DNA of 64,000 nucleotides from Kribbella sp. VKM Ac-2569. Lineage in GTDB: Bacteria; Actinomycetota; Actinomycetes; Propionibacteriales; Kribbellaceae. Shown here piece by piece: positions 1 through 64,000 of the stretch (position 1 is the stretch's first letter; every line of letters starts with the position of its first letter). The notes beneath the pieces were generated by a model. The model saw only the letters and a list, made by a program, of their open reading frames with translations, made no database searches and was not told the origin of the DNA. Location: assembly GCF_004216905.1 (NCBI RefSeq), contig NZ_SGXJ01000003.1:310001-374000 (forward strand), in the 5' to 3' direction. Made by a program: the position numbers and the translations under genes.

Positions 1-61
1 GGTGTCGGCCGGACCGGCGTTGGCTCGAACGGAATGGCCCGTCGAGCTGAAGGAGGACCCG

Positions 62-265
62 ATGCCAAGCATCCGGATCACGGCCGCCGCGGTTGCTCGC
101 GAGGCGATCCGTCATCTGAGCGACAGCCGCGGCGCGCCGGTGATGTTCGTCCAGTCCGGCGGTTGTCGCGCCGGCAGTACGCCGATGTGCTACCCGGGGA
201 ACGAGTTCCTGGTAGTGGTCGAATCGACTACGCCGAACACGTCGAGGGGAGAGGTTGGCGCGTAG
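62..265 (+). pseudogene. Truncated DUF779 family gene
   Basis: The ATG at 62 follows a strong AAGGAGG ribosome site (about 51-57). The first 50 or so residues match the DUF779 family, small proteins often encoded beside aldehyde dehydrogenases, including the FVQSGGC and STPMCYP segments. One cysteine of the usual CC pair is Arg. After the EFLV block the similarity stops and the frame ends at 67 residues, whereas family members run to about 110-125. The lost part would hold the second half of the domain. The 3' end overlaps the end of nadB on the other strand by 38 bp, which fits a deletion joining the two genes. A frameshift without deletion is possible. No function is assigned. Confidence 0.6.
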
Positions 266-1742
266 TCGGGCGGCCTTCTTGGTCGAGGCGTACGACTGTG
301 TGCTTGTCCCATCGTTCGTCGGCGTGCGGATGGTCGGAACGCCAGTGGCAGCCGCGGCTGTCTTGTCGTGCGGTCGCCGCGACGACGACAGCCCGCGCCA
401 CCGTCGCGAGCGGTCCGGTGCCCATGGTGTCGAGCTCGTCCGCGGCGGCGTTCAGACCGGCGCCGTCGCGACGGATGCCGGCGTACCTGCTGAGGATCGT
501 GCGAATCCGCTCCGGTTCACGATCATCGCCGAGCGTGAGCTCACGGGCGCGGCCGAGGTCCTTCGCGGGGAGGTCGAGGGTCAGGGCCGTTGCGACGCGT
601 CGCCCGAAGACGAGTCCTTCCAGCAGGCTGTTCGAGGCGAGCCGGTTGGCCCCGTGTACCCCGGTCGCGGCGACCTCGCCGACTGCGTACAGGCCGGGTA
701 CGTCGGTTGCGCCGTTCCGATCGGTTCGAACGCCGCCGCACAGGAAGTGTTCGGCCGGCGCGACCGGGATCTGCTCGGACAACAGGTCGACGCCGATGCG
801 TGCGCACGAGGCCAGTACGGTCGGGAACCGCTTCCGGAGTACGTCCGGCGCGACATCTGTCGCATCCAGCCAGACATGGTCTGATCCGTCGCGGCGCATC
901 GTCGCCTCGATCGCCCGAGCGACGACGTCTCGGGGCGCCAGGTCGGCTCGCGGATGCCGTCCGGCCATGATCCGACGGCCGCGGACGTCGCGCAGTACGG
1001 CGCCTTCACCTCGGACTGCCTCGGTGACCAGGGGCAACTGACCGGTGGTCTCACCGGTGTGGAGCGCGGTCGGGTGGAACTGGACGAACTCCATGTCCAC
1101 CAGCGACGCGCCGGCTCGCAGCGCCAAGGCGATCCCGTCACCGCGCACCGTCGCGGGATTGGTGCTGGCCAGGTACGCGTTGCCGATACCGCCGGTGGCC
1201 AGTACGACGGCGCGCGCCTCGATCTGCCTGAGTTCGGTGCCCGTCTCGGCGAGCACCCCGACCACGCTTCCGGACTCCGACTGAAGCAGACCGACGGTAC
1301 GCCCGGTCACCGTCTGAACGCTGCTTCGCTGCAGGGCGCTCAGGAGTGCGCGATGAACCTCAGCACCGGTGGCGTCACCGCCTGCGTGCACGATCCGGGG
1401 ACGACTGTGGCCGCCTTCCAGCGTCCTCGACAGCGAGCCGGCACCGTCACGGTCGAAGCGCGCCCCGTGAGCGATGAGTTCGGCAAGCCGCTGCGGTCCC
1501 TCCTCGACCAGCGCACGGACATTCCGGGGATCGCAGAATCCCGCGCCCGCGACCTCGGTGTCGTGCCGGTGGTCGAGCGGATCGTCCTCGCCGTACGCGG
1601 CCGAGATGCCACCCTGCGCCCAGGGCGTGCTGCCGTCGCCGGCACTGAGCAGGATCACCTGACGGGTCGCCGCGAGACCGAGTGCGGTTGACACGCCCGC
1701 CACGCCGGAGCCGATGACAACGACATCGGCCACGCGCGTCAT
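228..1742 (-). CDS. nadB: L-aspartate oxidase NadB
   Basis: This flavoenzyme oxidises L-aspartate to iminoaspartate, the first step of de novo NAD synthesis, in the cytoplasm. The 504-residue product opens with an FAD-binding Rossmann motif (GSGVAG, about residues 12-17). It carries the family's [11 protein letters not shown] block, the [14 protein letters not shown] segment and a C-terminal [18 protein letters not shown] block typical of the succinate dehydrogenase/aspartate oxidase flavoprotein family. The length is close to normal. The start ATG overlaps the nadA stop by 4 bp, so the two are translationally coupled. The product is used directly by NadA, encoded just upstream. Its far end runs into the remnant DUF779 gene, so the last residues may not be ancestral. 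Confidence 0.95.
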
Positions 1743-2719
1743 CGAGCCCCCGCAGGCTTGCCGATGGCAACCATCCGCTCGACCGAACGCCGTGCCCGCT
1801 CGACGACCTCAGGCGGTAGCTGGATCTCGTCGCGTCCCTCCCGCAGGCACCGCACCAGCAGCTCCGGGGTGATCATCTTCATGAAGCGGCACGAGGCCTT
1901 CGGGTTCACCGGCAGGAACGTCGTGTGATGGTTGACCTTGCGAAGCTGATGGAGCATGCCGATCTCCGTCGCGACCAGAGCCGTCTTCGCCGTCAGGCCG
2001 CGAGCGGTGTCCAACATGCCGGCGGTGGAGAGGATATGGGTCCGCTCGGCCGGAAGATCACCCATGCCGGCGAGCCAGACGGCCGACGACGCGCAGCCGC
2101 ACTCGGGGTGCACGAGGACTTCGGCCTCGGGATCGGCGGCTACCTGAGCGCGCAGGTCGGCCGCGCTGATGCCGGCATGCACATGGCACTCGCCCATCCA
2201 CACCTCGATGTTGTCCCGGCCGGTCTGTCGCCGGACGTGGGCGCCGAGGAACTGATCGGGCAGGAACAAGACCGGCTGATCCGCCGGAATCGAGTTCACC
2301 ACCTCCACTGCGTTGGACGAGGTACAACAGATGTCGGCCTCGGCCTTCACCGCCGCGCTGGTGTTGACATAGGCAACAACAACCGCCTCGGGGTGGTCAG
2401 CCTTCCAGGCCCGTAACTGGTCGGCGTCGATGGTGTCCGCCAGCGAGCAGCCCGCCTGGGCCGTCGGGATCAACACGGTCTTGTCGGGGCTGAGAAGTTT
2501 GGCCGTCTCCGCCATGAAGTGCACGCCGCAGAACACGATCGTGGACGCCTCGGTACTGGCCGCGATGCGCGACAGTGCGAGTGAGTCGCCGACGTGGTCG
2601 GCCACGTCCTGGATCGCCGGTTCCTGGTAGTTGTGGGCGAGAATCACAGCATCCCGCTCCTGGGCGAGGCGCCGTACCTCTTCCTGCCAGCTGATTGCCG
2701 TGCGCTGACCAACGGTCAC
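1739..2719 (-). CDS. nadA: Quinolinate synthase NadA
   Basis: NadA condenses iminoaspartate with dihydroxyacetone phosphate to quinolinate using a [4Fe-4S] cluster. The LAHNYQ segment near the N-terminus, [27 protein letters not shown] and the [10 protein letters not shown] block supply the conserved cysteines. I chose the GTG at 2719 because GAAGGA lies 6 nt before it. An ATG at 2770 is also open, but would place coding sequence across the palindromic operator at 2741-2763. This start gives 326 residues, a normal length. The gene is followed by nadB with a 4-bp overlap and lies 75 bp after nadC. The operator between nadC and nadA suggests a second NrtR-controlled promoter for nadAB. Confidence 0.95.
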
Positions 2720-2740
2720 AACAGATCCTTCTTTCGGGAG

Positions 2741-2763
2741 GTTTTCGCTTGATAAGCGATAAC
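2741..2763. promoter_or_regulatory. Probable NrtR operator upstream of nadAB
   Basis: The site reads GTTTTCGCTT, five variable bases, then GCGATAAC. The outer arms GTTTTCGC and GCGATAAC are complementary at 7 of 8 positions. It ends 22 bp before the chosen nadA start. The same two conserved blocks recur at 3684-3706 in front of nadC and nrtR, with only the five central bases differing. NrtR proteins are known to bind 20-odd-bp palindromes upstream of nad genes; assignment to this NrtR is inferred from position and repetition. Confidence 0.8.
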
Positions 2764-2794
2764 TGGGCATGGTAATGCCGTGACGATCCCTGGT

Positions 2795-3661
2795 TCACCC
2801 GGGGACGCGGGTCACCAGCAGACTGATGTCAAGTGCGGTAGGGGAGTGGGTCAGGGCGCCGACCGAAATGGCATCGACGCCGGTGGCGGCGACATCCGCA
2901 ATGGTGTCCACGGTGATGTTGCCGGAGGCCTCGAGCCGGGTGGCGGATCCGGAGGCGTTGCGCCGCTCGACGATCAGGGCCATCTGCTCGACCGGCATGT
3001 TGTCCAGCAGGATCCACTCGACCTGGCAGTCCAGTGCTTCGCGGGCCTCCTCGGCAGTGGTGACTTCGACCTCGATCGCCATGCAGTTGTCCTCGGCGGC
3101 CATGCCGTCCCGGACCCGGCGAACGGCCGGGAGGACGCCGCCGGCCGCGGCGAGATGGTTCTCCTTGAGCAGCACCATGGCCGACAGGTCGAGCCGGTGG
3201 TTGGTCCCGCCGCCGCAACTCACGGCGTACTTGTCCATGGCCCGGAGGCCGGGTGCTGTCTTTCGGGTGTCGAGGAGCGCGATCGGGCGCCCATCGATCG
3301 CGGCAACGAACGCCGACGTGAGGGTTGCGATGCCCGACATCCGTTGTGCGAAGTTCAGCGCCACCCGCTCGCCGGTGATGACCGACCGCGCCGGGCCGCT
3401 GATCCACGCCAGCGGCTGCCCCGCGACAACCGGATCACCGTCGGCAACAGCCGTCCGCACCGTCACGGTGGGATCGACGGCGGCATACACCTCCTGTACA
3501 GCAGTCAGACCGGCCACGCGACCGGACTGCTTGGCGATCATCGTCGCCTCGGCCTCCAGCGCCTCCGGGACGCTCCATCGGGTGGTGACATCGTCTGCCG
3601 CCTGGTCCTCGATCAGTGCGGCCGCCACCGCGGTCCGGATCGTCTCCGTCGTCAGTTGCAT
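2795..3661 (-). CDS. nadC: Nicotinate-nucleotide pyrophosphorylase NadC
   Basis: NadC converts quinolinate and phosphoribosyl pyrophosphate to nicotinate mononucleotide, CO2 and pyrophosphate. The 288-residue protein has the family signatures ALNFAQRMSGIAT, LLDTRKTAPGLRAMDKYAV, GGGTNHRLDLS and LLKENH, which form the quinolinate and PRPP pocket, and a C-terminal beta-barrel segment ending in ISVGALTHS. I chose the ATG at 3661, preceded by a GGAGA ribosome site about 12 nt upstream. The open frame continues to 4132, but that stretch has no family similarity and lies opposite nrtR. The gene is first in the leftward nad group, with an NrtR-type palindrome 22 bp ahead of its start. Confidence 0.95.
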   Translation of the reverse strand: MQLTTETIRTAVAAALIEDQAADDVTTRWSVPEALEAEATMIAKQSGRVAGLTAVQEVYAAVDPTVTVRTAVADGDPVVAGQPLAWISGPARSVITGERVALNFAQRMSGIATLTSAFVAAIDGRPIALLDTRKTAPGLRAMDKYAVSCGGGTNHRLDLSAMVLLKENHLAAAGGVLPAVRRVRDGMAAEDNCMAIEVEVTTAEEAREALDCQVEWILLDNMPVEQMALIVERRNASGSATRLEASGNITVDTIADVAATGVDAISVGALTHSPTALDISLLVTRVPG

Positions 3662-3683
3662 CTGCTGCCCTGCTCTCCGTGAT

Positions 3684-3706
3684 GTTTTCGCTTCCGAGGC
3701 GATAAC
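3684..3706. promoter_or_regulatory. Probable NrtR operator between nadC and nrtR
   Basis: This is the second copy of the palindrome seen at 2741-2763: GTTTTCGCTT, five different central bases, GCGATAAC. It sits in the 48-bp gap between the divergent nadC and nrtR starts, so one bound dimer could repress both nadC and the repressor's own gene. Confidence 0.82.
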
Positions 3707-3709
3707 TAG

Positions 3710-4435
3710 ATGCACGCTACCATCGGCCTCGTGCCCACAGCCAAGAAAGGTGATCCGGTTAACTTCCCCAGCTACCCGCACGAGGTGCTCGCCGTGGTCC
3801 TGTCCGTTCGCGACGGCAGGCTGTGCGTGCTGCTGTGGAAACGCGCACGGAGCCCGTACCGCGGCCGCTGCGCGCTTCCCGGCGGCGGGGTCGAGCCCAC
3901 GGAGCGGCTCCGGGACGCCATCACCGGGCACCTTGCGACGAAGGTCGACGTTCGCGACGTCGCGCACCTCGAACAGTTGGCCACGCACAGTGCGATCGAT
4001 CGTGATCCGCGGGCCCGCGTGCTGGCGACGGGCTACCTGGGCCTTGTTCCGTCCGACGTACAGCCGAAGCTTCCGTCCGACACCCAGTGGCACCCCGTCG
4101 ACGAGTTGCCGCGAACCGCGTTCGATCATCACTACTTCATCGATGCCGCGGTCGCGCGGTTGCGCGCGAAACTGTCGTACACGAACATCGGTTTCGCGCT
4201 GGCTCCGCTGGAGTTCACCATTGCGGAGCTACGTGATCTGTTCGGTGCCGCACTCGGCTACGAGCTCGGCGCCACCAATCTCACCCGCGTCCTGACCCGC
4301 AGGCACGTGATCGACCCTACCGAACGGCGAGCCAGCCCCGGCCAGAGCGGCGGCCGTCCTGCGACCGTCTACAAGTTCGTGGCCCGCGAGCTGACCGTCA
4401 CCGATCCGTTCGCAGTACTCCGCCCACCCCGCTGA
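3710..4435 (+). CDS. nrtR: NrtR, Nudix-related repressor of NAD synthesis genes
   Basis: This is a transcriptional repressor built from an N-terminal Nudix-like sensor domain (about residues 24-150) and a C-terminal winged helix (about 155-235). The Nudix box is degenerate: LPGGGVEPTERL is kept, but the catalytic REXXEE is replaced by GHLATK, as expected for a sensor that binds ADP-ribose rather than hydrolysing it. The LSYTNIGFALAP linker, GATNLTRVLTRR and SGGRPATVYKF segments are characteristic of mycobacterial-type NrtR. The start at 3710 lies three bases after the operator and has no evident ribosome site, so a leaderless transcript or the GTG at 3731 is possible. Divergent placement from nadC and the two palindromes support autoregulated control of nadC and nadAB. 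Confidence 0.92.
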   Translation: MHATIGLVPTAKKGDPVNFPSYPHEVLAVVLSVRDGRLCVLLWKRARSPYRGRCALPGGGVEPTERLRDAITGHLATKVDVRDVAHLEQLATHSAIDRDPRARVLATGYLGLVPSDVQPKLPSDTQWHPVDELPRTAFDHHYFIDAAVARLRAKLSYTNIGFALAPLEFTIAELRDLFGAALGYELGATNLTRVLTRRHVIDPTERRASPGQSGGRPATVYKFVARELTVTDPFAVLRPPR

Positions 4436-4524
4436 CGCCGACGCAGAAGACCCTGGCCCCAACCACCGTCGTCGCCGGTCATCGTGCTGGTCGTGTTCTC
4501 GGGTGCTGGAGGAGCACGAGGCGC

Positions 4525-5355
4525 CTACACATGTCGACACGCCGTTGGGGTGGTTCGGGTCAGCCGCTTGAACGCGGTGGCGAAGTACTGCGTGCTGGCG
4601 AAGCCGAGGGAGTGCGCGATCTCGGTGACCGGCAGATCGGTCTCGCCGAGCAAGGTGCGGGCGTGCTCGATCTTGCTGCGGAGTATGAACTCGCCCGGCG
4701 GCACGCCGAGCTCCTGGCGGAACTGTGCGTGCAGGCGGGCCGGTGACAGGCCGACGGCGCGGCTGAGCATCGGCACGGTGATCGTCTCGCCGAGATGTTC
4801 TGCGACGTACTGCCTACTCCGCTCTACCACCGCCGACACCGGCCGCGCCTGGTCGGAGGCGCTCGCCGTCACTGTCCGGACCAGGAACTGCGCGAGGGAC
4901 ATCGCTGCCTGGAGTCGGGCGAGCTCGCTCGTCTGGCCGCTGAGCTGCGCGATCGCGTCGTCCAAGAGGAACCCTGCCTCGGGGTGTGCTCGGAACTGCC
5001 GGGTCGGGATGCCCAGTAGCGCCTGGGTCAGCTGTCGTCGGCGGGTGCTGTCCAGGTAGAGCAGCGGCGAGTCACGGACGCGGACGATCAGCCAGTACAG
5101 CACGCCCTTGTCCTCGGGCTCGCCGGCACTGTCGTGCTGCTCGTCCGGGAGGGTGACGAACTGGTCGCCGCCGCTGAGCTGATAGACCCGGTCGCCCAGC
5201 CGGTAGCGCTGCCGTCCCCGGGCCAGGAAGCAGACCTCGACGCAGCCGGGGTGGGAGTGCGCGCCGAGTACGTCGTGCGCATACGAGTACCGATAGCGGC
5301 CGAGGGTGACGACTCCGGGCAGGCCAGGATCCTGCAGCTCGAGTCGGTCGGCCAT
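4525..5355 (-). CDS. AraC family transcriptional regulator
   Basis: The 276-residue protein has an N-terminal cupin-like ligand domain (about 1-140; the HSHPGCVEVCFLARG strand pair resembles a sugar-binding pocket) and a C-terminal AraC DNA-binding domain with two helix-turn-helix units (about 175-270, including VGLSPARLHAQFRQELG and IAHSLGFASTQYFATAFKR). It is divergent from a phytanoyl-CoA-dioxygenase-like gene, with 65 bp between starts. Control of that neighbour is the likely role, by analogy with many AraC/PhyH pairs in actinobacteria. The ligand is unknown; a carbohydrate is possible from the domain type. It converges with nrtR across a 89-bp gap in which I see no clear terminator. Confidence 0.88.
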   Translation of the reverse strand: MADRLELQDPGLPGVVTLGRYRYSYAHDVLGAHSHPGCVEVCFLARGRQRYRLGDRVYQLSGGDQFVTLPDEQHDSAGEPEDKGVLYWLIVRVRDSPLLYLDSTRRRQLTQALLGIPTRQFRAHPEAGFLLDDAIAQLSGQTSELARLQAAMSLAQFLVRTVTASASDQARPVSAVVERSRQYVAEHLGETITVPMLSRAVGLSPARLHAQFRQELGVPPGEFILRSKIEHARTLLGETDLPVTEIAHSLGFASTQYFATAFKRLTRTTPTACRHV

Positions 5356-5420
5356 GTTCGATCTTCTCTCGCGTTCGATTCCGGACGCAAGCAGTCGGAG
5401 CCGTCCCTAGCGTCGTAGTC

Positions 5421-6203
5421 ATGCTGAAAACAGACGATGTGGTCCGGTACCACGACCAGGGTTTCCTCGCGCTCGAGTCTTTCATCTCCGCCGAGGAGGT
5501 CGAGCGGATGCGTACGATCTATGACCGTCTCTTCGCCGAGCGGGCCGGACGTTCGGCCGGCGATCAGTTCGACCTGGCCGGTGCGGACGACGAGGAGAGC
5601 GAGGCCAACCTCCCGCAGATCCTCAACCCGTCGCGGTACGCGCCGGAGCTCCTGCGCAGCGAGACGCTCGATCGCGCGAAGGAGGTGCTGGCCGAGCTGC
5701 TCGGTCCGGAGGCGACGTTCGGCGGCGACCATGCGATCAACAAGCCGCCCCGGAACGGGGTCGAGACTCCCTGGCACCAGGACGAGGCGTACTGGAACCC
5801 GGCGGCCAGCTACCAGGCGCTGAGCATCTGGATCCCGTTGCAGGAGGCAACGGTTGACAACGGCTGCATGCATTTCGTCCCCGGCTCGCACCACGGCGAG
5901 GTGGTCCCGCATCGGCCGATCGGCGGCGACCCACGGGTGCACGGCCTCGAAGTGGAGCCCGGATCGGTCGATGTCTCCACCGCCGTGGTGTGCCCGATCC
6001 CGGCCGGCGGGGCGACGATCCACGCCAGCCGCACCCTGCACTACACGTCCCCGAACCGGTCCGCCGACCACCGGCGGGCGTACATCATCAGCGGCGGAAC
6101 CCCGGAGGAGCAGGCCGCCGCGCCGCGCGACTTCCCGTGGCAGGCCGCCCGGCGCACCGCACGTGAAGAGCGAGCCAACGCCGCCCGCCCCACGGACGGC
6201 TGA
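5421..6203 (+). CDS. Phytanoyl-CoA dioxygenase (PhyH) family protein
   Basis: This is a predicted Fe(II)/2-oxoglutarate oxygenase of 260 residues. The HxD iron-binding pair is in TPWHQDEAYW (about residues 114-123), and the distal histidine is probably in IHASRTLHYTSPNRS (about 201-215), followed by an Arg that may bind 2-oxoglutarate. The family hydroxylates diverse small molecules and the substrate cannot be read from sequence. The neighbouring AraC-type regulator with a cupin sensor suggests induction by an external compound. The start at 5421 is the only early ATG and aligns with the usual VVRYHDQGFLAL opening of the family. Confidence 0.85.
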   Translation: MLKTDDVVRYHDQGFLALESFISAEEVERMRTIYDRLFAERAGRSAGDQFDLAGADDEESEANLPQILNPSRYAPELLRSETLDRAKEVLAELLGPEATFGGDHAINKPPRNGVETPWHQDEAYWNPAASYQALSIWIPLQEATVDNGCMHFVPGSHHGEVVPHRPIGGDPRVHGLEVEPGSVDVSTAVVCPIPAGGATIHASRTLHYTSPNRSADHRRAYIISGGTPEEQAAAPRDFPWQAARRTAREERANAARPTDG

Positions 6204-6258
6204 CCGCCAGCGGCGCCAGCTGATTCACCGAGTGCGTAGCGGTCGTTGCCGGCAGCGT

Positions 6259-6654
6259 TTATGGGTGGCGGATGTAGTACTCGGTGAACTCGCGGCAGCG
6301 TCCTTCGTCGTCGAAGCGCATGATGAAGCAGTTCTCGTAGGTGCGGACGATGGGGCCGTCAGGCACTTCGCGGTAGCGCGACGTGCCGGTGGCCACCACG
6401 GTGTCACCGTCGACCGCGACCGGCGAGTATTCGGCCTCGTAGGTGCCGGGTGCGTCGCGGGTGGAGGCGTCGTCCGACGCGCTCTGTCCTAGCCAGGATG
6501 CGACGACGGCGTCCCGACCGGCGATCGGCTCGTCATACGGGTGGTAGCGGTACGCGATGTTCTCGCTGAACAGGCCCGCAATGTCGCCCGGATCGTAGGA
6601 CATCCACGCCTCGACGTACCGGTCGAGCCAGTCCCGAGCTGTCTCATGATCCAT
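6259..6654 (-). CDS. SnoaL-like / NTF2-fold protein
   Basis: The 131-residue single-domain protein has the pattern of the NTF2-like superfamily: an N-terminal helix with WLDRYVEAWMSYDPGDIAGLFSENIAYRYHPY, a GRDAVVASWL segment, and strands ending in FDDEGRCREFTEYYIRHP. Such domains act as small-molecule isomerases, hydratases or binding proteins; no activity can be assigned. A perfect 12-bp palindrome, TTCTCCGGAGAA, lies at 6678-6689, 24 bp before the start, and is a possible operator or part of the promoter. The gene is convergent with the dioxygenase gene and appears to be a single-gene unit. Confidence 0.8.
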   Translation of the reverse strand: MDHETARDWLDRYVEAWMSYDPGDIAGLFSENIAYRYHPYDEPIAGRDAVVASWLGQSASDDASTRDAPGTYEAEYSPVAVDGDTVVATGTSRYREVPDGPIVRTYENCFIMRFDDEGRCREFTEYYIRHP

Positions 6655-6898
6655 TGACCCACCTTAATCCGCGATCTTTCTCCGGAGAACGCAATGCGGT
6701 CGGCCCGATGGCGTCCGAGGCCGTGACAATCCCGTTTCTGCGATTGAGACTGGCGTCATCGATCGGGGTCTGCTCGGTGTTTTCGTGACTGGCTGGTCTC
6801 CAAATCGGTAGTGCACTGCCAGGGGGCAAGGGCACGTCACGACCGCGCGGTTTCGCTGGTCTGTGGCAGGCAGTAGGTGGGGACCGGGGAGGTTGATC

Positions 6899-8317
6899 AT
6901 GTCAGGTACGAACATGCCCGAACGCGGGTTCCAGATCAGTCGGCGGCAGGCTCTCGTGGCGCTCGGGTTGGCGGGGGTTGCCGGCGTGGACGCGGTCGCG
7001 AGTACGTCGAGCGCGTACGCCGGGGATCGCAGCGGCGTGCCGACGATCAGCGGACGCGTCGTGGCGGTCGGCATTCCCGGCGCGTCGGCGATCGCTCCGG
7101 TCGGCACATTCCTGCCCGGGAGTCCGATCAATTCCAATCCCGTCCTTGCGGCCTTCACACAGCCTGGCCGGGTGTGTGACCCGACGCGCATCGTGGTCGG
7201 GAGCAGGTCGAACTTCGGCGCCCCGAAGGCCAACGAGGATCAGGCGGCGGGGTCGTTCCTTTCCATCGATCCGGGCAGCGCCGATCTCGCCGTACCGGCC
7301 AGATTCGCGGCTTCGGGAGGGCAGGTGTCCGTGCTGGGCGGGGCCGTCCAGATGTACAGCGCGCAGAGCCCGAACTGGCGCAACGGTTTCTACACACCCG
7401 GTGCTGTGACCGCCGATCAGACGGCGGTCGCGAACCCGCTCGGTATGTCGATCAACAATGCCTTCGGCCGGTTCTGGCCGGCCAATGCGCCGTACGGGCT
7501 GAACGGCCCCGGCTCGTCGTCGATCGCCGATCCGGACGGCCGTCCACTCGCCGGTGCACTCAACCCGAGCACGGGTGGTGTCTACTTCGACGATGTCACC
7601 GGTCGTACCCCGACCCAGGTCGTTCCCGGCGCGATATCCAAGGCGGCAGTCGGTACGGCGCTGATCGGCCGATCCCCGGACGGCAGCGGGCGTGCCGTGT
7701 TCGCGGTCGTCGTGGCCGATGGGAGCGTCGTGCAGGAGCACACGGTGAAGGCGCTCGACGGTATCGCGCCAGCGGGTACGGTCCAGCCACTCGTCCATCG
7801 CTCCTGGGGCGATGCGAGCGGCCATCGCGGGCCGGTCTCGCTGCCGCGGCTCGGAGTCGTGATGAGCTATGCGCCCGAGCTCGTCCTCTACGTGAGTCAG
7901 CCCTTCGACGATTCGATCAAGGTGATCACGCTGACGATCGGTGGCCCGGGAGGCAACGAGGTCTTCGTGCCCAGCGGACTGCGCACCATCAGGTCGTCCG
8001 GCTTGGATCAACCGCTCGACCTCGCTCCGGTGCGGATCGAGATCGTGCATCCCGATCGGGCCAGCAACACGACGCTGCAGCCGGGCAGTGACTTCTACGT
8101 CTGCAACCGTGGCAACGACACGATCGTCCGGATGCAACAGGACGGCACGATCGTGGGCGTCCGCAGAGTTCGCGTGGGGTCTCACTCGCTCGGTGTTGCA
8201 CGGCTGAACGGCATCGCGACCTCGACCGACGGATCCAGGATCTGGGTGACCTACGTGGGCGCGCTGCCCGGCAGCGACGACGACCAAGGAGGCATCCTCG
8301 AGCTCCCCACCTTCTGA
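6899..8317 (+). CDS. Tat-exported protein with propeller-like repeats, function unknown
   Basis: The ATG at 6899 is preceded by GGGGAGG, so it is preferred over the GTG at 6863. The 472-residue product begins with a twin-arginine signal (SRRQALVALGLAG, then AYAG as a likely cleavage region near residue 39). The mature part is rich in Gly, Ser and Asp. Segments such as NRGNDTIVRMQQDGTIVG and LNGIATSTDGSRIWVTYVG resemble NHL/beta-propeller blades, and a SIDPGSADLAVPARF-type segment fits a secreted monitor of numerical data, but no catalytic residues are recognised. It is a monocistronic gene in the cell envelope or outside the cell. I do not recognise a named family. Confidence 0.75.
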   Translation: MSGTNMPERGFQISRRQALVALGLAGVAGVDAVASTSSAYAGDRSGVPTISGRVVAVGIPGASAIAPVGTFLPGSPINSNPVLAAFTQPGRVCDPTRIVVGSRSNFGAPKANEDQAAGSFLSIDPGSADLAVPARFAASGGQVSVLGGAVQMYSAQSPNWRNGFYTPGAVTADQTAVANPLGMSINNAFGRFWPANAPYGLNGPGSSSIADPDGRPLAGALNPSTGGVYFDDVTGRTPTQVVPGAISKAAVGTALIGRSPDGSGRAVFAVVVADGSVVQEHTVKALDGIAPAGTVQPLVHRSWGDASGHRGPVSLPRLGVVMSYAPELVLYVSQPFDDSIKVITLTIGGPGGNEVFVPSGLRTIRSSGLDQPLDLAPVRIEIVHPDRASNTTLQPGSDFYVCNRGNDTIVRMQQDGTIVGVRRVRVGSHSLGVARLNGIATSTDGSRIWVTYVGALPGSDDDQGGILELPTF

Positions 8318-8631
8318 CCGTCTCTATACGGTTGCCAGCAGCAACTTGCCTGATTCGTTCTCCAGGAAACACAACAGCTGGAGCACTGCGCCGACTGCAT
8401 GAGACGAAACAACCGTTTCAGTCTCCGAGGAGGAACACGCACCTTAACCACACGCCTGGAGCTCGGCGAGGAAGTCGTTGGACGGGGCTTTGCTGAGCGG
8501 CACGGGGCGAGCTGTTGCGGCGCCCGTGTGGCAAGACACGCGAACGGCGGCACGACTCAGACCACCGAGTGGCCGGCGGGCAGACGCTAGCCTTCCGGAG
8601 ACGAATCGATCACGGCCTCCGGAGGGACATC
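8318..8631. other. Intergenic region with an operator-like inverted repeat
   Basis: I see no convincing gene here. At 8401-8425 the two arms GAGACGAAAC and GTTTCAGTCTC pair over 10 bp with one unpaired A and a 4-nt spacer AACC, the form of a TetR-type operator. A weaker CTCCAG/CTGGAG repeat (8360-8383) precedes it. Both lie over 200 bp ahead of the next gene. A short leftward frame ending near 8450 might be a remnant but matches nothing I know. Confidence 0.4.
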
Positions 8632-9162
8632 GTGGCGAAGAAGCAAGCCGACCCATTGCCGCAACACACGGTCGAAGAGATTCGCGCCGCGTGCGAGGCT
8701 CCCGTACCCGCGGGCGTGACGATGGTCCTGATGAACAAGACCGTTACCGGACTGCACGTCCACGAGGGCGGTGTCTCGGTCCTCGAGCGCCCCGACCGTC
8801 CATGGCGTCAACTGCCCGCGGTAACTAGGGTGTCCCGCGGCGTGTTCATCCGGAGCCGCATCAGGCTCCGGTTCGCGGACGGGAGCAAGGCGACGGTGCG
8901 CCCGTACAAGGCGAAGTTGCGGTGTCTCCTCGAGACGGGCAAGCGCGACAGCTTGAACTTCTCCTCACCGAGCAGCGGCGACGCCCGCAACAACGACTCG
9001 GCCCTGGACAGCCTCGCCGCAATCTTCGTGATCCTGGTGGCGATCGTGCTGTTCCCGATCTCGCTGGTCCTGCTGGCTCGCGAGATGCTCGGTGTCTCCG
9101 CGCGGGCGAAGCAGGCGGCACTATTGCTGCCGCAGTTGCAGGCCGTCGCCCAGGCCAAGTGA
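8632..9162 (+). CDS. Small membrane-anchored protein of unknown function
   Basis: The GTG at 8632 follows GGAGGG at 5 nt spacing and is preferred to earlier in-frame codons. The 176-residue protein has a soluble N-terminal part of about 120 residues with predicted beta strands (VTMVLMNKTVTGLHVHEGGVSVL, then basic RSRIRLRFADGSKATVRPYK). One strongly hydrophobic helix near residues 127-150 (IFVILVAIVLFPISLVLLA) is followed by a short basic tail. The family is not recognised. It stands alone between a propeller-like gene and a gene fragment, with no operon partners. Confidence 0.65.
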   Translation: MAKKQADPLPQHTVEEIRAACEAPVPAGVTMVLMNKTVTGLHVHEGGVSVLERPDRPWRQLPAVTRVSRGVFIRSRIRLRFADGSKATVRPYKAKLRCLLETGKRDSLNFSSPSSGDARNNDSALDSLAAIFVILVAIVLFPISLVLLAREMLGVSARAKQAALLLPQLQAVAQAK

Positions 9163-9308
9163 ACCGGCGGCCGCTCGCCCGTCGTCGTTACCGCTGCGAA
9201 CGTCCTCGGACCGGGCTCGTCTCCTGCACCGGCATCTTGTTCGGCGGAACGCGGTAGGGCAGCCCGGGGCCTGAGCAAGGCGCTGCCGCTGTCACCGCCA
9301 GGGCAGTA

Positions 9309-9635
9309 TTAGGCGCCCGGGTGCAGGCCGAGCCAGCCGGGGCTGGGGGCGCCTTGAACTTCGCCGAGGTAGAGCGAGAAGGTCTGCTTCCAGCGCTCAA
9401 CCTCGGCCCGGTCGGCCATGAACCGCGGGAAGCCTTCGAGGTTGGCGTTCTTGTACGTCCAGATCGGCTTGAGTCCACCGGCCGGGGCGACATCGGTACG
9501 GACCGACCAGCTGTTGAAGGCGTTCTGCTGTACGGCGGTCGAGAGCGCCCAGTTCAGGTACAGCTTCGCGGCGGCAGGGCGTTTGGAGGCGGCCCGTGTG
9601 CTCGACGTGTATGGCGGCCAGCCACAGCTCGCGAT
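9309..9635 (-). pseudogene. 3' fragment of an ABC transporter substrate-binding protein gene
   Basis: Reading leftward, about 108 codons from 9635 to the TAA at 9309 encode a plausible C-terminus of an extracellular solute-binding protein: a STRAASKRPAAAKLYLNWAL segment, then AFNSWSVRTDVAP, LKPIWTYKN and an ERWKQTFSLYLGEVQG helix with a PGWLGLHPGA tail. An in-frame TAA at 9636-9638 closes the upstream side, no start codon with a ribosome site is present, and two thirds of a normal binding protein is missing. No matching permease or ATPase lies next to it on this strand. The fragment is best read as decay of an older importer next to the intact importer that begins at 9701. Confidence 0.7.
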
Positions 9636-9639
9636 TTAA

Positions 9640-9654
9640 CGATAATGGTTTTCA
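9640..9654. promoter_or_regulatory. Zur/Fur-like AT-rich box ahead of the oligopeptide-type importer
   Basis: The 15-mer CGATAATGGTTTTCA matches 13 of 15 positions of a TGAAAATGGTTTTCA-type box, the class of inverted repeat bound by Zur/Fur metalloregulators in actinobacteria. It lies 46 bp before the GTG of the substrate-binding protein gene and is markedly AT-rich for this genome. Regulator identity is inferred only. Confidence 0.4.
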
Positions 9655-9700
9655 TGTGCTAGTTTCTCGGTGACCCGTCCGCCACCGGGAAGAGGCTCCC

Positions 9701-11197
9701 GTGCGTGTTGTCGCTGTTGGTGTTGTGTTGTCGTCGGTGTTGCTGACCGGGTGTTTCGCCGGCGGCGCCGACCCGGCTCCGGCTGCCGGCAGGACCGACG
9801 GCCGGATCGCGGTCGCGATGATGCAGCCGCCGCGTTCAGGGCTGTCGCCGTTCAGCGACGACGCGTTCAAACTGTCCCGGTGGAGCACGGCGGAGACGCT
9901 GGTCACGCTGGACGAGATCGGCGACGCCCAGCCGGGCCTGGCGACCGCGTGGAAGCGGATCTCGCCGGTGAGTTGGGAGTTCAGTATCCGGCCGGGAGTG
10001 AAGTTCCACGACGGTACGACGCTGACCGCAGCGGTCGCGGCGTACGCGTTGGACAAGGCAACGACCGCCTCGCCGAAACCGCGGATCCTGGACGGCGTGA
10101 GGCTGACGGCGGTTGCCAAGGGCAATCAGCTCGTCGTGACCACCGGTAGCCCGGATCCGCTGGTGCCGCAACGGTTGTCGTCGCCGCAGCTATCGGTCCT
10201 GTCCAAGGCGGCGTACGCGAAGACCCGGGTCAACCCGGTCGGGACCGGGAGTGGGCCCTTCGAGCTGGTCGAGGTCCGTGGCACCACCGGCGCACGACTC
10301 GAGCGGTACGACGGGTACTGGGGTAGCCGCGCCAAGGCGGCGGGGATCGACGTGTCGTTCGTGCCGGACGGCGCGGCGCGAGCGGCCGCGATCCGGAGCG
10401 GGACGGCACAGTTGGTCGAGTCGATCCCGGTGTCGCAGGCCGCGCTGCTCGAGCCGGAGACCGTGACCGAGGTACCGATGCCGCGGACGAACACGCTCTA
10501 CCTGAACACGAAGTCCGGCCCGCTGCGGGATCCGGGGCTGCGGGCAACGATCCGGGACGCCATCGATCGTGAGGCGCTGGTGAACGGCGTCTACGAGGGG
10601 CGTGCGGACAAGGCGGCCGGTCTGCTCGGCCCGGCGTTGCCGTGGGCGGCTGAGGGTCGTAAGGAGCCGTCCGGTCGTACGGCGGCCAAGCCGGTGGCCA
10701 AGGGGGCGGGCGGTACGACGATCACTCTGGCGACGTTCTCCGATCGGGCCGAGTTACCGGAGGTGGCGTCCGTTCTGCAGCAGCAGTTGCAGCAGGCCGG
10801 GTTCACGGTGAAGCAGGTGGTTCGTGAGTACGCGCACATCGAGGAGGATGCGCTGGCGGGGAAGTTCGACGCGTTCATCCTGTCGCGCGCGACGGTGCTC
10901 GACTCCGGTGACCCGGTGTCGTACCTGTACTCGGACTTCGCGTGCCAAGGCTCCTTCAACATCTCCCAACTCTGTGACCCGGCCGTGGATGCCGCGCTCA
11001 CGAAGGCGGCCGGGACGGAGACCGGCGACGCCCGTCGTACGGCGATCATGGAAGCGGAGGCGCAGGTCCTGCGGACCGACGCCGCCGTCCCGTTGCTGCA
11101 CGAACGGGTCATCCAAGGCGATGCGACCACGCTCGCCGACTCGGCCAAGGACCCTCGCGAGCGGCTGTTGGTCACGGCAGCAACCCACCTGAAGTGA
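9701..11197 (+). CDS. ABC importer substrate-binding lipoprotein (family 5, DppA/NikA type)
   Basis: The 498-residue protein has a lipoprotein signal, with LLTGC placing the lipid-modified cysteine at residue 18, so it should be tethered outside the membrane. The body follows the family 5 solute-binding pattern: an AEtLVTLDE opening block, WEFSIRPGVKFHDGTTLTA, PVGTGSGPFELVE and a C-terminal SDFACQGSFNISQLCDP region. Family members bind peptides, nickel, opines or metal-chelator complexes; the ligand is not resolvable here. The start is a GTG. Its stop overlaps the permease start by 4 bp. The upstream Zur/Fur-like box makes a metal or metallophore ligand worth testing. Confidence 0.88.
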   Translation: MRVVAVGVVLSSVLLTGCFAGGADPAPAAGRTDGRIAVAMMQPPRSGLSPFSDDAFKLSRWSTAETLVTLDEIGDAQPGLATAWKRISPVSWEFSIRPGVKFHDGTTLTAAVAAYALDKATTASPKPRILDGVRLTAVAKGNQLVVTTGSPDPLVPQRLSSPQLSVLSKAAYAKTRVNPVGTGSGPFELVEVRGTTGARLERYDGYWGSRAKAAGIDVSFVPDGAARAAAIRSGTAQLVESIPVSQAALLEPETVTEVPMPRTNTLYLNTKSGPLRDPGLRATIRDAIDREALVNGVYEGRADKAAGLLGPALPWAAEGRKEPSGRTAAKPVAKGAGGTTITLATFSDRAELPEVASVLQQQLQQAGFTVKQVVREYAHIEEDALAGKFDAFILSRATVLDSGDPVSYLYSDFACQGSFNISQLCDPAVDAALTKAAGTETGDARRTAIMEAEAQVLRTDAAVPLLHERVIQGDATTLADSAKDPRERLLVTAATHLK

Positions 11198-12903
11198 GGG
11201 AGCGCGTTGTCGGCGTGCTGTCGCGGGCCGGTGCGCTCGCGGTGGTCGTCGCCGCGATCGGCCTGCTGCCGTGGCTGTCGGGGCGGGACGTCGCCTTGTC
11301 GGTACTGCGAGCCCGGGCCGCTGAGCAGGAGCCGACGGCTGAGGCGATCGAAGCCGTGCGGAACGAGCTCGGGTTGGATGCCGGGCCGCTGGCACTGCTG
11401 GCCCGGTGGTTCGGGGGAGTCGTACGCGGCGACTTCGGGACGTCGTGGGCCAACGGAGCCGAGGTGTTGCCGTCGATCGTGACCGCTGCCGGCGCGTCGC
11501 TGACGTTGATGGCGGCCGCGCTCGGCATCGCGCTCGCGATCGCCGCCGCGATCTGCGTGCCCACGCTGGTTCGCGGCGCCCGCGGAACATTACGGGCTAA
11601 AGGCAACGGAATCCTCGCCACCTCGCTGGCCGCGCTGCCCGAGTTCCTGCTGGCCACGCTGTTGATGCTCACCTTCGCGGTCTGGCTCGGGTGGTTGCCG
11701 CCGTACGGCTGGGAAGGCCCGACGCACCTCGTTCTTCCGGCGGTCGCGCTCGCGCTGCCCGCCGGCGGAATTCTCGGACGGCTGGTCGTCGACGCGTTGC
11801 CGGCTGTCTTCGCCGAGCGCTGGGTCAGTCTGTGGCGATCCGCGGGCTGTACTCCGCGCAGCATCGCAGCGGCGGCCGTACGACGTGCAACTCCGGCCGT
11901 CGTACCTCAGCTGGGCTTGGTCGCCGTCGGGCTCACTGGTGGCGCGGTCGCGGTCGAGACCGTCTTCGCTATCCCGGGCATCGGCCGGACTGCGCTGGGA
12001 GCGGCCGAGTCCCAGGATCTTCCTCTGCTCCAAGGCGCCGTCCTCGCGTTGATTCTGCTCGGTGTTGCCGCAGGTCTCCTCGCCCAGACCGCAAGGCGCC
12101 GACTGCTCGGCCGGGCCCTCCGTGACCAGGCACTGAGCCTGCCCGTCACTCCAGCGGTGCCGGCGGGCCGGTTGACCCCAGTCGTCTGCGCGGTAGTTCT
12201 CGCCGTAGTCATCGGCTGGGGCTTAACACTCGACCCGCTGCACTTGGACACCACCGCCCGCCTCGCCACCCCGAGCTGGGACCACCCACTCGGCACCGAC
12301 TCGCTCGGCCGGGACGTGCTGGCCCGGGTCGGTCACGGTGCCGTGACGACCATCGGCACCGCTGTCGTCGTCTGCGCGGTCTCCTTCGTCATCGCGCTGG
12401 GAGCCGGCCTCCGCCCGGTCGCGGCCGAAGGCGTCTCCGAGATCGCGAACGCCGTACCGCCGGTCATCGCCGGCATCCTGGTCGTCGCCGTCCTGGGACC
12501 CGGCACTCTCGGCGCCTCGATCGCGGTCGCCCTCGTGTCCTGGCCGCCGCTGGCCGCTCACGCCGCCGCGCTCACGCAGGAAACCCGAGCCGCCGCGTAC
12601 CTGACGGCCCAGAAGGCGATCGGCGCGAGTCGCACCTGGATCCTCACCCGGCACGTCCTCCCGGCCGTGGTCGGGCCTGTGGCGCGGCACGCCGTACTTC
12701 GGCTGCCGGGGATCGCGCTGGCCCTGGCCTCGTTGGGCTTTCTCGGTCTCGGCTCGCAACCGCCGGCGCCCGAGTGGGGCTCGGGTCTGGCCGAGTCCCT
12801 GCCGTACGTCGAACGCGCACCCTGGGCCACCCTCGCGCCTGCGATCATGCTCCTCGTCCTCGCGGCGCTCGCGGTGTCCCTGTCGACGGGACGGCGGCGA
12901 TGA
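11194..12903 (+). CDS. Fused two-domain ABC permease (DppB-DppC type)
   Basis: At 569 residues this is about twice a normal permease. The first half (about 1-310) resembles DppB, with the cytoplasmic EAA-like loop CTPRSIAAAAVRRATP and the GGAVAVETVFAIPGIGRTAL block. The second half (about 325-569) resembles DppC, opening with WDHPLGTDSLGRDVLARV and carrying its own loop AIGASRTWILTRHVLP. Both halves have several hydrophobic helices. The two channel subunits that are normally encoded separately are therefore one polypeptide. Four-base overlaps on both sides couple it to the binding protein and the ATPase gene. It sits in the cytoplasmic membrane and forms the import pore. Confidence 0.9.
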   Translation: MRERVVGVLSRAGALAVVVAAIGLLPWLSGRDVALSVLRARAAEQEPTAEAIEAVRNELGLDAGPLALLARWFGGVVRGDFGTSWANGAEVLPSIVTAAGASLTLMAAALGIALAIAAAICVPTLVRGARGTLRAKGNGILATSLAALPEFLLATLLMLTFAVWLGWLPPYGWEGPTHLVLPAVALALPAGGILGRLVVDALPAVFAERWVSLWRSAGCTPRSIAAAAVRRATPAVVPQLGLVAVGLTGGAVAVETVFAIPGIGRTALGAAESQDLPLLQGAVLALILLGVAAGLLAQTARRRLLGRALRDQALSLPVTPAVPAGRLTPVVCAVVLAVVIGWGLTLDPLHLDTTARLATPSWDHPLGTDSLGRDVLARVGHGAVTTIGTAVVVCAVSFVIALGAGLRPVAAEGVSEIANAVPPVIAGILVVAVLGPGTLGASIAVALVSWPPLAAHAAALTQETRAAAYLTAQKAIGASRTWILTRHVLPAVVGPVARHAVLRLPGIALALASLGFLGLGSQPPAPEWGSGLAESLPYVERAPWATLAPAIMLLVLAALAVSLSTGRRR

Positions 12904-14303
12904 CTGAGCTCGTCGTTCGCGACCTGCACGTGCGGATCCGTGGTACGCACGCCGTACGTGGTGTGTCGTTCGCCGTACACAAAGGCGAAGTTCTCGCCCT
13001 GGTCGGTGAATCCGGTGCCGGCAAGTCACTGACGATGCAGGCCGTCCTCGGCCTGCTCCCACCCGAGGCCGAGGTCGACGGCAGCATCCGCTTCGCCGGC
13101 CGTGAGTTCGCGGGCGCATCGCAGACCGAGTACGCCGACCTGCGCGGCAGTCGACTGGGATTCGTACCGCAGGACGCGCTCTCGGTGCTCAGCCCGGTGC
13201 ACACCATCGGGGACCAACTCGCGCGCGCGGTCCGATCGGTCCAGCGCACGGACCGCAGGACGGCGGACAACGCGGCGAGAGCTGTGCTCGACCGGGTCGG
13301 GATCGACGATGCCGTACGTCGCGCCCGCGCCTATCCTCACGAGTTCTCCGGCGGCATGCGCCAGCGCGCCGTGATCGCGATGGCCATCGTCAACCAGCCG
13401 GAGCTGATCGTCGCCGACGAACCCACGACCGCCCTCGATCCCCGTATCCAGGCCCAGATCCTGGACCTGCTCACCGGGCTGAGAGACGACTCGGCCATCG
13501 TCCTCGTCACCCATGATCAGGACGCGGTCGCGACGTACGCCGACCGGACTCTGACGCTCCACGAAGGCCGGATCGCCGACTCGCCGCACGTCGACAGCAT
13601 CCGCCCGAGGACGGCCACACCGCCGATCGCCGATCCGCCGCTGCTCGCCGTACGCAACCTGACCGTCAGGTACCGAGGCCGCCAGGAACCTGCGGTCGAC
13701 GACGTGTCCTTCGACGTCCGTCACGGCGAGACGGTCGCGCTGATCGGCGAGTCCGGTTGCGGCAAGTCCAGCACCGCGTCCGCCGTCCTGCAGCTTCGGC
13801 GTCCGGAGGCCGGCGAGGTCCGGCTCGACGGAACCGCCCTGGACGACAGCACCATCCATCGGCTTCGCCCGGCCATGCAGCCGGTGTTCCAGGACCCCTA
13901 CGGCTCGCTCAGTCCGCGGTTGAAGATCCTTGACGCGATCGCCGAACCGCTCAAGGTCCAAGGCCGCTGGGATCCGCGGAGGGGGCCGGCCCGGGTCGCC
14001 GAGCTGATGGAACAGGTCCACCTCGACCAGTCGCTCGCCGACCGGCGGCCGCGCGAACTCTCCGGCGGTCAGTGCCAGCGCGTCGGCATCGCTCGCGCGC
14101 TGGCCAGTGATCCGAAGCTGCTCGTCCTCGACGAGCCGGTGTCGTCCCTGGACGCGAGGGTCCGCGCAGGCGTTATCAACCTGCTCACCGAACTCCAGCG
14201 CGACCTAGGCCTCGGCTACCTCTTCATCTCCCACGACCACGGTCTTGTGGAGCAGATCGCCCACCGGACCCTCGTCATGCGCGAAGGCCGATTCCTGGAC
14301 TGA
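12900..14303 (+). CDS. Fused two-domain ABC ATPase (DppD-DppF type)
   Basis: The ATG at 12900 overlaps the permease stop. The 467-residue protein carries two complete nucleotide-binding domains. The first has Walker A GESGAGKS, signature FSGGMRQRA and Walker B LIVADEPTTALD; the second has Walker A GESGCGKS, signature LSGGQCQRVGIARAL and Walker B LLVLDEPVSSLDA. A H-loop is visible in each (VTHDQD, ISHDHG). It powers the importer formed with the fused permease. Together the three genes encode a whole family 5 importer in three polypeptides instead of the usual five. Confidence 0.92.
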   Translation: MTELVVRDLHVRIRGTHAVRGVSFAVHKGEVLALVGESGAGKSLTMQAVLGLLPPEAEVDGSIRFAGREFAGASQTEYADLRGSRLGFVPQDALSVLSPVHTIGDQLARAVRSVQRTDRRTADNAARAVLDRVGIDDAVRRARAYPHEFSGGMRQRAVIAMAIVNQPELIVADEPTTALDPRIQAQILDLLTGLRDDSAIVLVTHDQDAVATYADRTLTLHEGRIADSPHVDSIRPRTATPPIADPPLLAVRNLTVRYRGRQEPAVDDVSFDVRHGETVALIGESGCGKSSTASAVLQLRRPEAGEVRLDGTALDDSTIHRLRPAMQPVFQDPYGSLSPRLKILDAIAEPLKVQGRWDPRRGPARVAELMEQVHLDQSLADRRPRELSGGQCQRVGIARALASDPKLLVLDEPVSSLDARVRAGVINLLTELQRDLGLGYLFISHDHGLVEQIAHRTLVMREGRFLD

Positions 14304-14336
14304 GTCGAACTCGGCAACATCAGCATCCGAGTGCGG

Positions 14337-14750
14337 TCACGGGTTTCGAAGTCTTCCGGCCCGGGATCGGCGGGCGTCGATCTCGGGCATGTGGGTCTCC
14401 GCCCATTCGCGGAGCGCGGCAAGGGGCTCGTCGAGGGTGAGTCCGAGTGGGGTGAGGGCGTAGTACACGGCAGGCGGGATGCTCGGCTCAACGCGGCGCG
14501 TCACGAGCTGATCCTCCTCGAGCCCGCGCAGCGTCTGCGTGAGCATCTTCGCCGAGACACCCGGCGTACGGCGTTTGAGGTCCGCGTACCGCAGTTCGCC
14601 GGACTCGGCGAGGGTCTTGACGATCATCACGACCCACCTGCTGCCGACGCGATCGAGCAGTCGGCGGGTCGGGCACGCCGGACTGAACAGATCGCCCCGC
14701 CGGGCGGTCACCTCAGGGTGACCAGGTGTCCCGGAAGTGCGGTCTTCCAT
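14337..14750 (-). CDS. HxlR family transcriptional regulator
   Basis: The 137-residue winged-helix protein has the HxlR hallmarks: an early CPTRRLLDRVGSRWVVMIVKTLAESGELRYADLKRR block, the SAKMLTQTLRGLEEDQLVTR recognition region and a VYYALTPLGLTL wing. An N-terminal cysteine (in SPACPTRRLLDRVG) is present where redox- or electrophile-sensing members carry theirs. It is divergent from an alpha/beta hydrolase gene with 59 bp between starts, and two GGTAACC direct repeats lie in that gap. Control of the hydrolase is inferred from this arrangement. Confidence 0.88.
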   Translation of the reverse strand: MEDRTSGTPGHPEVTARRGDLFSPACPTRRLLDRVGSRWVVMIVKTLAESGELRYADLKRRTPGVSAKMLTQTLRGLEEDQLVTRRVEPSIPPAVYYALTPLGLTLDEPLAALREWAETHMPEIDARRSRAGRLRNP

Positions 14751-14779
14751 GGTGTCTCCCCGGTTTCTACGGTGTTCCA

Positions 14780-14796
14780 GGTAACCAACGGTAACC
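14780..14796. repeat. GGTAACC direct repeats, candidate HxlR operator
   Basis: Two exact heptamers GGTAACC at 14780-14786 and 14790-14796 are spaced 10 bp start to start, one helical turn. They lie between the divergent HxlR and hydrolase genes and end just before the hydrolase ribosome site. Confidence 0.45.
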
Positions 14797-14809
14797 GAGG
14801 AGGATTCTG

Positions 14810-15574
14810 GTGATCGACACCGGCGTGGGTCCCGCTGTCGTACTGCTGCACGGCTTTCCGCACACGCATCGGTTGTGGGAGCTCGTCGTACCGAGACTGT
14901 CGGAGTCGTACCGGGTGATCGCGCCGGACCTGGTCGCGGGGGGATCGGCGCTCGAGCTCGCGGGCTGGCTGGCCGGTCTCCTCGACTCCCTTGGTGTGGA
15001 GCGCACCGCAGTGGTGGGAATCGACGCGGGTGTCCCGGCGGCCGTGGGGTTCGCCCTCGAACATCCTGCCCGCACAGATCGGCTGGCGGTCATGGAGGCG
15101 GTGCTGCCCGGCATCGCCGGAGCGGAAGCGTTCGCGCAGCGAGGCCTGCCGTGGTGGTTCGGCTTCCATCAGGTGCCTGGGCTCGCGGAGAAGGTGCTGG
15201 TCGGTCATGAGCGCGAGTACATCGAATGGTTCCTGCGTGCCGGCACGGTTGACGGCGCGGGCATCGGACCTGAGCTGACCGACGCGTTCGCTTCCGCTTA
15301 CACGGGGACGCAGGCCTTGGCCTCTGCGTTCGAGCACTACCGCGCGATGCCGCGTACGGCACAGGAGCTGACGCCACTGCTGCGCGAGCGGCGCCTGAAC
15401 CTACCGGTTCTCGCGATCGGCGCTCAGCCTGTTGGGCCGGTGCTAGCAAGTCAGCTCAGCGCATCGGCGGACAACCTCACCGCGGTCCAGTTCGACGACT
15501 GCGGACACTTGATTCCGCTGGACGCTCCGGACCGGCTCCTGGCGGCGCTGCTTCCGTGGCTCAACAACGTCTAG
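14810..15574 (+). CDS. Alpha/beta hydrolase
   Basis: This is a 254-residue alpha/beta-fold hydrolase with the oxyanion HGFPHTH segment near residues 15-21. The nucleophile elbow is GIDAGV, where Asp replaces the usual Ser, as in epoxide hydrolases and haloalkane dehalogenases. The catalytic histidine is probably in DDCGHLIPLDAPDR near the C-terminus. The GTG at 14810 follows a strong GAGGAGGA site. The divergent HxlR regulator suggests inducible expression against a reactive compound, but the substrate is unknown. The protein is somewhat shorter than the typical 280-300 residues, mostly in the cap region. Confidence 0.82.
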   Translation: MIDTGVGPAVVLLHGFPHTHRLWELVVPRLSESYRVIAPDLVAGGSALELAGWLAGLLDSLGVERTAVVGIDAGVPAAVGFALEHPARTDRLAVMEAVLPGIAGAEAFAQRGLPWWFGFHQVPGLAEKVLVGHEREYIEWFLRAGTVDGAGIGPELTDAFASAYTGTQALASAFEHYRAMPRTAQELTPLLRERRLNLPVLAIGAQPVGPVLASQLSASADNLTAVQFDDCGHLIPLDAPDRLLAALLPWLNNV

Positions 15575-15635
15575 GCGGCGTTCCACCTGCGGCACGACGT
15601 GACGGAAGCGGCCGAGCGAATGTTCCGCCGGAGGA

Positions 15636-15847
15636 ATGCTGCTGCAGCCATATAGCCGGGCCGAGCGGCTGAGCGCTGAAGACATCCGCGCGATGGTGAA
15701 GGAGCTCGGCGCGATGAAGGCGGTTTTGGACCGGGCGGAGCGAGGTGATCTGGCCGATCTGTACGGCGCCTTGCGCCTTGAAGTCTCCTACAACCACAAA
15801 ACGCGGGTGGCCGATGTTTCCATCGAGCCAAACCCGCGTGTGGTTAG
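15636..15847 (+). pseudogene. Recombinase C-terminal tail remnant (copy 1 of repeat)
   Basis: About 70 codons read like the tail of an actinobacterial large serine recombinase: SAEDIRAMVKELGAMKAVLDRA, then DLADLYGALRLEVSYNHKTR. No catalytic or zinc domain precedes it. From 15756 to about 15850 the DNA is nearly identical to 42889-42983 beside the tRNA-Leu gene, although that copy has an extra G which breaks the frame. The family assignment rests on the LYxxLxLxxxY pattern and is moderate; a tyrosine integrase tail is a less likely alternative. It is read as a scar of an excised or decayed element. Confidence 0.5.
15801..15839 (-). terminator. Terminator-like hairpin, repeat copy 1
   Basis: Arms ACGCGGGT (15801-15808) and ACCCGCGT (15832-15839) pair perfectly, with an inner stem GGC-CGATG against CATCG-A-GCC. 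On the leftward strand the stem is followed by TTTTG, the form of a Rho-independent terminator. The same structure exists at 42935-42972 with a compensating base-pair change. Confidence 0.65.
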
Positions 15848-16135
15848 CGCAGCGAGACCATCGTCATGCTGTCGACGGTCGTGATCGTCGTCATCACCCA
15901 CAACCTCGCCATCGGCGTGGTCGTCGGTGTCATCGTCGCCATGATCCTGTTCGCCCGCCGCGTCGTCATCGACCTGACCGAGTCCCACATCTGGGACGCC
16001 TCGACCGTCGCCACTCTCGACGCGATCACGACCAAGTACGCCCGCTACGGCAAGACCGTCCAGATCGTCGGGTTGAACCCCTCCAGAGCCGAACGCCACG
16101 AACGCCTGGCCGGCCAACTCGGCGCCGGTCACTGA
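15848..16135 (+). pseudogene. Broken SulP-type anion transporter (last helix plus STAS domain)
   Basis: In-frame sequence from 15848 (RSETIVML) reads as the last membrane helix of a SulP sulfate/anion permease (STVVIVVITHNLAIGVVVG, then VAMILFARRV) and jumps directly into the second half of its STAS domain (VIDLTESHIWDASTVATLDAI, then KTVQIVGLN). Some 40-50 residues that normally link them, including the first STAS strands, are absent, so an internal deletion is present besides loss of the whole upstream transporter. A TAG at 15845-15847 closes the reading frame exactly where homology to the tRNA-linked repeat ends. The product cannot transport. Confidence 0.75.
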
Positions 16136-16139
16136 GGTA

Positions 16140-16475
16140 TCAGGTTTGCTGGTGCGGATCTGAAGGTGTGGTGAACAACGAGATGAGTTTGCCCGGCTGC
16201 TGGGATTCCAGGGCTCCCGCGGGATCTTCGATGATCTCGAGTCGGTCGTGGATTCTCATGATGAGTAGTTGTGCGATCGCGTTCTGGTCGCTGGTCGGAT
16301 CGTCGGCGATCTGTTCGAGCAGTTCAGCGACGATCAGTGCCTCCTGGCCGGACAGAACCGGCACGAGGCTTTGGGCTGCCGGCGTGTCGATTCGTCGTAC
16401 TGGCCAAGGGATGGTCATGCGCTGATCCTCGTTGGGTCCGCCGGCTGCGGTGAGGCTGTCGTCGCGCTGTGACAT
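16140..16475 (-). CDS. Small protein of unknown function
   Basis: The ATG at 16475 has AGGAGG eight bases upstream and is preferred over an ATG at 16556. The 111-residue product is soluble, with a Ser/Asp-rich start and a middle that looks helical (SGQEALIVAELLEQIADDP, then IAQLLIMRIHDRLEIIED). No signal peptide, membrane helix or metal motif is visible and the family is not recognised. It lies downstream of the ArsB/NhaD-like transporter gene on the same strand, after a 204-bp gap, so it could have its own promoter. Confidence 0.55.
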   Translation of the reverse strand: MSQRDDSLTAAGGPNEDQRMTIPWPVRRIDTPAAQSLVPVLSGQEALIVAELLEQIADDPTSDQNAIAQLLIMRIHDRLEIIEDPAGALESQQPGKLISLFTTPSDPHQQT

Positions 16476-16679
16476 GCGGTTCGCCTCCTGGCGGGATGTG
16501 GGTCCAGACGTCGCCGACCGGACTTCCCGGCACACCAGACTGCGTACTCCTGACATCGAGCAACCACCCGGCCGCGTTACAGGGATCGTGGTTTCGAACC
16601 ATCTTTAACGATCCAAGGCCCCGCTGTGACGCTTGCCGCGCGCAACGATCGCTGCCAGTTGCTGTCCGAGCGGCGACGG

Positions 16680-17969
16680 TCAGGACAGGACGAAGTAGCG
16701 CAGCCACAGGTACGGCGCCGCGACGGCGATGGTGATCGCGGTCATCACCACGCCCTTGCGGGTGAATTCCCAGAAGGTGATCGGGTTGCCGGCGCGCAGC
16801 GCGATGCCGATGGCGACGACGTTGGCGCTGGCTCCGACGGCGGTCGCGTTGCCGCCGAAGTCGGCTCCTGCGGCGAGCGCCCACCACAGGGCGTTGGCGT
16901 GGGCCGGGTCGTTCATGGTCTTGGTCAGTTCGAGGACCACGGGGCTCATCGTGGCGACGTACGGGATGTTGTCGACGATGCCGGACAGGACCGCTGACAC
17001 GCCCAGGATCAGCATCACGGCCAGCAGGGGCCTGCCGTTGGTCGCGTTGCCGACCTGGTCGGCGAGGTTGCCGATCACGCCGGTCTTGACCAGGGCGCCG
17101 ACCATGACGAACAGGCCGGCGAAGAACAGCAGTGTCTGCCATTCGACGCTGGACATGTAGTCCCTGGTCGGCACCCCGGAGATCAGTACCAGCAGACCGG
17201 CGCCGAGCAGCGCCACCACCGAGGGCGCCACGTGGAACAGCGCATGCCCGACGAACCCGGTGAACACGGCCAGCAAGACGATGCCGCACTTGATGAGCAG
17301 GCGGGTGTCCTGGATCGCCTCGCGCTCGTTCAGCCGCAGGACGTTCTCGACCCTGTCCGGGTCGACGGCGAACGATCCCTTGAACAGGCGGGGGAGGACC
17401 AGCGTGAACACGATCAGCTCGATGACGACGAGCGGGGTCAGGTGGAGGAGGAAGTCGTTGAAGGTGAGCCCGGAGCGGCTGGCGATAATGATGTTCGGCG
17501 GGTCGCCGATCAGCGTGGCGGTGCCGCCGATGTTGGAGGCCATCACCTCGGCGATCAGGAAGGGGACGGGATTGATCCCGAGCCGGTCGCAGACCAGCAG
17601 CGTGACCGGTGCGATCAGCAGCACGGTGGTGACGTTGTCGAGGAAGGCGGAGGCGACGGCGGTAATGAGCGTGAGCAGGATCATCACCCGTAGCGGCGAT
17701 CCTTTGGCGCGTTTGGCGGCCCAGATGGCGACGTACTCGAAGACTCCGGTGCGGCGCAGGATGCCGACGATGATCATCATGCCGAGCAGCAGGAAGATGA
17801 CGTCCCAGTCGATGCCGGTGTCGTGGGAGTAGAACGCATGCTCGGAATCGGTGACCCCGAGGGCGAGCAGCACGGCCGCGCCGCCGAGTGCGGCGAGGAG
17901 CTTGTGTGTCCACTCCGTCGCGATCAGCACATAGGCGACCGCGAAGACGGCGACGGCGATCACGGTCAC
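16680..17969 (-). CDS. ArsB/NhaD family transporter
   Basis: This 429-residue membrane protein of the ion transporter superfamily has about 11 hydrophobic helices in two halves. Each half has a conserved re-entrant segment: [17 protein letters not shown] with [19 protein letters not shown] in the first, and [17 protein letters not shown] with [20 protein letters not shown] in the second. These match ArsB arsenite or NhaD Na+/H+ exchangers. The substrate is not settled; no other ars genes are present, which argues mildly against arsenite. It is 19 bp downstream of a CBS-domain gene on the same strand, so the CBS protein may gate or sense for the transporter. Confidence 0.88.
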
Positions 17970-17988
17970 GTGATCACCGGTCCGTCGG

Positions 17989-18435
17989 TCAGTGCGCCGC
18001 GACGACCAGTTCCAGCAGCCGGGATGCGGTGATCGCGCCCAGGATCTCGTCGTCTTTCACGACCGCGACCAGCGGGCACCGCAGCCGGGCCATGATGGCC
18101 GCTACCTCGATGACGGTGTCGTCGTGGTTGACCACTGGCACCTCGACGGGCTCCCTCGGCAGGAGCTTGCGGACGGTCAGTCCGGCCAGCCGGTCTGCTA
18201 CCTGGTCGGCCAGTGGCTCGTCCATCACTCGGGCCAGCGACGGATCGTCCTGCACGTACGTCGGAACCAGGAAGCGCACCACCTGCGACGCGGGCAGCAC
18301 CGAGTGTGGCCGGCCTTTCTCGTCGACCACGATCAGCCCCGGCAAGCGCCGCGAGGCGAGCAGCTCGACCGCCTCGCGCGCGTCGGTATCCAGGCCGACC
18401 ACTGGAAACGCCTCGGCCATCTGCTCTCCGTGCAC
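17989..18435 (-). CDS. CBS domain protein, partner of the ArsB/NhaD-like transporter
   Basis: A pair of CBS motifs fills most of the 148-residue protein ([32 protein letters not shown], and [33 protein letters not shown]), the fold that binds adenine nucleotides. The start is uncertain: the GTG at 18435 gives the opening normally seen before [10 protein letters not shown], the ATG at 18420 has a GGAGA site very close to it, and the frame stays open to a GTG at 18468. It is first in a two-gene unit with the transporter gene, and a role in regulating that transporter by cell energy state is inferred. Confidence 0.82.
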
Positions 18436-18818
18436 ACCTGCACGATACGCCGGAACCGTCAGGCTCACGTGACGTCAGCAGGTCCTGACCGTGGGATGCT
18501 TCCAACGCCATGCCGCCTCCGGGGTCGTCGATCGACCCGCACCCCGGTTGAGGGCGGGTACTGCCGACCAGACTTCCCGGCGCTCCGCCGCCAAGCCTCT
18601 CCCATCACCGGTCACCGGCGCAAACGAACTCGCGAACCACGGTGCCGCAGCCCATGCCATCGGCAACCAATTCCCACCACCTGTCGGCATTGGCCGCTGG
18701 CGTGGGCGGAGAACGTGGTGGAGGCCATGGACCACGACATCGAAGTACGGCCGCGTCCGGATCGCGTAGCTCTGGGGGCCCGGACGCTCGACCCGAGCCT
18801 GAAACGGTCAGTCGTGGA
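18436..18818. other. Gene-poor region between the CBS gene and the persulfide cassette
   Basis: No gene with a ribosome site or recognisable domain is seen on either strand. Short open frames on both strands have compositions expected from high-GC noise. The region should contain the CBS-transporter promoter on its left side and the end of the Cys-rich protein unit on its right. Confidence 0.4.
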
Positions 18819-18986
18819 TCAGCGTCCCAGTAGTCTGCCGAGCCAGCTGCCACCTTGGCGCTCGGCCTCGGGGTGGCCGGGGCACCACTGGTTCGCGGGG
18901 ACCATCGCCTTGACCTGTGCGACGTGCTGGCCGCAGCCGGCCCACGTGGTCTTGGAACAGGTCTTGCAGGTGACGGGTCGGCACAT
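18819..18986 (-). CDS. 55-residue cysteine-rich protein
   Basis: An ATG at 18986 with AAGGAG at about 7 nt spacing starts a 55-residue protein. It has five cysteines, in MCRPVTCKTCSK, AGCGQH and WCPGHPEAE, and ends in GRLLGR. The CxxC plus CGxH and CPGH pattern suggests a small zinc- or iron-binding knuckle. It follows the MBL-rhodanese gene by 28 bp on the same strand and is almost certainly co-transcribed with it. A role as a thiol or persulfide relay partner would fit, but is only a guess. The protein is easily missed because it lies inside a longer overlapping open frame. Confidence 0.7.
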   Translation of the reverse strand: MCRPVTCKTCSKTTWAGCGQHVAQVKAMVPANQWCPGHPEAERQGGSWLGRLLGR

Positions 18987-19014
18987 GGTGATTTCTCCTT
19001 GCTGGGTTGGGCTG

Positions 19015-20403
19015 TCAGGCTTCCGGGCCGACGAGGTGCAGACCGGCTTTCGCGGCGTTCTCGAACTTGTCGTCGACGGCGACGAGGGTGCGGCCGGCGA
19101 CGTGCAGGAACGAAGCAGCGATGGAGGCGCGGTAGCCCGCGGCGCAGTGGATCCACAGCTCGCCGGGTGGGATGTCACTGAGTCGGCGTGGCAGTTCATG
19201 GATGGGGATGTTGACTGCGCCCTCGATCCGGGCCGCTGTGTGTTCCTCGGTACGGCGTACGTCCAGCACGACGATGTCGCGGTGATGCCGGACGAGCTCG
19301 AGGTCGGCGAAGGTGGCGGTCGGGAAGGAGACGGGTGCGTCAAGGCTCCACTGTTCGGGTTCGCCGGTGGCGTGCGCGGCGGGGCGGTCGATGCCGATGC
19401 GCACCAGTTCGCGCTGCGCCAACGCGACGTCGGCGGCGGTTTCGCCGAGCAGGGTTACTGGCGTTCCCCAGGTGATCAGCCAGCCGAGGTAGGTGGAGAA
19501 AGAGCCGTCGAGGCCGAAGTTGAGGGTGCCGGGTGCGTGGCCGGCGGCGAAGGCGGTGCGGGTGCGCAGGTCGACGACCCATTCGCCGGTCTCGATGCGG
19601 TGGCGCAGCTCAGCGGGATCAGCGGATTCGGGTAGTGAGAGATCGGGAGCTTCGGGCCCGGCGGAGTTCGTGGGTGCCATGTGTGCGTAGTAGGCGGGCC
19701 ACGCGCCGAGGCCGTCCAGCAGGTCGCGGACGTAGTCCTCTTCGTCCTGGGTCAGGGCGCGGTTGGAGCGCTTTTCCTGCCCGATGGTCGATTGGGCGGT
19801 CTCGGACTGGGTGGCGGAGCAGAACGAGCCGAAGCCGTGAGTGGGATAGACCTCGGTGTCGTCGGGAAGTGCGTGGGTGAGTTTGTGCGCGGAGTGGTGC
19901 TGGTGACGTGCGAGGGCGTCGGTGTGGTCGGGGCCGAGGAGATCGGGGCGTCCGGTCGCGCCGTACAGCAGGGAGCCGCCGGTGAAGACAGCGATCGGCT
20001 GAGCGTCGTCGGTCAGGGCGTAGGACAGGTGCGTGAAGGTGTGGCCGGGGGTGTGGATCGCGCGGACCCGCATCCGGTCGCCGATCTGGACAGTGTCGCC
20101 GTCGTGCAGCGGCGTCCGGTCGAACTCGACGTTGTCGTCGGCGTTGGTCAGGTAGGCGGCGCCCGTGGCCTGGGCGAGCGCGAAGCCGCCGGTGACGTAG
20201 TCGTTGTGGATGTGGGTCTCGAAGACGTGGGTCAGGCGTACGGCGTCGGTTCTGAGGATCTCCAGGATCCGGTCGATGTCGCGCTGTGGATCGATGACGA
20301 ACGCTACGTCGCCGTCGTGGACGACGTAGCTGCGGTCACCGAGCGACGGCGTCTCGATGGTGCGGATCGCCAGTCCGGCAGGCAGCGCGCTGTGGTCGGT
20401 CAT
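19015..20403 (-). CDS. MBL-fold / double rhodanese protein (persulfide dioxygenase-like)
   Basis: The ATG at 20403 follows GAGGA and gives 462 residues. The N-terminal metallo-beta-lactamase fold has the metal ligands in THIHNDYVTGG and TPGHTFTHLSY, with YPTHGFGSFC further on. This HxHxD pattern and the FTGGSLLYGATGRPDL segment resemble ETHE1/CstB-type iron-dependent persulfide dioxygenases. Two rhodanese domains follow: the first (about 275-355) lacks an active-site cysteine, while the second has one in WIHCAAGYRAS. The enzyme should oxidise or transfer sulfane sulfur in the cytoplasm. It is divergent from a CstR-like repressor, with two palindromic operators between them. Confidence 0.9.
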   Translation of the reverse strand: MTDHSALPAGLAIRTIETPSLGDRSYVVHDGDVAFVIDPQRDIDRILEILRTDAVRLTHVFETHIHNDYVTGGFALAQATGAAYLTNADDNVEFDRTPLHDGDTVQIGDRMRVRAIHTPGHTFTHLSYALTDDAQPIAVFTGGSLLYGATGRPDLLGPDHTDALARHQHHSAHKLTHALPDDTEVYPTHGFGSFCSATQSETAQSTIGQEKRSNRALTQDEEDYVRDLLDGLGAWPAYYAHMAPTNSAGPEAPDLSLPESADPAELRHRIETGEWVVDLRTRTAFAAGHAPGTLNFGLDGSFSTYLGWLITWGTPVTLLGETAADVALAQRELVRIGIDRPAAHATGEPEQWSLDAPVSFPTATFADLELVRHHRDIVVLDVRRTEEHTAARIEGAVNIPIHELPRRLSDIPPGELWIHCAAGYRASIAASFLHVAGRTLVAVDDKFENAAKAGLHLVGPEA

Positions 20404-20451
20404 CGTGTCCTCACTTGCGGATGGGGTGTCCGGAGCTGCTCCTGAATGGAT

Positions 20452-20463
20452 CCCCCTAGGGGG
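20452..20463. promoter_or_regulatory. CsoR/CstR-type operator 1
   Basis: CCCCCTAGGGGG is a perfect 12-bp palindrome 49 bp upstream of the MBL-rhodanese start. G/C-tract palindromes flanked by AT-rich ends are the known operator form of the CsoR/RcnR/CstR (DUF156) repressors. Confidence 0.75.
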
Positions 20464-20482
20464 TTCGATATCCGACGGTAAC

Positions 20483-20502
20483 ATATCCCCCCAGGGGGAT
20501 AT
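20483..20502. promoter_or_regulatory. CsoR/CstR-type operator 2
   Basis: Perfect 9-bp arms ATATCCCCC and GGGGGATAT surround a CA centre. The site lies 57 bp upstream of the repressor start and 31 bp (centre to centre about 35) from operator 1, so each divergent promoter has its own site. Confidence 0.82.
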
Positions 20503-20559
20503 AGACTCGGTCGCGACGGCGCTGATCCAGTGCTTCGTGGAGCCGACGGAGGAGATTCG

Positions 20560-20817
20560 ATGGAGTTCGAGCCGGACGAGATCAAGCCGATCATCACGCG
20601 GATGAAGCGCGCTCACGGGCATCTCGGCAGCGTGATCCGGATGATGGAGGAAGGCGCGGACTGTGAGGCTGTGCTGACCCAGTTGGCCGCGGTCAACAAG
20701 GCGCTGTCGCGGGCCGGGTACGCGATCGTCAGCACGGGTCTGCAGCATTGCCTCACCGACGAGAACAGCGACGTCGACGTGGCGAAGATGGAGAAGCTCT
20801 TCCTCGCCCTGGCCTGA
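20560..20817 (+). CDS. CstR-like persulfide-sensing repressor (CsoR/DUF156 family)
   Basis: The ATG at 20560 follows GGAGGAG and gives 85 residues, the normal length of an all-helical CsoR-family subunit. Cysteines at 35 and 64 are kept, but the residue four before the second cysteine, a copper-ligand histidine in CsoR, is Gly60; His63 lies next to Cys64 instead. The loss of that ligand fits the CstR branch, which senses persulfides by linking the two cysteines, rather than a Cu(I) sensor. The divergent MBL-rhodanese gene and the paired operators support derepression by reactive sulfur species. A copper or other metal role cannot be fully excluded from sequence. Confidence 0.88.
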   Translation: MEFEPDEIKPIITRMKRAHGHLGSVIRMMEEGADCEAVLTQLAAVNKALSRAGYAIVSTGLQHCLTDENSDVDVAKMEKLFLALA

Positions 20818-21199
20818 GCCGACGACAGCGCGCTCAGGTAGCGGGTTCCGGCGTCGTCAGGGCGGCGGCTATTTGATCGGTGGTGCCTGGAACGCGCGGG
20901 CCAGGCGGCCCACGTCGGGTGAGACGGCCGCTCCTGGTCACGGCTGGCGCCGATCGGGCCGGAGTGGAAGAGCCAGACTTGGCGGGCGCGGAGCTGGCGC
21001 TCGTGACGGCGGAGGTCGCAGCGTCTACCGGTCGGATGGTCCCAACGCGGATCGTGGCGATGATCGAGGTACCCCGCACAGGACGTTCGGCAGATTTGCA
21101 CGGATATCGTACAGGTCGGCCTGGAACGGTGACTGATGGTGCAGCCGGCGTCGATACCCGATCGGTATGGTGAACGGGCGGAGCACTGGAGGGCCGGTC
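20818..21199. other. Intergenic region ahead of the SDR gene with a palindrome
   Basis: No supported gene is present. Near the right end, ATACC-CGATC-GGTAT (21154-21168) forms 5-bp arms around a 5-bp centre, 31 bp before the chosen SDR start, and is a plausible TetR-type operator. No TetR gene is nearby. Confidence 0.4.
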
Positions 21200-21970
21200 T
21201 TGGAGCTGGATGGCGCGGTGGTGTTGGTGACCGGCGGGTCGGCCGGCATCGGTCGTGCCGTGTGCCTGGAGCTCGCGGCTGCGCGGGCCGTGGTCTTGGT
21301 GCATGGGCGCGATGTGCGGCGAACGCAGGATGTTGCGGATCAGGTCAACGGCGTTGCGGTGCAGGCTGACTTGCGTGAGCGCGACGCTGTGGGGTCTCTG
21401 GCCGGGCAGGCGCTGGCGGTGCATGGCCGGGTGGATGTGCTGATCGCAAACGCCGGTCGAGGGTGGTCGGGGCCGTTCGTCGAGATGAGCGACCACGAGA
21501 TTGCAGAGTTGGTTGCGGTGGATCTCGTCGCGACGATGCGTCTTGCGCGGTTGCTGCTGCCGGGGATGGTCGAGCGGCGGACGGGATGTCTGATCCTCGT
21601 GTCGTCCGTCGCGGGACGGACCGGCGTCGCGGGGGAGGCGGTGTACGCGGCGGCCAAGGCGGGCCTGGACGCGTTCGCGGAGAGTCTGCGGCTGGAGCTG
21701 GCCGGTACGGGCGTCCAGGTCGGCGTCGTCGTTCCGGCGGCGGTCGGCACCGGTTTCTTCTCCGTAAGGGGTCGCGCGTACGACCGGCGCATACCTCGGC
21801 CGGTCGGTCCGGAGACAGTCGCGCGCGCGATCGTCCGAGCAATCGAGCAGGATCGGGCCGAGAGCTGGGTTCCGCGCTGGATCAGGCTCGCCGGCATCGT
21901 ACGGGCGGTGTTCCCTGGCGCTTACCGGCGGCTCGCCGGCCATTTCGGGGAGTCGGTCAGATCGGGCTGA
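21200..21970 (+). CDS. Short-chain dehydrogenase/reductase
   Basis: The TTG at 21200 has GGAGGG six bases upstream and yields the usual MELDGAVVLVTGGSAGIGRA opening, so I prefer it to the ATG at 21167, which has no ribosome site and lies in a palindrome. The 256-residue Rossmann enzyme has the cofactor motif TGGSAGIG (about 10-17), NAG in LIANAGRG, a catalytic Ser in LVSSVAG and YxxxK in YAAAKAG. It resembles the classical SDRs that act on lipids or sterols. A WS/DGAT acyltransferase gene starts 27 bp downstream on the same strand, so a role in neutral-lipid or wax-ester metabolism is inferred. Confidence 0.87.
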   Translation: MELDGAVVLVTGGSAGIGRAVCLELAAARAVVLVHGRDVRRTQDVADQVNGVAVQADLRERDAVGSLAGQALAVHGRVDVLIANAGRGWSGPFVEMSDHEIAELVAVDLVATMRLARLLLPGMVERRTGCLILVSSVAGRTGVAGEAVYAAAKAGLDAFAESLRLELAGTGVQVGVVVPAAVGTGFFSVRGRAYDRRIPRPVGPETVARAIVRAIEQDRAESWVPRWIRLAGIVRAVFPGAYRRLAGHFGESVRSG

Positions 21971-21997
21971 ATCCACCCTTTGTGCTATGACGAATGG

Positions 21998-23260
21998 ATG
22001 GCCGTGGTCATGCCCTCGAGTGACGCGTTCTTCCTGCATGTCGAGACCGCCGAGGCGCCGCAGCACGTCGGTGGGCTGGTCGTGTTCGAATCGAGCGATG
22101 ACAAGGCGTTGTCGGTCGAGCGTGTGACCGAACTGGTGAAGGGCGAGCTCGGCAGACTGCCCCGGTTCCGCCAGCGGTTGGAGCCGTCGTCGCGCTGGCG
22201 CCGGCAGCGGTGGATCGACGTTGCCGAGGTTGACTGGTCGTGGCACATCGGCGAACGTCGCTCGACGGATGGCTGGGCAGGCGTACGCCGGATCGTCGCC
22301 GAGCTGGCCGCGATCCCGATGGCCCGGGATCGCCCGATGTGGCGAATTGTGATGGTCCGCGACCTGGAGCCCGGGGTTTCGGCGATGATTCTGCTGCTGC
22401 ATCATGCCGTTGCGGACGGAATCGGCACGATGATCCAGGCGCTGAATCTGTTCCGGCCGCGCGTCGAGTTGCCCGGTGTCCGCGGTACCACCCCCGGTCG
22501 CGCACAGTTGATTGGAGCAACTATCGCCGGGTTGGCGCAACTGGCCACCGACGGCGGAGCGGGGGGACGTCTCGAGACGATGTCGGCGCGGCGGGAGTTC
22601 GCCACGGCCGATCTCGAGTTGGCCGCCGTACGGCGTGCCGCCTCCAGGTGGGGCGTCCGGGTGACGGATCTCTTGCTCGGTCTGGTCGCCGAGGCGGTCG
22701 TCAGTACGCATCCAGAGGTCGCCACCCGGCTAGGTGGCCGGATGCGCGTCACGGTGCCGCTGATGCTGCGCGACACCGCGGTGGCGGCGGAGACCAACGC
22801 GACCGCGGCCGTGATGGTCGACGTACCACTCGACGGCCGTCCGTTCGATGAACTCGTCACCGAGATCAGCCGGCGGACCACGCGTCTTCGGACGCCGAGC
22901 CGCGCAGTAGCCTCGCGGTTCGTGATGACGACCGGCCTGCGAGCTTTGCCGGGGCCTGCGGCCGGTTGGTTCGCGCGGGCCGTCTACGGGCGTCGCTTCT
23001 TCCACGCCATCGTGTCGAACATGCCCGGCCCGACGCAATCGCTGTCGATGGACGGAGTCACGATCGCGACTGTTTACCCGATCCTGCCGCTGGCACCCGG
23101 ATCCCCGCTCGCGATGGGCGCCCTGAGCTGGACCGGCTCACTCGGGATCGGTCTCGCCACCGATCCGGCGACCTTCGACGCAGACGTCCTTGCGGCACGG
23201 GTCGAGCAACTCGTCTCAGCGCACGGGCCAGACGAGAGCGAGGAAGAGTCGCGCGCGTGA
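21998..23260 (+). CDS. Wax ester synthase/diacylglycerol acyltransferase (WS/DGAT) family
   Basis: The protein carries the acyltransferase motif HHAVADG (HHxxxDG, about residue 136) and the family's opening PSSDAFFLHVETAEAPQHVGGL and late SNMPGP segment. Such enzymes join acyl-CoA to alcohols or diacylglycerol to make storage lipids at the membrane. The start is uncertain between ATGs at 21998 and 22010, as neither has a strong ribosome site; the later one matches the usual family opening. Length, about 420 residues, is slightly below average. It overlaps the convergent PucR-type regulator by 45 bp and is the second gene of a unit with the SDR. Confidence 0.87.
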   Translation: MAVVMPSSDAFFLHVETAEAPQHVGGLVVFESSDDKALSVERVTELVKGELGRLPRFRQRLEPSSRWRRQRWIDVAEVDWSWHIGERRSTDGWAGVRRIVAELAAIPMARDRPMWRIVMVRDLEPGVSAMILLLHHAVADGIGTMIQALNLFRPRVELPGVRGTTPGRAQLIGATIAGLAQLATDGGAGGRLETMSARREFATADLELAAVRRAASRWGVRVTDLLLGLVAEAVVSTHPEVATRLGGRMRVTVPLMLRDTAVAAETNATAAVMVDVPLDGRPFDELVTEISRRTTRLRTPSRAVASRFVMTTGLRALPGPAAGWFARAVYGRRFFHAIVSNMPGPTQSLSMDGVTIATVYPILPLAPGSPLAMGALSWTGSLGIGLATDPATFDADVLAARVEQLVSAHGPDESEEESRA

Positions 23261-24400
23261 CCGCGGCGAGTCCAGTTGATCGCCGAACCGTTCGCGCAGC
23301 TGGGCGACTCGGTAGCGCACGGTCTGCGGGTGGATGTGCAGTTCCTCGGCGATCGCCGTACGGTCGCCCATGTGCCGCAGCCAGGCGGTAAGTGTTTCGA
23401 TCAGCCTCGCCCGGGCTCCGGCCGGGAGATCGTCGAGCGGTGCGAGTATCTGCTCGCGCAGGAAGCCGATCAGCAGTTCGTCGCGATGGACGATGATCGT
23501 GTCCAGATGCTCGTCGGCGAACACCGGATCGTCGGCGAGAATGCCCGTCTGCCTCAGCCGTACTGCGATCTGCGCGATCGCGACGCTGCGCGGCAGGTGC
23601 TCGAGCGGCACGGTGTGGCCGATCACCGCGTTGGCTCCCCGGAGTGCGCGACGGAGTTGGTCCCGGCGGCCGGACAGGCCGGGATCAGGAACGATGGCGC
23701 CGGACAGTTGCTCGTGCCGTACCGGCAGGGATCCCGCGTCCACGTGTGACAGCACCCGCCGGGCGACATCGGTGTTCGCGTCCACCAGCACGACGGCCCC
23801 GGTGGAGGGGAGCGGCCAGTTGGCCCGGGCAGCCGCCTCCCGGATCACGCTCATGCCCGACCGATCGGACAGCAGCAGGTCGGCCAGCTCCTCGCGGTTG
23901 CGTTCCCGGGCTGAAACGTCCTCGCTCTGTTCCAGGACGTAGCCGCGCGCGGAGGCCGAGGAGAGCTGGTTGATGAAGTCGAACACGGCCTCGGCGAGGG
24001 CGGCCAGGACATCCGGCCGGACCTCGAGCGCAAGCGCTGTGGCGGAGACGTGCCGCCAGGCCGTGCGTGCGCCGAGCTGGTAGGCGGTGAGCAGACGGGT
24101 GAGGTCGGCGCCGGCCTGCCACTGGCGGCGGCCGATCTGCTCGAAGACGATCTGGATCGTCTGTGCGCCTTCGAGACGGTCGATCCGGGACTCCGACCGG
24201 CCGTGCTCGGCCATGTCGAGGAGCCGGTGGACGAACAGTTCGGCGGCTTGCTGCATCCCGTCCGGATTCTGGTCGAGGAACGCGGCGTACTCCGGCCAGC
24301 CGTCGGCCAGCAGGTCCCGCACCTCGGCGATCAGCTCCGGTAGATGGCTGTCGAGGGCAAGCTCCAGTCGCGTCCGGCCCTGCGCCCCTTCTGTAGTCAT
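23216..24400 (-). CDS. PucR/CdaR-type transcriptional regulator
   Basis: The 394-residue protein ends in the PucR C-terminal helix-turn-helix (LTAWLRHMGDRTAIAEELHIHPQTVRYRVAQLRERFGD, about 335-375), preceded by a GGDEF-like degenerate domain. The N-terminal part is the RsbRD-like helical domain often found in actinobacterial members (QIGRRQWQAGADLTRLLTAYQLGAR). It is divergent from the hopanoid operon (160 bp between starts) and convergent with the WS/DGAT gene. An inverted repeat in the divergent gap makes it a candidate regulator of hopanoid synthesis, but this is inferred only from position. Confidence 0.85.
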   Translation of the reverse strand: MTTEGAQGRTRLELALDSHLPELIAEVRDLLADGWPEYAAFLDQNPDGMQQAAELFVHRLLDMAEHGRSESRIDRLEGAQTIQIVFEQIGRRQWQAGADLTRLLTAYQLGARTAWRHVSATALALEVRPDVLAALAEAVFDFINQLSSASARGYVLEQSEDVSARERNREELADLLLSDRSGMSVIREAAARANWPLPSTGAVVLVDANTDVARRVLSHVDAGSLPVRHEQLSGAIVPDPGLSGRRDQLRRALRGANAVIGHTVPLEHLPRSVAIAQIAVRLRQTGILADDPVFADEHLDTIIVHRDELLIGFLREQILAPLDDLPAGARARLIETLTAWLRHMGDRTAIAEELHIHPQTVRYRVAQLRERFGDQLDSPRSRARLFLALVWPVR

Positions 24401-24484
24401 CGCCCTGTCTCGCCGTGCTCCCTCGCGCCGATATCGCTCCCTGGCCACTTCTGCTGCCGCTCCGAAGGTCCAGCCGCGTTCCAG

Positions 24485-24503
24485 ATTGTACGGTCGTGAC
24501 AAT
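24485..24503. promoter_or_regulatory. Inverted repeat in the hopanoid operon promoter region
   Basis: ATTGT (24485-24489) and ACAAT (24499-24503) are exact inverted pentamers separated by 9 bp, in the only AT-rich stretch between the PucR-type gene and hpnC. The arms lie 58 bp ahead of the hpnC start and could form an operator or overlap the promoter. Confidence 0.35.
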
Positions 24504-24560
24504 TTTGAGGTCCAGGAATCACTCCGGCAGCGGCAGACCTGGCGATCGGAACGGCCGAAG

Positions 24561-25445
24561 ATGTCTGATATGGCCAGCTCGCGTGACCGGCCGCCCGGAC
24601 CTTCCTCGCCGACCGGCGAGGAAGCGTTCCGCATCCGTGAGAACGCGGAGAACTTCCCGGTCGCGCTGCGGTTCCTCCCGCGTCGGTACCGCGACCACCT
24701 GCACGCCATTTACGGCTATGCCCGGATGGTTGACGAGATCGGCGACGCGTTCACCGGTGACCGGACTGCACGGCTGCACGAGCTGGCGACGGACCTCGGC
24801 ACGATCTGGACGCGCGGTCAGCCGTCGAACGCCGTACTGCGGAGGCTGGCCCGGACGGTGCACGACCGGGCGATGTCGGCCGAACCGTTCGAGCGCCTGA
24901 TCGAGGCGAACCTGCAGGACCAGGTGGTGTCGCGGTACGAGACCTTCGAGGACCTCCGCCGGTACTGCACGCTGTCCGCCGACCCCGTCGGCCGGATGGT
25001 GCTCGAGGTCTTCGGACAGGCGACCCCAGAGACGGTCGCCCGGTCCGATCAGGTCTGCACCGCGTTGCAACTGCTCGAGCACTGGCAGGACGTCGGTGAG
25101 GACCGGCGGGCCGGTCGCGTGTACCTGCCGCAGGAGGAGCTTCGGCGGTACGGCGTCGGTGAGCACGAGCTGGATCGGGGGAGTGCGAGCCCTCAGCTTC
25201 GTGCCTTGATGCGGTTCGAGATCGAGCGGGCCGCCGGAATGCTCGGTGAAGGGATGGCGATCGTGCGGCAATTGCAGGGCTGGGGCCGAATCAGCGTGGC
25301 CGGCTTCATCGCCGGGGGACAGGCCACCGTATCGGCGTTGAGGCAGACCGACGGTGACGTACTGGGCCAGTCGGCCCAGCCGTCCCGAGTAGCGACTGCA
25401 GCCCGGATCCTCGGCCTGCTGGCAGCACGGCGGCCGGTGCGATGA
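24561..25445 (+). CDS. hpnC: HpnC, squalene-synthesis enzyme
   Basis: HpnC converts presqualene diphosphate to hydroxysqualene in the three-enzyme HpnCDE route from farnesyl diphosphate to squalene. The 294-residue all-helical isoprenoid synthase fold has the first Asp-rich motif as DEIGD (in [12 protein letters not shown]) and the second in [16 protein letters not shown]. The relaxed first motif distinguishes it from HpnD, encoded next. The ATG at 24561 is chosen from the MSDMASS opening; there is no strong ribosome site. It is the first gene of the eight-gene hopanoid operon and its stop overlaps hpnD by 4 bp. Confidence 0.92.
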
Positions 25446-26305
25446 GCACGATCGAGCAGGCGTACGTCACCTGCGAGCAGATCACCCGCACGGAGGCACG
25501 CAACTTCTATTACGGCATCCGCTTGCTGCCGCCGTCCAAACGATCCGCGCTCTGCGCGATCTACGCACTCGCGCGCCGGATCGACGACATCGGGGACGGC
25601 GACGACGCGACCGCGGACAAGGAGACGGCGCTTGCCGGGGTCCGCAAGGACCTGGGCAGGCTGGGCGACAGCAGTGACCCGGTGCTGGCCGCGGTGAATG
25701 ACGCCGCGCGCCGGTTCCCGGTGCCGCTGTCGGCGTTCGAGGATCTCATCGACGGTGTCCAGCTGGATCTGGGGGACGTCCGGATCGCCGACTTCGACGA
25801 GCTCGTCACGTATTGCCGTCACGTCGCCGGGTCGGTCGGCCGCCTGTGCCTGTCGATCTTCGGCAGCAACACCACCGACCCGAGAACATCCCTGTACGCC
25901 GACCAGCTCGGGATCGCGCTGCAACAGACCAACATCTTGCGCGATATCCGCGAAGATCTCGGCAACGGCCGCGTCTACCTCCCGAAGGACGAGCTCGATC
26001 GGTACGGCGTGGAACTGCGCTTCGACGACTTCGGCATGCTGGAGGACCCGTCCGGCCGGCTCGCCGCCTACATCCGGTACGCCGCCGATCGCGCGGGTGA
26101 CTGGTATTCGCTCGGGCTGCGGCTGGTCCCGCACCTGGACCGGCGCAGCGCGGCGTGCTGCCGGGCGATGTCCGGCATCTATCACCATCTGCTGGGGCGC
26201 ATCGCCGACGATCCGGTTCTCGTCTACGACCAGCGGTTGTCGCTCAGTGTCGCCCAGAAGGCGCGCGTCGCCGTGACCGCCTTGGCCGGTGGAGGACGAC
26301 GGTGA
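25442..26305 (+). CDS. hpnD: HpnD, presqualene diphosphate synthase
   Basis: HpnD joins two farnesyl diphosphates to presqualene diphosphate, the step before HpnC. The 287-residue protein has both canonical Asp-rich motifs, [11 protein letters not shown] (about residues 45-55) and [18 protein letters not shown], for Mg-diphosphate binding. It opens with [23 protein letters not shown], a typical HpnD start. ATGA-type overlaps join it to hpnC and hpnE, which keeps the three squalene enzymes translationally coupled. Confidence 0.95.
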
Positions 26306-27642
26306 CCACACGGCGCGTCGGAGTGGTCGGAGGCGGCCTGGCCGGCATCACCGCGGCACTGCGATCCGCCGATGAAGGCTTTGCGGTCACGTTGTTCGAA
26401 GCACGGCCCCGACTGGGTGGTCTCACCCACTCGTTCCGGCGCGACGGTCTCTGGATCGACAACGGCCAGCACGTGTTCCTGCGCTGCTGCACGGCGTACC
26501 AGAGTTTCCTGGAGCGATTGGGTGTCGCTGACCAGGTCACCGTGCAGGACCGGCTCGACGTACCGGTTCGCAGCGAACTTGACAGGCGAGACGGGCGACT
26601 TCGCCGTACGGCATTGCCGGCACCACTGCATCTCGGGGCAACCTTGGCGCGTTACCGATGGTTGAGCCGCACCGCTCGGGCGCGGGTGGTGCGCGCGGCA
26701 TTGGCGCTCGGTCGGGTGGATCGCACCGATCCCGAGACCGATGGCCTGTCCTTCGGCGACTGGCTCACCGCGCACGGTCAGGATCAGCGGGCCATCGAGA
26801 CCGTCTGGGACCTGATCGGCATCGCGACGCTGAATGCGCCGGCCGAGCGAGCTTCCCTGGCGCTGGCTGCTACGGTCTTCCAGCTCGGTCTGCTGGAGTC
26901 CGCCGCGGCGGCCGACATCGGCTGGTCTCTCGTGCCGCTGCAGGAGTTGCACGGCGACGCGGCGCTGCGTGCGCTGACGGCGGCGGGGGTGAGGGTGCGA
27001 ACCCGGTCCAGGGTTCGTGAGGTCGTACCGGCCGGCGACGGCTGGACCGTGGACGATGCCGCCTTCGACGACGTCGTACTGGCAGTTCCGCCGGCGGCCG
27101 CCGAACGGCTCGCACCGGCGGGCGCGATCGAGCTGGAGCCGGGATGGGCGGACGAGCTGGGCAGCACGCCGATCGTCAACCTCCATGCGATCTACGACCG
27201 GGTCGTGCTCGGTGAGTCGTTCTTCGCGGCCGTCGACAGCCCGCTGCAGTGGGTGTTCGACCGCACCCGGCAGGCCGGACTCAAGCAGGGGCAGTACATT
27301 GCGGTGTCGCTGTCGGCGGCGGATGACATCGTCGACACGCCGGTCCCGGTGTTGCGTGACCGCTTGCTGCCGCACCTGGAGCGGCTGCTGCGGATCACCG
27401 CCGAGGCGCGGCTGCTGGACTTCTTCGTCACCCGAGAACGGCACGCCACCTTCCGGCAGCGACCGGGCACGGCCGGCCTGCGTGCATCAGCGCGCACGGC
27501 GCTGCCTGGTCTCTACTTGGCCGGTGCGTGGACCGACACCGGTTGGCCCGCAACCATGGAGGGCGCCGTTCGCAGCGGAGAGGCCGCGGCGGCCGCGCTG
27601 CTCGCACGACGCCCCGCTGAACGTCGGGAGGCAGTGCTTTGA
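26302..27642 (+). CDS. hpnE: HpnE, hydroxysqualene dehydroxylase
   Basis: HpnE is an FAD amine-oxidase-fold reductase that removes the hydroxyl of hydroxysqualene to give squalene. The 446-residue protein begins with the dinucleotide motif [14 protein letters not shown] and the EARPRLGG segment, and has the WIDNGQHVF block typical of HpnE. The C-terminal FAD contact is in [28 protein letters not shown]. The GTG at 26302 overlaps the hpnD stop, while the next gene starts with a TTG inside its own stop. It completes the HpnCDE squalene module. Confidence 0.94.
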
Positions 27643-28652
27643 CGATCACCGCGCAAACCCTCGACCGCAGTCGCGGCCTGGTCGCACCGGCCTTGCGCCT
27701 GGCCGTCGAGCGCCTCGATCCGTTCACCCGCCTGGTCGTCTCGTACCACCTCGGTTGGTCCGACGAGCACGGTACGCCGACCGCGGCGAACCCGGGCAAG
27801 ACCCTGCGGCCCGCGCTCGCCCTCCTCGCAGCCGAGGCTGTCGCCGGTAGACCCGAACCGGGGTTGCCGGGGGCGGTCGCGGTCGAGCTGGTCCATAACT
27901 TCTCCTTGCTGCACGACGATCTGATGGATCGCGATACCGAGCGCCGCCATCGCCGGACCGTATGGGCGGTCTGGGGCGACGCGACCGCCGTACTGGCTGG
28001 TGACGCGCTCCTGTCCCTTGCCCACGAGGTGCTGACCGAGGGCGATTCGCCGTACGGGCAAGCGGCCGGTCGGGAACTGGCCGTCGCCACTCGAGAGCTG
28101 ATTCGCGGTCAGGTGCTCGATCTCGCCTTCGAGGAACGCAACGACGTGGGGCTGGACGAGTGTCTCGACATGGCGGCCGGCAAGACCGGCGCCCTCCTCG
28201 GCGTCAGTGCGGCGATCGGCGCGATCCTGGCGGGTGCGCCTCAGCAGGCCGTGTCGTGCCTGTCCAGGTTCGGTGCCGAGCTGGGGATGGCGTTCCAGCT
28301 CGTCGACGACCTGCTCGGGATCTGGGGTTCGCCCGCGATCACGGGCAAGCCGGTGTTCTCCGATCTGGTCGCGCGCAAGAAGACGTTGCCCGTCACCTGG
28401 TCGCTCGATCACGGTGGCGCGCCTGGACGGGAGCTGGCCGCCTGGCTGCGTCGTGAGAGAACCCCGACGGAGGACGAGCTTCAGTACGCCGCCCGCTTGA
28501 TCGAGCTGGCCGGTGGCAGGGAGTGGGCGAATCAGGAAGCGCGGCGCCGCATCGGCGTGGCCGAGCAGGCGCTACGCCAGGCAGAGCTCGACGATCTCGC
28601 CCGGAATCGGCTCGGCGGCATCGCCAACTTCGTGATCGAGAGGCAAGCATGA
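27639..28652 (+). CDS. Polyprenyl diphosphate synthase of the hopanoid operon
   Basis: The 337-residue trans-prenyltransferase has the first Asp-rich motif HDDLMDRD (Asp93, Asp94, Asp97) and the second in FQLVDDLLGIWG (Asp223, Asp224), plus GKTLRPAL for diphosphate binding. It most likely makes farnesyl diphosphate for HpnD, although a geranylgeranyl product is possible because chain length depends on residues I cannot judge here. The start is TTG overlapping the hpnE stop by 4 bp. Its presence inside the operon gives the pathway a dedicated precursor supply. Confidence 0.92.
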   Translation: MTITAQTLDRSRGLVAPALRLAVERLDPFTRLVVSYHLGWSDEHGTPTAANPGKTLRPALALLAAEAVAGRPEPGLPGAVAVELVHNFSLLHDDLMDRDTERRHRRTVWAVWGDATAVLAGDALLSLAHEVLTEGDSPYGQAAGRELAVATRELIRGQVLDLAFEERNDVGLDECLDMAAGKTGALLGVSAAIGAILAGAPQQAVSCLSRFGAELGMAFQLVDDLLGIWGSPAITGKPVFSDLVARKKTLPVTWSLDHGGAPGRELAAWLRRERTPTEDELQYAARLIELAGGREWANQEARRRIGVAEQALRQAELDDLARNRLGGIANFVIERQA

Positions 28653-30556
28653 CGGCCGGCGAGCGCGCCGATTCAATGATCGGTACGACGGCCGACGCAC
28701 GGACCGCCCTCGATGCGGCCGTGGATCACCTTCGTGGGCGGCAGCACGAGGACGGCTGGTGGAAGGGTCTGCTCGCCACCAACGTGACGATGGATGCCGA
28801 GGACCTGATGCTGCGGACGGTCCTCGGCATCGCCACGCCGCGGACGAACGACGAGACGGCCCGATGGATCCGTTCCCAGCAACGGATCGACGGTTCGTGG
28901 GCGACCTTCCACCGCGGGCCGGGCGACCTGTCGACCACGGTCGAGGCGTGGGTCGCCCTGCGCTTGGCCGGTGATCGGGCCGATGCACCGCACCTGCGCA
29001 GGGCTGCCGAGTTCGTGCGATCTGAGGGTGGGGTCGAGCGCGCTCGGGTGTTCACCCACATCTGGCTGGCGTTGTTCGGACTGTGGAGCTGGGACGACTG
29101 TCCGGCCCTGCCGCCGGAGATCATGTATCTGCCGGCGTGGGCGCCGCTCAACATCTACAACTTGGGTTGCTGGGCCCGGCAGACGATCGTGCCGCTCACC
29201 ATCGTCAGTGCCCTGCAGCCCGTGCATCCGGTGGGCTTCGGCATCGCCGAACTGAAGACCGGGGCAGTTCCGCCGCCACGACAACCGGCGTACCGCATCT
29301 CTGGGTTCTTCCGGCGCCTCGACACCGTGCTGCACAAGTATCGTCGCCGGCCGCTCAAACGCCTGCGGCAGAAGGCGATGCGCCTTGCCGCCGAGTGGAT
29401 CTTGGCGCGTCAGGAAGCCGATGGTGGCTGGGGCGGCATCCAGCCCCCGTGGGTGTACTCGCTCATCGCGCTGCACCAGCTGGGGTATCCGCTCGACCAT
29501 CCTGCGATGCGCGCCGGAATCGAGGGACTCGACGGGTTCACTGTCCGTGCCTCCTCGCCCGACGGTCCCGTGCGGTGGCTGGAGGCCTGTCAGTCGCCGG
29601 TGTGGGATACGGGGCTAGCTCTGGCGGCATTGCTGGACGCGGGAGTTCCGGCCGACGACCCGGCCGTCCTCAAGGCGACCGACTGGTTGCTGGGCGAACA
29701 GATCCTGGCCACGGGTGACTGGCAGGTCCGTCGTCCCGACCTGCCGCCGGGCGGGTGGGCCTTCGAGTTTGCCAATGACAACTATCCCGACACCGATGAC
29801 ACCGCCGAGATCGTGCTCGCCTTGCGCAGGGTGGATGATCCGGATCCGACGAGGCTGCGGGCGGTGATCGATCGTGCGGTCCTCTGGACGACCGGGATGC
29901 AGTCGCGCGACGGAGGCTGGGGTGCGTTCGACGCCGACAACACCCACACGCTGGCGAACGCGCTGCCGTTCTGCGACTTCGGTGCCGTCATCGATCCGCC
30001 GTCGGCCGACGTCACCGCCCATGTGGTCGAGATGCTTGCTGCCGAGGGTCGTACGGACGAGGAGCCGTGCCGGCGCGGCGTACGGTGGCTGCTCGATGCG
30101 CAGGAGGCTGACGGGTCGTGGTTCGGTCGCTGGGGTGCCAATCACGTCTACGGCACCGGTGCCGTTGTCCCGGCGCTGATTGCGGCGGGGACAACCTCCG
30201 ATGCGCCGGCGATACAAGCCGCCGTGCGCTGGCTGGAGGATCATCAGAACGACGACGGTGGCTGGGGCGAGGACCTGCGCTCGTACGACGATCCGGCGTG
30301 GATCGGCCGGGGTGACTCGACCGCTTCGCAGACCGCCTGGGCGCTCCTCGCTTTGCTTGCCGCCGGGGAGGACTCGGCCGCGGTCGACCGTGGCATCGAT
30401 CATCTGGTGAGCACCCAGCGCGCGGACGGCGGCTGGGACGAGGACCTCTATACCGGCACCGGCTTTCCGGGCGACTTCTACATCAACTACGAGATCTACC
30501 GCCTTGTCTTCCCGATCTGGGCGCTCGGCCGCTACGTCGCGCGGAGCAGCCGATGA
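28649..30556 (+). CDS. shc: Squalene-hopene cyclase
   Basis: This monotopic membrane enzyme cyclises squalene to hopene and hopanol. The 635-residue protein has the acid motif DxDDTA at Asp381-Ala386, which protonates the terminal double bond. Repeated QW motifs are visible (QEADGGWGG, QSRDGGWGAFD, QEADGSWFGRWG, QNDDGGWGEDL, QRADGGWDEDL), together with the SPVWDTGLA segment typical of hopene cyclases. The ATG at 28649 overlaps the upstream stop by 4 bp. The product is the substrate for adenosyl transfer by HpnH, encoded two genes downstream. Confidence 0.96.
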   Translation: MTAGERADSMIGTTADARTALDAAVDHLRGRQHEDGWWKGLLATNVTMDAEDLMLRTVLGIATPRTNDETARWIRSQQRIDGSWATFHRGPGDLSTTVEAWVALRLAGDRADAPHLRRAAEFVRSEGGVERARVFTHIWLALFGLWSWDDCPALPPEIMYLPAWAPLNIYNLGCWARQTIVPLTIVSALQPVHPVGFGIAELKTGAVPPPRQPAYRISGFFRRLDTVLHKYRRRPLKRLRQKAMRLAAEWILARQEADGGWGGIQPPWVYSLIALHQLGYPLDHPAMRAGIEGLDGFTVRASSPDGPVRWLEACQSPVWDTGLALAALLDAGVPADDPAVLKATDWLLGEQILATGDWQVRRPDLPPGGWAFEFANDNYPDTDDTAEIVLALRRVDDPDPTRLRAVIDRAVLWTTGMQSRDGGWGAFDADNTHTLANALPFCDFGAVIDPPSADVTAHVVEMLAAEGRTDEEPCRRGVRWLLDAQEADGSWFGRWGANHVYGTGAVVPALIAAGTTSDAPAIQAAVRWLEDHQNDDGGWGEDLRSYDDPAWIGRGDSTASQTAWALLALLAAGEDSAAVDRGIDHLVSTQRADGGWDEDLYTGTGFPGDFYINYEIYRLVFPIWALGRYVARSSR

Positions 30557-32025
30557 CCGGAATCGTCAGTACGCCGCTGTGGTCCGAGTGGCTCGCCGTC
30601 CGCGACCGGCTCACGGCCGATGTCGTCCGTACCGGACGGTCATCGGACGGCGGCCTCGAGCGAACCAGTGGCCGGCCGGTGCTGGTCGCTGGCGTGGCGG
30701 GTGCCCTAGGCAACGGACTTCGGCCCGGCGACCTCGTCGTCGCGGACGAGATCCGTGGGGACGCCGAGCCCGTTCTCAGCCATGCATCCCCGTTCCTCGC
30801 GGGTGCGTTACGGCGTGCCGGCCTGCGGGTGCACCACGGGCCGATCGTGACGACCCGGCGGATCGTCGACGCGCCGGATGCCCGCCGTACGCTCGGAGCG
30901 ACCGGCGCCCTCGTCGTCGACACCGAATCTGCCCTGCTGGCCGCGGCCGCACCTCTGGGCCAGGCTGCCGTGATCCGCGCGGTCGTGGACACGCCTGACC
31001 ACCGGCTGGTTCGTCCAGGGACGCTGATTCGCGGGCCGAAGGCACTTGGGGTTCTGCGCCGCGCTGCGCCGGTCATCGACGACTGGGCCGCCGCGACCGG
31101 AGATCGCGAGGTCGTCCTGGCGGGTCCGAGGTCGTTCTGCGCCGGCGTCGAGCGTGCTGTCGAGACCGTGGAACGTGCGCTCGCGAAGTACGGGCCGCCG
31201 GTCTATGTACGCCGTCAGATCGTGCACAACATCCATGTCGTCGGCGACCTGGAGCGGCGCGGCGCGATCTTCGTCGCGGAGGTCTCGGAGATCCCCGCCG
31301 GCAGCGTCACCGTGCTCGCGGCCCATGGCGTCGCGCCGCAGGTCCGCACCGACGCCGCCGCACGCAATCTCCGGGTCATCGACGCCACCTGCCCCCTGGT
31401 CGCCAAGGTGCACAGCGAGGTACGGCGTTTTGTTGCGCGCGGCAACACGGTGTTCCTGATCGGCCACAGCGACCACGAAGAGGTCGTCGGCACCCGTGGT
31501 GAGGCGCCCGGCCAGGTGGTCGTCGTGTCCGGTCCCGACGAGGCCGGGCAGGTGAGCGTCGCCGATCCGCAGCGAGTCTCGTACGTCATGCAGACCACCC
31601 TCGCCGTCGACGAGGCTGAGCAGACAGCGGCCGTCCTCCGCGATCGGTTCCCCGCACTGACCGGACCGCGGAGCGACGACATCTGCTACGCAACCACGAA
31701 CCGGCAGCTCGCCGTGCGTGCCGTCGCGCGGACCGCCGACCTTGTCCTCGTGCTGGGATCGGCGAACTCGTCCAACTCTCATCGGCTCGTGGAGGTCGCT
31801 GCGGCCGAGGGCAGCCGGGCGTACCTGGTCGACGACGCGAGCGCCGTCGATCTGCGCTGGCTACGCGGCGTACGCCGTATCGGCGTCACAGCCGGCGCAT
31901 CCGCACCACCCCAGCTCGTCGACGATCTGATCCGCTGCCTGTCCGGCCTCGGCCGGGTCGCGGTCACCGAGACCAGCGTGGTCGACGAGGACATTCGATT
32001 CACCCTGCCCAGGGAGGTGAGCTGA
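30553..32025 (+). CDS. HpnG-IspH fusion protein
   Basis: This single 490-residue protein joins two enzymes. Residues 1 to about 180 resemble HpnG, the phosphorylase/nucleosidase that removes adenine from adenosylhopane. Its candidate catalytic acids are Glu12, Glu125 (in VVDTESALL) and Asp146 (in VVDTPDH). Residues 186-490 are a full IspH, the [4Fe-4S] reductase making isopentenyl and dimethylallyl diphosphates. Cluster cysteines are Cys196, Cys280 and Cys378, with HNIHVV, AAHGV and GHSDHEE also kept. No stop or ribosome site lies between the domains. The N-terminus of the HpnG part is compact, so its activity is less certain. It overlaps shc by 4 bp and precedes hpnH by 2 bp. Confidence 0.93.
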   Translation: MTGIVSTPLWSEWLAVRDRLTADVVRTGRSSDGGLERTSGRPVLVAGVAGALGNGLRPGDLVVADEIRGDAEPVLSHASPFLAGALRRAGLRVHHGPIVTTRRIVDAPDARRTLGATGALVVDTESALLAAAAPLGQAAVIRAVVDTPDHRLVRPGTLIRGPKALGVLRRAAPVIDDWAAATGDREVVLAGPRSFCAGVERAVETVERALAKYGPPVYVRRQIVHNIHVVGDLERRGAIFVAEVSEIPAGSVTVLAAHGVAPQVRTDAAARNLRVIDATCPLVAKVHSEVRRFVARGNTVFLIGHSDHEEVVGTRGEAPGQVVVVSGPDEAGQVSVADPQRVSYVMQTTLAVDEAEQTAAVLRDRFPALTGPRSDDICYATTNRQLAVRAVARTADLVLVLGSANSSNSHRLVEVAAAEGSRAYLVDDASAVDLRWLRGVRRIGVTAGASAPPQLVDDLIRCLSGLGRVAVTETSVVDEDIRFTLPREVS

Positions 32026-32027
32026 CC

Positions 32028-33032
32028 GTGGCGATGCCCCTGCGTCAATCGATCCGCCTCGGTGGTTATCTGCTCAAGCAGAAGCTGCTGCGACGGGACA
32101 AGTTCGCACTGCTGGTCGAGCTCGAGCCGTTGTTCGCATGCAATCTCGCCTGTGCCGGTTGCGGCAAGATCCAGCATCCCGCTTCGGTCCTCAAGCAGCG
32201 GATGCCGGTCGAGCAGGCGGTCCGCGCGATCGAGGAGAGCGGTGCCCCGATGGTCTCCATCGCCGGCGGCGAGCCGTTGATGCACAAGGAGGTCGACGAG
32301 ATCGTCCGGCAGTTGCTGGCCCGGCGAAAGATCGTCTTCCTGTGCACCAACGCGTTGCTGCTGCCCAAGCACCTGCACAAGTTCACGCCGCACCGCAACT
32401 TCGCCTGGATGGTCCACATCGACGGGTTACGCGAGCGCCACGACGCCTCGGTCTGCAAGGACGGTGTGTTCGACCAGGCGGTCGCCGCGATCAAGCAGGC
32501 CCAAGCGGCCGGGTTCCGGGTGATGACCAACACGACCTTCTTCGACACGGACACGCCGCAGGACGTCATCGACGTACTGGACTATCTGAACGACGAGCTC
32601 GGAGTCGACAACATGCAGATCTCGCCCGGGTTCGCGTACGAGAAGGCGCCGGACCAGGAGCACTGGCTCGGTCCTGAGGAGACCCGGCAGCTGTTCGCCA
32701 AGGCGTTCGCCGGTGGACGCCGGAAGAAGTGGCGGCTGAACCACTCGCCGCTGTACCTGGACTTCCTTGAGGGCAGGGTCGACTTCTCCTGCACGGCGTG
32801 GGCGATCCCGTCGTACTCGCTCAAGGGCTGGCAACGGCCGTGCTACCTGATGGAGGACGGGTACGTCGCGACGTACAAGGAACTGCTCCAGGAAACCGAT
32901 TGGGCCGCGTACGGCCGCGGCAAGGATCCCCGGTGTGCGAACTGCATGGCGCATTGCGGGTACGAGCCGACAGCCGTCGTGGCGACCATGGGGTCGCTGC
33001 GGCAAACCATCCGTGCCGCGGTCGGATCATGA
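32028..33032 (+). CDS. hpnH: HpnH, adenosyl-hopene transferase (radical SAM)
   Basis: HpnH adds the 5'-deoxyadenosyl group of S-adenosylmethionine to hopene, giving adenosylhopane, the first C35 hopanoid. The 334-residue protein has the radical SAM cluster CNLACAGC (Cys38, Cys42, Cys45), the SIAGGEPLMH segment and a C-terminal Cys cluster in DPRCANCMAHCGYEP. The start GTG at 32028 follows GGGAGGTGA within the end of the previous gene. Its product is the substrate of the HpnG domain encoded immediately upstream. The 3' end overlaps dxs by 4 bp. Confidence 0.96.
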   Translation: MAMPLRQSIRLGGYLLKQKLLRRDKFALLVELEPLFACNLACAGCGKIQHPASVLKQRMPVEQAVRAIEESGAPMVSIAGGEPLMHKEVDEIVRQLLARRKIVFLCTNALLLPKHLHKFTPHRNFAWMVHIDGLRERHDASVCKDGVFDQAVAAIKQAQAAGFRVMTNTTFFDTDTPQDVIDVLDYLNDELGVDNMQISPGFAYEKAPDQEHWLGPEETRQLFAKAFAGGRRKKWRLNHSPLYLDFLEGRVDFSCTAWAIPSYSLKGWQRPCYLMEDGYVATYKELLQETDWAAYGRGKDPRCANCMAHCGYEPTAVVATMGSLRQTIRAAVGS

Positions 33033-34810
33033 CTACGTCGGACGTCGACGAGCGTCCCGCCGCGAGCAAGCGACTCCTGGACACAGTGGCTTCACCCGCC
33101 GATCTCCAGCGGCTGGCGGCGGCCGAACTGCGCGGACTTGCCGACGAGATCCGTGCGCAACTGGTCCGCCAGGTCACGCGTACGGGCGGGCATCTCGGCC
33201 CCAATCTCGGTGTCGTCGAGTTGACGATCGCGCTCCATCGAGTCTTCACCTCGCCACGGGATTTGTTCGTCTGGGACACCGGGCACCAGACATACGTGCA
33301 CAAGATGCTCACCGGCCGGCTCGACCGTTTTGACACCTTGCGACAGGCGGGCGGGCTGTCGGGTTACCCGAGCCGGTCCGAGAGTGAGCACGACGTCGTC
33401 GAGAACTCGCACGCCTCCACCGCGCTTTCGTACGCCGACGGCCTGGCGAAGGGCTTTCAGCTCACCGGTTCGCTCGAGCGACGGGTCGTCGCGATCGTGG
33501 GAGACGGTGCGATGACCGGTGGGATGTGCTGGGAGGCGCTCAACAACATCGCGGCGGCGCCGGACCGGCCGGTCGTCATCGTGCTCAACGACAACGGGCG
33601 ATCGTACGAACCGACCGTCGGATCTCTGGCCGCCCAATTGCGAGCGCTGCGGACCGGGAAGGCACGGGGCAACGTCTTCGAGCAGCTCGGTCTCGCGTAC
33701 CTAGGGCCGGTCGACGGCCACGACGCATTGGCGCTGGAGGCGGCGCTGCGTACCGCCGCGCTCCTGCAGCACCCAGTTGTCGTGCATTGCGTCACCCGCA
33801 AAGGCGCCGGCCACACGCCCTCGGAGCTCGACGACGCCGACCACCACCACACCGTCAACCCGGCGCGCTCCGATGGTGCTGCCAAGCAGGTTCCTGGCCC
33901 CAACTGGACGGATGTGTTCGGCCAGGAATTGGTGGCGATCGCGGACGAGCGGGCGGATCTGGTCGCCGTGACCGCGGCGATGGTGCGGCCGACAGGGCTG
34001 TTTCCACTGGCCTGCCGGTATCCCGAGCGTGTGTTCGACGTCGGGATCGCCGAACAGCACGCAGTGACCTCGGCCGTCGGGCTGGCCACGGCAGGGCTGC
34101 ATCCCGTCGTCGCGATCTACTCGACGTTCCTCAACCGTGCCTTCGACCAGGTACTGATGGACGCCGCACTTCACCGAGCACCCATCACCTTCGTCCTGGA
34201 CCGGGCCGGCATCACCGGTCCGGACGGGCCGTCCCACCACGGGATGTGGGATCTGTCCCTGTTCGGGCTGGTTCCGGGCTTACGGATCGCGGCGCCTCGA
34301 GATGTTCAGCAGCTGCGGGGCCTGTTGCGCGCATGCGTCGCTCACGAGCGTGGGCCCACCATGCTTCGGTTTCCCCGTGGACGCGACGGGGCCGCCATCC
34401 GCGCGCGCGGAACTGTCGGCAGTGCGGAGTTGCTGACGGACGGGCGGTCTGAGGTCCTGCTCCTGCCGGTCGGGCCGCTGGCTGCCGCTGCGGTGGAGGC
34501 CTGCGGTCGCCTCCGCGAGCTGGGAATCCGGGCAACCGTCGCCGATCCGCGGTGGATCAGCCCGATCGATCCCGAACTCGTCCGGTTCGCCGGCGAGCAC
34601 CGACTCGTGGTGACGATCGAGGACAACGCACTAACGGGTGGCTTCGGCGATGCGCTCGCACGGGCATTCCGGCGTATGGCGTCACACCCCGAACTGCTCA
34701 CTCTCGGCCTCCCCGGCAACTTCATCCCAGCCGGCGACCGCACCAACCTCCTCCACGCTCACGGCCTGGACCCGGAAGGCATCACCCGCGTCGTCGCAGC
34801 CGCAGCGTGA
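33029..34810 (+). CDS. dxs: 1-deoxy-D-xylulose-5-phosphate synthase
   Basis: Dxs condenses pyruvate and glyceraldehyde 3-phosphate, the entry step of the MEP isoprenoid pathway. The 593-residue protein has the thiamine diphosphate domains in the usual order: HLGPNLGVVELT and WDTGHQTYVHK near the N-terminus, the GDGAMTGGMCWEALNN cofactor motif, and the catalytic Glu in FDVGIAEQHAVT. GITGPDGPSHHG is also intact. It is slightly shorter than housekeeping Dxs (about 620-640). Placed last in the hopanoid operon, it is probably a pathway-dedicated second Dxs, with the primary one elsewhere in the genome; that is an inference. Confidence 0.94.
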   Translation: MTTSDVDERPAASKRLLDTVASPADLQRLAAAELRGLADEIRAQLVRQVTRTGGHLGPNLGVVELTIALHRVFTSPRDLFVWDTGHQTYVHKMLTGRLDRFDTLRQAGGLSGYPSRSESEHDVVENSHASTALSYADGLAKGFQLTGSLERRVVAIVGDGAMTGGMCWEALNNIAAAPDRPVVIVLNDNGRSYEPTVGSLAAQLRALRTGKARGNVFEQLGLAYLGPVDGHDALALEAALRTAALLQHPVVVHCVTRKGAGHTPSELDDADHHHTVNPARSDGAAKQVPGPNWTDVFGQELVAIADERADLVAVTAAMVRPTGLFPLACRYPERVFDVGIAEQHAVTSAVGLATAGLHPVVAIYSTFLNRAFDQVLMDAALHRAPITFVLDRAGITGPDGPSHHGMWDLSLFGLVPGLRIAAPRDVQQLRGLLRACVAHERGPTMLRFPRGRDGAAIRARGTVGSAELLTDGRSEVLLLPVGPLAAAAVEACGRLRELGIRATVADPRWISPIDPELVRFAGEHRLVVTIEDNALTGGFGDALARAFRRMASHPELLTLGLPGNFIPAGDRTNLLHAHGLDPEGITRVVAAAA

Positions 34811-35032
34811 GTCCGCGGTCGGGTTCTTGATCGCGGCGGCAATTCTCATGGTCGTTTTAAGGAGTCGGGTGCAGGCACATCAGAAGAAGATGGAGGGAGG
34901 AGACCGCACGTGCCGTTTGGGGCGATCCTGGCGCGGGGACAGGGAGGGCGATGACCGTGCGGTTCTGGTGGCCTGGAAGGGTGCCGGTCGAGTGATCACG
35001 GCCACCCACAATCGCACCGTTCGGGAGGATCG

Positions 35033-35443
35033 ATGGACGAGGCACCTGGCACACTGATCAACCTGAACGACACCGCTCTGACGTTGGCTGAGCCTGCCGA
35101 CGACCTCCGTGGCCGGAAAGTGGTGGATCGTAACGGTGACGAGGTCGGCGACGTCGAAGGGCTGATCATCGACGAACACGAACGGCGGGCCCGGTTCCTC
35201 CTGGTCGGGTCGGGTGGGTTCCTCGGACTCGGCGAGAAGAAGCAACTCGTCCCGGTCGATGCCATTACCGGCGTCGACGAGGACACCGTTCGGATCTCCA
35301 CAGAACGGACCCACGTCGCGGGCGGTCCGGTCTACGACCCGGAAGTCGTACCGGAGCCGCAGTACTACGAGGATCTCTACGGCTACTGGGGCTACCCGCC
35401 GTTCTGGGGACCCGGCTACGTGTACCCACCCTTCCGGCGCTGA
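35033..35443 (+). CDS. PRC-barrel domain protein
   Basis: The 136-residue protein has one PRC-barrel domain (about 20-90): DDLRGRKVVDRNGDEVGDVEGLIID, then a basic EHERRARFLLVG strand and KKQLVPVDAIT. An aromatic and Pro-rich tail of about 35 residues follows (DLYGYWGYPPFWGPGYVYPPF). Such domains bind RNA or act in envelope and stress proteins in actinobacteria. The ATG at 35033 follows GGGAGG at 4 nt. It is the first gene of a stress-type neighbourhood and has a 222-bp gap from the hopanoid operon in which no gene is seen. Confidence 0.83.
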   Translation: MDEAPGTLINLNDTALTLAEPADDLRGRKVVDRNGDEVGDVEGLIIDEHERRARFLLVGSGGFLGLGEKKQLVPVDAITGVDEDTVRISTERTHVAGGPVYDPEVVPEPQYYEDLYGYWGYPPFWGPGYVYPPFRR

Positions 35444-35591
35444 CTTGCCAGGCCTGGTCCGGTGTGAGTGTGAGCCCGGGTGCCGGGAGGTTGGTACAAG
35501 TACTGGTGTCTGCCGTGGCTCGGGCGACGATCAGTCATCCGGCGAGTACCTTCCACTGCGTTCGTAGCGGAGAGGTTCGGAGGGCCGCCAG

Positions 35592-36497
35592 GTGGCAACT
35601 GACAACCGCGGCAGCATGCGATGGCGTAAACGATTGACCGAATTCTCGGCACGAACGGGTGGGGGGATCGTCGCCACGGTGCAGAGCGCGTGGCGGCATC
35701 GGGTGCTCGGGATGGCCGCGGAGATCGCGTTCTGGATGCTTCTGTCGCTTCCCCCGCTGGCCCTGTGCATGCTCGGTCTGGTCGGCTACCTGGGCAGTGC
35801 TTTCGGCGCGGATTTCGGTACGGAGATAGGACCGCGACTCATCCACATCGCATCGCAAGCTCTGACCCCTACGACTGTGAACAGTCTGGTCCGGCCCCTT
35901 GTCGACGACGTCCTCACCAAGGGCCGCGCTGACGTCGCATCGGTCGGCTTCTTCCTTGCTCTCTGGGCCGGCTCGACCGCGACTGCGAGCTATGTGAACG
36001 CCGTCGCCATCGCCTATGGGCAGCGCAGTGACCGCGGCGCCGCGCACAGCCGGATCCTCGCCCTCGGCATGTACTTGGCCGGTGTACTCATCGGAGTCGT
36101 CCTGCTGCCGTTGCTGATCGTGGGTCCGCAAACCCTGCTCCGGCTCATGTCGCCCACCGGACACGACCTGGCTCAGACACTTCTCCGGCTCACGTACTGG
36201 CCCAGCCTGCTGATTCTGTCCGTGCTCGCTCTGGTCACGTTCTACCACTTCGCCGTACCGCTCCGCTCCAGATGGCGCGAGCACTTGCCGGGCGCCGCCA
36301 TCGCCACCGTCATCTGGCTCGCCGGCGCGGCCGCCGTCCGGGTCTACCTGCGCTACGCCTTCGACACCGTCAACATCTACGGTCCGATCAGCGCTCCGAT
36401 CGCCGCGCTGCTTTTCTTCTACCTCACCGCGCTCGCCGTCCTGCTCGGCGCCGAGGCGAATGCCCAGACCCAGTCCCGCCGCCCGTCGCGGACGTGA
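35592..36497 (+). CDS. YihY/BrkB family membrane protein
   Basis: The GTG at 35592 follows GGAGGG. The 301-residue protein has six hydrophobic helices typical of the YihY/virulence factor BrkB family, with the opening helix MAAEIAFWMLLSLPPLALCMLGLVGYLG. The ALWAGSTATASYVNAVAIAYG segment and a late YGPISAPIAALLFFYLTALAVLLGAEANA helix are also family blocks. The biochemical role is unknown (it is not the ribonuclease BN once assumed). A small basic protein gene follows 62 bp downstream. Confidence 0.85.
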   Translation: MATDNRGSMRWRKRLTEFSARTGGGIVATVQSAWRHRVLGMAAEIAFWMLLSLPPLALCMLGLVGYLGSAFGADFGTEIGPRLIHIASQALTPTTVNSLVRPLVDDVLTKGRADVASVGFFLALWAGSTATASYVNAVAIAYGQRSDRGAAHSRILALGMYLAGVLIGVVLLPLLIVGPQTLLRLMSPTGHDLAQTLLRLTYWPSLLILSVLALVTFYHFAVPLRSRWREHLPGAAIATVIWLAGAAAVRVYLRYAFDTVNIYGPISAPIAALLFFYLTALAVLLGAEANAQTQSRRPSRT

Positions 36498-36559
36498 CGT
36501 ACCGCCGAATCACGGCGCACACTGGCAGTGAGCCCTTCGGCGCGAGGAGGGGACTGACC

Positions 36560-36721
36560 ATGCACCGACGACACTTCAGACGTCTCCACCGGAACCCAGC
36601 CGGCACGCCGACGCAGCCCGCCTCCGTGCCGCTCCGAGAGGGCATGTCGATCGAGACCCGCATGAACGAGATGCTGATCATCGCCCGCGATCGAGCTTGG
36701 CGTCGAGGCCGTCGTCCGTAG
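36560..36721 (+). CDS. Small basic protein, 53 residues
   Basis: A GAGGAGGGG ribosome site lies about 5 nt before the ATG at 36560. The product is very Arg/His-rich (MHRRHFRRLHRNP start, DRAWRRGRRP end) with a central IETRMNEMLIIARDRAW helix. It follows the YihY gene on the same strand. It matches no family I know; the strong ribosome site is the main evidence that it is real. Confidence 0.45.
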   Translation: MHRRHFRRLHRNPAGTPTQPASVPLREGMSIETRMNEMLIIARDRAWRRGRRP

Positions 36722-36748
36722 TCACCTGATCGAGTTGGAGGTCGGGGG

Positions 36749-37423
36749 ATGAACTGGCGGTTGGTGCCCGACGACCGGGCACTCGCGGTGCTCTACCAGC
36801 GTGCCGAGAATCTGCTTCAGGGCCTGTCGCGTGCCGAGCGCACAGGCGGGCGGGTCTTGCCCGCGGTACTGACCCAAGGCAATGCGCTGGCCGCGTTGCA
36901 ACGGACAGGTACGGTACTGCGGGACGCCGTCGACGCGTTCGGCGTACCGCCGGTCGGGCCGGGTCGCAGCATCCGGCCTCGCCTGTTCGCGGAGGGGCGG
37001 GAGCGGATGCCGCTGCGCGTGGTATGGATTTCGGAGGCTGACACCGAGAGTCTCGCGGCAGCCCTGCGAGCCCTGAACATTGCATTGACGCCGCTCGACC
37101 GGGCAGCTGTGGACGACCCGGCGCAACGCCGCTTGCTGGACGCAGTGGCCGAACTCGTGGACGAATTCGACCCGGACACGCAACTCTGGAGCGGCGCGCG
37201 ACGCCCACTCGATCGCAAAGAACTCCTTCAGCCGCTCGCTCGGCTTGTCGCCCTCCTCGCCTGGCCCGGCGATGACGACGCCACCGTGTTGCTAGCAGTC
37301 CGGCAAGCAAATCCCGACGTCGACTTGGAGTTGACCGACCGCCAGAGCGCGGCGTACGACCGAGTCATGGAACGGATCAACGCACTGCTGACCGGCGGCG
37401 ACGTACACGACATCCTGTTCTGA
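36749..37423 (+). CDS. Conserved-looking soluble protein, function unknown
   Basis: The 224-residue product starts with MNWRLVPDDRALAVLYQRAENLLQGL and is predicted mostly helical, with no signal peptide, membrane helix or metal motif. A middle strand-like piece (MPLRVVWISEADTESLAAAL) and an acidic, helical C-terminus (LTDRQSAAYDRVMERINALL) are the only clear elements. GGAGG about 6-11 nt upstream supports the start. It is 28 bp after the small basic gene and may share its transcript. I do not recognise the family. Confidence 0.6.
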   Translation: MNWRLVPDDRALAVLYQRAENLLQGLSRAERTGGRVLPAVLTQGNALAALQRTGTVLRDAVDAFGVPPVGPGRSIRPRLFAEGRERMPLRVVWISEADTESLAAALRALNIALTPLDRAAVDDPAQRRLLDAVAELVDEFDPDTQLWSGARRPLDRKELLQPLARLVALLAWPGDDDATVLLAVRQANPDVDLELTDRQSAAYDRVMERINALLTGGDVHDILF

Positions 37424-37433
37424 CCGCGCGTGC

Positions 37434-37685
37434 TCACCGTTGGGCGCCTCTACGACGGATCAGCCCGATCGCCCCGGTCGCCAGGAGCGCTCGGCCGTTC
37501 TTGAACAGCCAGAGCCCCAGGACCAGCGCGGCTGCCGTCGCGGCGCCGGCAAAGAAGACGCCCGCAACAGTGCCGCCGAGGCCGGTGCCGAAGACCTCCA
37601 GGGTTGCGTCGTCGGCGGACGATGCTGCCACGCCGAACCCGAGCCCTACGGCGAGGGCAACGAGGATGAGTCCGAGCACAATCAT
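37434..37685 (-). CDS. Small two-helix membrane protein
   Basis: The 83-residue protein has two hydrophobic helices (MIVLGLILVALAVGLGFGVA at the N-terminus and AGVFFAGAATAAALVLGLWLF in the middle), then a basic tail GLIRRRGAQR. The Gly/Ala-rich sequence resembles small actinobacterial envelope proteins of unknown role. The start codon follows a GGAGGCGGT site. It lies 34 bp downstream of the Hsp20 gene on the same strand, so it may be part of that stress operon. Confidence 0.65.
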   Translation of the reverse strand: MIVLGLILVALAVGLGFGVAASSADDATLEVFGTGLGGTVAGVFFAGAATAAALVLGLWLFKNGRALLATGAIGLIRRRGAQR

Positions 37686-37719
37686 GGCTACCGCCTCCTG
37701 GCATCGATGCTGCTCCCGC

Positions 37720-38310
37720 TCACACGGCGCTGGGTGGGTCGGTGGGTGCGTCCCCTTCCGTTGGCTTGGTCGTATCTGTCGATGACGGCGCTGGTGGGGC
37801 GTCGCTGATCGAATCCTTGATGTCGATGCGGCGGCCTTCGGCGGCTTGGGCCTTGGGCGCGTGGATGGTGAGGACTCCGTTGGTCAATGTGGCTTCGATC
37901 GTCTCGCCGTCGACGGCGCCGGGCAGGGTGATGGTGTGGTCGAACGGACCGGTACGGCGGGCCTGCTGGTGCAGGATGCCGATCCGTTCCCGGTCTTTGA
38001 CCTCGCCGTGCAGCGTGAGTTGGCGGTCGTTCCACTCGAGGACGAGGGTGTCGCGGGGTACGCCAGGCAGGTCGATCTCGACGAGGTAGGCGTCGTCGGT
38101 CTCCTCGATGTCGACCGGGGATCGCCACGAGCGCAGGTCGACGTCGTCGGCGAGGTTGCGCATCATCTGGTTCATCCGCCGGTAGATGTCTTCGAGGTGG
38201 GCGAACGGTTCGCTCGGCAGCCAGCGCCTAGGACCCAGCTGGTCCCGTTGGCCGTCCTGGCCGCTGCCGGGTCGGACTGGGTGCAGTGGTCGCTCCATGG
38301 TTGATGTCAC
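37720..38310 (-). CDS. Hsp20/alpha-crystallin small heat-shock protein
   Basis: The 196-residue protein has a central alpha-crystallin domain (about 65-155) with the expected strands VDIEETDDAYLVEIDLPGVPRDTLVLEW, the ERIGILHQQARRTGPFDHTITLPGAVDGETIEATLTNGVLTI core and APKAQAAEGRRIDIK. An N-terminal Pro/Arg-rich arm and a Ser/Thr/Pro-rich tail of about 30 residues flank it. It acts as an ATP-independent holdase. Its start overlaps the stop of a 97-residue gene by 4 bp (38307-38310), so the two are co-translated; no HspR-type CTTGAGT repeat is seen upstream. Confidence 0.9.
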   Translation of the reverse strand: MTSTMERPLHPVRPGSGQDGQRDQLGPRRWLPSEPFAHLEDIYRRMNQMMRNLADDVDLRSWRSPVDIEETDDAYLVEIDLPGVPRDTLVLEWNDRQLTLHGEVKDRERIGILHQQARRTGPFDHTITLPGAVDGETIEATLTNGVLTIHAPKAQAAEGRRIDIKDSISDAPPAPSSTDTTKPTEGDAPTDPPSAV

Positions 38311-38600
38311 CTCTTCGGCTGGTATTCGGAGCCGTCCGTTCCGGACGCGAGACCTGCCCGGGCCGTCGGCCGATCGGGAAGGTCATGAGCTTGTGGTGAG
38401 GGGTGTTGTGGTCTGCGGACCCGGACGGCAGGGATCCAGACCATGCGCCCGCAGTAGGTGATCAGGACTTGCGGTCCGCGGCGGCCGTCGCGAATGGCGT
38501 GCGCCTTGGCGGTCAGCCACCGGCCGCCGACCAGGACCTGTACCGGCGCCGGAGCGGCCGGTGCGACCTGACGCCTGGTGGGTCGGATGTTGTTCGCCAC
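38307..38600 (-). CDS. Small protein co-encoded with Hsp20
   Basis: The 97-residue protein has an N-terminal PTRRQVAPAAPAPVQVLVGGRWLTAKAHAIRDGRRGPQVLITYCGRMVWIPAVRVRRP core, which looks like a small beta-barrel, and a Pro-rich, probably unfolded tail. The start has a GAAAGAGG site. Its stop overlaps the Hsp20 start, a tight coupling that suggests a related role in stress response or an RNA/protein-binding partner. A perfect 11-bp palindrome, CAGGGACCCTG (38627-38637), lies 27 bp upstream and could be part of the operon's promoter. Confidence 0.65.
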   Translation of the reverse strand: MANNIRPTRRQVAPAAPAPVQVLVGGRWLTAKAHAIRDGRRGPQVLITYCGRMVWIPAVRVRRPQHPSPQAHDLPDRPTARAGLASGTDGSEYQPKR

Positions 38601-38699
38601 CGCGACACCTCTTTCGCCGTGGGAGTCAGGGACCCTGTGGAGGCCGTGGTCCTCGAATCAGCGATACCACCGCGGCTGACCCAACGATCATGGGCCTGC

Positions 38700-39062
38700 T
38701 CAGTGACGCCGCTGTCGGTGGTGGACGAGGCGGCGCAGCTGAGTTACCCGCGCGGTGCCGATCACCATGGCGACGATGCCGACGCCGACGCCGGCGATCA
38801 GCAGGGCCAGCGCCAGCGGAACGGACCCGTTCATCCACAGGAAGCTGACCTCGACGCGTCGGGTGTTTTGCAACATGAACACGATGAGCACCACGAGCGT
38901 GAGCGCGGCGGCGCAGACCCCGACCCAGGTGGCACCCGTGCGAGTGCGGGGCACCGCATCCGGTGCTGCTGGCTCGGTCGAGGTTGCGGGCGTAGGAACG
39001 CTCTCGAGTGGCGGATCCGCCAGGGTCTTCTGTGATTTCCGGGTGCGGTGCAAGACGGACAT
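38700..39062 (-). CDS. LapA (DUF1049) family membrane protein
   Basis: The ATG at 39062 follows AAGGA and gives 120 residues. A Pro/Thr-rich N-terminal part precedes two hydrophobic helices typical of LapA-domain proteins (GVCAAALTLVVLIVFMLQNTRRVEVSFLWMNGSVPLALALLIAGVGVGIVAMVIG), with the NTRRVEVSFL turn between them and a basic end. LapA proteins take part in envelope or lipopolysaccharide-type assembly in Gram-negatives; the role in actinobacteria is unknown. The gene is 99 bp upstream of the Hsp20 unit on the same strand. Confidence 0.82.
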   Translation of the reverse strand: MSVLHRTRKSQKTLADPPLESVPTPATSTEPAAPDAVPRTRTGATWVGVCAAALTLVVLIVFMLQNTRRVEVSFLWMNGSVPLALALLIAGVGVGIVAMVIGTARVTQLRRLVHHRQRRH

Positions 39063-39315
39063 GGCGTCTTCCTTGCGGAGAGCCGGTGTGGCTGGCACCT
39101 CAGGAGTGGAGTGTCGTCGTTCCGGACATCACTATTTTACTCTGGTTCAGAGAACATGCATTCATGCAATTCGGTCGCCGCTGTGAGTTCAGCCTGGGCG
39201 CGACGACCTGGATCGTCTGAGGTGTTTCGGCGAATGCTGCAGTGGAGGCTGGTCTGGACCTAGTGGCAAGGATGCGAATCAGGGGAGTCCGGGGGTGTGC
39301 ATCGGCGTGCAACAT
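39063..39315. other. Promoter-bearing AT-rich region upstream of lapA
   Basis: No gene is supported. The most AT-rich part (39130-39175) holds two small perfect palindromes: CTCTG-GTT-CAGAG (39141-39153) and TGCAT-TC-ATGCA (39158-39169). The first shares its arms with the MarR-region palindrome at 55493-55505. They lie about 80-110 bp upstream of the lapA start and are likely regulatory. Confidence 0.4.
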
Positions 39316-39423
39316 CTAGTTCGTCGGGATCCACACCCGCATGGCGTGTGCGCCGCGGTTCGCCCAGGCGTAGTAGGGGATGAGTGTGATTGCTACGAGT
39401 CTCCCATCGATGCGGACCCGGCA
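39316..39423 (-). pseudogene. C-terminal scrap of a GH127 glycoside hydrolase gene
   Basis: About 35 codons ending at the TAG (39316-39318) read VRIDGRLVAITLIPYYAWANRG, then AMRVWIP, the conserved C-terminus of GH127 (DUF1680, beta-L-arabinofuranosidase-type) proteins. All of the catalytic domain is missing and nothing upstream continues it. It is a deletion remnant. Confidence 0.65.
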
Positions 39424-39500
39424 GCCCACTCCGGTACCCGTAGCGCCAGCTCGACCTCGTGATCTGCAACCCGGAACAGTCGTTGCGCATAACGGAAACG

Positions 39501-39525
39501 CCTTGCACACAAGAAGTGTGCAAGG
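39501..39525. terminator. Perfect 10-bp stem hairpin
   Basis: CCTTGCACAC, loop AAGAA, GTGTGCAAGG: a perfect 10-bp stem. It is followed by ttctcgttt on the plus side and by gtttccgtt on the minus side, so it lacks a clean U-tract; a bidirectional terminator, a LacI-type operator or a relic are all possible. It lies between the GH127 scrap and the STAS-ATPase gene. Confidence 0.45.
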
Positions 39526-39787
39526 CTCGGGGTTCTCGTTTGAGCAGGAATTTGTCGGCGCCTGCCTGGGACCTTGTGGGAGGAGGTGAAACGCCCGCCG
39601 GGAGCCGCCGCACTGCTGCGTGGCCGCAAGCGGATGGCTGGTGGATTGGCGTCGGCGGGCAGATGATGAGCCCCTGCCACTAGACGGCCTACTCACCCAC
39701 TCGCCTGCATGCGCTCGAGTGAGTGCGGGTACCGGATGGCCATCAATCGCGCGGCTGGTTGGGTCGCGCGGAACGAGGCAGTGGCGC

Positions 39788-40579
39788 ATGCCCGCACACC
39801 TAGCACTGCATATCGGCGTGGACGTCGGCGACGAAGCCACCATCGTGACTCCGGTGGGGGTGTTCGCTGTCAGTACGGCGGGGAAGCTGCGCACAGTGCT
39901 CCTGCGGTGCATCGCGCAGCAGCCGGCCGCGGTGATTGTGGACCTGAGCATGATGTGCGTCCTCGCGCCGGCGAACCTGAGCATGTTCGCGGTGGTTGCG
40001 CGGCGTAGGGCTGATCTGACCGGTGTGCGGTTGCTGCTCGTTGCCGGTCCGCCGACCGAGCACCGGAGTCTGGAGACACGGTCGATCGCGCACTTCGTCG
40101 GTGTCTACCCGACGTTGGACGCGGCGCTGGCATCGGTACGCCGTCCATCCCTGTGCCAGCTCGTTCGCCGAACGGTACGGCGAGGAGTGCGCGACCTGGA
40201 ATCGGTCCGGAGTTTCGTCGGCGACGCCTGTGCGGAATGGGCCTGTGAGTCGATCGCGGACGATGCGCGGCTGATCACCCATGAGCTGGTGAGCAACGTG
40301 CTGCGTCACGCGCATACGGATGCCGACGTGAGACTTCACTTGCGTCGGCGTACGCTCCTGATCGCCGTCAGCGATGGGGATCCGCGCCCGCCGAAGCTGG
40401 TGCCTCTCGATCAGGCGTCGGAACCGCGCACAGACGGATACGGTCTGGTGATCGTCGATGCGCTGGCCCGACACTGGGGAACCGCGCCAATCGCCGACGG
40501 CAAGCTGGTATGGGCCGCACTCGACGCACCGGCCTCGAAAGCGTCGCTCGCCGCCGCAGCCTGGCGAGCAGGGCTGTAG
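39788..40579 (+). CDS. STAS plus HATPase protein (anti-sigma regulatory type)
   Basis: The 263-residue protein joins an N-terminal STAS domain (about 1-110; VDVGDEATIVTPVGVFAVSTAGKLRTVLL, then PAAVIVDLSMMCVLAPANLSMFAVV) to a C-terminal GHKL ATPase domain of the RsbW type (about 135-250). The latter has DDARLITHELVSNVLRHAHTDADVRL (N-box), VSDGDPRPP (G1-like) and TDGYGLVIVDALARHWG (G2-like). Such domain pairs act in partner-switching control of sigma factors; having both in one chain is less common. No sigma factor gene is nearby. The start at 39788 follows GAGGCAG. Confidence 0.82.
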   Translation: MPAHLALHIGVDVGDEATIVTPVGVFAVSTAGKLRTVLLRCIAQQPAAVIVDLSMMCVLAPANLSMFAVVARRRADLTGVRLLLVAGPPTEHRSLETRSIAHFVGVYPTLDAALASVRRPSLCQLVRRTVRRGVRDLESVRSFVGDACAEWACESIADDARLITHELVSNVLRHAHTDADVRLHLRRRTLLIAVSDGDPRPPKLVPLDQASEPRTDGYGLVIVDALARHWGTAPIADGKLVWAALDAPASKASLAAAAWRAGL

Positions 40580-40640
40580 TCCAGGTGACAACGAGCGGAG
40601 CCATCACGATGGTCCGCGAGCGCGTCTGACGGGACCCGGG

Positions 40641-41096
40641 TCAACCGCGCGGTGTTGTCGGTCTGGTGACAGGGACGACGGTGAGCAGGTCGTCGAGGCC
40701 GTTGAAATCATCTGGATTCGTCGTGAAGAGGGGGACGCCCTCGGCGATCGCGATCGCGGCGATCATCAGGTCGGCGACTCGACGCCGAGGTTTGCGGCCC
40801 GCGCTGACGACGGCGGCGCAGACTCTGCCGTAGATACGGGCGGCTTCCGCATCGAACGGGATGGGATCGAACTCGTTCTCGGCGCGTTGGAGGACGTCCA
40901 TCCGCCGGGCGCGCTCGGCGTGTTCGTCGTAGTCGTCCTGTTCGTCGTTGCCTCGGACTTCGTGGGGGCCCGCGGAGAGTTCTGCCAGCGTGATGGCGCT
41001 GATCGCGATCTCGGACGGCAGCTCGGCGGGATCGACCCACTTGCGCAAGATCATGATGTTCGTGTCCACGAGACCTTGCCGGTACTCAGCGGGCAT
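40641..41096 (-). CDS. PIN-domain toxin (VapC type)
   Basis: The 151-residue protein has the PIN nuclease acids in LVDTNIMIL (Asp near residue 11), ITLAELSAG, and RVADLMIAAIAIAEGVPLFTTNPDDF, which together bind the metal that cleaves RNA. The ATG at 41096 overlaps the antitoxin 3' end by 11 bp, and translation is coupled. VapC toxins usually cut tRNA or rRNA when the labile antitoxin is degraded. The toxin is slightly longer than typical (130-140), with an extra acidic stretch around EQDDYDEHAERARR. Confidence 0.88.
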   Translation of the reverse strand: MPAEYRQGLVDTNIMILRKWVDPAELPSEIAISAITLAELSAGPHEVRGNDEQDDYDEHAERARRMDVLQRAENEFDPIPFDAEAARIYGRVCAAVVSAGRKPRRRVADLMIAAIAIAEGVPLFTTNPDDFNGLDDLLTVVPVTRPTTPRG

Positions 41097-41355
41097 AGGG
41101 GTCGTCCAGTTGCTGGTCGGAGGTGGCGTCCTGGTCGGCGCGGAAGGCGTCGACCGAGATGTCGGGAGCCGTCCGGGACATGGCTGCGAACTCGGCGCGC
41201 GGGACGAAGCGTCGCCGGCGTCGCAGGGGGACCAGTTCGCCGATCCGGTGCCCATCCCGCGTGACGGTGAAGGACTGGCCGCCCTGGACGGCGTCCATGA
41301 TCTCTTTGGATCTGGTGCGCAGATCGCGCTGGGTGATCTCCGGCTGTCCGGTCAT
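41086..41355 (-). CDS. Phd/YefM-type antitoxin
   Basis: The 89-residue protein has the antitoxin fold opening with ITQRDLRTRSKEIMDAVQGGQSFTVTRDGHRIGELVPL, a DNA-binding dimer domain. A C-terminal part (AEFAAMSRTAPDISVDAFRADQD) should wrap the toxin. The ATG at 41355 is chosen; another in-frame ATG at 41382 lacks a ribosome site. A CGGTGGCAC/GTGCCACCG inverted repeat lies just upstream (about 41374-41396, sequence around the two ctcggtggcac segments) and is the likely autoregulatory operator. Confidence 0.87.
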   Translation of the reverse strand: MTGQPEITQRDLRTRSKEIMDAVQGGQSFTVTRDGHRIGELVPLRRRRRFVPRAEFAAMSRTAPDISVDAFRADQDATSDQQLDDPYAR

Positions 41356-41427
41356 GCCACCAGGATAGCTACTCGGTGGCACATCGTGCCACCGAGTAGC
41401 ACGCTCGAGAATCAGTGTGGAAGCGCG

Positions 41428-41955
41428 TCAGAGGTTGCCGCCCGCGGCGCGTGGGGCGGTGGGGTCGTCACTTTTGACGCCGACGTGTTCGCGGGCGAGG
41501 AAGTCTTCGAGGTGGAACAGGTCATCGCCGGCGCGCTTGGCGACATTCACCAGGGTGTTCATCTCGGCGACTTCCTCGACCTGCTCCTTGAGGAACCACT
41601 GCATGAACTGCTCACCGATGTAGTCGCTCTCGTCGCGCGCCGTGCGCGCGAGCGTCTCGATCTGCTTGGTGACCGTGATCTCCTGCGCCAGCGCGAGTTC
41701 GAGCGGCTCCAGTGCGGTCTTGAAGTCCGACTCGACCTCGCCGACCGACGGGATGTGCGGCCGGATGTCCTTGTCGAGCAGGTACTGGACCATCATCATC
41801 GCGTGGTTGCGCTCTTCCAGTGACTGCTTGTAGAAGTGCGCGGCCAGCTGCGGCAGGTCCTGGTCGTCGAACCAGACAGCGACTGCCACGTACTGCTGCG
41901 CGGCCGTGAATTCGTTACGGATCTGCTCCTGCAAAAGTCCTTCGTACGTGCCCAT
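41428..41955 (-). CDS. Ferritin
   Basis: The 175-residue four-helix protein has the ferroxidase residues in YEGLLQEQIRNEFTAAQQYVAVAVWF (Glu), KQSLEERNHAMMMVQYLL (Glu, Glu, His) and EQVEEVAEMNTL. It lacks the heme-binding Met pattern of bacterioferritin, so it is a classical ferritin (FtnA/BfrB-like). It stores iron in a 24-subunit shell in the cytoplasm. The tail GVKSDDPTAPRAAGGNL is disordered. It is monocistronic, facing a region with a universal stress remnant; no iron-box sequence is clear upstream. Confidence 0.93.
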   Translation of the reverse strand: MGTYEGLLQEQIRNEFTAAQQYVAVAVWFDDQDLPQLAAHFYKQSLEERNHAMMMVQYLLDKDIRPHIPSVGEVESDFKTALEPLELALAQEITVTKQIETLARTARDESDYIGEQFMQWFLKEQVEEVAEMNTLVNVAKRAGDDLFHLEDFLAREHVGVKSDDPTAPRAAGGNL

Positions 41956-41974
41956 TCCGTCAATCTAACGGCGC

Positions 41975-42184
41975 GTGCCCCCGATCGGTACCACACGCAG
42001 TCGGCCAGATATCTGCCAGCGGATGTATGCGGGCATGCGGGCGAGCTACGGGACGCTGCGGTATCCCGCCCGCGCCAACCATTCACGTGCACGGCCGAGT
42101 GAGCAGGTGTGCCTGGCGGCTCGTGACGCCGAACTTCTGGTCCTCGGCAGGCATGGGCACGGAGCGTTCCATGACGCTCTCTGA
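41975..42184 (+). pseudogene. Universal stress protein remnant
   Basis: The end of this frame, SEQVCLAARDAELLVLGRHGHGAFHDAL, matches the ATP-binding part of the UspA fold (usually DADLLVLGRHGHG), but the GSVS segment and last strand that should follow are cut off by a stop. Upstream codons do not give a full fold and a frameshift near 42090 is likely. The rest of 41956-42341 holds no other gene. Confidence 0.45.
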
Positions 42185-42341
42185 CTGGCGATCGCACTCG
42201 CTGGCTGTGCCCCACATCTCGCGAAGACCAAGGGGCGGCGTCGAAGACCGCCGCGGCACAGCTGTGACGAACACGGGTTTGCCGACGAGACTTGGTGTGA
42301 AGATGTCGGGCGCTCGGCGCTCGGCGTTCGGCGACGGAGAA

Positions 42342-42791
42342 ATGGGGATAGCGGTGGCGAACGTGGAGTTCACCGGCATTCATCATGTCAAGCTGCCGGT
42401 CAGCGATCTGGCCCGCAGCCGCGAATGGTACGAACGGGTCCTTGGCTACACCATCGAGCTGGAGTTTCCTGACGACGACGGCGTGGTACGCGGCGTCGGC
42501 GGGCGGCTGCCCGGTGCGGGCGTCCCGGTAGCCCTGCGGCAAAACGCGCAGGCTGCTGTCGGCAACGCTGGATTCGACCCGGTGAGTTTCGCGATTGCCG
42601 ACCGTACGGCGGCCGAGGCGTGGATCGCGCACTTCGACGGTCTCGGCGTACGACACTCCGGGATCAAGGGTGGCACCCGCGGCTGGGTGGTCGACGTCTA
42701 CGACCCAGACGGGCTGACCGTTCGCCTGTACAGCACAGGTGACGACGCCGAGGACCACACCAATCAGCCGGGCTACCCCCACGCGGTGTAG
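42342..42791 (+). CDS. VOC family (glyoxalase/dioxygenase fold) protein
   Basis: The 149-residue protein is one vicinal-oxygen-chelate domain: HHVKLPVSDLARSREWYERVLGYTIELEF at the start and GWVVDVYDPDGLTVRLYS at the end, with a possible metal His in GIHHVKLPV and Glu lacking near the end. The family includes glyoxalases, extradiol dioxygenases and resistance proteins; the role is unassigned. The ATG at 42342 and GTG at 42354 are both plausible starts. It ends 98 bp before the recombinase-tail repeat near the tRNA-Leu gene. Confidence 0.78.
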   Translation: MGIAVANVEFTGIHHVKLPVSDLARSREWYERVLGYTIELEFPDDDGVVRGVGGRLPGAGVPVALRQNAQAAVGNAGFDPVSFAIADRTAAEAWIAHFDGLGVRHSGIKGGTRGWVVDVYDPDGLTVRLYSTGDDAEDHTNQPGYPHAV

Positions 42792-42888
42792 CTCGATTGA
42801 CTGACTCCGGAGATGGCCTGGCCAATGGGTAATCGGTGCGCCGGAGGAAACGGCTGCTCTTGCCGGGCTGGACGTCTCGGAGCCGGAC

Positions 42889-42983
42889 GATCTGTACGGC
42901 GTCTTGGCCCTTGGAAGTCTCCTACAACTACAAAACGCGGGTGGCTGATGTCTCCATCAGGCCTGCCCGCGTTTGGTTAGCGT
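42889..42983 (+). repeat. Recombinase-tail/terminator repeat, copy 2, next to tRNA-Leu
   Basis: This 95-bp stretch is nearly identical to 15756-15850. It begins in gatctgtacggcg, includes the ctacaa-aaaacgcgggtgg block and ends in tggttagcg. An extra G (ccttggaag rather than ccttgaag) breaks the reading frame still open in copy 1, so copy 2 cannot encode the tail. Similarity stops 4 bp before the 3' end of the tRNA-Leu gene. Confidence 0.7.
42935..42972 (-). terminator. Rho-independent terminator of tRNA-Leu
   Basis: On the minus strand, arms ACGCGGG and CCCGCGT with an inner TGATG/CATCA stem are followed by TTTTG, 14 nt beyond the tRNA 3' end. It is the same structure as 15801-15839, with an inner C-G pair there replaced by T-A here. 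Confidence 0.75.
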
Positions 42984-42986
42984 GTG

Positions 42987-43072
42987 TGTCCGAGGGGGGA
43001 CTTGAACCCCCACGCCCCGCGAAGGGCACCAGCACCTCAAGCTAGCGCGTCTGCCTATTCCGCCACCCGGAC
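42987..43072 (-). tRNA. tRNA-Leu (anticodon GAG)
   Basis: The 86-nt gene reads leftward. The acceptor stem GTCCGGG pairs with CTCGGAC (one G-T), the anticodon loop is TTGAGGT giving anticodon GAG between GCTAGC-like stems, and the long variable arm (TGCCCTTCGCGGGGCG) is that of a class II tRNA. The T-loop GGTTCAAGTCC is intact. The discriminator is A and CCA is not encoded. It reads CUC and CUU leucine codons. The terminator hairpin follows at once. Confidence 0.95.
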
Positions 43073-43187
43073 GAGTGGTCTGACCGCCTGAGCGGTACCG
43101 ACCGGAGAACAGTAGCAAACTCCAGGGGTGGAATTCACATCGGGCGGACCGGGGTGTCTGATGGGGCTGGACGAAGGGTGGGTGGAG

Positions 43188-43676
43188 ATGACGGAGATGG
43201 ATCTCTCGGCCGTTGAAGCGGAGCGTGAGCGGCTGCGTACGGCGTACTTGAAGGGTGGAGCTACGTCGTCGGCGCGTGGGCTGCATCACACTGCGTTACT
43301 GTGCGCGGACGTCGAACGGACGGTGCGGTTCTACCAGGAGGTGCTGGGATTCCCGCTGACCGAGATGGTCGGGAACCGGGACTACGAGGGGTCGACGCAC
43401 TTCTTCTTCGATATCGGGAACGGGAACCTGCTGGCGTTCTTCGACTTCCCGGGGCTGGACCTCGGGCCGTACGCCGAGGTGCTCGGTGGACTGCATCATC
43501 TGGCGATCTCGGTGGAGCCCGATCAGTGGGATCGGCTGAAGGCGAGCCTGACCGAGCACGGCGTCGAGTTCCAGGAGGAGAGCGGTACGTCGATCTACTT
43601 CCGCGACCCCGACGGCGCGCGGATCGAGCTGATCTCCGATCCGCTGGGCGAGATGTACGGCCTCAAGGTGCTCTGA
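43188..43676 (+). CDS. VOC family protein
   Basis: The 162-residue protein has an N-terminal helix, then one VOC domain: LHHTALLCADVERTVRFYQEVLGFPLTEMVGNRDYEGSTHFFFDIGNGNLLAFFDFPG and a second half ending in SIYFRDPDGARIELISDPLG. His in LHHTALL and LHHLAIS and Glu in RIELIS form the usual metal site, so it is probably an active metalloenzyme of the glyoxalase/dioxygenase type. The start is uncertain between ATGs at 43188 and 43197; the earlier one follows GGGTGGAG. It is the right-hand neighbour of the tRNA-Leu, transcribed away from it. Confidence 0.8.
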   Translation: MTEMDLSAVEAERERLRTAYLKGGATSSARGLHHTALLCADVERTVRFYQEVLGFPLTEMVGNRDYEGSTHFFFDIGNGNLLAFFDFPGLDLGPYAEVLGGLHHLAISVEPDQWDRLKASLTEHGVEFQEESGTSIYFRDPDGARIELISDPLGEMYGLKVL

Positions 43677-43763
43677 AGGCCCTGGAGGTCCACGAGCCGT
43701 TGACCCAGTGCCGGGCGGGCGGGATCCTCGACTCGGGGTGAGACCGAGTCTCGGGGTGGGGCA

Positions 43764-44423
43764 ATGGGGCAACGTAGTCCGTTGGTGACGCTCGCAGCGA
43801 CGGCCGTTGGGCTGGTCGGGTTGCTGGTGGTCAACAGCACGCAGACCGATGCCCCGGCCGCCGTTCAGACGGAGGCGGCCGGCCCGACAAGCGCGCCCAC
43901 AACGCCCCCGCCAACAACGCCCACGACCGCGGCGCCGACCACACCCGAGCAGACTCCGGCAGCACAGAACCCAGTGGTGTACGTCGGCCGGACAGCCGGT
44001 CGGGAGGCGACGCTCGCCGTCGCCGTCAAAGGCGCCAAGGCCGTCGCCTACGTGTGCGACGGCCGCCGCGTAGAGGCTTGGCTGACCGGCACCTTCGCCG
44101 CCGGCAAGCTCGTACTGCGCTCGCGCACAGGCGAGCGCCTGACCGGCGTCGCCACCGCGAAAGCCGCGTCAGGAGAACTGACCCTGCGCGGTCGCTCACT
44201 GCGGTTCACGGCGACCCTGGCAGGACCACCGGCCGGGCTCTACCGGGCCAAGAACACCACGTCGACGATCGGCTGGATCGTCCTCCCCGACGGCTCGCAG
44301 GTAGGCATCGACAACGACGGAACTCCCGCCGCCGCGCCACCGCTCGACCCCGCCACCCGCTCCGCCACCGTGAACGGTGCGGCTGTCACAGCTCAAGCCA
44401 TCGCCGGCGACGAGACTTTCTGA
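43764..44423 (+). CDS. Secreted or anchored Thr/Pro-rich protein, function unknown
   Basis: The 219-residue product starts with a hydrophobic signal (LVTLAATAVGLVGLLVVNS, residues 7-25), followed by a low-complexity Thr/Pro linker (about 40-68), typical of a surface protein spacer. The C-terminal domain is rich in strands (VYVGRTAGREATLAVAVKGAKAVAYVCDGRRVEAWLTG). I do not recognise the domain. The gene precedes DUF6529 by 13 bp on the same strand and probably shares its transcript. Confidence 0.65.
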   Translation: MGQRSPLVTLAATAVGLVGLLVVNSTQTDAPAAVQTEAAGPTSAPTTPPPTTPTTAAPTTPEQTPAAQNPVVYVGRTAGREATLAVAVKGAKAVAYVCDGRRVEAWLTGTFAAGKLVLRSRTGERLTGVATAKAASGELTLRGRSLRFTATLAGPPAGLYRAKNTTSTIGWIVLPDGSQVGIDNDGTPAAAPPLDPATRSATVNGAAVTAQAIAGDETF

Positions 44424-44436
44424 GGTGGGTGGGTCA

Positions 44437-44967
44437 ATGAGCACGACGTCCGTCGCGAGGCGCAGTGCCGTTGCGGTCCCGTTGATCGCCGGCGCCGCAG
44501 CGGCTGTCGCGTTGGGCGTCTATGGGCGATTGCACGAGCCCACCGGCGTCGCGATCGACATCGCGGGCTTCTCCAGTTTCCAAGCGGTCAAGAGCTGGCT
44601 GGCCACGCTGGCCGCCGTACTCGGCCTGCTCCAACTGGCGAGCGCCGCCGCCCTCTACCGAGGCCGTACCCACCTCGCCCCCTTGCACCGATGGTCCGGA
44701 CGAGCGGCCGTCCTGGTCACGCTCCCCGTCGTCGCGCATTGCCTTTATGCATTGGGCTTCCAGTACGGCGAATCGCGCGTACTGATCCACTCCCTGCTCG
44801 GCTGCTTCTTCTACGGCGCGTTCGTCGTGAAGATGCTGGCGCTCACCCGGGCCGGCGCGCCGTCCTGGCTGCTCCCGGTCGCCGGCGGGGCTGTCTTCAC
44901 CGGCCTGATCGGGCTCTGGCTCACCTCGGCGCTGTGGTTCTTCACCACGTTCGGCGTCATCCGTTGA
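44437..44967 (+). CDS. DUF6529 family membrane protein
   Basis: The ATG at 44437 gives 176 residues with five hydrophobic helices. His residues in LAPLHRWSGR, VAHCLYALGFQYGESRVLIHSLLGCFFYG look placed to bind heme between helices, in the manner of cytochrome b561-like ferric reductase folds. It is followed after 11 bp by a Rieske protein gene, so a small membrane electron-transfer module is likely. The heme role is inferred from His spacing only. Confidence 0.78.
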   Translation: MSTTSVARRSAVAVPLIAGAAAAVALGVYGRLHEPTGVAIDIAGFSSFQAVKSWLATLAAVLGLLQLASAAALYRGRTHLAPLHRWSGRAAVLVTLPVVAHCLYALGFQYGESRVLIHSLLGCFFYGAFVVKMLALTRAGAPSWLLPVAGGAVFTGLIGLWLTSALWFFTTFGVIR

Positions 44968-44978
44968 AAGGACCCGCT

Positions 44979-45380
44979 GTGGACGCACCCAGCCGCCGTA
45001 CCATCCTCACCGGAGCCGCCGCCGGACTCGCGACGGTCGCCGGCTGCGCGAAGTACGGCGAGCCGCAAAGTACGCCCGCGCCCGCGCCGGCCGACACCGT
45101 CCTCGGCCCGACGGCGGATATCCCGGTCGGCGGTGGGAAGATCTTCGCGCCGCAGCAGGTCGTGGTCACCCAGCCGGTCCAGGGAACGTTCAAGGCGTTC
45201 AGTTCGATCTGCACCCACCTGAGCTGCCCCGTCGCGAGCGTTGCCGTCGGCACCATCAACTGTGACTGTCACGGCAGCAAGTACTCGATCAAGGACGGTT
45301 CAGTCGTCAACGGGCCGGCGCCGCGCCCCCTCCCGCCGAAGCAGATCACGATCTCCGGTGACGCGATCACGTTGACCTGA
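44979..45380 (+). CDS. Rieske iron-sulfur protein
   Basis: The GTG at 44979 follows GAAAGGA. The 133-residue protein has a twin-arginine signal (SRRTILTGAAAGLATVAGC) whose lipobox VAGC suggests an exported lipoprotein. The [2Fe-2S] ligands are in CTHLSCPV (Cys and His) and CDCHGSKYS (Cys and His), the arrangement of a Rieske domain. A Pro-rich linker lies between. It should act at the outer face of the membrane as electron carrier for the DUF6529 partner encoded just upstream. The partner redox enzyme is unknown. Confidence 0.88.
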   Translation: MDAPSRRTILTGAAAGLATVAGCAKYGEPQSTPAPAPADTVLGPTADIPVGGGKIFAPQQVVVTQPVQGTFKAFSSICTHLSCPVASVAVGTINCDCHGSKYSIKDGSVVNGPAPRPLPPKQITISGDAITLT

Positions 45381-45425
45381 AGGGCGGCGGTACGTCGTGG
45401 CGTGTAATGGGTACCGGGAGGCGTG

Positions 45426-46289
45426 ATGGAGGACGGTCCCGGCGCCAAGCGTCCGCGTGGGCGATCCGCGGCGGTCATCGTCACCGCTGCCCTGGTCGTC
45501 ACGCTGGTGTCCGCTGTGCTCGGCGCCATCGCGGTCGGCTGGTTCGACGGCGGTCCCCGGTCCGCGCCCGGGCAGAGCGCCGTACCCCTGGCACCTGCCA
45601 CCAGGCTGCCTTCGGCGACGGCAGGTACGTCGGACACCGGGACGCCGCCAGGACCGGCGGCGACCCCGGCGCCGCCGCCGACGACCGAGTTCAGGTTTCA
45701 GCCGCTCTGGCCGTTCCGGTCGGTGACGGAGGCCGCGGCCTGGCAGCGGTCGTATCGCGGGAGTGGCGGGCAGCCGTGGCATCTGGACGCCGAGGAAACG
45801 GCGCTCAACTTCACGCGAGGCTTCCTCGGGTTCACCGAGATCGACCGGGTGGTGTCGCGGTCTGCCCGCGGTGAGGACGCCTACATCGGCGTCGGCTACC
45901 AGGCCGAGGGCCGCCCGAGCGTCGCAGCCGTCATCCATTTGGTGAAGATCGGACGTGGATCGGACGCACCTTGGGAGGTGGTCGGCACAGCGGACACGTC
46001 GCTCACAGTGGAGCGGCCCCGGTACGCCGCCCGCGTCACGTCACCGATCACTGTCGGTGGGCGAATCACCGGCGTGGACGAGTCGATCCGTGTCCAGGTA
46101 CGGCAGCCGTCGTCGGAGGAGCCAATCGGCACCTACTGCTGCCGGCCCGGCGGTGGTGAGAAGCAGTCGTGGTCCGTGCAAGTGAGCTTCCGCGCGGCCG
46201 TGGATCCGGCCTTGACTGTCGTGGCTTCGACAGGCGGTCATCTGAAGGAGATCGAGCAGTTCGCGATCACAGGGGTACGTCGGGGCTGA
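45426..46289 (+). CDS. Membrane-anchored protein with Gmad2-like immunoglobulin domain
   Basis: The 287-residue protein has one N-terminal membrane helix (AAVIVTAALVVTLVSAVLGAIAVGWF, about 15-40), a Pro/Thr-rich spacer, then a middle domain (WPFRSVTEAAAWQRSYRGS). The C-terminal domain matches the Gmad2 fold of spore-germination-type proteins: VTSPITVGGRITGVDESIRVQVRQ, then SWSVQVSFRAAVDPALTVVAST. It should lie outside the cell. The start could be the GTG three bases earlier; GGGAGG precedes both. The role is unknown. Confidence 0.75.
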   Translation: MEDGPGAKRPRGRSAAVIVTAALVVTLVSAVLGAIAVGWFDGGPRSAPGQSAVPLAPATRLPSATAGTSDTGTPPGPAATPAPPPTTEFRFQPLWPFRSVTEAAAWQRSYRGSGGQPWHLDAEETALNFTRGFLGFTEIDRVVSRSARGEDAYIGVGYQAEGRPSVAAVIHLVKIGRGSDAPWEVVGTADTSLTVERPRYAARVTSPITVGGRITGVDESIRVQVRQPSSEEPIGTYCCRPGGGEKQSWSVQVSFRAAVDPALTVVASTGGHLKEIEQFAITGVRRG

Positions 46290-46356
46290 CCGCAGGGCCG
46301 CGTGGTTCGCCGTACCGGGATCTGACTGTGGCCGCGCTGTGGGAGAGGATAGGCCT

Positions 46357-47685
46357 ATGAGTGCTTCGGAGACCGCTGATCGTTCGTACACCCCTGACGC
46401 CGAAGTCGTGGAGCTCTGCAGTGAGCTGATCCGGATCGACACCACGAACTACGGGAACGGCAAGAGCAACGGGGAGCGGGTCGCGGCCGAGTACGTCGCG
46501 GCGAAGCTGGACGAGGTCGGGATCGAGTCGACGATCTACGAGTCGGAGCCGGGGCGGGCGACGCTGGTCGCACACTGGGACGGCGAGGACCAGAGTGCGG
46601 ACCCGCTGCTCGTGCACGGGCACCTCGACGTCGTACCGGCGGATCCGAAGGACTGGAAGGTCGATCCGTTCGCGGGGGAGATCTTCGACGGGTGTGTGTG
46701 GGGTCGCGGCGCGGTCGACATGAAGGACTTCGACGCGATGGTGCTGTCGGTCGTGCGGGCGCGGCAACGCGCCGGCGTGAAGCCGCGGCGTCCGGTCCGG
46801 CTGGTGTTCACGGCCGACGAGGAAGCCGGCGGCGTGTACGGCGCCCAGTGGCTGATCAACAACCACCCGGACACCGTTGCCGACTGCACCGAAGGCATCG
46901 GCGAGGTCGGCGGGTTCTCGATCACGGTCAAGGACGACCTGCGGCTGTACCTGATCGAGACCGCCGAGAAGGGCATGAACTGGATGCGGCTCAAGGCCCG
47001 TGGTACGGCGGGACACGGGTCGATGGTCAACACCGACAACGCCGTCACGAACCTCGTCGAGGCCGTCACGCGGATCGGTTCGCACGAGTGGCCGCTGCGC
47101 GTGACGCCGACCGTCCGCGAGTTCTTGAAAACGCTGGAGGACGTGCTCGAGGTCGAGCTCGACCCCGAGGACATGACTACGACGCTGTCGAAGCTGGGCA
47201 GCTTCAGCCGGATGTTCGGCGCCACGATCCGCAACACCGCGAACCCGACGATGCTGAACGCCGGCTACAAGGTGAACGTGATCCCGGGCGACGCGGAGGC
47301 GCACATCGACGGGCGGTTCCTGCCCGGGCACGAGGACGAGTTCTTCGCGACCATCGACGAACTGCTCGGCGACAAGGTGCAGCGCGAGACCGTCGTCCAG
47401 GACATCGCGCTGGAGACCGAGTTCAGCGGCGGTCTGGTCGAGGCGATGAAGGCGTGCCTCGCGGCCGAGGACCCGCAGAGCCGGACCGCGCCGCTGCTGA
47501 TGTCGGGCGGTACGGACGCCAAGTCGTGGAGCCGGCTGGGCGTGCGTTGCTTCGGGTTCGTACCGCTGCAGCTGCCGCCGGACCTGGACTTCATGGGCAT
47601 GTTCCACGGCATCGACGAGCGGGTGCCGACGTCGGCGCTGGAGTTCGGGTCGCGAGTGCTGGACCGGTTCCTCGATCAGGCCTGA
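46357..47685 (+). CDS. M20 family metallopeptidase
   Basis: The 442-residue zinc hydrolase of the M20 (ArgE/DapE/CPG2) family has the metal ligands in LLVHGHLDVVP (His, Asp), GRGAVDMKDFDAM (Asp), FTADEEAGG (catalytic and ligand Glu) and a late His in MFHGIDERVP. The domain order (catalytic, dimerisation lid with GTAGHGSMVN, catalytic) is normal. It is likely a cytoplasmic dipeptidase or deacylase. The last 25 bp of the gene and its stop are duplicated at 48066-48090. Confidence 0.9.
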   Translation: MSASETADRSYTPDAEVVELCSELIRIDTTNYGNGKSNGERVAAEYVAAKLDEVGIESTIYESEPGRATLVAHWDGEDQSADPLLVHGHLDVVPADPKDWKVDPFAGEIFDGCVWGRGAVDMKDFDAMVLSVVRARQRAGVKPRRPVRLVFTADEEAGGVYGAQWLINNHPDTVADCTEGIGEVGGFSITVKDDLRLYLIETAEKGMNWMRLKARGTAGHGSMVNTDNAVTNLVEAVTRIGSHEWPLRVTPTVREFLKTLEDVLEVELDPEDMTTTLSKLGSFSRMFGATIRNTANPTMLNAGYKVNVIPGDAEAHIDGRFLPGHEDEFFATIDELLGDKVQRETVVQDIALETEFSGGLVEAMKACLAAEDPQSRTAPLLMSGGTDAKSWSRLGVRCFGFVPLQLPPDLDFMGMFHGIDERVPTSALEFGSRVLDRFLDQA

Positions 47686-47686
47686 C
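47662..47686. repeat. 25-bp direct repeat, left copy (inside M20 gene end)
   Basis: The segment runs from gaccggttcctcg to caggcctgac and ends just after the M20 stop. It is identical base for base to 48066-48090. The 379 bp between the two copies hold the DUF1876 gene. Confidence 0.9.
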
Positions 47687-47700
47687 ACAGGCCGGTTGAT

Positions 47701-47976
47701 TCAGCCCTGCAGATGAGTCGGCCGGTGGGTCACCTGCTCGATGTCCTCGGCCGCCTCCAGTACCAGCCGGTGCGAGAGCTCGGACAGTGCCCGCGCGGCA
47801 GCCAGCTCGTCGCCGATCTGCGGGACCTCACGGTCGTTCGGATGGCGGTACGCCGTACCTCGCGCCGAGAGCTGCTCGCCCGCATGGGTCCGCAGCCGCG
47901 CCTCCGCCCGGGTCGTTCGCTCGTCCTCCTCCTCGTCGATCACGATGTCGACCACCCACTGCCGCATCGTTGACAT
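47701..47976 (-). CDS. DUF1876 (dsRBD-fold-like) protein
   Basis: The ATG at 47976 has GAAGG eight bases upstream. The 91-residue protein matches DUF1876: an MRQWVVDIVIDEEEDERTTRAEARL strand-helix, GTAYRHPNDREVPQIGDELAAARAL and a SHRLVLEAAEDIEQVT C-terminal helix. Members occur widely in actinobacteria as small stress- or dormancy-linked proteins with no known activity. It sits between exact 25-bp direct repeats, which suggests that this small segment was inserted or duplicated as a unit. Confidence 0.82.
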   Translation of the reverse strand: MSTMRQWVVDIVIDEEEDERTTRAEARLRTHAGEQLSARGTAYRHPNDREVPQIGDELAAARALSELSHRLVLEAAEDIEQVTHRPTHLQG

Positions 47977-48065
47977 CCCACTCACCTTCGTCCATGGAGT
48001 TCCTACTCCGAGCGTCGTACGTCTGCGCGCGAAGTGCCAGTGCCGGACCCGGATCAGTGGAAGTC

Positions 48066-48090
48066 GACCGGTTCCTCGATCAGGCCTGAC
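48066..48090. repeat. 25-bp direct repeat, right copy (supplies the glycosidase stop)
   Basis: This copy of 47662-47686 overlaps the 3' end of the glycoside hydrolase gene, so the last residues (RQA) and stop codon of that gene, read on the minus strand, come from the repeat. Confidence 0.9.
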
Positions 48091-50530
48091 GGATGATCCT
48101 TGGCACGGTCAGTAGGCCGGAGTTGAGGTAGTCGGCGGCGTGTTCGATGTGCTGGAGGTCGAACCGCCGCCCGTAGCGTGCGGTGGCCTCTGCGGCCGCG
48201 TCGAGCAGGTGATGATCGGCGGAGAGCGCGTTCGCAGCGGTGTTGTGTACGACGATCCGCAGCTCGTTCACGCCCGGTCGCGCGGCGGCCGTGAGGTCGA
48301 CCTGGTACGGCGGCGCCCAGAGTGAACCGCAGTGGGTGTCGTTGAGCCAGATGTCGGCGGCGACGCCCACCGGCGGGGTGATGAGCGCGCGGTAGGAGTT
48401 GCTCGGGAGGTAGGGCTCGCTGTCGGGTGCGACCGGTTCACCTGGGCCGAAGTCGAGGAGTAGGCGGCCTGTAGTGTCCGGGAGTTCGATCTCGGTGCGG
48501 TAGGTGGCTGAGCCGGAGTACGTCGTGAGTGCCGGGTCGTCCTCCCAGCGGTGCGGGAGCGTGATCGGGCGACTGTCATTGCCAAAGGCAACCGACCAGC
48601 CGTCGTGAAGTGGGTTGACCAGTTGGTCGGCCGGAGCGGACGCCTCAGCTGAGGGCTCAGGTGTGGTGGTTGCGATCAGGACGGCTGACTCGTAGGGGTG
48701 GAGGGTGACGGTGCGGGTGACTGCAGCGTCGTCAGAGAGCGCTCTCCAGTGTTCCAGCGGCCGGTCGAAGGTGAGGGTGCGGATCTCGGGGCCGGTGTTG
48801 GCGACGAAGTAGAAGTCGCCGTCGTCCAGGCGCCGGTGGACCACACCGACGTCCTGTTGGGGAGAGAGCGGCGGTGGCGGGAGGTGGTCGGCGAGAGTGT
48901 TGACGTCGGCGATCACCTTTCCGCCGGCCGCGATGACAGCATCCAGCCAGCGCTGGGTTTCCGGCGGTGTCGTCGTTCCTTCGGGTACGACGACCAGCGG
49001 TGCGTCAGCGGGATCGAGTACCTCGAGCGCGTCGTCATCGATCAGGTCGAAGTCGAGTCCGGCCTCCCGGATCGTCCGGGGAGCGCTCTCTGGGATCAGC
49101 CGGCGGGCCACCCGGTAGAGGTTCAGCGGCTCGGCGTGCCCCGTGCGTACGTCGGCGTACGCGTCGGAGGCCGGGATGTAGATCTTCACCGGCCGGACCG
49201 GCGTGCCCTGCTGGAGCAGCCAGGAGAGACGGTGGAGAGAACGGAAGAGAGCGGTCGCTGACGGCCACCAAGGGTTCCGGTCGTCGAGTGCGCCCGCGGC
49301 GTAGAAGATCCACCCGAGGCCGGGCCCGTCGGACGGCGAGTAGGGCCACCCGTGGCCGATGAGCTGGTTGACGCCGGAGAGGAAGTGTTCGAGGGCCTCG
49401 CCCTGGAGATCCAGCGGCGTCGCGCGGAACGAGGGGGAGTGGACCCACGTCCACACCTCGGCGGACACGACCGAGCGGCCGTAGAGGTTCGCGGCCGACG
49501 ACGCCCAGCGGGTCTCGGGGATGCGCGTCCATCCCCAGCCTTCGCCTTCGAACAGGTCGGCATGCCGGTAGCTGCTCATCGTGGCCGGCGGCTCACCGTA
49601 GCTCTGGATCCGGAACGGTACGCCGTGCCCGGACGCCCATTGCTGGAACACCTTGAGGAAGTTGTCCTCGTACAGCTCCGACAGCGTCCGCCCGAAGTCG
49701 ATCCGCAGCTGCCGCGAGCCCTCGGTGTCCACGAGCAGTTCGAAGAGCCGCGGCCGCAGCTCGTACCCGCGGCGTTTCACGAACTCGTCGAAGATCGTCG
49801 GCGTCCAGTCCCCGCCGTACACCTCGAGGCTGTCGCAGAACACGGACCCGAGAAGCTCGGGCGTGGCCGCGAGGAGCAATGGCTCGGCGACCTGCTTGAT
49901 GTGCTCGTTCGCGGCGGCGGCCGAGTAGTGGTCGAGCGTCAGCCCCTCGGCTCCCACCGCGGTCCGTTTCACCTGCTGCCCGGTCACGCGGGACGTCGCG
50001 ATCAGGACTTCGCGTGGCTGACCGCCGGCCGGTACGTGGATGATTCCGTCGCTCGCCGGTACCTCGACGTACGACGACGGCGCGCCGCCCGACCCGTCGC
50101 CGACGTACGCCGCGACGAACTCGTCACCGGGCCACGCGGCCACGACCGGTACGTCGTACGCCGCTGCACCGATCTCGCGGCGGTCCCAGTGCAACTGCCG
50201 TGCCGCGTACTCGGGTCCGACGTGCGCACCGCCGTACGACCAGCCGCTCCCGAGCGTCACGTCGAACCGCAACCCGAGCCGTCGCGCCGTCCGCGCCGCG
50301 TGCCCGACCAGTTCGAGGAACTCGGGCGATCCGAACGGCGCCGTCACCGGTCCCATCGGGTAGACGAACGCGACCTCGGCTCCGCCGAGCCCGGCCGCGG
50401 CCATGGCTTCCAGCTCGCGGTCGATTTCGTCTCGCTCGATGGACGGTCCGAACCACCACCAGCGCATCATCGGCCGCCCCTCGGGCGGCGGGTTCCGGAA
50501 CTGTCGTCGTACGTCGTCGACGGTCGCCAT
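48080..50530 (-). CDS. Large glycoside hydrolase (GH106-like alpha-L-rhamnosidase candidate)
   Basis: The 816-residue protein opens with RPMMRWWWFGPSIERDEIDRELEAMAAAGLGGAEV, the hallmark of a family of plant-polysaccharide hydrolases related to GH106. It continues with a TIM-barrel-like core (LRFDVTLGSGWSYGG; PTIFDEFVKRRGYELRP; VSAEVWTWVHSP) and C-terminal beta domains (WRALSDDAAVTRTVTLHPYESAVL, LPHRWEDDPALTTYSGSATYRTEIEL) resembling GH2 sugar-binding domains. No signal peptide is visible, so it may act on imported oligosaccharides. The exact family and substrate are uncertain. The gene stands alone, with no sugar transporter nearby; its stop lies in the 25-bp repeat. Confidence 0.75.
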   Translation of the reverse strand: MATVDDVRRQFRNPPPEGRPMMRWWWFGPSIERDEIDRELEAMAAAGLGGAEVAFVYPMGPVTAPFGSPEFLELVGHAARTARRLGLRFDVTLGSGWSYGGAHVGPEYAARQLHWDRREIGAAAYDVPVVAAWPGDEFVAAYVGDGSGGAPSSYVEVPASDGIIHVPAGGQPREVLIATSRVTGQQVKRTAVGAEGLTLDHYSAAAANEHIKQVAEPLLLAATPELLGSVFCDSLEVYGGDWTPTIFDEFVKRRGYELRPRLFELLVDTEGSRQLRIDFGRTLSELYEDNFLKVFQQWASGHGVPFRIQSYGEPPATMSSYRHADLFEGEGWGWTRIPETRWASSAANLYGRSVVSAEVWTWVHSPSFRATPLDLQGEALEHFLSGVNQLIGHGWPYSPSDGPGLGWIFYAAGALDDRNPWWPSATALFRSLHRLSWLLQQGTPVRPVKIYIPASDAYADVRTGHAEPLNLYRVARRLIPESAPRTIREAGLDFDLIDDDALEVLDPADAPLVVVPEGTTTPPETQRWLDAVIAAGGKVIADVNTLADHLPPPPLSPQQDVGVVHRRLDDGDFYFVANTGPEIRTLTFDRPLEHWRALSDDAAVTRTVTLHPYESAVLIATTTPEPSAEASAPADQLVNPLHDGWSVAFGNDSRPITLPHRWEDDPALTTYSGSATYRTEIELPDTTGRLLLDFGPGEPVAPDSEPYLPSNSYRALITPPVGVAADIWLNDTHCGSLWAPPYQVDLTAAARPGVNELRIVVHNTAANALSADHHLLDAAAEATARYGRRFDLQHIEHAADYLNSGLLTVPRIIRQA

Positions 50531-50563
50531 GCTCTTCACCCCACAGCGACCGGTGACCCGCGG

Positions 50564-51205
50564 TCAACGGCGATGACCACTACCGGTCAGATCGTCCTGC
50601 GTAGTGGTGACGCCCGAGGTCAGCAGGTACTGGCCGACGGCGTACGTCGACATGGTGAGCGCTCCCCGGCCGGGGAAGTCGCGGCCGGCGAGGCGGAGGG
50701 CGATGAGCGCGTCGGAAACGAGAAAGAGCGCTCCACCGAGGCCGCTGCGCGAGTTGTGCCAGCGGGACGCGACCGCGGTTGCTGTGAGCAACAGTGCGTA
50801 GGCGGCGACGGGGACGCGTTGGCTGCCTAGTCCGGGTGACAGGATCGCGACGAGGGCGGCCCACAAGGCTGCGTACGCCGCGAGCACCCGCCAGGAACGC
50901 TGCGCTGGTTCGCTGAGGAACACGGCGAGGTAGCAGGCTTGTGCCGCCGCGAACGCTGCGATGCCGGCGAGTTGGAGATCGGTCTCCAGAAGGAGATCGC
51001 CGGCGGCCGAGGCGAGCAGTGCGGCCTGGAGGAGCGGCGGGGCGTCCTGCGTGCGCGACCATTGCCAGAGCAACGGCATCAAGGTGATCTTACTGGTCTG
51101 CTTGAGGATCTTGGCGTCGATGACGATCGCCGCGACCTGCACGACGGTCGCGCCCCAGAACCCCGCCAGTACCCGGCGCCCAAGCGCCAACCGTCCCAGC
51201 CTCAT
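50564..51205 (-). CDS. Lysoplasmalogenase (YhhN family)
   Basis: The 213-residue membrane protein has about seven hydrophobic helices in the YhhN/TMEM86 pattern: KQTSKITLMPLLW near the N-terminus, LLASAAGDLLLE, a long SQRVPVAAYALLLTATAV helix and LGGALFLVSDALIALR with its conserved SDxxIA. Family members hydrolyse lysoplasmalogens. I chose the ATG at 51205 over an upstream one at 51241. It is likely monocistronic, 33 bp upstream of the glycosidase gene on the same strand, so read-through is possible. Confidence 0.85.
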   Translation of the reverse strand: MRLGRLALGRRVLAGFWGATVVQVAAIVIDAKILKQTSKITLMPLLWQWSRTQDAPPLLQAALLASAAGDLLLETDLQLAGIAAFAAAQACYLAVFLSEPAQRSWRVLAAYAALWAALVAILSPGLGSQRVPVAAYALLLTATAVASRWHNSRSGLGGALFLVSDALIALRLAGRDFPGRGALTMSTYAVGQYLLTSGVTTTQDDLTGSGHRR

Positions 51206-51270
51206 GCGCCCGAGTCTGCAAGATCCGACGCCGCGACTCACCGCTGTTCACGACAAGTTCAACCAAGGGA

Positions 51271-52131
51271 TTACGAGAGGTTGAGGGTGGCGCGGAGTTG
51301 GGGCAGGTAGGTGATCAGGGGCTTGGGTGGGGTGGGGGTGGTGACTACGGAGAGGGTGAGGCGGTAGTGGAAGGGAGCGGGGGTGAGGTGTTCGCCGGGG
51401 CGGAGTTCGGTGGCCAGGGCGCTGCGGGGGACGAGGGCCAGATGGGAGCTGCGGCGGGCCATCGCGACGGTGGTGCTGAGGGTGACGCCGCGTCGGGGGA
51501 CGGCGCCCTGGTCGGCCAGGCGGGAGTGGATGTCTTCGGCGCCGCGGTCGTACGTGGAGAACGCGATCTGGCGATCTTTCAGCGGTCGGCGGCCGCGGCC
51601 GGGTGGGCGGGCGCCGGGCGGTACGAACAGGACGAGTTCGTCGCGGCCGACGCGGCGCGCGGCGGTGCCGCGGGGGAGCGTCATCTGGTCGGCGATGGCG
51701 ATGAACGCGGCGTCCATGGTGCCCTCGGCGACGCGCTCGACCAGGAAATGGCCGTGGTCGACCTGCTGCTGGACCTCCAGGTCGGGAAGGTCGGCGTCGA
51801 GGACCGGGAACAGGATCGGTGCGAGGCTGGCGAACGTACCGATCACGAGGCGCTGCGTGACGGCAGCCGCGCGGGTTGCGTCGTACACCTCCTCGAGGTG
51901 GCCGAGGATGTGGTCGGCGCGGCGGCTGAGTTCGGCGCCGGCCGCGGTGGGGCGGGCGCCGCGGGTGTCGCGCTCGAAGAGTTTGGTGCCGCAGAGGCGT
52001 TCGAGCCGGGCGAGTCGCTGGGAGGCCGAGGGCTGCGAGATGCGGAGTTCGCGGGCTGCGGTGCCGACGGCGCCGGTCCGGGCGACGGCTTGGACCAGCT
52101 GCAAGTCCTCGACCGAGGGTAATGAGGCCAT
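51271..52131 (-). CDS. LysR family transcriptional regulator
   Basis: The 286-residue protein has the N-terminal winged helix (VQAVARTGAVGTAARELRISQPSASQRLARLERLCGTKLFERDTRGARPTAAG, about 13-65) and an effector domain of two alpha/beta lobes (about 90-286). The start codon at 52131 lies inside a perfect 21-bp palindrome (52127-52147) that contains a T-N11-A core, so the regulator probably controls itself and the divergent MFS gene. Its effector is unknown; the partner transporter suggests a toxic or signalling small molecule. Confidence 0.9.
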   Translation of the reverse strand: MASLPSVEDLQLVQAVARTGAVGTAARELRISQPSASQRLARLERLCGTKLFERDTRGARPTAAGAELSRRADHILGHLEEVYDATRAAAVTQRLVIGTFASLAPILFPVLDADLPDLEVQQQVDHGHFLVERVAEGTMDAAFIAIADQMTLPRGTAARRVGRDELVLFVPPGARPPGRGRRPLKDRQIAFSTYDRGAEDIHSRLADQGAVPRRGVTLSTTVAMARRSSHLALVPRSALATELRPGEHLTPAPFHYRLTLSVVTTPTPPKPLITYLPQLRATLNLS

Positions 52132-52147
52132 AGGCTGAGCCTATGGC
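52127..52147. promoter_or_regulatory. Perfect 21-bp palindrome, LysR operator
   Basis: Arms GCCATAGGCT and AGCCTATGGC surround one G. The T-N11-A LysR signature runs from 52131 to 52143. It overlaps the lysR ATG itself and lies 58 bp ahead of the MFS start. Confidence 0.82.
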
Positions 52148-52204
52148 ATGCGCGCAAGCCGTGCTGGCTACCTGCGGCTGCGGAAAACGCCAAGAATTCA
52201 AGGC

Positions 52205-53404
52205 GTGAAAGCAAGATCCGAAGCGTTGGCGTTGCTGGCGGGAAGCGGTACGGCGGACTTCGCGTTCCGGATTTCTCAGGTAGCGATGCCGCTGGTGATC
52301 CTCCGGGAAACGGGATCGGTGGCAGCCACTGGCCTCGTTGCCGGTGCTGCTGGGGTGCCCGTGCTGCTGTCGCCGTGGTGGGCTCGAAAGGCGCGGCAAT
52401 GGGTGGACTCGGGGCCGCGGCTCGCGGTCGTCGCGCTGATCTCTGCGATCGCGTTGGCCTCAGTGCCGGCGGCGGCCGGATTGGGGATCTTGTCTCCGGA
52501 GTTGCTGATCATGAGCGGGTTGCTGCTCGGCTGCGGCGACGCGCTGGCGAACCCAGGACGGTCGGCATTGCTCGCCGACACGGGCGACCGATGGGGTGAC
52601 GGTCGGGCAGTGCAGTTGCTGACCTGGCAGGACGGACTGCGACGAATGGGGATGCTGATCGGCCCCACAATCGGTGCGTTGGCGGTGTCGACCGGGTTGA
52701 CGAACGGTTTGCTGTGGGTCGAGGCCGCAACTGTTGCCGGCGCCGGGTTGCTGGCGTGCTCTGTGCGGGCCGAGCGCGCCCCTGAAGGAGTAGTGACGCC
52801 GTCGATCCGCGGGAGTCTGCGCGGACGTCCTGAGGTCGCGTACGGCTGGGTGGTCCGCGGAACGGGATGCGTTACCTGGTTCGCGTTCACGTTGGGTCTG
52901 TCGGTGCTGGGGGAGGAGCGCGGGCAGCCCGGGATCTATCTGGCGGCAGGAATGACCGGGTACGGCGTCGGGTCGCTGGTCGGCACGGCGGTGTCGTTGG
53001 CAGTGGTACGGCGTACCCGACCGGTGATGACCGCGTCGATGGCGTGGGCCTGGAGCGGGTTGTGCTGGGTCGGAATGGGGGTCTGGACGACACCGCCCGT
53101 GGTCGCCGTGATGGGCGCGTTGTCGGGAGTGACCGTGGTGATCGGGATCGCGGCGATCTCCGTTCTCATCACCCGGTCGTCGGCCGGAGCCGAGCGACGC
53201 GCGTTGCTCTCCGGGCAGAGCGTCGTCGTGAACGCCGGGAGCGCGGCCGGGATGCTCGCCGGCGGACCGATCATCGGGGCGGTCGGAGCCGAGCTCGCGT
53301 TGATCGGGGCGGGACTCGTCACCGCGGCTGTCGCCATGCTGGTCCTGGTCCGGTGTCAGACTGCGACTCATGCCAGAGATCACGACCTTGGCCGAGCGAC
53401 CTGA
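52205..53404 (+). CDS. MFS transporter
   Basis: The GTG at 52205 gives 399 residues with about 12 hydrophobic helices, the size of a drug- or metabolite-efflux major facilitator. The opening SEALALLAGSGTADFAFRISQVAMPLVIL and the loop between helices 2 and 3 resemble MFS exporters of the macrolide type. It is divergent from a LysR gene and shares its palindromic operator. Its substrate is unknown. It is convergent with the ABC exporter operon, with a 16-bp gap. Confidence 0.85.
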   Translation: MKARSEALALLAGSGTADFAFRISQVAMPLVILRETGSVAATGLVAGAAGVPVLLSPWWARKARQWVDSGPRLAVVALISAIALASVPAAAGLGILSPELLIMSGLLLGCGDALANPGRSALLADTGDRWGDGRAVQLLTWQDGLRRMGMLIGPTIGALAVSTGLTNGLLWVEAATVAGAGLLACSVRAERAPEGVVTPSIRGSLRGRPEVAYGWVVRGTGCVTWFAFTLGLSVLGEERGQPGIYLAAGMTGYGVGSLVGTAVSLAVVRRTRPVMTASMAWAWSGLCWVGMGVWTTPPVVAVMGALSGVTVVIGIAAISVLITRSSAGAERRALLSGQSVVVNAGSAAGMLAGGPIIGAVGAELALIGAGLVTAAVAMLVLVRCQTATHARDHDLGRAT

Positions 53405-53420
53405 GTACCGCTGAACGTGC

Positions 53421-54239
53421 TTACCGCGCCAGGCGCCCCATCAGAGCGGCTGCCGCGCAGATGCCGGCGATGGCGGCGACGATCAGGACGGTGAAGTCGA
53501 GGAGGTAGTTGGTGGGCGTGCCGATCAGGAGACCTCGGAGAGCGCTCACTTCGTAGGTCAGGGGGTTCGCGTGGGAGAGGGCTCGTAGCCAGCCGGGCAT
53601 GATGTCGACGGGGTAGAGGGCGTTGGAGGCGAAGAACAGCGGCATCGTGATTGCCTGGCCGATGCCCATCAGGCGGTCGCGGCGCAGGACCAGGCCGGCG
53701 ATCGTCATCGAGAGGCAGGAGAAGAACGCGGCGCCGAGGACCACGACTGCGAGAACAGCGAGCAACTTGAGCGGATTCCACGTGAGACTGACGCCGAGCA
53801 GTGCCGCGACGATGAGAACGACGATCGCCTGGGAGATCGTCCGGACGCCGGCGGCGAACGCCTTCCCGGCGACCAGTGCGGAACGCGGGGACGGCGTGAC
53901 CAGCAACTTCGTGAGAATCCCGGCGTCACGTTCCCAGATGATCTGGATCCCGTAGAAGATGGCCACGAACAGCGCCGACTGCGCGATGATCCCGGGCGCG
54001 AGATAGTCCAGGTACGGCACGTCGCCGGTCGGGATCGCCCGGATCCGGCTGAACGTCTGGCCGAAGATCACCAGCCACAGCACCGGCTGGATTGCTCGCG
54101 TGATCAGCTCGGTCCGGTCGTGCCGGAGCTTCTGTAACTCGATGAGGCAGAACGTTCCGATCCTGGAGAAGAGCCGGAGCACGGCGCGCGGCCGCGAATC
54201 AACCCATGCGCTGGGCGGTGCGGCGGGTGCCACGGACAT
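53421..54239 (-). CDS. ABC-2 type exporter permease (DrrB-like)
   Basis: The 272-residue membrane protein has six hydrophobic helices and the ABC-2 segment FVAIFYGIQIIWERDAGILTKLLVTPSPRSALVAGKAF and PLFFASNALYPVDIMPGWLRALSHANPLTYEV. These are typical of daunorubicin-resistance (DrrB) permeases. It overlaps the ATPase gene by 41 bp on the same strand. It would export a drug or lipid-like molecule. It is last in the marR-ATPase-permease operon. Confidence 0.9.
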   Translation of the reverse strand: MSVAPAAPPSAWVDSRPRAVLRLFSRIGTFCLIELQKLRHDRTELITRAIQPVLWLVIFGQTFSRIRAIPTGDVPYLDYLAPGIIAQSALFVAIFYGIQIIWERDAGILTKLLVTPSPRSALVAGKAFAAGVRTISQAIVVLIVAALLGVSLTWNPLKLLAVLAVVVLGAAFFSCLSMTIAGLVLRRDRLMGIGQAITMPLFFASNALYPVDIMPGWLRALSHANPLTYEVSALRGLLIGTPTNYLLDFTVLIVAAIAGICAAAALMGRLAR

Positions 54240-55014
54240 CGCGCAGTCCTCCCTTCGCCTGACCTTCGAGGCTCTCGCCGGTGTGGCGCCGGAACACGTC
54301 CTCGAGGCTCGCGCGCGGGCCGAGCTCGGCCTTCAACTCGTTCGGCGTACCGGCGGCGCGCAGCCGGCCCAGGTGCATCAACGCAACCCGGTCGCAGAGG
54401 ATGTCGGCCTCCTCCATGTAGTGCGTGGTCAGCAGCACGGTCATCCCGTACCGCTCTTGCATCTCCTGCACCCGCGCCCACACCGAGTCCCGCGCCACCG
54501 GATCGAGCCCGACCGTCGGCTCGTCCAGAACGAGCAGCGCGGGCCGGTTGACCAGCGCCTGCGCGAGTTCGAGCCGGCGCACCATGCCGCCGGAGTACGT
54601 CGACGCGAGCCGGTCGGCCGCGTCGGTGAGGTCGACGATCTCCAGGACCTCGGCCACCCGCGCGGCCCGTTCGCGCCGCGGTACGTCGTACAGCCGCGCG
54701 AACCAGGAAACGTTCTCTCGTCCGGAGAGCGCTCCCTCGATGGACAGCTGTTGCGGGACGTACCCGAGCAGACGCCGTACGGACATCGCGGCAGTGCGGA
54801 CGTCGAGGCCGAAGACGCGGACCGTGCCGGACTGGGGTGGGTAGAGCGTGTTCAGCACGCGCAGCGTTGTGGTCTTGCCGGCGCCGTTGGGACCGAGCAG
54901 GCCGAAGCATTCGCCGGGGGAGACGGTCAGGTCGAAGTCGTCGACCGCGACATGGTCGCCGAACCGGTGGCTCAACCCGGTGACCTCCACCGCCGGCGCG
55001 GGTTCCGCACTCAT
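54199..55014 (-). CDS. ABC exporter ATPase (DrrA-like)
   Basis: The 271-residue ATPase has Walker A GPNGAGKT (about 40-47), Q-loop in VPQQLS, signature YSGGMVRRLELAQALV, Walker B LLVLDEPTVGLD and the H-loop LTTHYMEEAD. The long C-terminal segment ASLEDVFRRHTGESLEG is the DrrA-type tail that contacts the permease. The ATG at 55014 overlaps the marR stop by 4 bp. It drives the DrrB-like permease encoded downstream, probably in drug efflux controlled by the MarR protein. Confidence 0.93.
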   Translation of the reverse strand: MSAEPAPAVEVTGLSHRFGDHVAVDDFDLTVSPGECFGLLGPNGAGKTTTLRVLNTLYPPQSGTVRVFGLDVRTAAMSVRRLLGYVPQQLSIEGALSGRENVSWFARLYDVPRRERAARVAEVLEIVDLTDAADRLASTYSGGMVRRLELAQALVNRPALLVLDEPTVGLDPVARDSVWARVQEMQERYGMTVLLTTHYMEEADILCDRVALMHLGRLRAAGTPNELKAELGPRASLEDVFRRHTGESLEGQAKGGLRDVRGTRRTAQRMG

Positions 55015-55478
55015 ACGCGCACCTTCCGTTGCTGGTCTTCCGAGGGGTGCAGCCGTTCGGCCAGTACGGCGAGAACGGGTAACGCCGATCTCAACGCCTC
55101 ACGGTCGTCCGCCGTCAGATCGTCGAGCGTCCGGGTGACCAGCGCCGTACGGCGATCGCGCCAGGCCTCGACCTGTTCGCGGGCCGGCTCCGTGAGGGTC
55201 AACCGCGCGACCCGGCGATCGGACTCGTCGGGAGTGCGCTGCAGCAGACCGCGCTCGGTGAGCTGGCCGACGAGGGTCGACACGGTGTTCGCGACCAGGC
55301 CGAGCTCCGCCGCGGCCTCGGCGACGGAGATGCCGGGATTGCGGCGGACAGTCCGGACCAGCTCCGCCTGGGAGTCGGTGAGCGCGGACAGCGGGAACGG
55401 CCTCCCGACGGATCGGCGCAGGTGCCGCCGCACCAGCCCGACGGCCGCCAGCAGCTCCTCAGCGAGAACCTCGGTCAC
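55011..55478 (-). CDS. MarR family regulator of the drug exporter operon
   Basis: The GTG at 55478 has no ribosome site, so the transcript may be leaderless; an ORF start further upstream (55529) would cross the palindrome. The 155-residue protein has the MarR winged helix SQAELVRTVRRNPGISVAEAAAELGLVANTVSTLVGQLTERGLLQRTPDESDRRVARLTLT (about 40-98) between dimer helices. It is first in a three-gene operon with an ABC exporter and a palindrome, CTCTG-TTG-CAGAG, lies 15 bp upstream, so it most likely represses its own operon until a drug binds. Confidence 0.88.
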   Translation of the reverse strand: MTEVLAEELLAAVGLVRRHLRRSVGRPFPLSALTDSQAELVRTVRRNPGISVAEAAAELGLVANTVSTLVGQLTERGLLQRTPDESDRRVARLTLTEPAREQVEAWRDRRTALVTRTLDDLTADDREALRSALPVLAVLAERLHPSEDQQRKVRV

Positions 55479-55492
55479 ACCATCAAGAATAC

Positions 55493-55505
55493 CTCTGTTG
55501 CAGAG
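55493..55505. promoter_or_regulatory. Candidate MarR operator
   Basis: CTCTG-TTG-CAGAG is a perfect palindrome with AT-rich flanks, 15 bp upstream of the marR start. The same arms with GTT in the centre occur at 39141-39153 upstream of lapA. Confidence 0.65.
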
Positions 55506-55575
55506 ATAATTCACCCGGGAGAACCCCAACTAATCGGGGTACCGGTCGGCCGGGGTCGCGCCCACGATCGATGCC

Positions 55576-55995
55576 ATGAGCACAGCAGAGAGCAACAAGA
55601 CCGTCGTCAAGGACTTCATCGACGGACTGTTCACCAAAGGGGACCTCGGGACCGTGGACACCTACCTGGCCGAGGACTTCATCAATCACGACCCGCCGTT
55701 CGGCGTCACGCCGGACCGCGAGGGCATGCGGACGGCCGGCGGCATGATGCGCGCCGCGTTCCCGGACTGGCACAGCGAACTGCACGCGCTGATCGCGGAG
55801 GACGACATCGTCGTCGAGCGGTTCACAGCCAGCGGGACACACCGCGGCGAGGTGATGGGGGTGCCGCCGACCGGCAGGACGATCAGCCTGCCCGGGATCA
55901 ACATCTTCCGGTTGCGCGACGGCCTGATCGTCGAGCGCTGGGGTTTGCTCGACGACCTGGGCTTTCTCAAGCAGCTGGGCGCCGTACCGGCGTAG
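55576..55995 (+). CDS. SnoaL-like ester cyclase/polyketide cyclase family protein
   Basis: The 139-residue NTF2-fold protein has the SnoaL pattern: TVVKDFIDGLFTKGDLGTVDTYLAEDFINHDPPFG at the start, EGMRTAGGMMRAAFPDWHSELHALIAEDDIVVERFTASGTHRGEVMGVPPTGRTISLPGINIFRLRDGLIVERWGLLD in the core. The MGVPPTGR turn is characteristic of the ester cyclase branch. The role is not settled; many such proteins in this phylum are orphan. It is divergent from the marR operon and precedes the LuxR gene by 10 bp. Confidence 0.83.
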   Translation: MSTAESNKTVVKDFIDGLFTKGDLGTVDTYLAEDFINHDPPFGVTPDREGMRTAGGMMRAAFPDWHSELHALIAEDDIVVERFTASGTHRGEVMGVPPTGRTISLPGINIFRLRDGLIVERWGLLDDLGFLKQLGAVPA

Positions 55996-56005
55996 CATCA
56001 CGAGC

Positions 56006-57025
56006 ATGGGGGCGGGGGATCGCCTGGAGGTGCTGATCCAGCGCTGTTACGCGGGGCTGGACGCCGATCAGTTGCGGTCCGAGGCGCTCGCCCGGCTGCG
56101 TGACGTACTGACGGTCGATGCGGCGTTCTTCGCGACAGTGGATCCGGCGACGGTGCTGTTCACGTCGGCGGTGGCCGATGAACCGCTCGGTGCGGTGACC
56201 GACCAGTTCATGGCGAATGAGTTCGGGCAGGACGACGTGAACAAGTTCGCCGTGCTCGCCGGTGGGCCGGAGGCGGTGGGGTCGCTCGGTCAGGCGACGC
56301 GCGGCGATTGGGGGAGCAGCCCGCGGTACGTCGAGGTGATGCGCCCGCTCGGACTCGGGGACGAGTTGCGCGCCGCACTGATGTCGAACGGCCGGTGCTG
56401 GGGCGTGCTGTGCCTGCACCGGGAGGACGCCGAGGCAGGGTTCGGCGAGCAGGAGGTTCAGCTGGTACGCCGCCTGGCACCGCATCTCGGCGAGGGCCTA
56501 CGCCGAGGACTCCGGGGCGGCCTGTACCAGGCTACGGGGACCGGGCCGGGGGTCGTGGTGCTCGATGCGGGATTGCGCGTGGAGTCGGTGAGCCCGGAGG
56601 CGGAGTACTGGCTCGACGAGCTCGGTGCGCCTCAGGAGTTGCCGGTCGCGGTGCGTTCGGTGGTCGCGCGGATGCGGGCCGACCGGACGACCGCGCGGCT
56701 GAAGGTCAGGACGCGCCGGGGTGAGTGGCTCGGGCTGCAGGCGTCCAAGCTCGGTGAGAACGGGCAGACGGCAATCGTGATCGAGCCGGTAACACCGGCC
56801 CAGCTGGGGTCCCTGCTTCTCGATCTGCACGGGCTCACCCCTGCTCAGCAGCGGGTGACCGAGTTGCTGCTTCGCGGATACTCGACACGGCAGATCGTCG
56901 AGCGGTTGTGCCTGTCGCCGCACACCGTGCAGGAGCATGTACGGGCGTCGTTCGACAAGGTCGGCGTCGGCAGCCGACGGGAACTGGTGTCCGTCCTGCT
57001 CAGAGGGTCCGCATCACGCGGATGA
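56006..57025 (+). CDS. LuxR family regulator with GAF-like sensor domain
   Basis: The 339-residue protein ends in a LuxR helix-turn-helix (LTPAQQRVTELLLRGYSTRQIVERLCLSPHTVQEHVRASFDKVGVGSRRELVSVLL, about 280-333). The N-terminal part resembles a GAF sensor domain (LTVDAAFFATVDPATVLFTSA, then ELRAALMSNGRCWGVLCLHREDAEAGFGEQEVQLVRRLAPHL) without a receiver phosphoacceptor. The ligand is unknown. It follows the SnoaL gene by 10 bp and likely shares its transcript; it overlaps the convergent DUF5703 gene by 26 bp. Confidence 0.87.
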   Translation: MGAGDRLEVLIQRCYAGLDADQLRSEALARLRDVLTVDAAFFATVDPATVLFTSAVADEPLGAVTDQFMANEFGQDDVNKFAVLAGGPEAVGSLGQATRGDWGSSPRYVEVMRPLGLGDELRAALMSNGRCWGVLCLHREDAEAGFGEQEVQLVRRLAPHLGEGLRRGLRGGLYQATGTGPGVVVLDAGLRVESVSPEAEYWLDELGAPQELPVAVRSVVARMRADRTTARLKVRTRRGEWLGLQASKLGENGQTAIVIEPVTPAQLGSLLLDLHGLTPAQQRVTELLLRGYSTRQIVERLCLSPHTVQEHVRASFDKVGVGSRRELVSVLLRGSASRG

Positions 57026-57185
57026 TGCGGCGACGCAGCCACACGCGTCGTGAACCGTCGGGATAGCGACGCAGACGGGCCAGCTCCCACCCGCCGTACT
57101 CCGCGTGCTCGGTGAGCAGTTTGCGCACCGCACCGCGGGACTCCGTCCTGGACACCTCGAACTGCTGCAGCTCGTACTCGGCCAT
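57000..57185 (-). CDS. DUF5703 small protein
   Basis: The ATG at 57185 follows GGAGG at 5 nt. The 61-residue protein matches DUF5703: MAEYELQQFEVSR start and the RKLLTEHAEYGGWELARLRRYPDGSRRVWLRRRIIRV end, a common actinobacterial small basic protein of unknown function. It overlaps the end of the LuxR gene on the opposite strand by 26 bp. It lies 21 bp downstream of the aldo/keto reductase gene on the same strand and may be co-transcribed with it. Confidence 0.83.
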   Translation of the reverse strand: MAEYELQQFEVSRTESRGAVRKLLTEHAEYGGWELARLRRYPDGSRRVWLRRRIIRVMRTL

Positions 57186-57206
57186 CCACACCTCCAACTA
57201 CCGACC

Positions 57207-58148
57207 TCAGGAAACATCCTCCAGTGCCGCGGCGATGGCGGGCGGCAATGTGAGCTCCTCCACACCCAGCACAGACTTCAGTTGCAGTGCCGTCCGGGCC
57301 CCGACGATGGCCGCCGACACTCCCGGCCGGTCCCGCACCCAGGTCAGTGCGACCTCGAGCGGGGTCCAGCCGAGCCCGTCGGCGGCTCGTGCGACCGCTT
57401 CCACGATGCCTGAAGCCCGCGCGTCGAGGTAGGGGTCGACGAATCTCGACAGATGCTGAGACGCCGCCCGGGAGTCCGCGGGGATGCCTGTGCGGTACTT
57501 CCCGGTCAGCACGCCGCGGCCGAGCGGTGACCACGCGAGGACCCCGATCCCGAGGCCGGCGGCCGCCCGGATCGCGTCCATTTCGGCGTCCCGGGCGAGC
57601 AGCGAGTACTCGACCTGGTTGGCGACGGGGACCGCGCGGCCCGGCCAGGCCTGCTGCCAGGTGACGGCGCGGGCCGCCTTCCAGCCGGCGTAGTTCGAGA
57701 TGCCGACATACCGCACCTTGCCGGAGCTGACGGCGTGGTCGAGCGCCGAGAGCGTCTCCTCCAGCGGTACGTCGTCGGACCAGGTGTGCAGCTGCCAGAG
57801 GTCGATGTGTTCGACGTTCATCCGGCGCAGTGAGCCCTCGAGATCGCGCAGCAGCGCGCCGCGGGAGGTGTCGGTGATCCGCTCGCCCCGGCGGACGCTG
57901 AACCCGGCCTTGGTCGCGATCACCAGGTCGTCGCGGTCCACCACGTCGCCGATCAGCGACCCGATCAGCTGCTCGCTGTCGCCGTCGCCGTACGCCGCGG
58001 CGGTGTCGATGAGCGTGCCGCCGGCGGACACGAACGCGGCGAGCTGCTCGCGGGCCTCGTGCTCGTCGGTGTCCCGGCCCCACGACATGGTGCCCAGCCC
58101 GAGTCGGCTCACCGCCAGTCCACTGTGACCGAGATAGCGCTGCTGCAT
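57207..58148 (-). CDS. Aldo/keto reductase
   Basis: The 313-residue TIM-barrel oxidoreductase has the catalytic pattern LIDTAAAYGDGDSEQLIG (Asp, Tyr), VIATKAGF (Lys) and IDLWQLHTWS (His) and an NADPH-site block near the end (SAAIVGARTALQLKSVLG). It belongs to the AKR11/12-like actinobacterial group by its LGTMSWGRDTDEHEAREQL opening. The substrate is not known. It is divergent from the LLM oxidoreductase gene with 51 bp between starts. Confidence 0.9.
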   Translation of the reverse strand: MQQRYLGHSGLAVSRLGLGTMSWGRDTDEHEAREQLAAFVSAGGTLIDTAAAYGDGDSEQLIGSLIGDVVDRDDLVIATKAGFSVRRGERITDTSRGALLRDLEGSLRRMNVEHIDLWQLHTWSDDVPLEETLSALDHAVSSGKVRYVGISNYAGWKAARAVTWQQAWPGRAVPVANQVEYSLLARDAEMDAIRAAAGLGIGVLAWSPLGRGVLTGKYRTGIPADSRAASQHLSRFVDPYLDARASGIVEAVARAADGLGWTPLEVALTWVRDRPGVSAAIVGARTALQLKSVLGVEELTLPPAIAAALEDVS

Positions 58149-58199
58149 GTACCGAGCCTATTGCGGCCCACCGACAACGGCTCGCTAGGCTCGCCAGTC

Positions 58200-59252
58200 A
58201 TGCGACTCGGACTCAACATCGGCTTCGTCTACGGCGGCGACGACCATCTGGACCACCTGAGGCTGGTGAAGGAGGCCGAGGCTCTCGGTTTCTCGGTCAC
58301 CTGGGCCGCGGAGGCGTACGGCTCGGACGCGGCGACGCTGCTGAGCTGGATCGCCGCGCAGACCACCACGATCGACGTCGGTGCGGCGGTCTTCCAGATC
58401 CCGGCCCGGACGCCGGCGATGACCGCGATGACGGCGGCCACCCTGGACCGGCTGTCGAACGGCCGGTTCCGGCTCGGTCTCGGCGTGTCCGGGCCGCAGG
58501 TCTCGGAGGGCTGGCACGGCGTCCGGTTTTCTCAGCCTCTGCTCAGGACCCGTGAGTACGTTGACATCGTGAACGCGGCCATGCGGCGCGAGACGGTGGC
58601 GTACGAGGGCAAATACTTCACCCTGCCGCTGCCTGATGGACCGGGCAAGGCGCTGAAATTGACCGTGCGGCCGATCCGCGACCACGTGCCGGTGTACCTG
58701 GCCGCGGTCGGCCCGAAGAACCTCGAGCTGGCCGGTGAGATCGCCGACGGCTGGCTCGGGATCCTCAACGACCCAGGCTTCCTTGGAGAGCAGTTGAACC
58801 ACATCAAGACGGGCCGTGCGGTTCGTCAGCAGGACCTCGACGGTTTCGACGTCGTCGTCACCACCCCGCTGATGACCGGTGACGACATCCAGGCGGCGGC
58901 CGACCCGGTCCGTGGGTACGCCGCCCTGTACATCGGCGGCATGGGCAGCCGGGAGAAGAACTTCTACAACGCGCTCGCGGTCCGGATGGGGTACGCGGAG
59001 GAGGCGAAGGAGATCCAGGACCTGTACCTGGACAAGAAGCACCGCGAGGCGATGGCCGCCGTACCGTTCGGGTTCCTGGACTCGATCTCGCTGCTCGGTG
59101 ACAAGGCGCGGATGGCGGACAAGCTGACGGCGTACGCCGAGGCCGGGGCGACGACGGTCGCGCTGACGCCGTTCGCGTCGACGGTCGAGCAGCGGATCGC
59201 CGACCTGCGGACCGCCGCCGAGGCTCTGGAGCTGTCCGGAGTCGGCAACTGA
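58200..59252 (+). CDS. LLM class F420-dependent oxidoreductase
   Basis: The 350-residue barrel protein belongs to the luciferase-like monooxygenase superfamily of the F420-dependent class: MRLGLNIGFVYGGDDHLDHLRLVKEAEALGFSVTWAAEAYGSDAATLLSWIAAQT at the start, RFRLGLGVSGPQVSEGWHGVRF and a PVYLAAVGPKNLELAGEIADGWLGI block for cofactor binding. Cofactor F420 use is inferred from the subfamily. The ATG at 58200 is at the family's usual start. Its stop overlaps the uppP start by 1 bp. Confidence 0.9.
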   Translation: MRLGLNIGFVYGGDDHLDHLRLVKEAEALGFSVTWAAEAYGSDAATLLSWIAAQTTTIDVGAAVFQIPARTPAMTAMTAATLDRLSNGRFRLGLGVSGPQVSEGWHGVRFSQPLLRTREYVDIVNAAMRRETVAYEGKYFTLPLPDGPGKALKLTVRPIRDHVPVYLAAVGPKNLELAGEIADGWLGILNDPGFLGEQLNHIKTGRAVRQQDLDGFDVVVTTPLMTGDDIQAAADPVRGYAALYIGGMGSREKNFYNALAVRMGYAEEAKEIQDLYLDKKHREAMAAVPFGFLDSISLLGDKARMADKLTAYAEAGATTVALTPFASTVEQRIADLRTAAEALELSGVGN

Positions 59253-60079
59253 TGACGATCTGGGACTCCATCATCCTCGGCATCGTCGAGGGCCTGACCG
59301 AATTCCTGCCGGTCTCCAGCACCGGGCACCTGACGATCGTGTCGAAGATGCTCGGGCTGAAGATCGACGACCCGTCGATCACCGGGTTCACCGCGGTGAT
59401 CCAGATCGGCGCGATCGCGGCCGTGGTGCTGTACTTCTGGAAGGACATCCGGAGGATCGCGATCGCCTGGGTCCGCGGGATCGCGAAGCCGGAGTACCGC
59501 GGCGAGTTCGACCACCGGATGGGCTGGTACGTGATCGTCGGCTCGATGCCGATCGTCATCGTCGGCTTCTTGGCACGTGACCTGATCTCGGGCCCGCTGC
59601 GCAGCCTGTGGTGGGTGGCCGGCGCCTTGATCGGGTGGTCGTTCTTCATGGTCGCCGCCGAGCGGCTGAGCACGAAGGCGCGCCCGCTCACCCGCATCAC
59701 GCTCGTCGACGCGATCGTGATGGGCGTGGTGCAGTGCCTCGCGCTGATCCCTGGCGTGTCCCGCTCCGGTGCGACGATCTCGGCCGGTCTGTTCTGCGGC
59801 CTCGAACGGGTCGCCGCGACCCGGATCGCGTTCCTGCTGGGCATTCCCGCGCTGGTCGGGGCGGGGATCTACGAGTTGAAGGACGCGCTCAACGGCGACG
59901 TCGGCGTCGTACCGCTGCTCGTCGGCACGGTCGTCAGCTTCGTGGTCGCCTACGCGTCCGTCGCCTGGCTGCTGCGGTTCGTCGCCAAGCACTCGACCGA
60001 GATCTTCGCGTTCTACCGCGTGCTGCTCGGCATCGTGCTGATCATCTTGCTGGCCACGAGCACGATCACCGCGACCTAG
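59252..60079 (+). CDS. uppP: Undecaprenyl-diphosphatase UppP (BacA)
   Basis: UppP dephosphorylates undecaprenyl diphosphate to recycle the lipid carrier of cell-wall synthesis. The 275-residue membrane protein has the two active-site segments GIVEGLTEFLPVSSTGHL (Glu, Ser) near the N-terminus and ALIPGVSRSGATISAGLFCGL, each in a re-entrant loop, with eight hydrophobic helices. High activity of this protein gives bacitracin resistance. It is co-transcribed with the LLM oxidoreductase and converges with corA, overlapping it by 4 bp. Confidence 0.95.
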   Translation: MTIWDSIILGIVEGLTEFLPVSSTGHLTIVSKMLGLKIDDPSITGFTAVIQIGAIAAVVLYFWKDIRRIAIAWVRGIAKPEYRGEFDHRMGWYVIVGSMPIVIVGFLARDLISGPLRSLWWVAGALIGWSFFMVAAERLSTKARPLTRITLVDAIVMGVVQCLALIPGVSRSGATISAGLFCGLERVAATRIAFLLGIPALVGAGIYELKDALNGDVGVVPLLVGTVVSFVVAYASVAWLLRFVAKHSTEIFAFYRVLLGIVLIILLATSTITAT

Positions 60080-61047
60080 AGCCAGCCGACCTTGCGGAAG
60101 AAGCGGTACATGGTGACGCAGACGACCGCCATCAGCAGCAGGATGGCGTAGTACCCGAAGTGCCAGCGGAGCTCCGGCATGTTGTCGAAGTTCATGCCGT
60201 AGATGCCGGCCAGCATGGTCGGTACGGCGGCGATCGCGACCCATGCGGAGATCTTGCGCATGTCGTCGTTCTGCTGGACCGAGACGCGCGCGAGGTGCGC
60301 GTTCAGGGCGGACGTCAGCAGGGTGTCGATCGCCTCGGCCTGGTCGGAGACCCGGCTGAGGTGGTCGGCCACGTCGCGGAAGAACGGGCTCGCCTTCGGC
60401 CCGAGCCCGGCCACGCCGTGCGCGAACTGCTCCATCGGCTCCCGCAACGGGTCGATCGCGCGGCGCATCTCGAGCACCTCGCGCTTCAGCCGGTAGATCC
60501 GCTCCGCGTCGCTGGTCCGCTCGGGGGAGAACACCGACGACTCGATCTCGTCGACGTCGATCTCGACCTGCTCCGCGACCCGCTCGTAGTCGTCCACGAT
60601 CGCGTCCGAGATCGCCCAGAGAACGGCGGACGGGCCGTGCCCGAGCATGGAGGCGCGCTCCTCGAGTTCGTGCCGGGTGGTGGCGAGTCCGCCGCCTTCC
60701 CCGTGCCGCACGGTCACGACGTACCGCGGTCCGACGAAGGCGGTCACCTGCCCTGTCTCGACGGCGTCGCCTTCGTCGACGTACCAGAGCGTCCGCAGTA
60801 CGACGAGCAACGTGTCACCGAACCGCTCCACCTTCGGCCGCTGGTGGAGCTGCAACGCGTCCTCGATGGCGAGATCGTGCAGACCGAACAGGCTCTGCAC
60901 CCGCTCCATCTCGGCGTCCGACGGCTCGTGCAGCCCGATCCAGCCGAAGCTGTCGGCGCGCTCGTCGATGGCCTGGGCAACGGTCTCGGGATCCTTGGGC
61001 AGGTCCTGCCGCTCCCCGGCGGCGTACACCCCGCAGTCCACGATCAC
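60076..61047 (-). CDS. corA: CorA family magnesium/cobalt transporter
   Basis: CorA forms a pentameric Mg2+ channel. The 323-residue protein has the cytoplasmic funnel domain rich in acidic helices, and two C-terminal membrane helices with the selectivity motif YGMNFDNMPEL between them (about 281-291). The GTG at 61047 gives the usual IVDCGVYAAGERQ opening and lies outside the fold-back element; an ATG at 61194 would read through that element and is rejected. The gene is divergent from the phosphatase operon and separated from it by the 166-bp fold-back element. Confidence 0.91.
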   Translation of the reverse strand: MIVDCGVYAAGERQDLPKDPETVAQAIDERADSFGWIGLHEPSDAEMERVQSLFGLHDLAIEDALQLHQRPKVERFGDTLLVVLRTLWYVDEGDAVETGQVTAFVGPRYVVTVRHGEGGGLATTRHELEERASMLGHGPSAVLWAISDAIVDDYERVAEQVEIDVDEIESSVFSPERTSDAERIYRLKREVLEMRRAIDPLREPMEQFAHGVAGLGPKASPFFRDVADHLSRVSDQAEAIDTLLTSALNAHLARVSVQQNDDMRKISAWVAIAAVPTMLAGIYGMNFDNMPELRWHFGYYAILLLMAVVCVTMYRFFRKVGWL

Positions 61048-61064
61048 GACCCCATCATTGCAAG

Positions 61065-61230
61065 GGGTCGTGCCTGGCGGTCCAGCGCCTACTGCGCGGC
61101 ACTCGGCACGGCACCTCGCCGCACTGGAGGAAAGGCCACGATGAAACCACATCGAGGCCTTCCCTCCAGCACGCCGATGCACCGCACCGAGCACCTGCTC
61201 GCTACGGCGCTGGACCGCCAGGCACGACCC
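61065..61230. repeat. 166-bp fold-back element with perfect 25-bp terminal arms
   Basis: The left arm 61065-61089 and right arm 61206-61230 are exact reverse complements over 25 bp. Inside, arms at 61124-61137 and 61156-61169 pair at 13 of 14 positions, and CGATG/CATCG closes a 6-nt loop at 61144-61149. The intervening stretches are partly complementary, with regular CA/CA mismatches. The element fills the gap between corA and the phosphatase gene, stopping 11 bp before the latter's ribosome site. Shape and size are those of a non-coding miniature inverted-repeat element. Confidence 0.9.
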
Positions 61231-61253
61231 GCGACTTGCGCGGAGGAGATAAC

Positions 61254-61958
61254 GTGCTCTGCATGCCCACCGTGATTCTTGTTCGCCACGGTCGTAGTTC
61301 CGCGAACACGTCCGGCACGCTGGCAGGTCGTACGCCGGGCGTGAAGCTGGACGACGTCGGCGTACAGCAGGCCGCGGCGGTCGCGGAGCGGCTCGCCGAA
61401 CTGCCGCTGGCCGCGATCGTCACCTCACCGCTCGAGCGCTGCAAGCAGACCGCCGCCGCAATCGCGAAGCAGCACGCCGGGTTGCGTCCGGCAACGGATC
61501 GCCGGCTGACCGAGTGCGGGTACGGCGACTGGACCGGGGAGAAGATCGCCACGCTGGCGAAGGACCCGTTGTGGGCCGTCGTGCAGCAGCATCCTTCCGC
61601 CGTCACGTTCCCGAACGGCGAGTCGATGCGAGGGATGCAGCAGCGCGCGGTCGACGCCGTCCGGGCGCACGACGCGGAGCTCGTGAAAAGCCACGGGCCC
61701 AACGCGATCTGGGTCGCGGTCTCGCACGGCGACGTGATCAAGGCGATCGTCGCGGACGCGCTCGGTCAGCACCTGGACACGTTCCAGCGAATCGTCGTGG
61801 ACACCGCGTCGACGACAATCATCACCTACACCGCGACCCGCCCGTTCCTGGTCCGGCTGAACGACTCCGGCAGCGAACTGGCCTCGCTGATCCCTAAGCC
61901 GTCAGCGAAAGGCAAGCCCAAGAAGCAGTCGTCCGACGCTGTGGTCGGTGGACGGTAA
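61254..61958 (+). CDS. Histidine phosphatase, MSMEG_4193 family
   Basis: The phosphohistidine motif VILVRHGRSSAN opens a protein of 234 residues, with the second His in WVAVSHGDVIKAIVAD and the ERCKQTAAAI segment between. It belongs to the MSMEG_4193 branch of the phosphoglycerate-mutase-like phosphatases, substrate unknown. GGAGGAG at 61242-61248 lies 5 nt ahead of the GTG at 61254, so I prefer that start; the ATG at 61263 is the family's usual one. It is the first gene of the conserved actinobacterial trio with DUF3090 and SCO1664, all co-oriented. Confidence 0.9.
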   Translation: MLCMPTVILVRHGRSSANTSGTLAGRTPGVKLDDVGVQQAAAVAERLAELPLAAIVTSPLERCKQTAAAIAKQHAGLRPATDRRLTECGYGDWTGEKIATLAKDPLWAVVQQHPSAVTFPNGESMRGMQQRAVDAVRAHDAELVKSHGPNAIWVAVSHGDVIKAIVADALGQHLDTFQRIVVDTASTTIITYTATRPFLVRLNDSGSELASLIPKPSAKGKPKKQSSDAVVGGR

Positions 61959-61970
61959 TAGGGTCTACGT

Positions 61971-62546
61971 ATGGCGCGAGTTGTGCACTCCTTCGACGAC
62001 CCCGAGCGGTTCGTCGCCGGCACCGTGGGGGAACCCGGTGCGAGGACGTTCTTCCTGCAGGCGCGGGCCGGGCAACGGCTGACGTCGGTGGCATGCGAGA
62101 AGGAACAGGTGATGGCGCTCGCGGAGCGGCTCGACGTGATGCTGGACGAGGTCGCCCGGCGCTTCGACCGCGACCCGGTCGCGCAGACCGCGGGTGACGA
62201 CACCGCACCGCTCGAGCAGCCGATCGAGGAGGAGTTCCGGGCCGGCACCATGACGCTGGCGTGGGAGGCCGACGCCGAGCGCGTGGTGATCGAGGTGTTC
62301 GCGGTCGTCACCGGCGAGCAGGCCGAGCTGGAGGAGACCGACCCGGTCACCGCCGCGATGGAGTCCGACGACGCCGAGGTGTTCATCGTCCGGATCACCG
62401 AGGAGCAGGCCCGTGCGTTCGCCCGGCGGGCGGTCGCACTGGTCGCGTCCGGACGCCCGAGCTGCCCGTTCTGCGGCCGGCCGATCGACGCCGACGGCCA
62501 CATCTGCCCGCGGGCCAACGGCTACCGCAGGCATCTGCCGGAATGA
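61971..62546 (+). CDS. DUF3090 family protein
   Basis: The 191-residue protein matches DUF3090 throughout: an N-terminal VHSFDDPERFVAGTVGEPGARTFFLQARAG region, a helical middle and the C-terminal zinc-knuckle-like CPFCGRPIDADGHICPRANGYRRHLPE with four cysteines. The family is found widely in actinobacteria, next to the MSMEG_4193 phosphatase and SCO1664 genes, but has no known activity. The ATG at 61971 is the only good start. It overlaps the SCO1664 gene by 4 bp. Confidence 0.93.
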   Translation: MARVVHSFDDPERFVAGTVGEPGARTFFLQARAGQRLTSVACEKEQVMALAERLDVMLDEVARRFDRDPVAQTAGDDTAPLEQPIEEEFRAGTMTLAWEADAERVVIEVFAVVTGEQAELEETDPVTAAMESDDAEVFIVRITEEQARAFARRAVALVASGRPSCPFCGRPIDADGHICPRANGYRRHLPE

Positions 62547-63337
62547 CGATCGATCCGGAGCTCCTCGCCCTCGGGGAGCTGTCACTGCACGGGCGACTGG
62601 TCGCCGCCTCGAACGGCACCTACCAGGGGTCGGTCAGCCTGGAAGGCGAGACCGCCACCGTCGTCTACAAGCCGATCGAGGGCGAGCGGCCGCTGTGGGA
62701 CTTCCCGGACGGCACACTCGCCCAGCGCGAGTTCGCGGCGTACGTCGTGTCCGAGGCGCTCGGCTGGTCGGTCGTGCCGCCGACGCTGCTGCGCGACGGG
62801 CCGCTCGGTGAAGGCATGGTCCAGTTGTGGATCGACGAGGCCGAGCTCGGACCGGGGGACACCGAACTGGTCGACATCGTGCCGCAGGGCCGCGTGCCTT
62901 CCGGATGGGTCGGTGTCCTGGACGCGCTCGACGGCCGCCACAACCCTGTCACGCTCGTGCACGCCGACAACGACGCGTTGCGGCGGATGGCCGTGTTCGA
63001 TGCCGTGGTCAACAACGCCGACCGCAAGGGCGGTCACGTGCTGAACCCGGGCGACGGCCGGGTGTACGGCGTGGATCACGGCGTCACGTTCAACGCCGAC
63101 GACAAGCTCCGTACGGTCCTGTGGGGCTGGGCCGGTGAACCGATCCCGGCCGGCCTGCTGGACGACGTACGGCGGCTTGCGGATCAACTGGCCGGTGGCC
63201 TCGGGCAACAACTGTGTGAGCTCGTCACCGCCGTCGAGCTGACCGCGACCCGCGAACGCTGCTCGACGCTGCTGAAGACCGGCACCTTCCCGTATCCGAG
63301 CGACGACTGGCCCGCGATCCCCTGGCCGGCGTTCTAA
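62543..63337 (+). CDS. SCO1664 family protein
   Basis: The 264-residue protein resembles PI3/4-kinase-like proteins in its core: GTYQGSVSLEGETATVVYKPIEGERPLWDFPDGTLAQREFAAYVVSEALGWSVVPP, a strand set for ATP binding, and a metal/catalytic block MAVFDAVVNNADRKGGHVLNPGDGRVYGVDHGVTFN with the DxxxxNxD-like pattern. Activity is untested in the family. ATG at 62543 overlaps DUF3090 by 4 bp. Together with the two preceding genes it forms a conserved operon of unknown pathway. Confidence 0.92.
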   Translation: MTIDPELLALGELSLHGRLVAASNGTYQGSVSLEGETATVVYKPIEGERPLWDFPDGTLAQREFAAYVVSEALGWSVVPPTLLRDGPLGEGMVQLWIDEAELGPGDTELVDIVPQGRVPSGWVGVLDALDGRHNPVTLVHADNDALRRMAVFDAVVNNADRKGGHVLNPGDGRVYGVDHGVTFNADDKLRTVLWGWAGEPIPAGLLDDVRRLADQLAGGLGQQLCELVTAVELTATRERCSTLLKTGTFPYPSDDWPAIPWPAF

Positions 63338-64000
63338 GGTCTGCCCTGCACGCTGATGTTGCCGACCCGACCCAGCTCGTCGAACTCGACGACCACCGGG
63401 CTGCCGTTCGGCGCCGTACCGCGGATCGCGTCCGGGCCCTCGTCGTACGGCAGGCCGAAGTGGTGGAAGTAGCCGCGGACGACCTGCCGGTGGTCGGCGG
63501 GGAAGACGCTGATCGCGGTCATCAGCAGCCGCGGCGTGGCGATCGCGTCGAAGCCGGCCTGCGGCAACTGCTCGTCGGCGACGTGCAGGTACACGGTCCC
63601 CTGGCCCTCGTTGATCGCGGTCGACCAGACACCGCGGCCGCCGAGGACGGAGCCGGCGGTGATCGCGAGTGTGATCGCCGCCTGGGCCGGCTGCTCGAAC
63701 CCGCTCAGATCCGGGCTCTCGGTGGTGAACTCGCCGATCCGGTGCCGCTCACCGAACTCGCGGATCGCGAGTGTCGAGGCGACCGCGGGCGCGTCCGGCC
63801 CGAAGCCCGGGTTCGCCCAGCCCCACAGCCAGGTCCGGTCGAGTTCGGAGAAGCTGCCGAGCAGTGAGATCCCGTGCAGTACGCCGCGCTCACCGCCGAG
63901 CGTCCGCGCGTCGAGATCGGCCTGCAGCGAGTCCGGTCCGACCACGTCGTTGAACAGGTCCTGCTGCTGAATCGCGGCCGCGGCGATCCAGCCGCCGTAC
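63334..64000 (-). CDS. DUF6882-like protein, 5' end beyond the window
   Basis: The frame reads from beyond 64000 (the upstream codons give YGGWIAAAAIQQQDLFNDVVGPDS) to the stop at 63334, at least 222 residues. The sequence has no catalytic pattern I can name: GSFSELDRTWLWGWANPGF, REFGERHRIGEFTTESPDLSG and a C-terminal HHFGLPYDEGPDAIRGTAPNGSPVVVEFDELGRVGNISVQG. The WLWGWANP and EFGE segments resemble DUF6882 (DUF2313-type) proteins. The overlap with the convergent SCO1664 gene is 4 bp. The full start is outside the window. Confidence 0.7.
   Translation of the reverse strand, partial: YGGWIAAAAIQQQDLFNDVVGPDSLQADLDARTLGGERGVLHGISLLGSFSELDRTWLWGWANPGFGPDAPAVASTLAIREFGERHRIGEFTTESPDLSGFEQPAQAAITLAITAGSVLGGRGVWSTAINEGQGTVYLHVADEQLPQAGFDAIATPRLLMTAISVFPADHRQVVRGYFHHFGLPYDEGPDAIRGTAPNGSPVVVEFDELGRVGNISVQGRP

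Follow-up and report, generated by a model that had tools for sequence, protein, structure and literature searches.

The window, the whole stretch of 64,000 nt that was analysed, comes from a Kribbella-type soil bacterium and contains an operon for hopanoids, bacterial lipids that resemble sterols, in which the gene between those for squalene-hopene cyclase (shc) and the radical-SAM adenosyl-hopene transferase (hpnH) encodes two domains in one protein. As the initial annotation had read it, this gene is a single uninterrupted ATG-TGA frame of 490 codons (30553-32025), and a complete nucleosidase-fold domain (residues 1-183) leads directly into a complete IspH (residues 185-490); the AlphaFold prediction for the full 490-residue chain has a pLDDT of 91.6 and a pTM of 0.88. 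A search for the Pfam domains PNP_UDP_1 and LYTB, proposed as a check, found both above cut-off, and the flanking hpnC, hpnD, hpnE, shc and hpnH bear out the placement inside a hopanoid operon (Table 1). The end of shc and the beginning of the fused gene share 4 bases. The prenyl synthase of the operon comes close to, yet stays below, the cut-off of NF041169, the model for the family-2-encapsulin cargo polyprenyl transferase, and the dxs is a second copy, another lying elsewhere in the genome (G000:C1:27175-28986).

Table 1. Features of the hopanoid operon in the window (bits are model scores)
Feature	Position	Strand	Remarks
hpnC	24519..25445	+	start codon approximate; TIGR03464 288 bits, cut-off 250
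hpnD	25442..26305	+	TIGR03465 288 bits, cut-off 279
hpnE	26293..27642	+	start codon approximate; TIGR03467 404 bits, cut-off 283
polyprenyl diphosphate synthase	27639..28652	+	PF00348; NF041169 427.8 bits, under 450 cut-off
shc, squalene-hopene cyclase	28649..30556	+	start codon approximate; TIGR01507 748 bits, cut-off 431
HpnG-type nucleosidase/phosphorylase domain	30553..31101	+	residues 1-183; PF01048 above cut-off; Glu12, Glu125, Asp146
junction Trp178-Cys196	31084..31140	+	18 residues apart
IspH domain and stop codon	31102..32025	+	residues 184-490; PF02401 and TIGR00216 above cut-off; Cys196, Cys280, Cys378
hpnH, radical-SAM adenosyl-hopene transferase	32028..33032	+	TIGR03470 508 bits, cut-off 225
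dxs, second copy	33029..34810	+	start codon approximate; TIGR00204 542 bits, cut-off 466

The two halves of the protein

The N-terminal half matches PNP_UDP_1 (PF01048) at residues 43-147 with 38.1 bits (cut-off 25.1), and the predicted fold of residues 1-181 matches that of MTAN (Z 20.5, rmsd 2.4 over 176). Glu12, Glu125 and Asp146 had been put forward as candidate acids, and the alignments agree: Glu125 and Asp146 coincide with the catalytic acids of E. coli MTAN, Glu on Glu (Glu174 in MTAN) and Asp on Asp, and in a multiple alignment Glu12 falls on MTAN Glu12; the titles of matched structures name MTAN Glu12 and Asp197. The half has the catalytic acids of the nucleosidase family, and so do its counterparts, with Glu125 and Asp146 in 124/124 fused rows and Glu12 in 123, the remaining row having a gap; some genomes, present in two collections, stand twice among these rows, which also include the broken loci L129 and L179. 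The NCBIfam HpnG model TIGR03468 gives it 65.1 bits, under the cut-off of 187.1. That cut-off is reached in none of 20 actinobacterial genomes, ten of them from the group f22/g30, here labelled Streptomyces-like, whose stand-alone HpnGs score 66-82 bits in the same operon slot; a Roseomonas HpnG passes with 214 bits and one Streptomyces-like HpnG, at 77, fails. A separate hpnG had been suggested as something to look for, and by the HpnG model the source genome has no better candidate, the other matches reaching 41, 37 and 18 bits against 64 for the window gene in the same scan. By operon place and active-site residues the N-terminal half is best identified as an HpnG, though one not to be filed as a TIGR03468 member.

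The C-terminal half matches LYTB (PF02401) at 187-463 with 294 bits (cut-off 24.5) and TIGR00216 with 292 (cut-off 188), while missing the narrower NCBIfam IspH sub-models NF002189 (426 against 444 bits), NF002190 (387 against 389) and NF002188 (390 against 420). It is about 50% identical to E. coli IspH, and predicted residues 185-481 match the fold of that protein (Z 37.6, rmsd 1.7 over 297). Cys196, Cys280 and Cys378 align with the E. coli cluster cysteines at near-E. coli spacing, as had been stated; the second interval is 98, against 101 in E. coli, owing to a 3-residue gap. Mapped on the E. coli chain, the half has both the cluster cysteines and the residues that presumably contact HMBPP. 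Cys196, His225, His258, Cys280, His308, Glu310, Thr348, Cys378, Ser406, Asn408 and Ser450 are each kept in at least 122 of the 124 fused rows, and Ser407 varies (108 Ser, 15 Ala, 1 Pro). The full fold, the three cysteines and the substrate-contact residues are those of an E. coli-type IspH (LytB), from which the window IspH differs in its HpnG-type N-terminus, its place in a hopanoid operon and its status as an extra copy.

That status follows from a stand-alone ispH in the same genome (G000:C2:489588-490523, 55% identical), found where the initial annotation had advised looking for one. A separate IspH is also listed in all 15 fused near relatives, and the idea that the fusion is the cell's sole IspH is rejected for these genomes; in the class sample at least two IspH matches occur in 46/46 full-length cases, though the second place is not listed for every one.

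Occurrence, junction and origin

Among near relatives the fusion is present in 15/39 genomes, exactly the same 15 that have shc, and in a sample of the class it is present in at least 47/394 genomes, all 47 with shc (hand counts from tables, the class figure being a lower bound); G347 is a further fused genome, its gene broken by N. By a strict count 75/80 named loci have the two domains complete in a single frame. These 80 are the best of 236, chosen with one short motif for their similarity to the fused N-domain, and the figure is therefore no estimate of fusion frequency. L129 and L179 have the HpnG-type domain with only the later IspH piece in frame (a deletion, a frameshift or an assembly fault), in L140 the frame is open to the contig end, and L172 and L180 are stand-alone. 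Among the named loci are Frankia, Nocardia, Amycolatopsis, Pseudonocardia and Kribbella. The recurring gene order is hpnC-hpnD-hpnE-(pps)-shc-[fusion]-hpnH(-dxs), with shc and hpnH both adjoining the fusion at 72 of the 75 fully fused loci (hand count) and one of these neighbours shown at L117, L142 and L143. As the identical fusion with the identical junction recurs in many independent genomes, a sequencing or assembly error and a chance ORF are both rejected. Judged from these genomes the fusion is common in actinobacterial hopanoid operons and no local oddity.

The junction is free of indels: Trp178 and Cys196 are 18 residues apart in all 122 fused rows where the spacing is measurable. For the window gene, an internal start that would yield IspH by itself is rejected: no in-frame start codon lies within 49 codons upstream of the IspH motif FCAGV, the nearest ATG, GTG or TTG being 50 codons upstream and within the first domain. 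An ATG, GTG or TTG does lie 5-20 codons before FCAGV in 38/77 other fused genes, mostly at 7-8 codons, where a start would cut the first IspH strand. In nine (L103, L108, L124 and L137 among them) it is a GTG at 13 codons, the very distance at which stand-alone Kribbella IspHs start, and these nine may give an extra, separate IspH product.

Among the closest known counterparts of the N-terminal half are the stand-alone HpnGs that, in the six Streptomyces-like operons examined, occupy the same shc-hpnH slot. They have the same catalytic acids and are 40-44% identical to the fused N-domains, and they differ in being unfused and about 200-230 rather than about 183 residues long. In an HpnG tree with eight stand-alone rows these fell inside the fused rows, a single fused clade not being rejected (AU p 0.46). 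With five more stand-alone rows the Streptomyces-like rows came to lie outside and a single fused clade was rejected (AU p 0.034), in a tree whose bootstrap had not settled and which has L224 as a long branch; the IspH tree also rejects a single fused clade, weakly (AU p 0.038). These p values are soft since part of the grouping was known beforehand. The Streptomyces-like HpnG may have arisen by the splitting of a fusion or may represent the state before fusion, and its LLLPRR end, which resembles a vestige, is no more than suggestive. The fused L142, L204, L206 and L207 branch away from the main fused group in the IspH tree, so there may have been two separate fusions, against which stands the constant junction. 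A separate ispH beside a stand-alone HpnG was found in 0/11 actinobacterial operons examined (6 + 5), so within the phylum these operons show no intermediate stage of a simple merger of neighbouring genes. Roseomonas marmotae p1318-3 and Mycetohabitans rhizoxinica pBRH01 have ispH, hpnH, HpnG and shc in one cluster, with ispH adjoining hpnH and HpnG and shc close by, but in these Proteobacteria ispH and hpnG are separate genes.

IspHs of encapsulin-linked and dxs-linked clusters

In the IspH tree the sister group of most fused IspHs consists of unfused IspHs from family-2-encapsulin/prenyl-transferase clusters and dxs-linked clusters. Close as this kinship is, these proteins have a shortened HpnG piece or none. 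For this comparison 17 loci were entered and 13 reported, L091, L095, L208 and L211 being without an FCAGV match, and as L098 lies outside the sister group the denominator is 12. A remnant lacking the Glu12 region is present on 7 of these 12 IspH ORFs, six of the seven sitting in encapsulin clusters, and in three Kribbella members of the group (L096, L097 and L099) any N-terminal piece is absent. The one clear loss, common to all seven remnants, is that of the Glu12 region. Alignment of the middle part is unreliable, making the other two acid positions uncertain: at the Glu125 place one alignment gives L087 and L090 a Glu and L088 an Asp while another gives no acid anywhere, and L090 alone shows an acid, Asp or Glu, at the Asp146 place, where the other six have a gap or Gly. 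No hopanoid genes were found near the sister-group IspHs with the probes used. From the remnants it follows that these unfused IspHs are descendants of an HpnG-IspH fusion, a relationship that is new here. MEP genes also recur in terpene clusters, as in the order dxs-ispG-prenyl synthase-ispH-P450-terpene synthase.

What the fusion may do

The gene joins an early isoprenoid enzyme to a late side-chain-trimming enzyme in one protein, real and intact, with activities that are predicted. IspD and IspF perform non-consecutive MEP steps. In joining a MEP enzyme to another protein the fusion resembles IspDF (PMC12583986 speaks of a combined ispDF gene) and the IspH-ribosomal protein S1 fusion, though the partner of the latter is another one and the window protein scores 210 against 624 bits for its model NF000907. 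The fusion is probably a bifunctional enzyme of the hopanoid operon that ties an extra C5 supply 1:1 to the trimming of adenosylhopane. Its C-terminal half would be a second IspH dedicated to the pathway, which with the dxs and prenyl synthase of the operon would raise the supply of C5 and C15 precursors while hopanoids are being made, and its N-terminal half would take adenine off the adenosylhopane that the next gene, hpnH, provides. The two activities, modular and separately useful, would be set at a 1:1 ratio with no substrate passed between them, and relatives do carry either half alone. What we infer is catalysis by each half, the role in precursor supply and a benefit from co-translation. 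The initial annotation had held that the two steps are not consecutive, which is upheld, and channelling is accordingly unlikely and not the obvious reason for the fusion. Its suggestion of co-regulation gains from the shc overlap and, among near relatives, the restriction of the fusion to genomes with shc, both of which fit co-expression; its wider interpretation was sound on the domains, residues and operon and overlooked the second ispH and the wide occurrence.

A mere 1:1 ratio needs no fixed placing of the domains, and the indel-free junction and high pTM, which suggest that their relative placing may matter, count against it to that extent. They favour instead a physical coupling, in which the nucleosidase half would be a dimer or platform that alters IspH or places it near membrane-bound hopanoid enzymes, the benefit being one of regulation or location and not of stoichiometry; retention of a remnant without the Glu12 region on sister-group IspHs is also as if it had a non-catalytic use. 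Since Kribbella has IspHs of that group with no N-terminal piece and HpnG stands without IspH in several actinobacterial operons, such coupling is dispensable, and as the main explanation it seems rather unlikely. That the N-terminal half is an inactive structural leftover, another nucleosidase of the genome removing the adenine, would accord with its weak HpnG score, with the other nucleosidase-fold genes in the genome and with decay of the same domain on sister-group IspHs. It is nonetheless quite improbable: the predicted fold is complete and nearly all fused copies retain the three acids, in contrast to the remnants, none of which has the Glu12 region and six of which lack an acid at the Asp146 place.

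The IspH half might alternatively have changed its substrate and perform a late hopanoid step, for instance as the reductase that converts ribosylhopane to bacteriohopanetetrol. It is extra to a separate IspH and fused to the type of enzyme that makes ribosylhopane, and according to PMC12583986 the ribosylhopane reductase is still without an assigned enzyme. This is hardly credible given the retained HMBPP-contacting residues, the degree of identity to E. coli IspH and the kinship with IspHs of encapsulin and dxs clusters, near which the probes found no hopanoid gene; reduction of a sugar aldehyde is, moreover, ordinary NAD(P)H chemistry unlike that of IspH. There is perhaps a slim chance of a broader scheme, in which the unaltered junction reflects functional coupling (trimming and C5 supply controlling each other, or the IspH half being the ribosylhopane reductase) and the encapsulin-linked HpnG remnant has taken on a new role in docking to the nanocompartment or in its loading.

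No description of an HpnG-IspH fusion was found in the open-licence papers searched. Surveys that seek a stand-alone hpnG, or that read the protein as an IspH, could miss or misread it. The series from presumably active fusion to shortened remnant to no remnant ties hopanoid operons by descent to encapsulin-linked isoprenoid clusters and provides a clean way to test why the two halves are joined.

The fused gene and its operon

As the initial annotation proposed, a single uninterrupted gene of 490 codons runs in one frame from ATG to TGA, and Pfam recognizes two domains in its product, both above cut-off. Its ATG overlaps the shc stop codon by four bases and its TGA is just before hpnH, the operon order being hpnC, hpnD, hpnE, polyprenyl synthase, shc, fused gene, hpnH and dxs, with several start codons behind these gene coordinates chosen by the analyst. 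The closest in-frame ATG, GTG or TTG 5′ of FCAGV, an IspH motif, is 50 codons upstream and within the first domain; with no nearer start, the two halves are made as one chain. The N-terminal half falls below the NCBIfam HpnG cut-off, as do the Streptomyces-like HpnGs, and it is therefore termed HpnG-type: it appears HpnG-like by operon place and residues, outside TIGR03468.

A PucR-type helix-turn-helix regulator gene (PF13556), divergent from hpnC, is a candidate for operon regulation; its listed start overlaps hpnC, and the true start is probably further downstream. The operon prenyl synthase has 428 bits versus 450 on the family-2-encapsulin cargo prenyl transferase model, and no encapsulin is among the identified genes of the operon. 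Genes 3′ of dxs have no obvious hopanoid connection. Searching elsewhere in the window's genome (8.43 Mb, 13 contigs), as had been suggested, revealed one separate, stand-alone ispH, 55% identical, and no gene that beats the fused one on the HpnG model; besides the operon copy there is a second full dxs.

Locations of the fused gene, its domains and other genes discussed
Feature	Location	Strand
Fused HpnG-type–IspH gene	window 30553-32025	+
PNP_UDP_1 domain	residues 43-147	
LYTB domain	residues 187-463	
PucR-type regulator	window 23216-24709	-
Operon prenyl synthase	window 27639-28652	
PRC-barrel protein, BrkB-type membrane protein, Hsp20, ATPase/STAS-type protein	window 35033-40579	
Stand-alone ispH, window's genome	C2:489588-490523	
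Second dxs, window's genome	C1:27175-28986	
Two IspH-like pieces, genome G030	G030:C1:3476121-3476391	
Stand-alone HpnG-type gene, Actinomadura loci L172, L180	about 5880-6430	

Predicted structure, active-site residues and junction

An AlphaFold model of the fused protein, from an input alignment of 47 fused sequences, has a pLDDT of 91.6 and pTM of 0.88. In the predicted fold, 1-181 resembles MTA/SAH nucleosidases (176 residues at rmsd 2.4, best Z 20.5) and 185-481 resembles E. coli IspH (297 residues at rmsd 1.7, Z 37.6); the helix that closes the first domain, 172-181, leads almost directly to the first IspH strand, 185-190. The nucleosidase acids proposed from the sequence find their counterparts in E. 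coli MTAN, Glu125 and Asp146 aligning with its catalytic Glu and Asp, and Glu12 with its Glu12; Glu125, Asp146 and Trp178 are each present in 124 of 124 fused rows and Glu12 in 123, with one gap. Alignment with an E. coli IspH chain gives Cys196, Cys280, Cys378, His225, His258, His308, Glu310, Thr348, Ser406, Asn408 and Ser450 as active-site residues, with the roles known for IspH, and these are conserved in at least 122 of the 124 rows; Ser407 is variable (108 Ser, 15 Ala, 1 Pro). The distance from Trp178 to Cys196 is 18 residues in all 122 measurable rows, the motif being absent from three.

Distribution of the fusion

The fused protein of genus-mate G019 is 89% identical to that of the window. 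Counting the window's genome, 15 of 39 near relatives have the fusion; the same 15 have squalene-hopene cyclase, and every one also has a separate IspH. At least 46 of 394 genomes in the class sample match the fusion model at full length, and G256 matches it from position 34. shc is present in 90 of the 394 (E ≤ 1e-100), 36 of them in the Streptomyces-like group f22/g30, where all six operons read lack ispH and carry HpnG as a gene of its own between shc and hpnH. At least 47 of the 54 outside that group have the fusion, and the other seven were read: the fused gene of G347 is interrupted by a stretch of N, in G292 the contig stops after shc, and in G119, G223, G354, G077 and G094 HpnG stands alone, with ispH absent from the region. 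Outside the class the full fusion occurs in 4 of 396 genomes of the phylum sample (E ≤ 1e-150).

In a collection of named organisms, relatives of the N-terminal domain are encoded in 236 stretches; among the best 80 of the 236, strict recounting finds both domains whole and in one frame in 75. L140 is still in frame where its contig ends, and in L129 and L179 only a later piece of IspH follows in frame, so that either the fusion is damaged or the assembly is at fault. The stand-alone HpnG-type genes of Actinomadura L172 and L180, with no hopanoid genes found in some 6 kb on each side, are possibly leftovers of a lost fusion. In loci L079, L081 and L082 of group f21, which we take for the Frankia family, hpnH is not adjacent to the fused gene but one to several kb away. 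In G030, a relative of the window's genome, two adjacent short IspH-like pieces look like a broken extra ispH copy.

Unfused ispH also occurs beside hopanoid genes beyond Actinobacteria. Roseomonas marmotae p1318-3 has ispH, hpnH, HpnG, shc, hpnE, hpnD and hpnC, and in Mycetohabitans rhizoxinica pBRH01 ispH adjoins hpnH, with shc and an HpnG-like gene a few kb away; in neither case is ispH part of a fusion. Among six HpnG-selected records (L215-L220) one, L218 from Mycetohabitans, has ispH within 9 kb, and one of two IspH-selected records (L213, L214) has hopanoid genes within 7 kb. For Acidobacteria, PMC5462960 describes hpnH, shc and ispH as clustered in one passage and ispA, shc and hpnH in another. 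The terpene cluster of a Streptomyces sp. YIM 121038 plasmid (L211), with dxs, ispG, prenyl synthase, ispH, P450 and terpene synthase, is a further instance of MEP genes duplicated into a product cluster.

Origin, decay and proposed role

The nearest unfused IspHs are in clusters with a family-2 encapsulin shell and prenyl synthase (L085-L087, L089, L090, L094, L096, L097, L099), some also having dxs, or adjoin dxs with no shell found (L088, L091-L093). With L208 they form a 14-row group placed among the fused rows of the IspH tree, where constraining the fused rows to one clade gives an AU p of 0.038. N-termini were read for 12 of the 14. In seven, L085-L090 and L094, of which six are encapsulin-linked and one is dxs-linked, IspH is preceded by 116-142 residues matching the HpnG-domain model (E 5e-10 to 2e-6), from model position 61-67 in the four with coordinates; L092, L093, L096, L097 and L099 have no remnant. 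A profile of the seven aligns with the HpnG-type alignment by hhalign with a score of 83 over 102 columns (probability 98%), the best of 30 column-shuffled profiles reaching 22.6. All seven have a gap at Glu12 and keep Arg185, and six keep Trp178. Their middle is shortened and its alignment unstable, an acid being at the Glu125 place in three or none, by alignment used, and at the Asp146 place in L090 alone. So at least part of this group descends from an HpnG–IspH fusion, the HpnG half having decayed away from hopanoid genes. By hand count among the 25 genomes of the window's genus, none of 11 fused genomes has an extra unfused IspH beyond the housekeeping copy and seven of 14 non-fused genomes have a second one, L096, L097 and L099 being encapsulin-linked and L098 not.

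On the HpnG tree, rooted on proteobacterial HpnG, actinobacterial fused and stand-alone domains intermingle. When 13 stand-alone rows are included, the best tree has 6 changes and a single fused clade is weakly rejected (AU p 0.034); with 8 it is not (p 0.46). The absence of length change at the junction speaks for a single origin, and because of that constancy repeated loss of the IspH half is the simplest reading of this tree.

The component families are already known; no account of their union, its spread or the decay series was found in the literature searched. PMC8346489 states that encapsulin prenyl-transferase operons frequently contain terpenoid precursor genes, and ispH, lytB, hopanoid and hpnG are absent as words from its main text. 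HpnG is termed a putative phosphorylase in PMC12583986, according to which the enzyme converting ribosylhopane to bacteriohopanetetrol is not established.

Substrate channelling is unlikely since the two steps are far apart in the pathway, in agreement with the initial annotation. Either half is found without the other in some lineages, and the protein is therefore modular, though with so constant a junction the halves may also be structurally coupled. Most likely, judging from residues and folds, one bifunctional protein would keep both activities at 1:1, its IspH half serving as an extra HMBPP reductase that would raise precursor supply alongside the dxs and prenyl synthase of the operon, and its HpnG-type half, encoded beside hpnH, trimming adenosylhopane.
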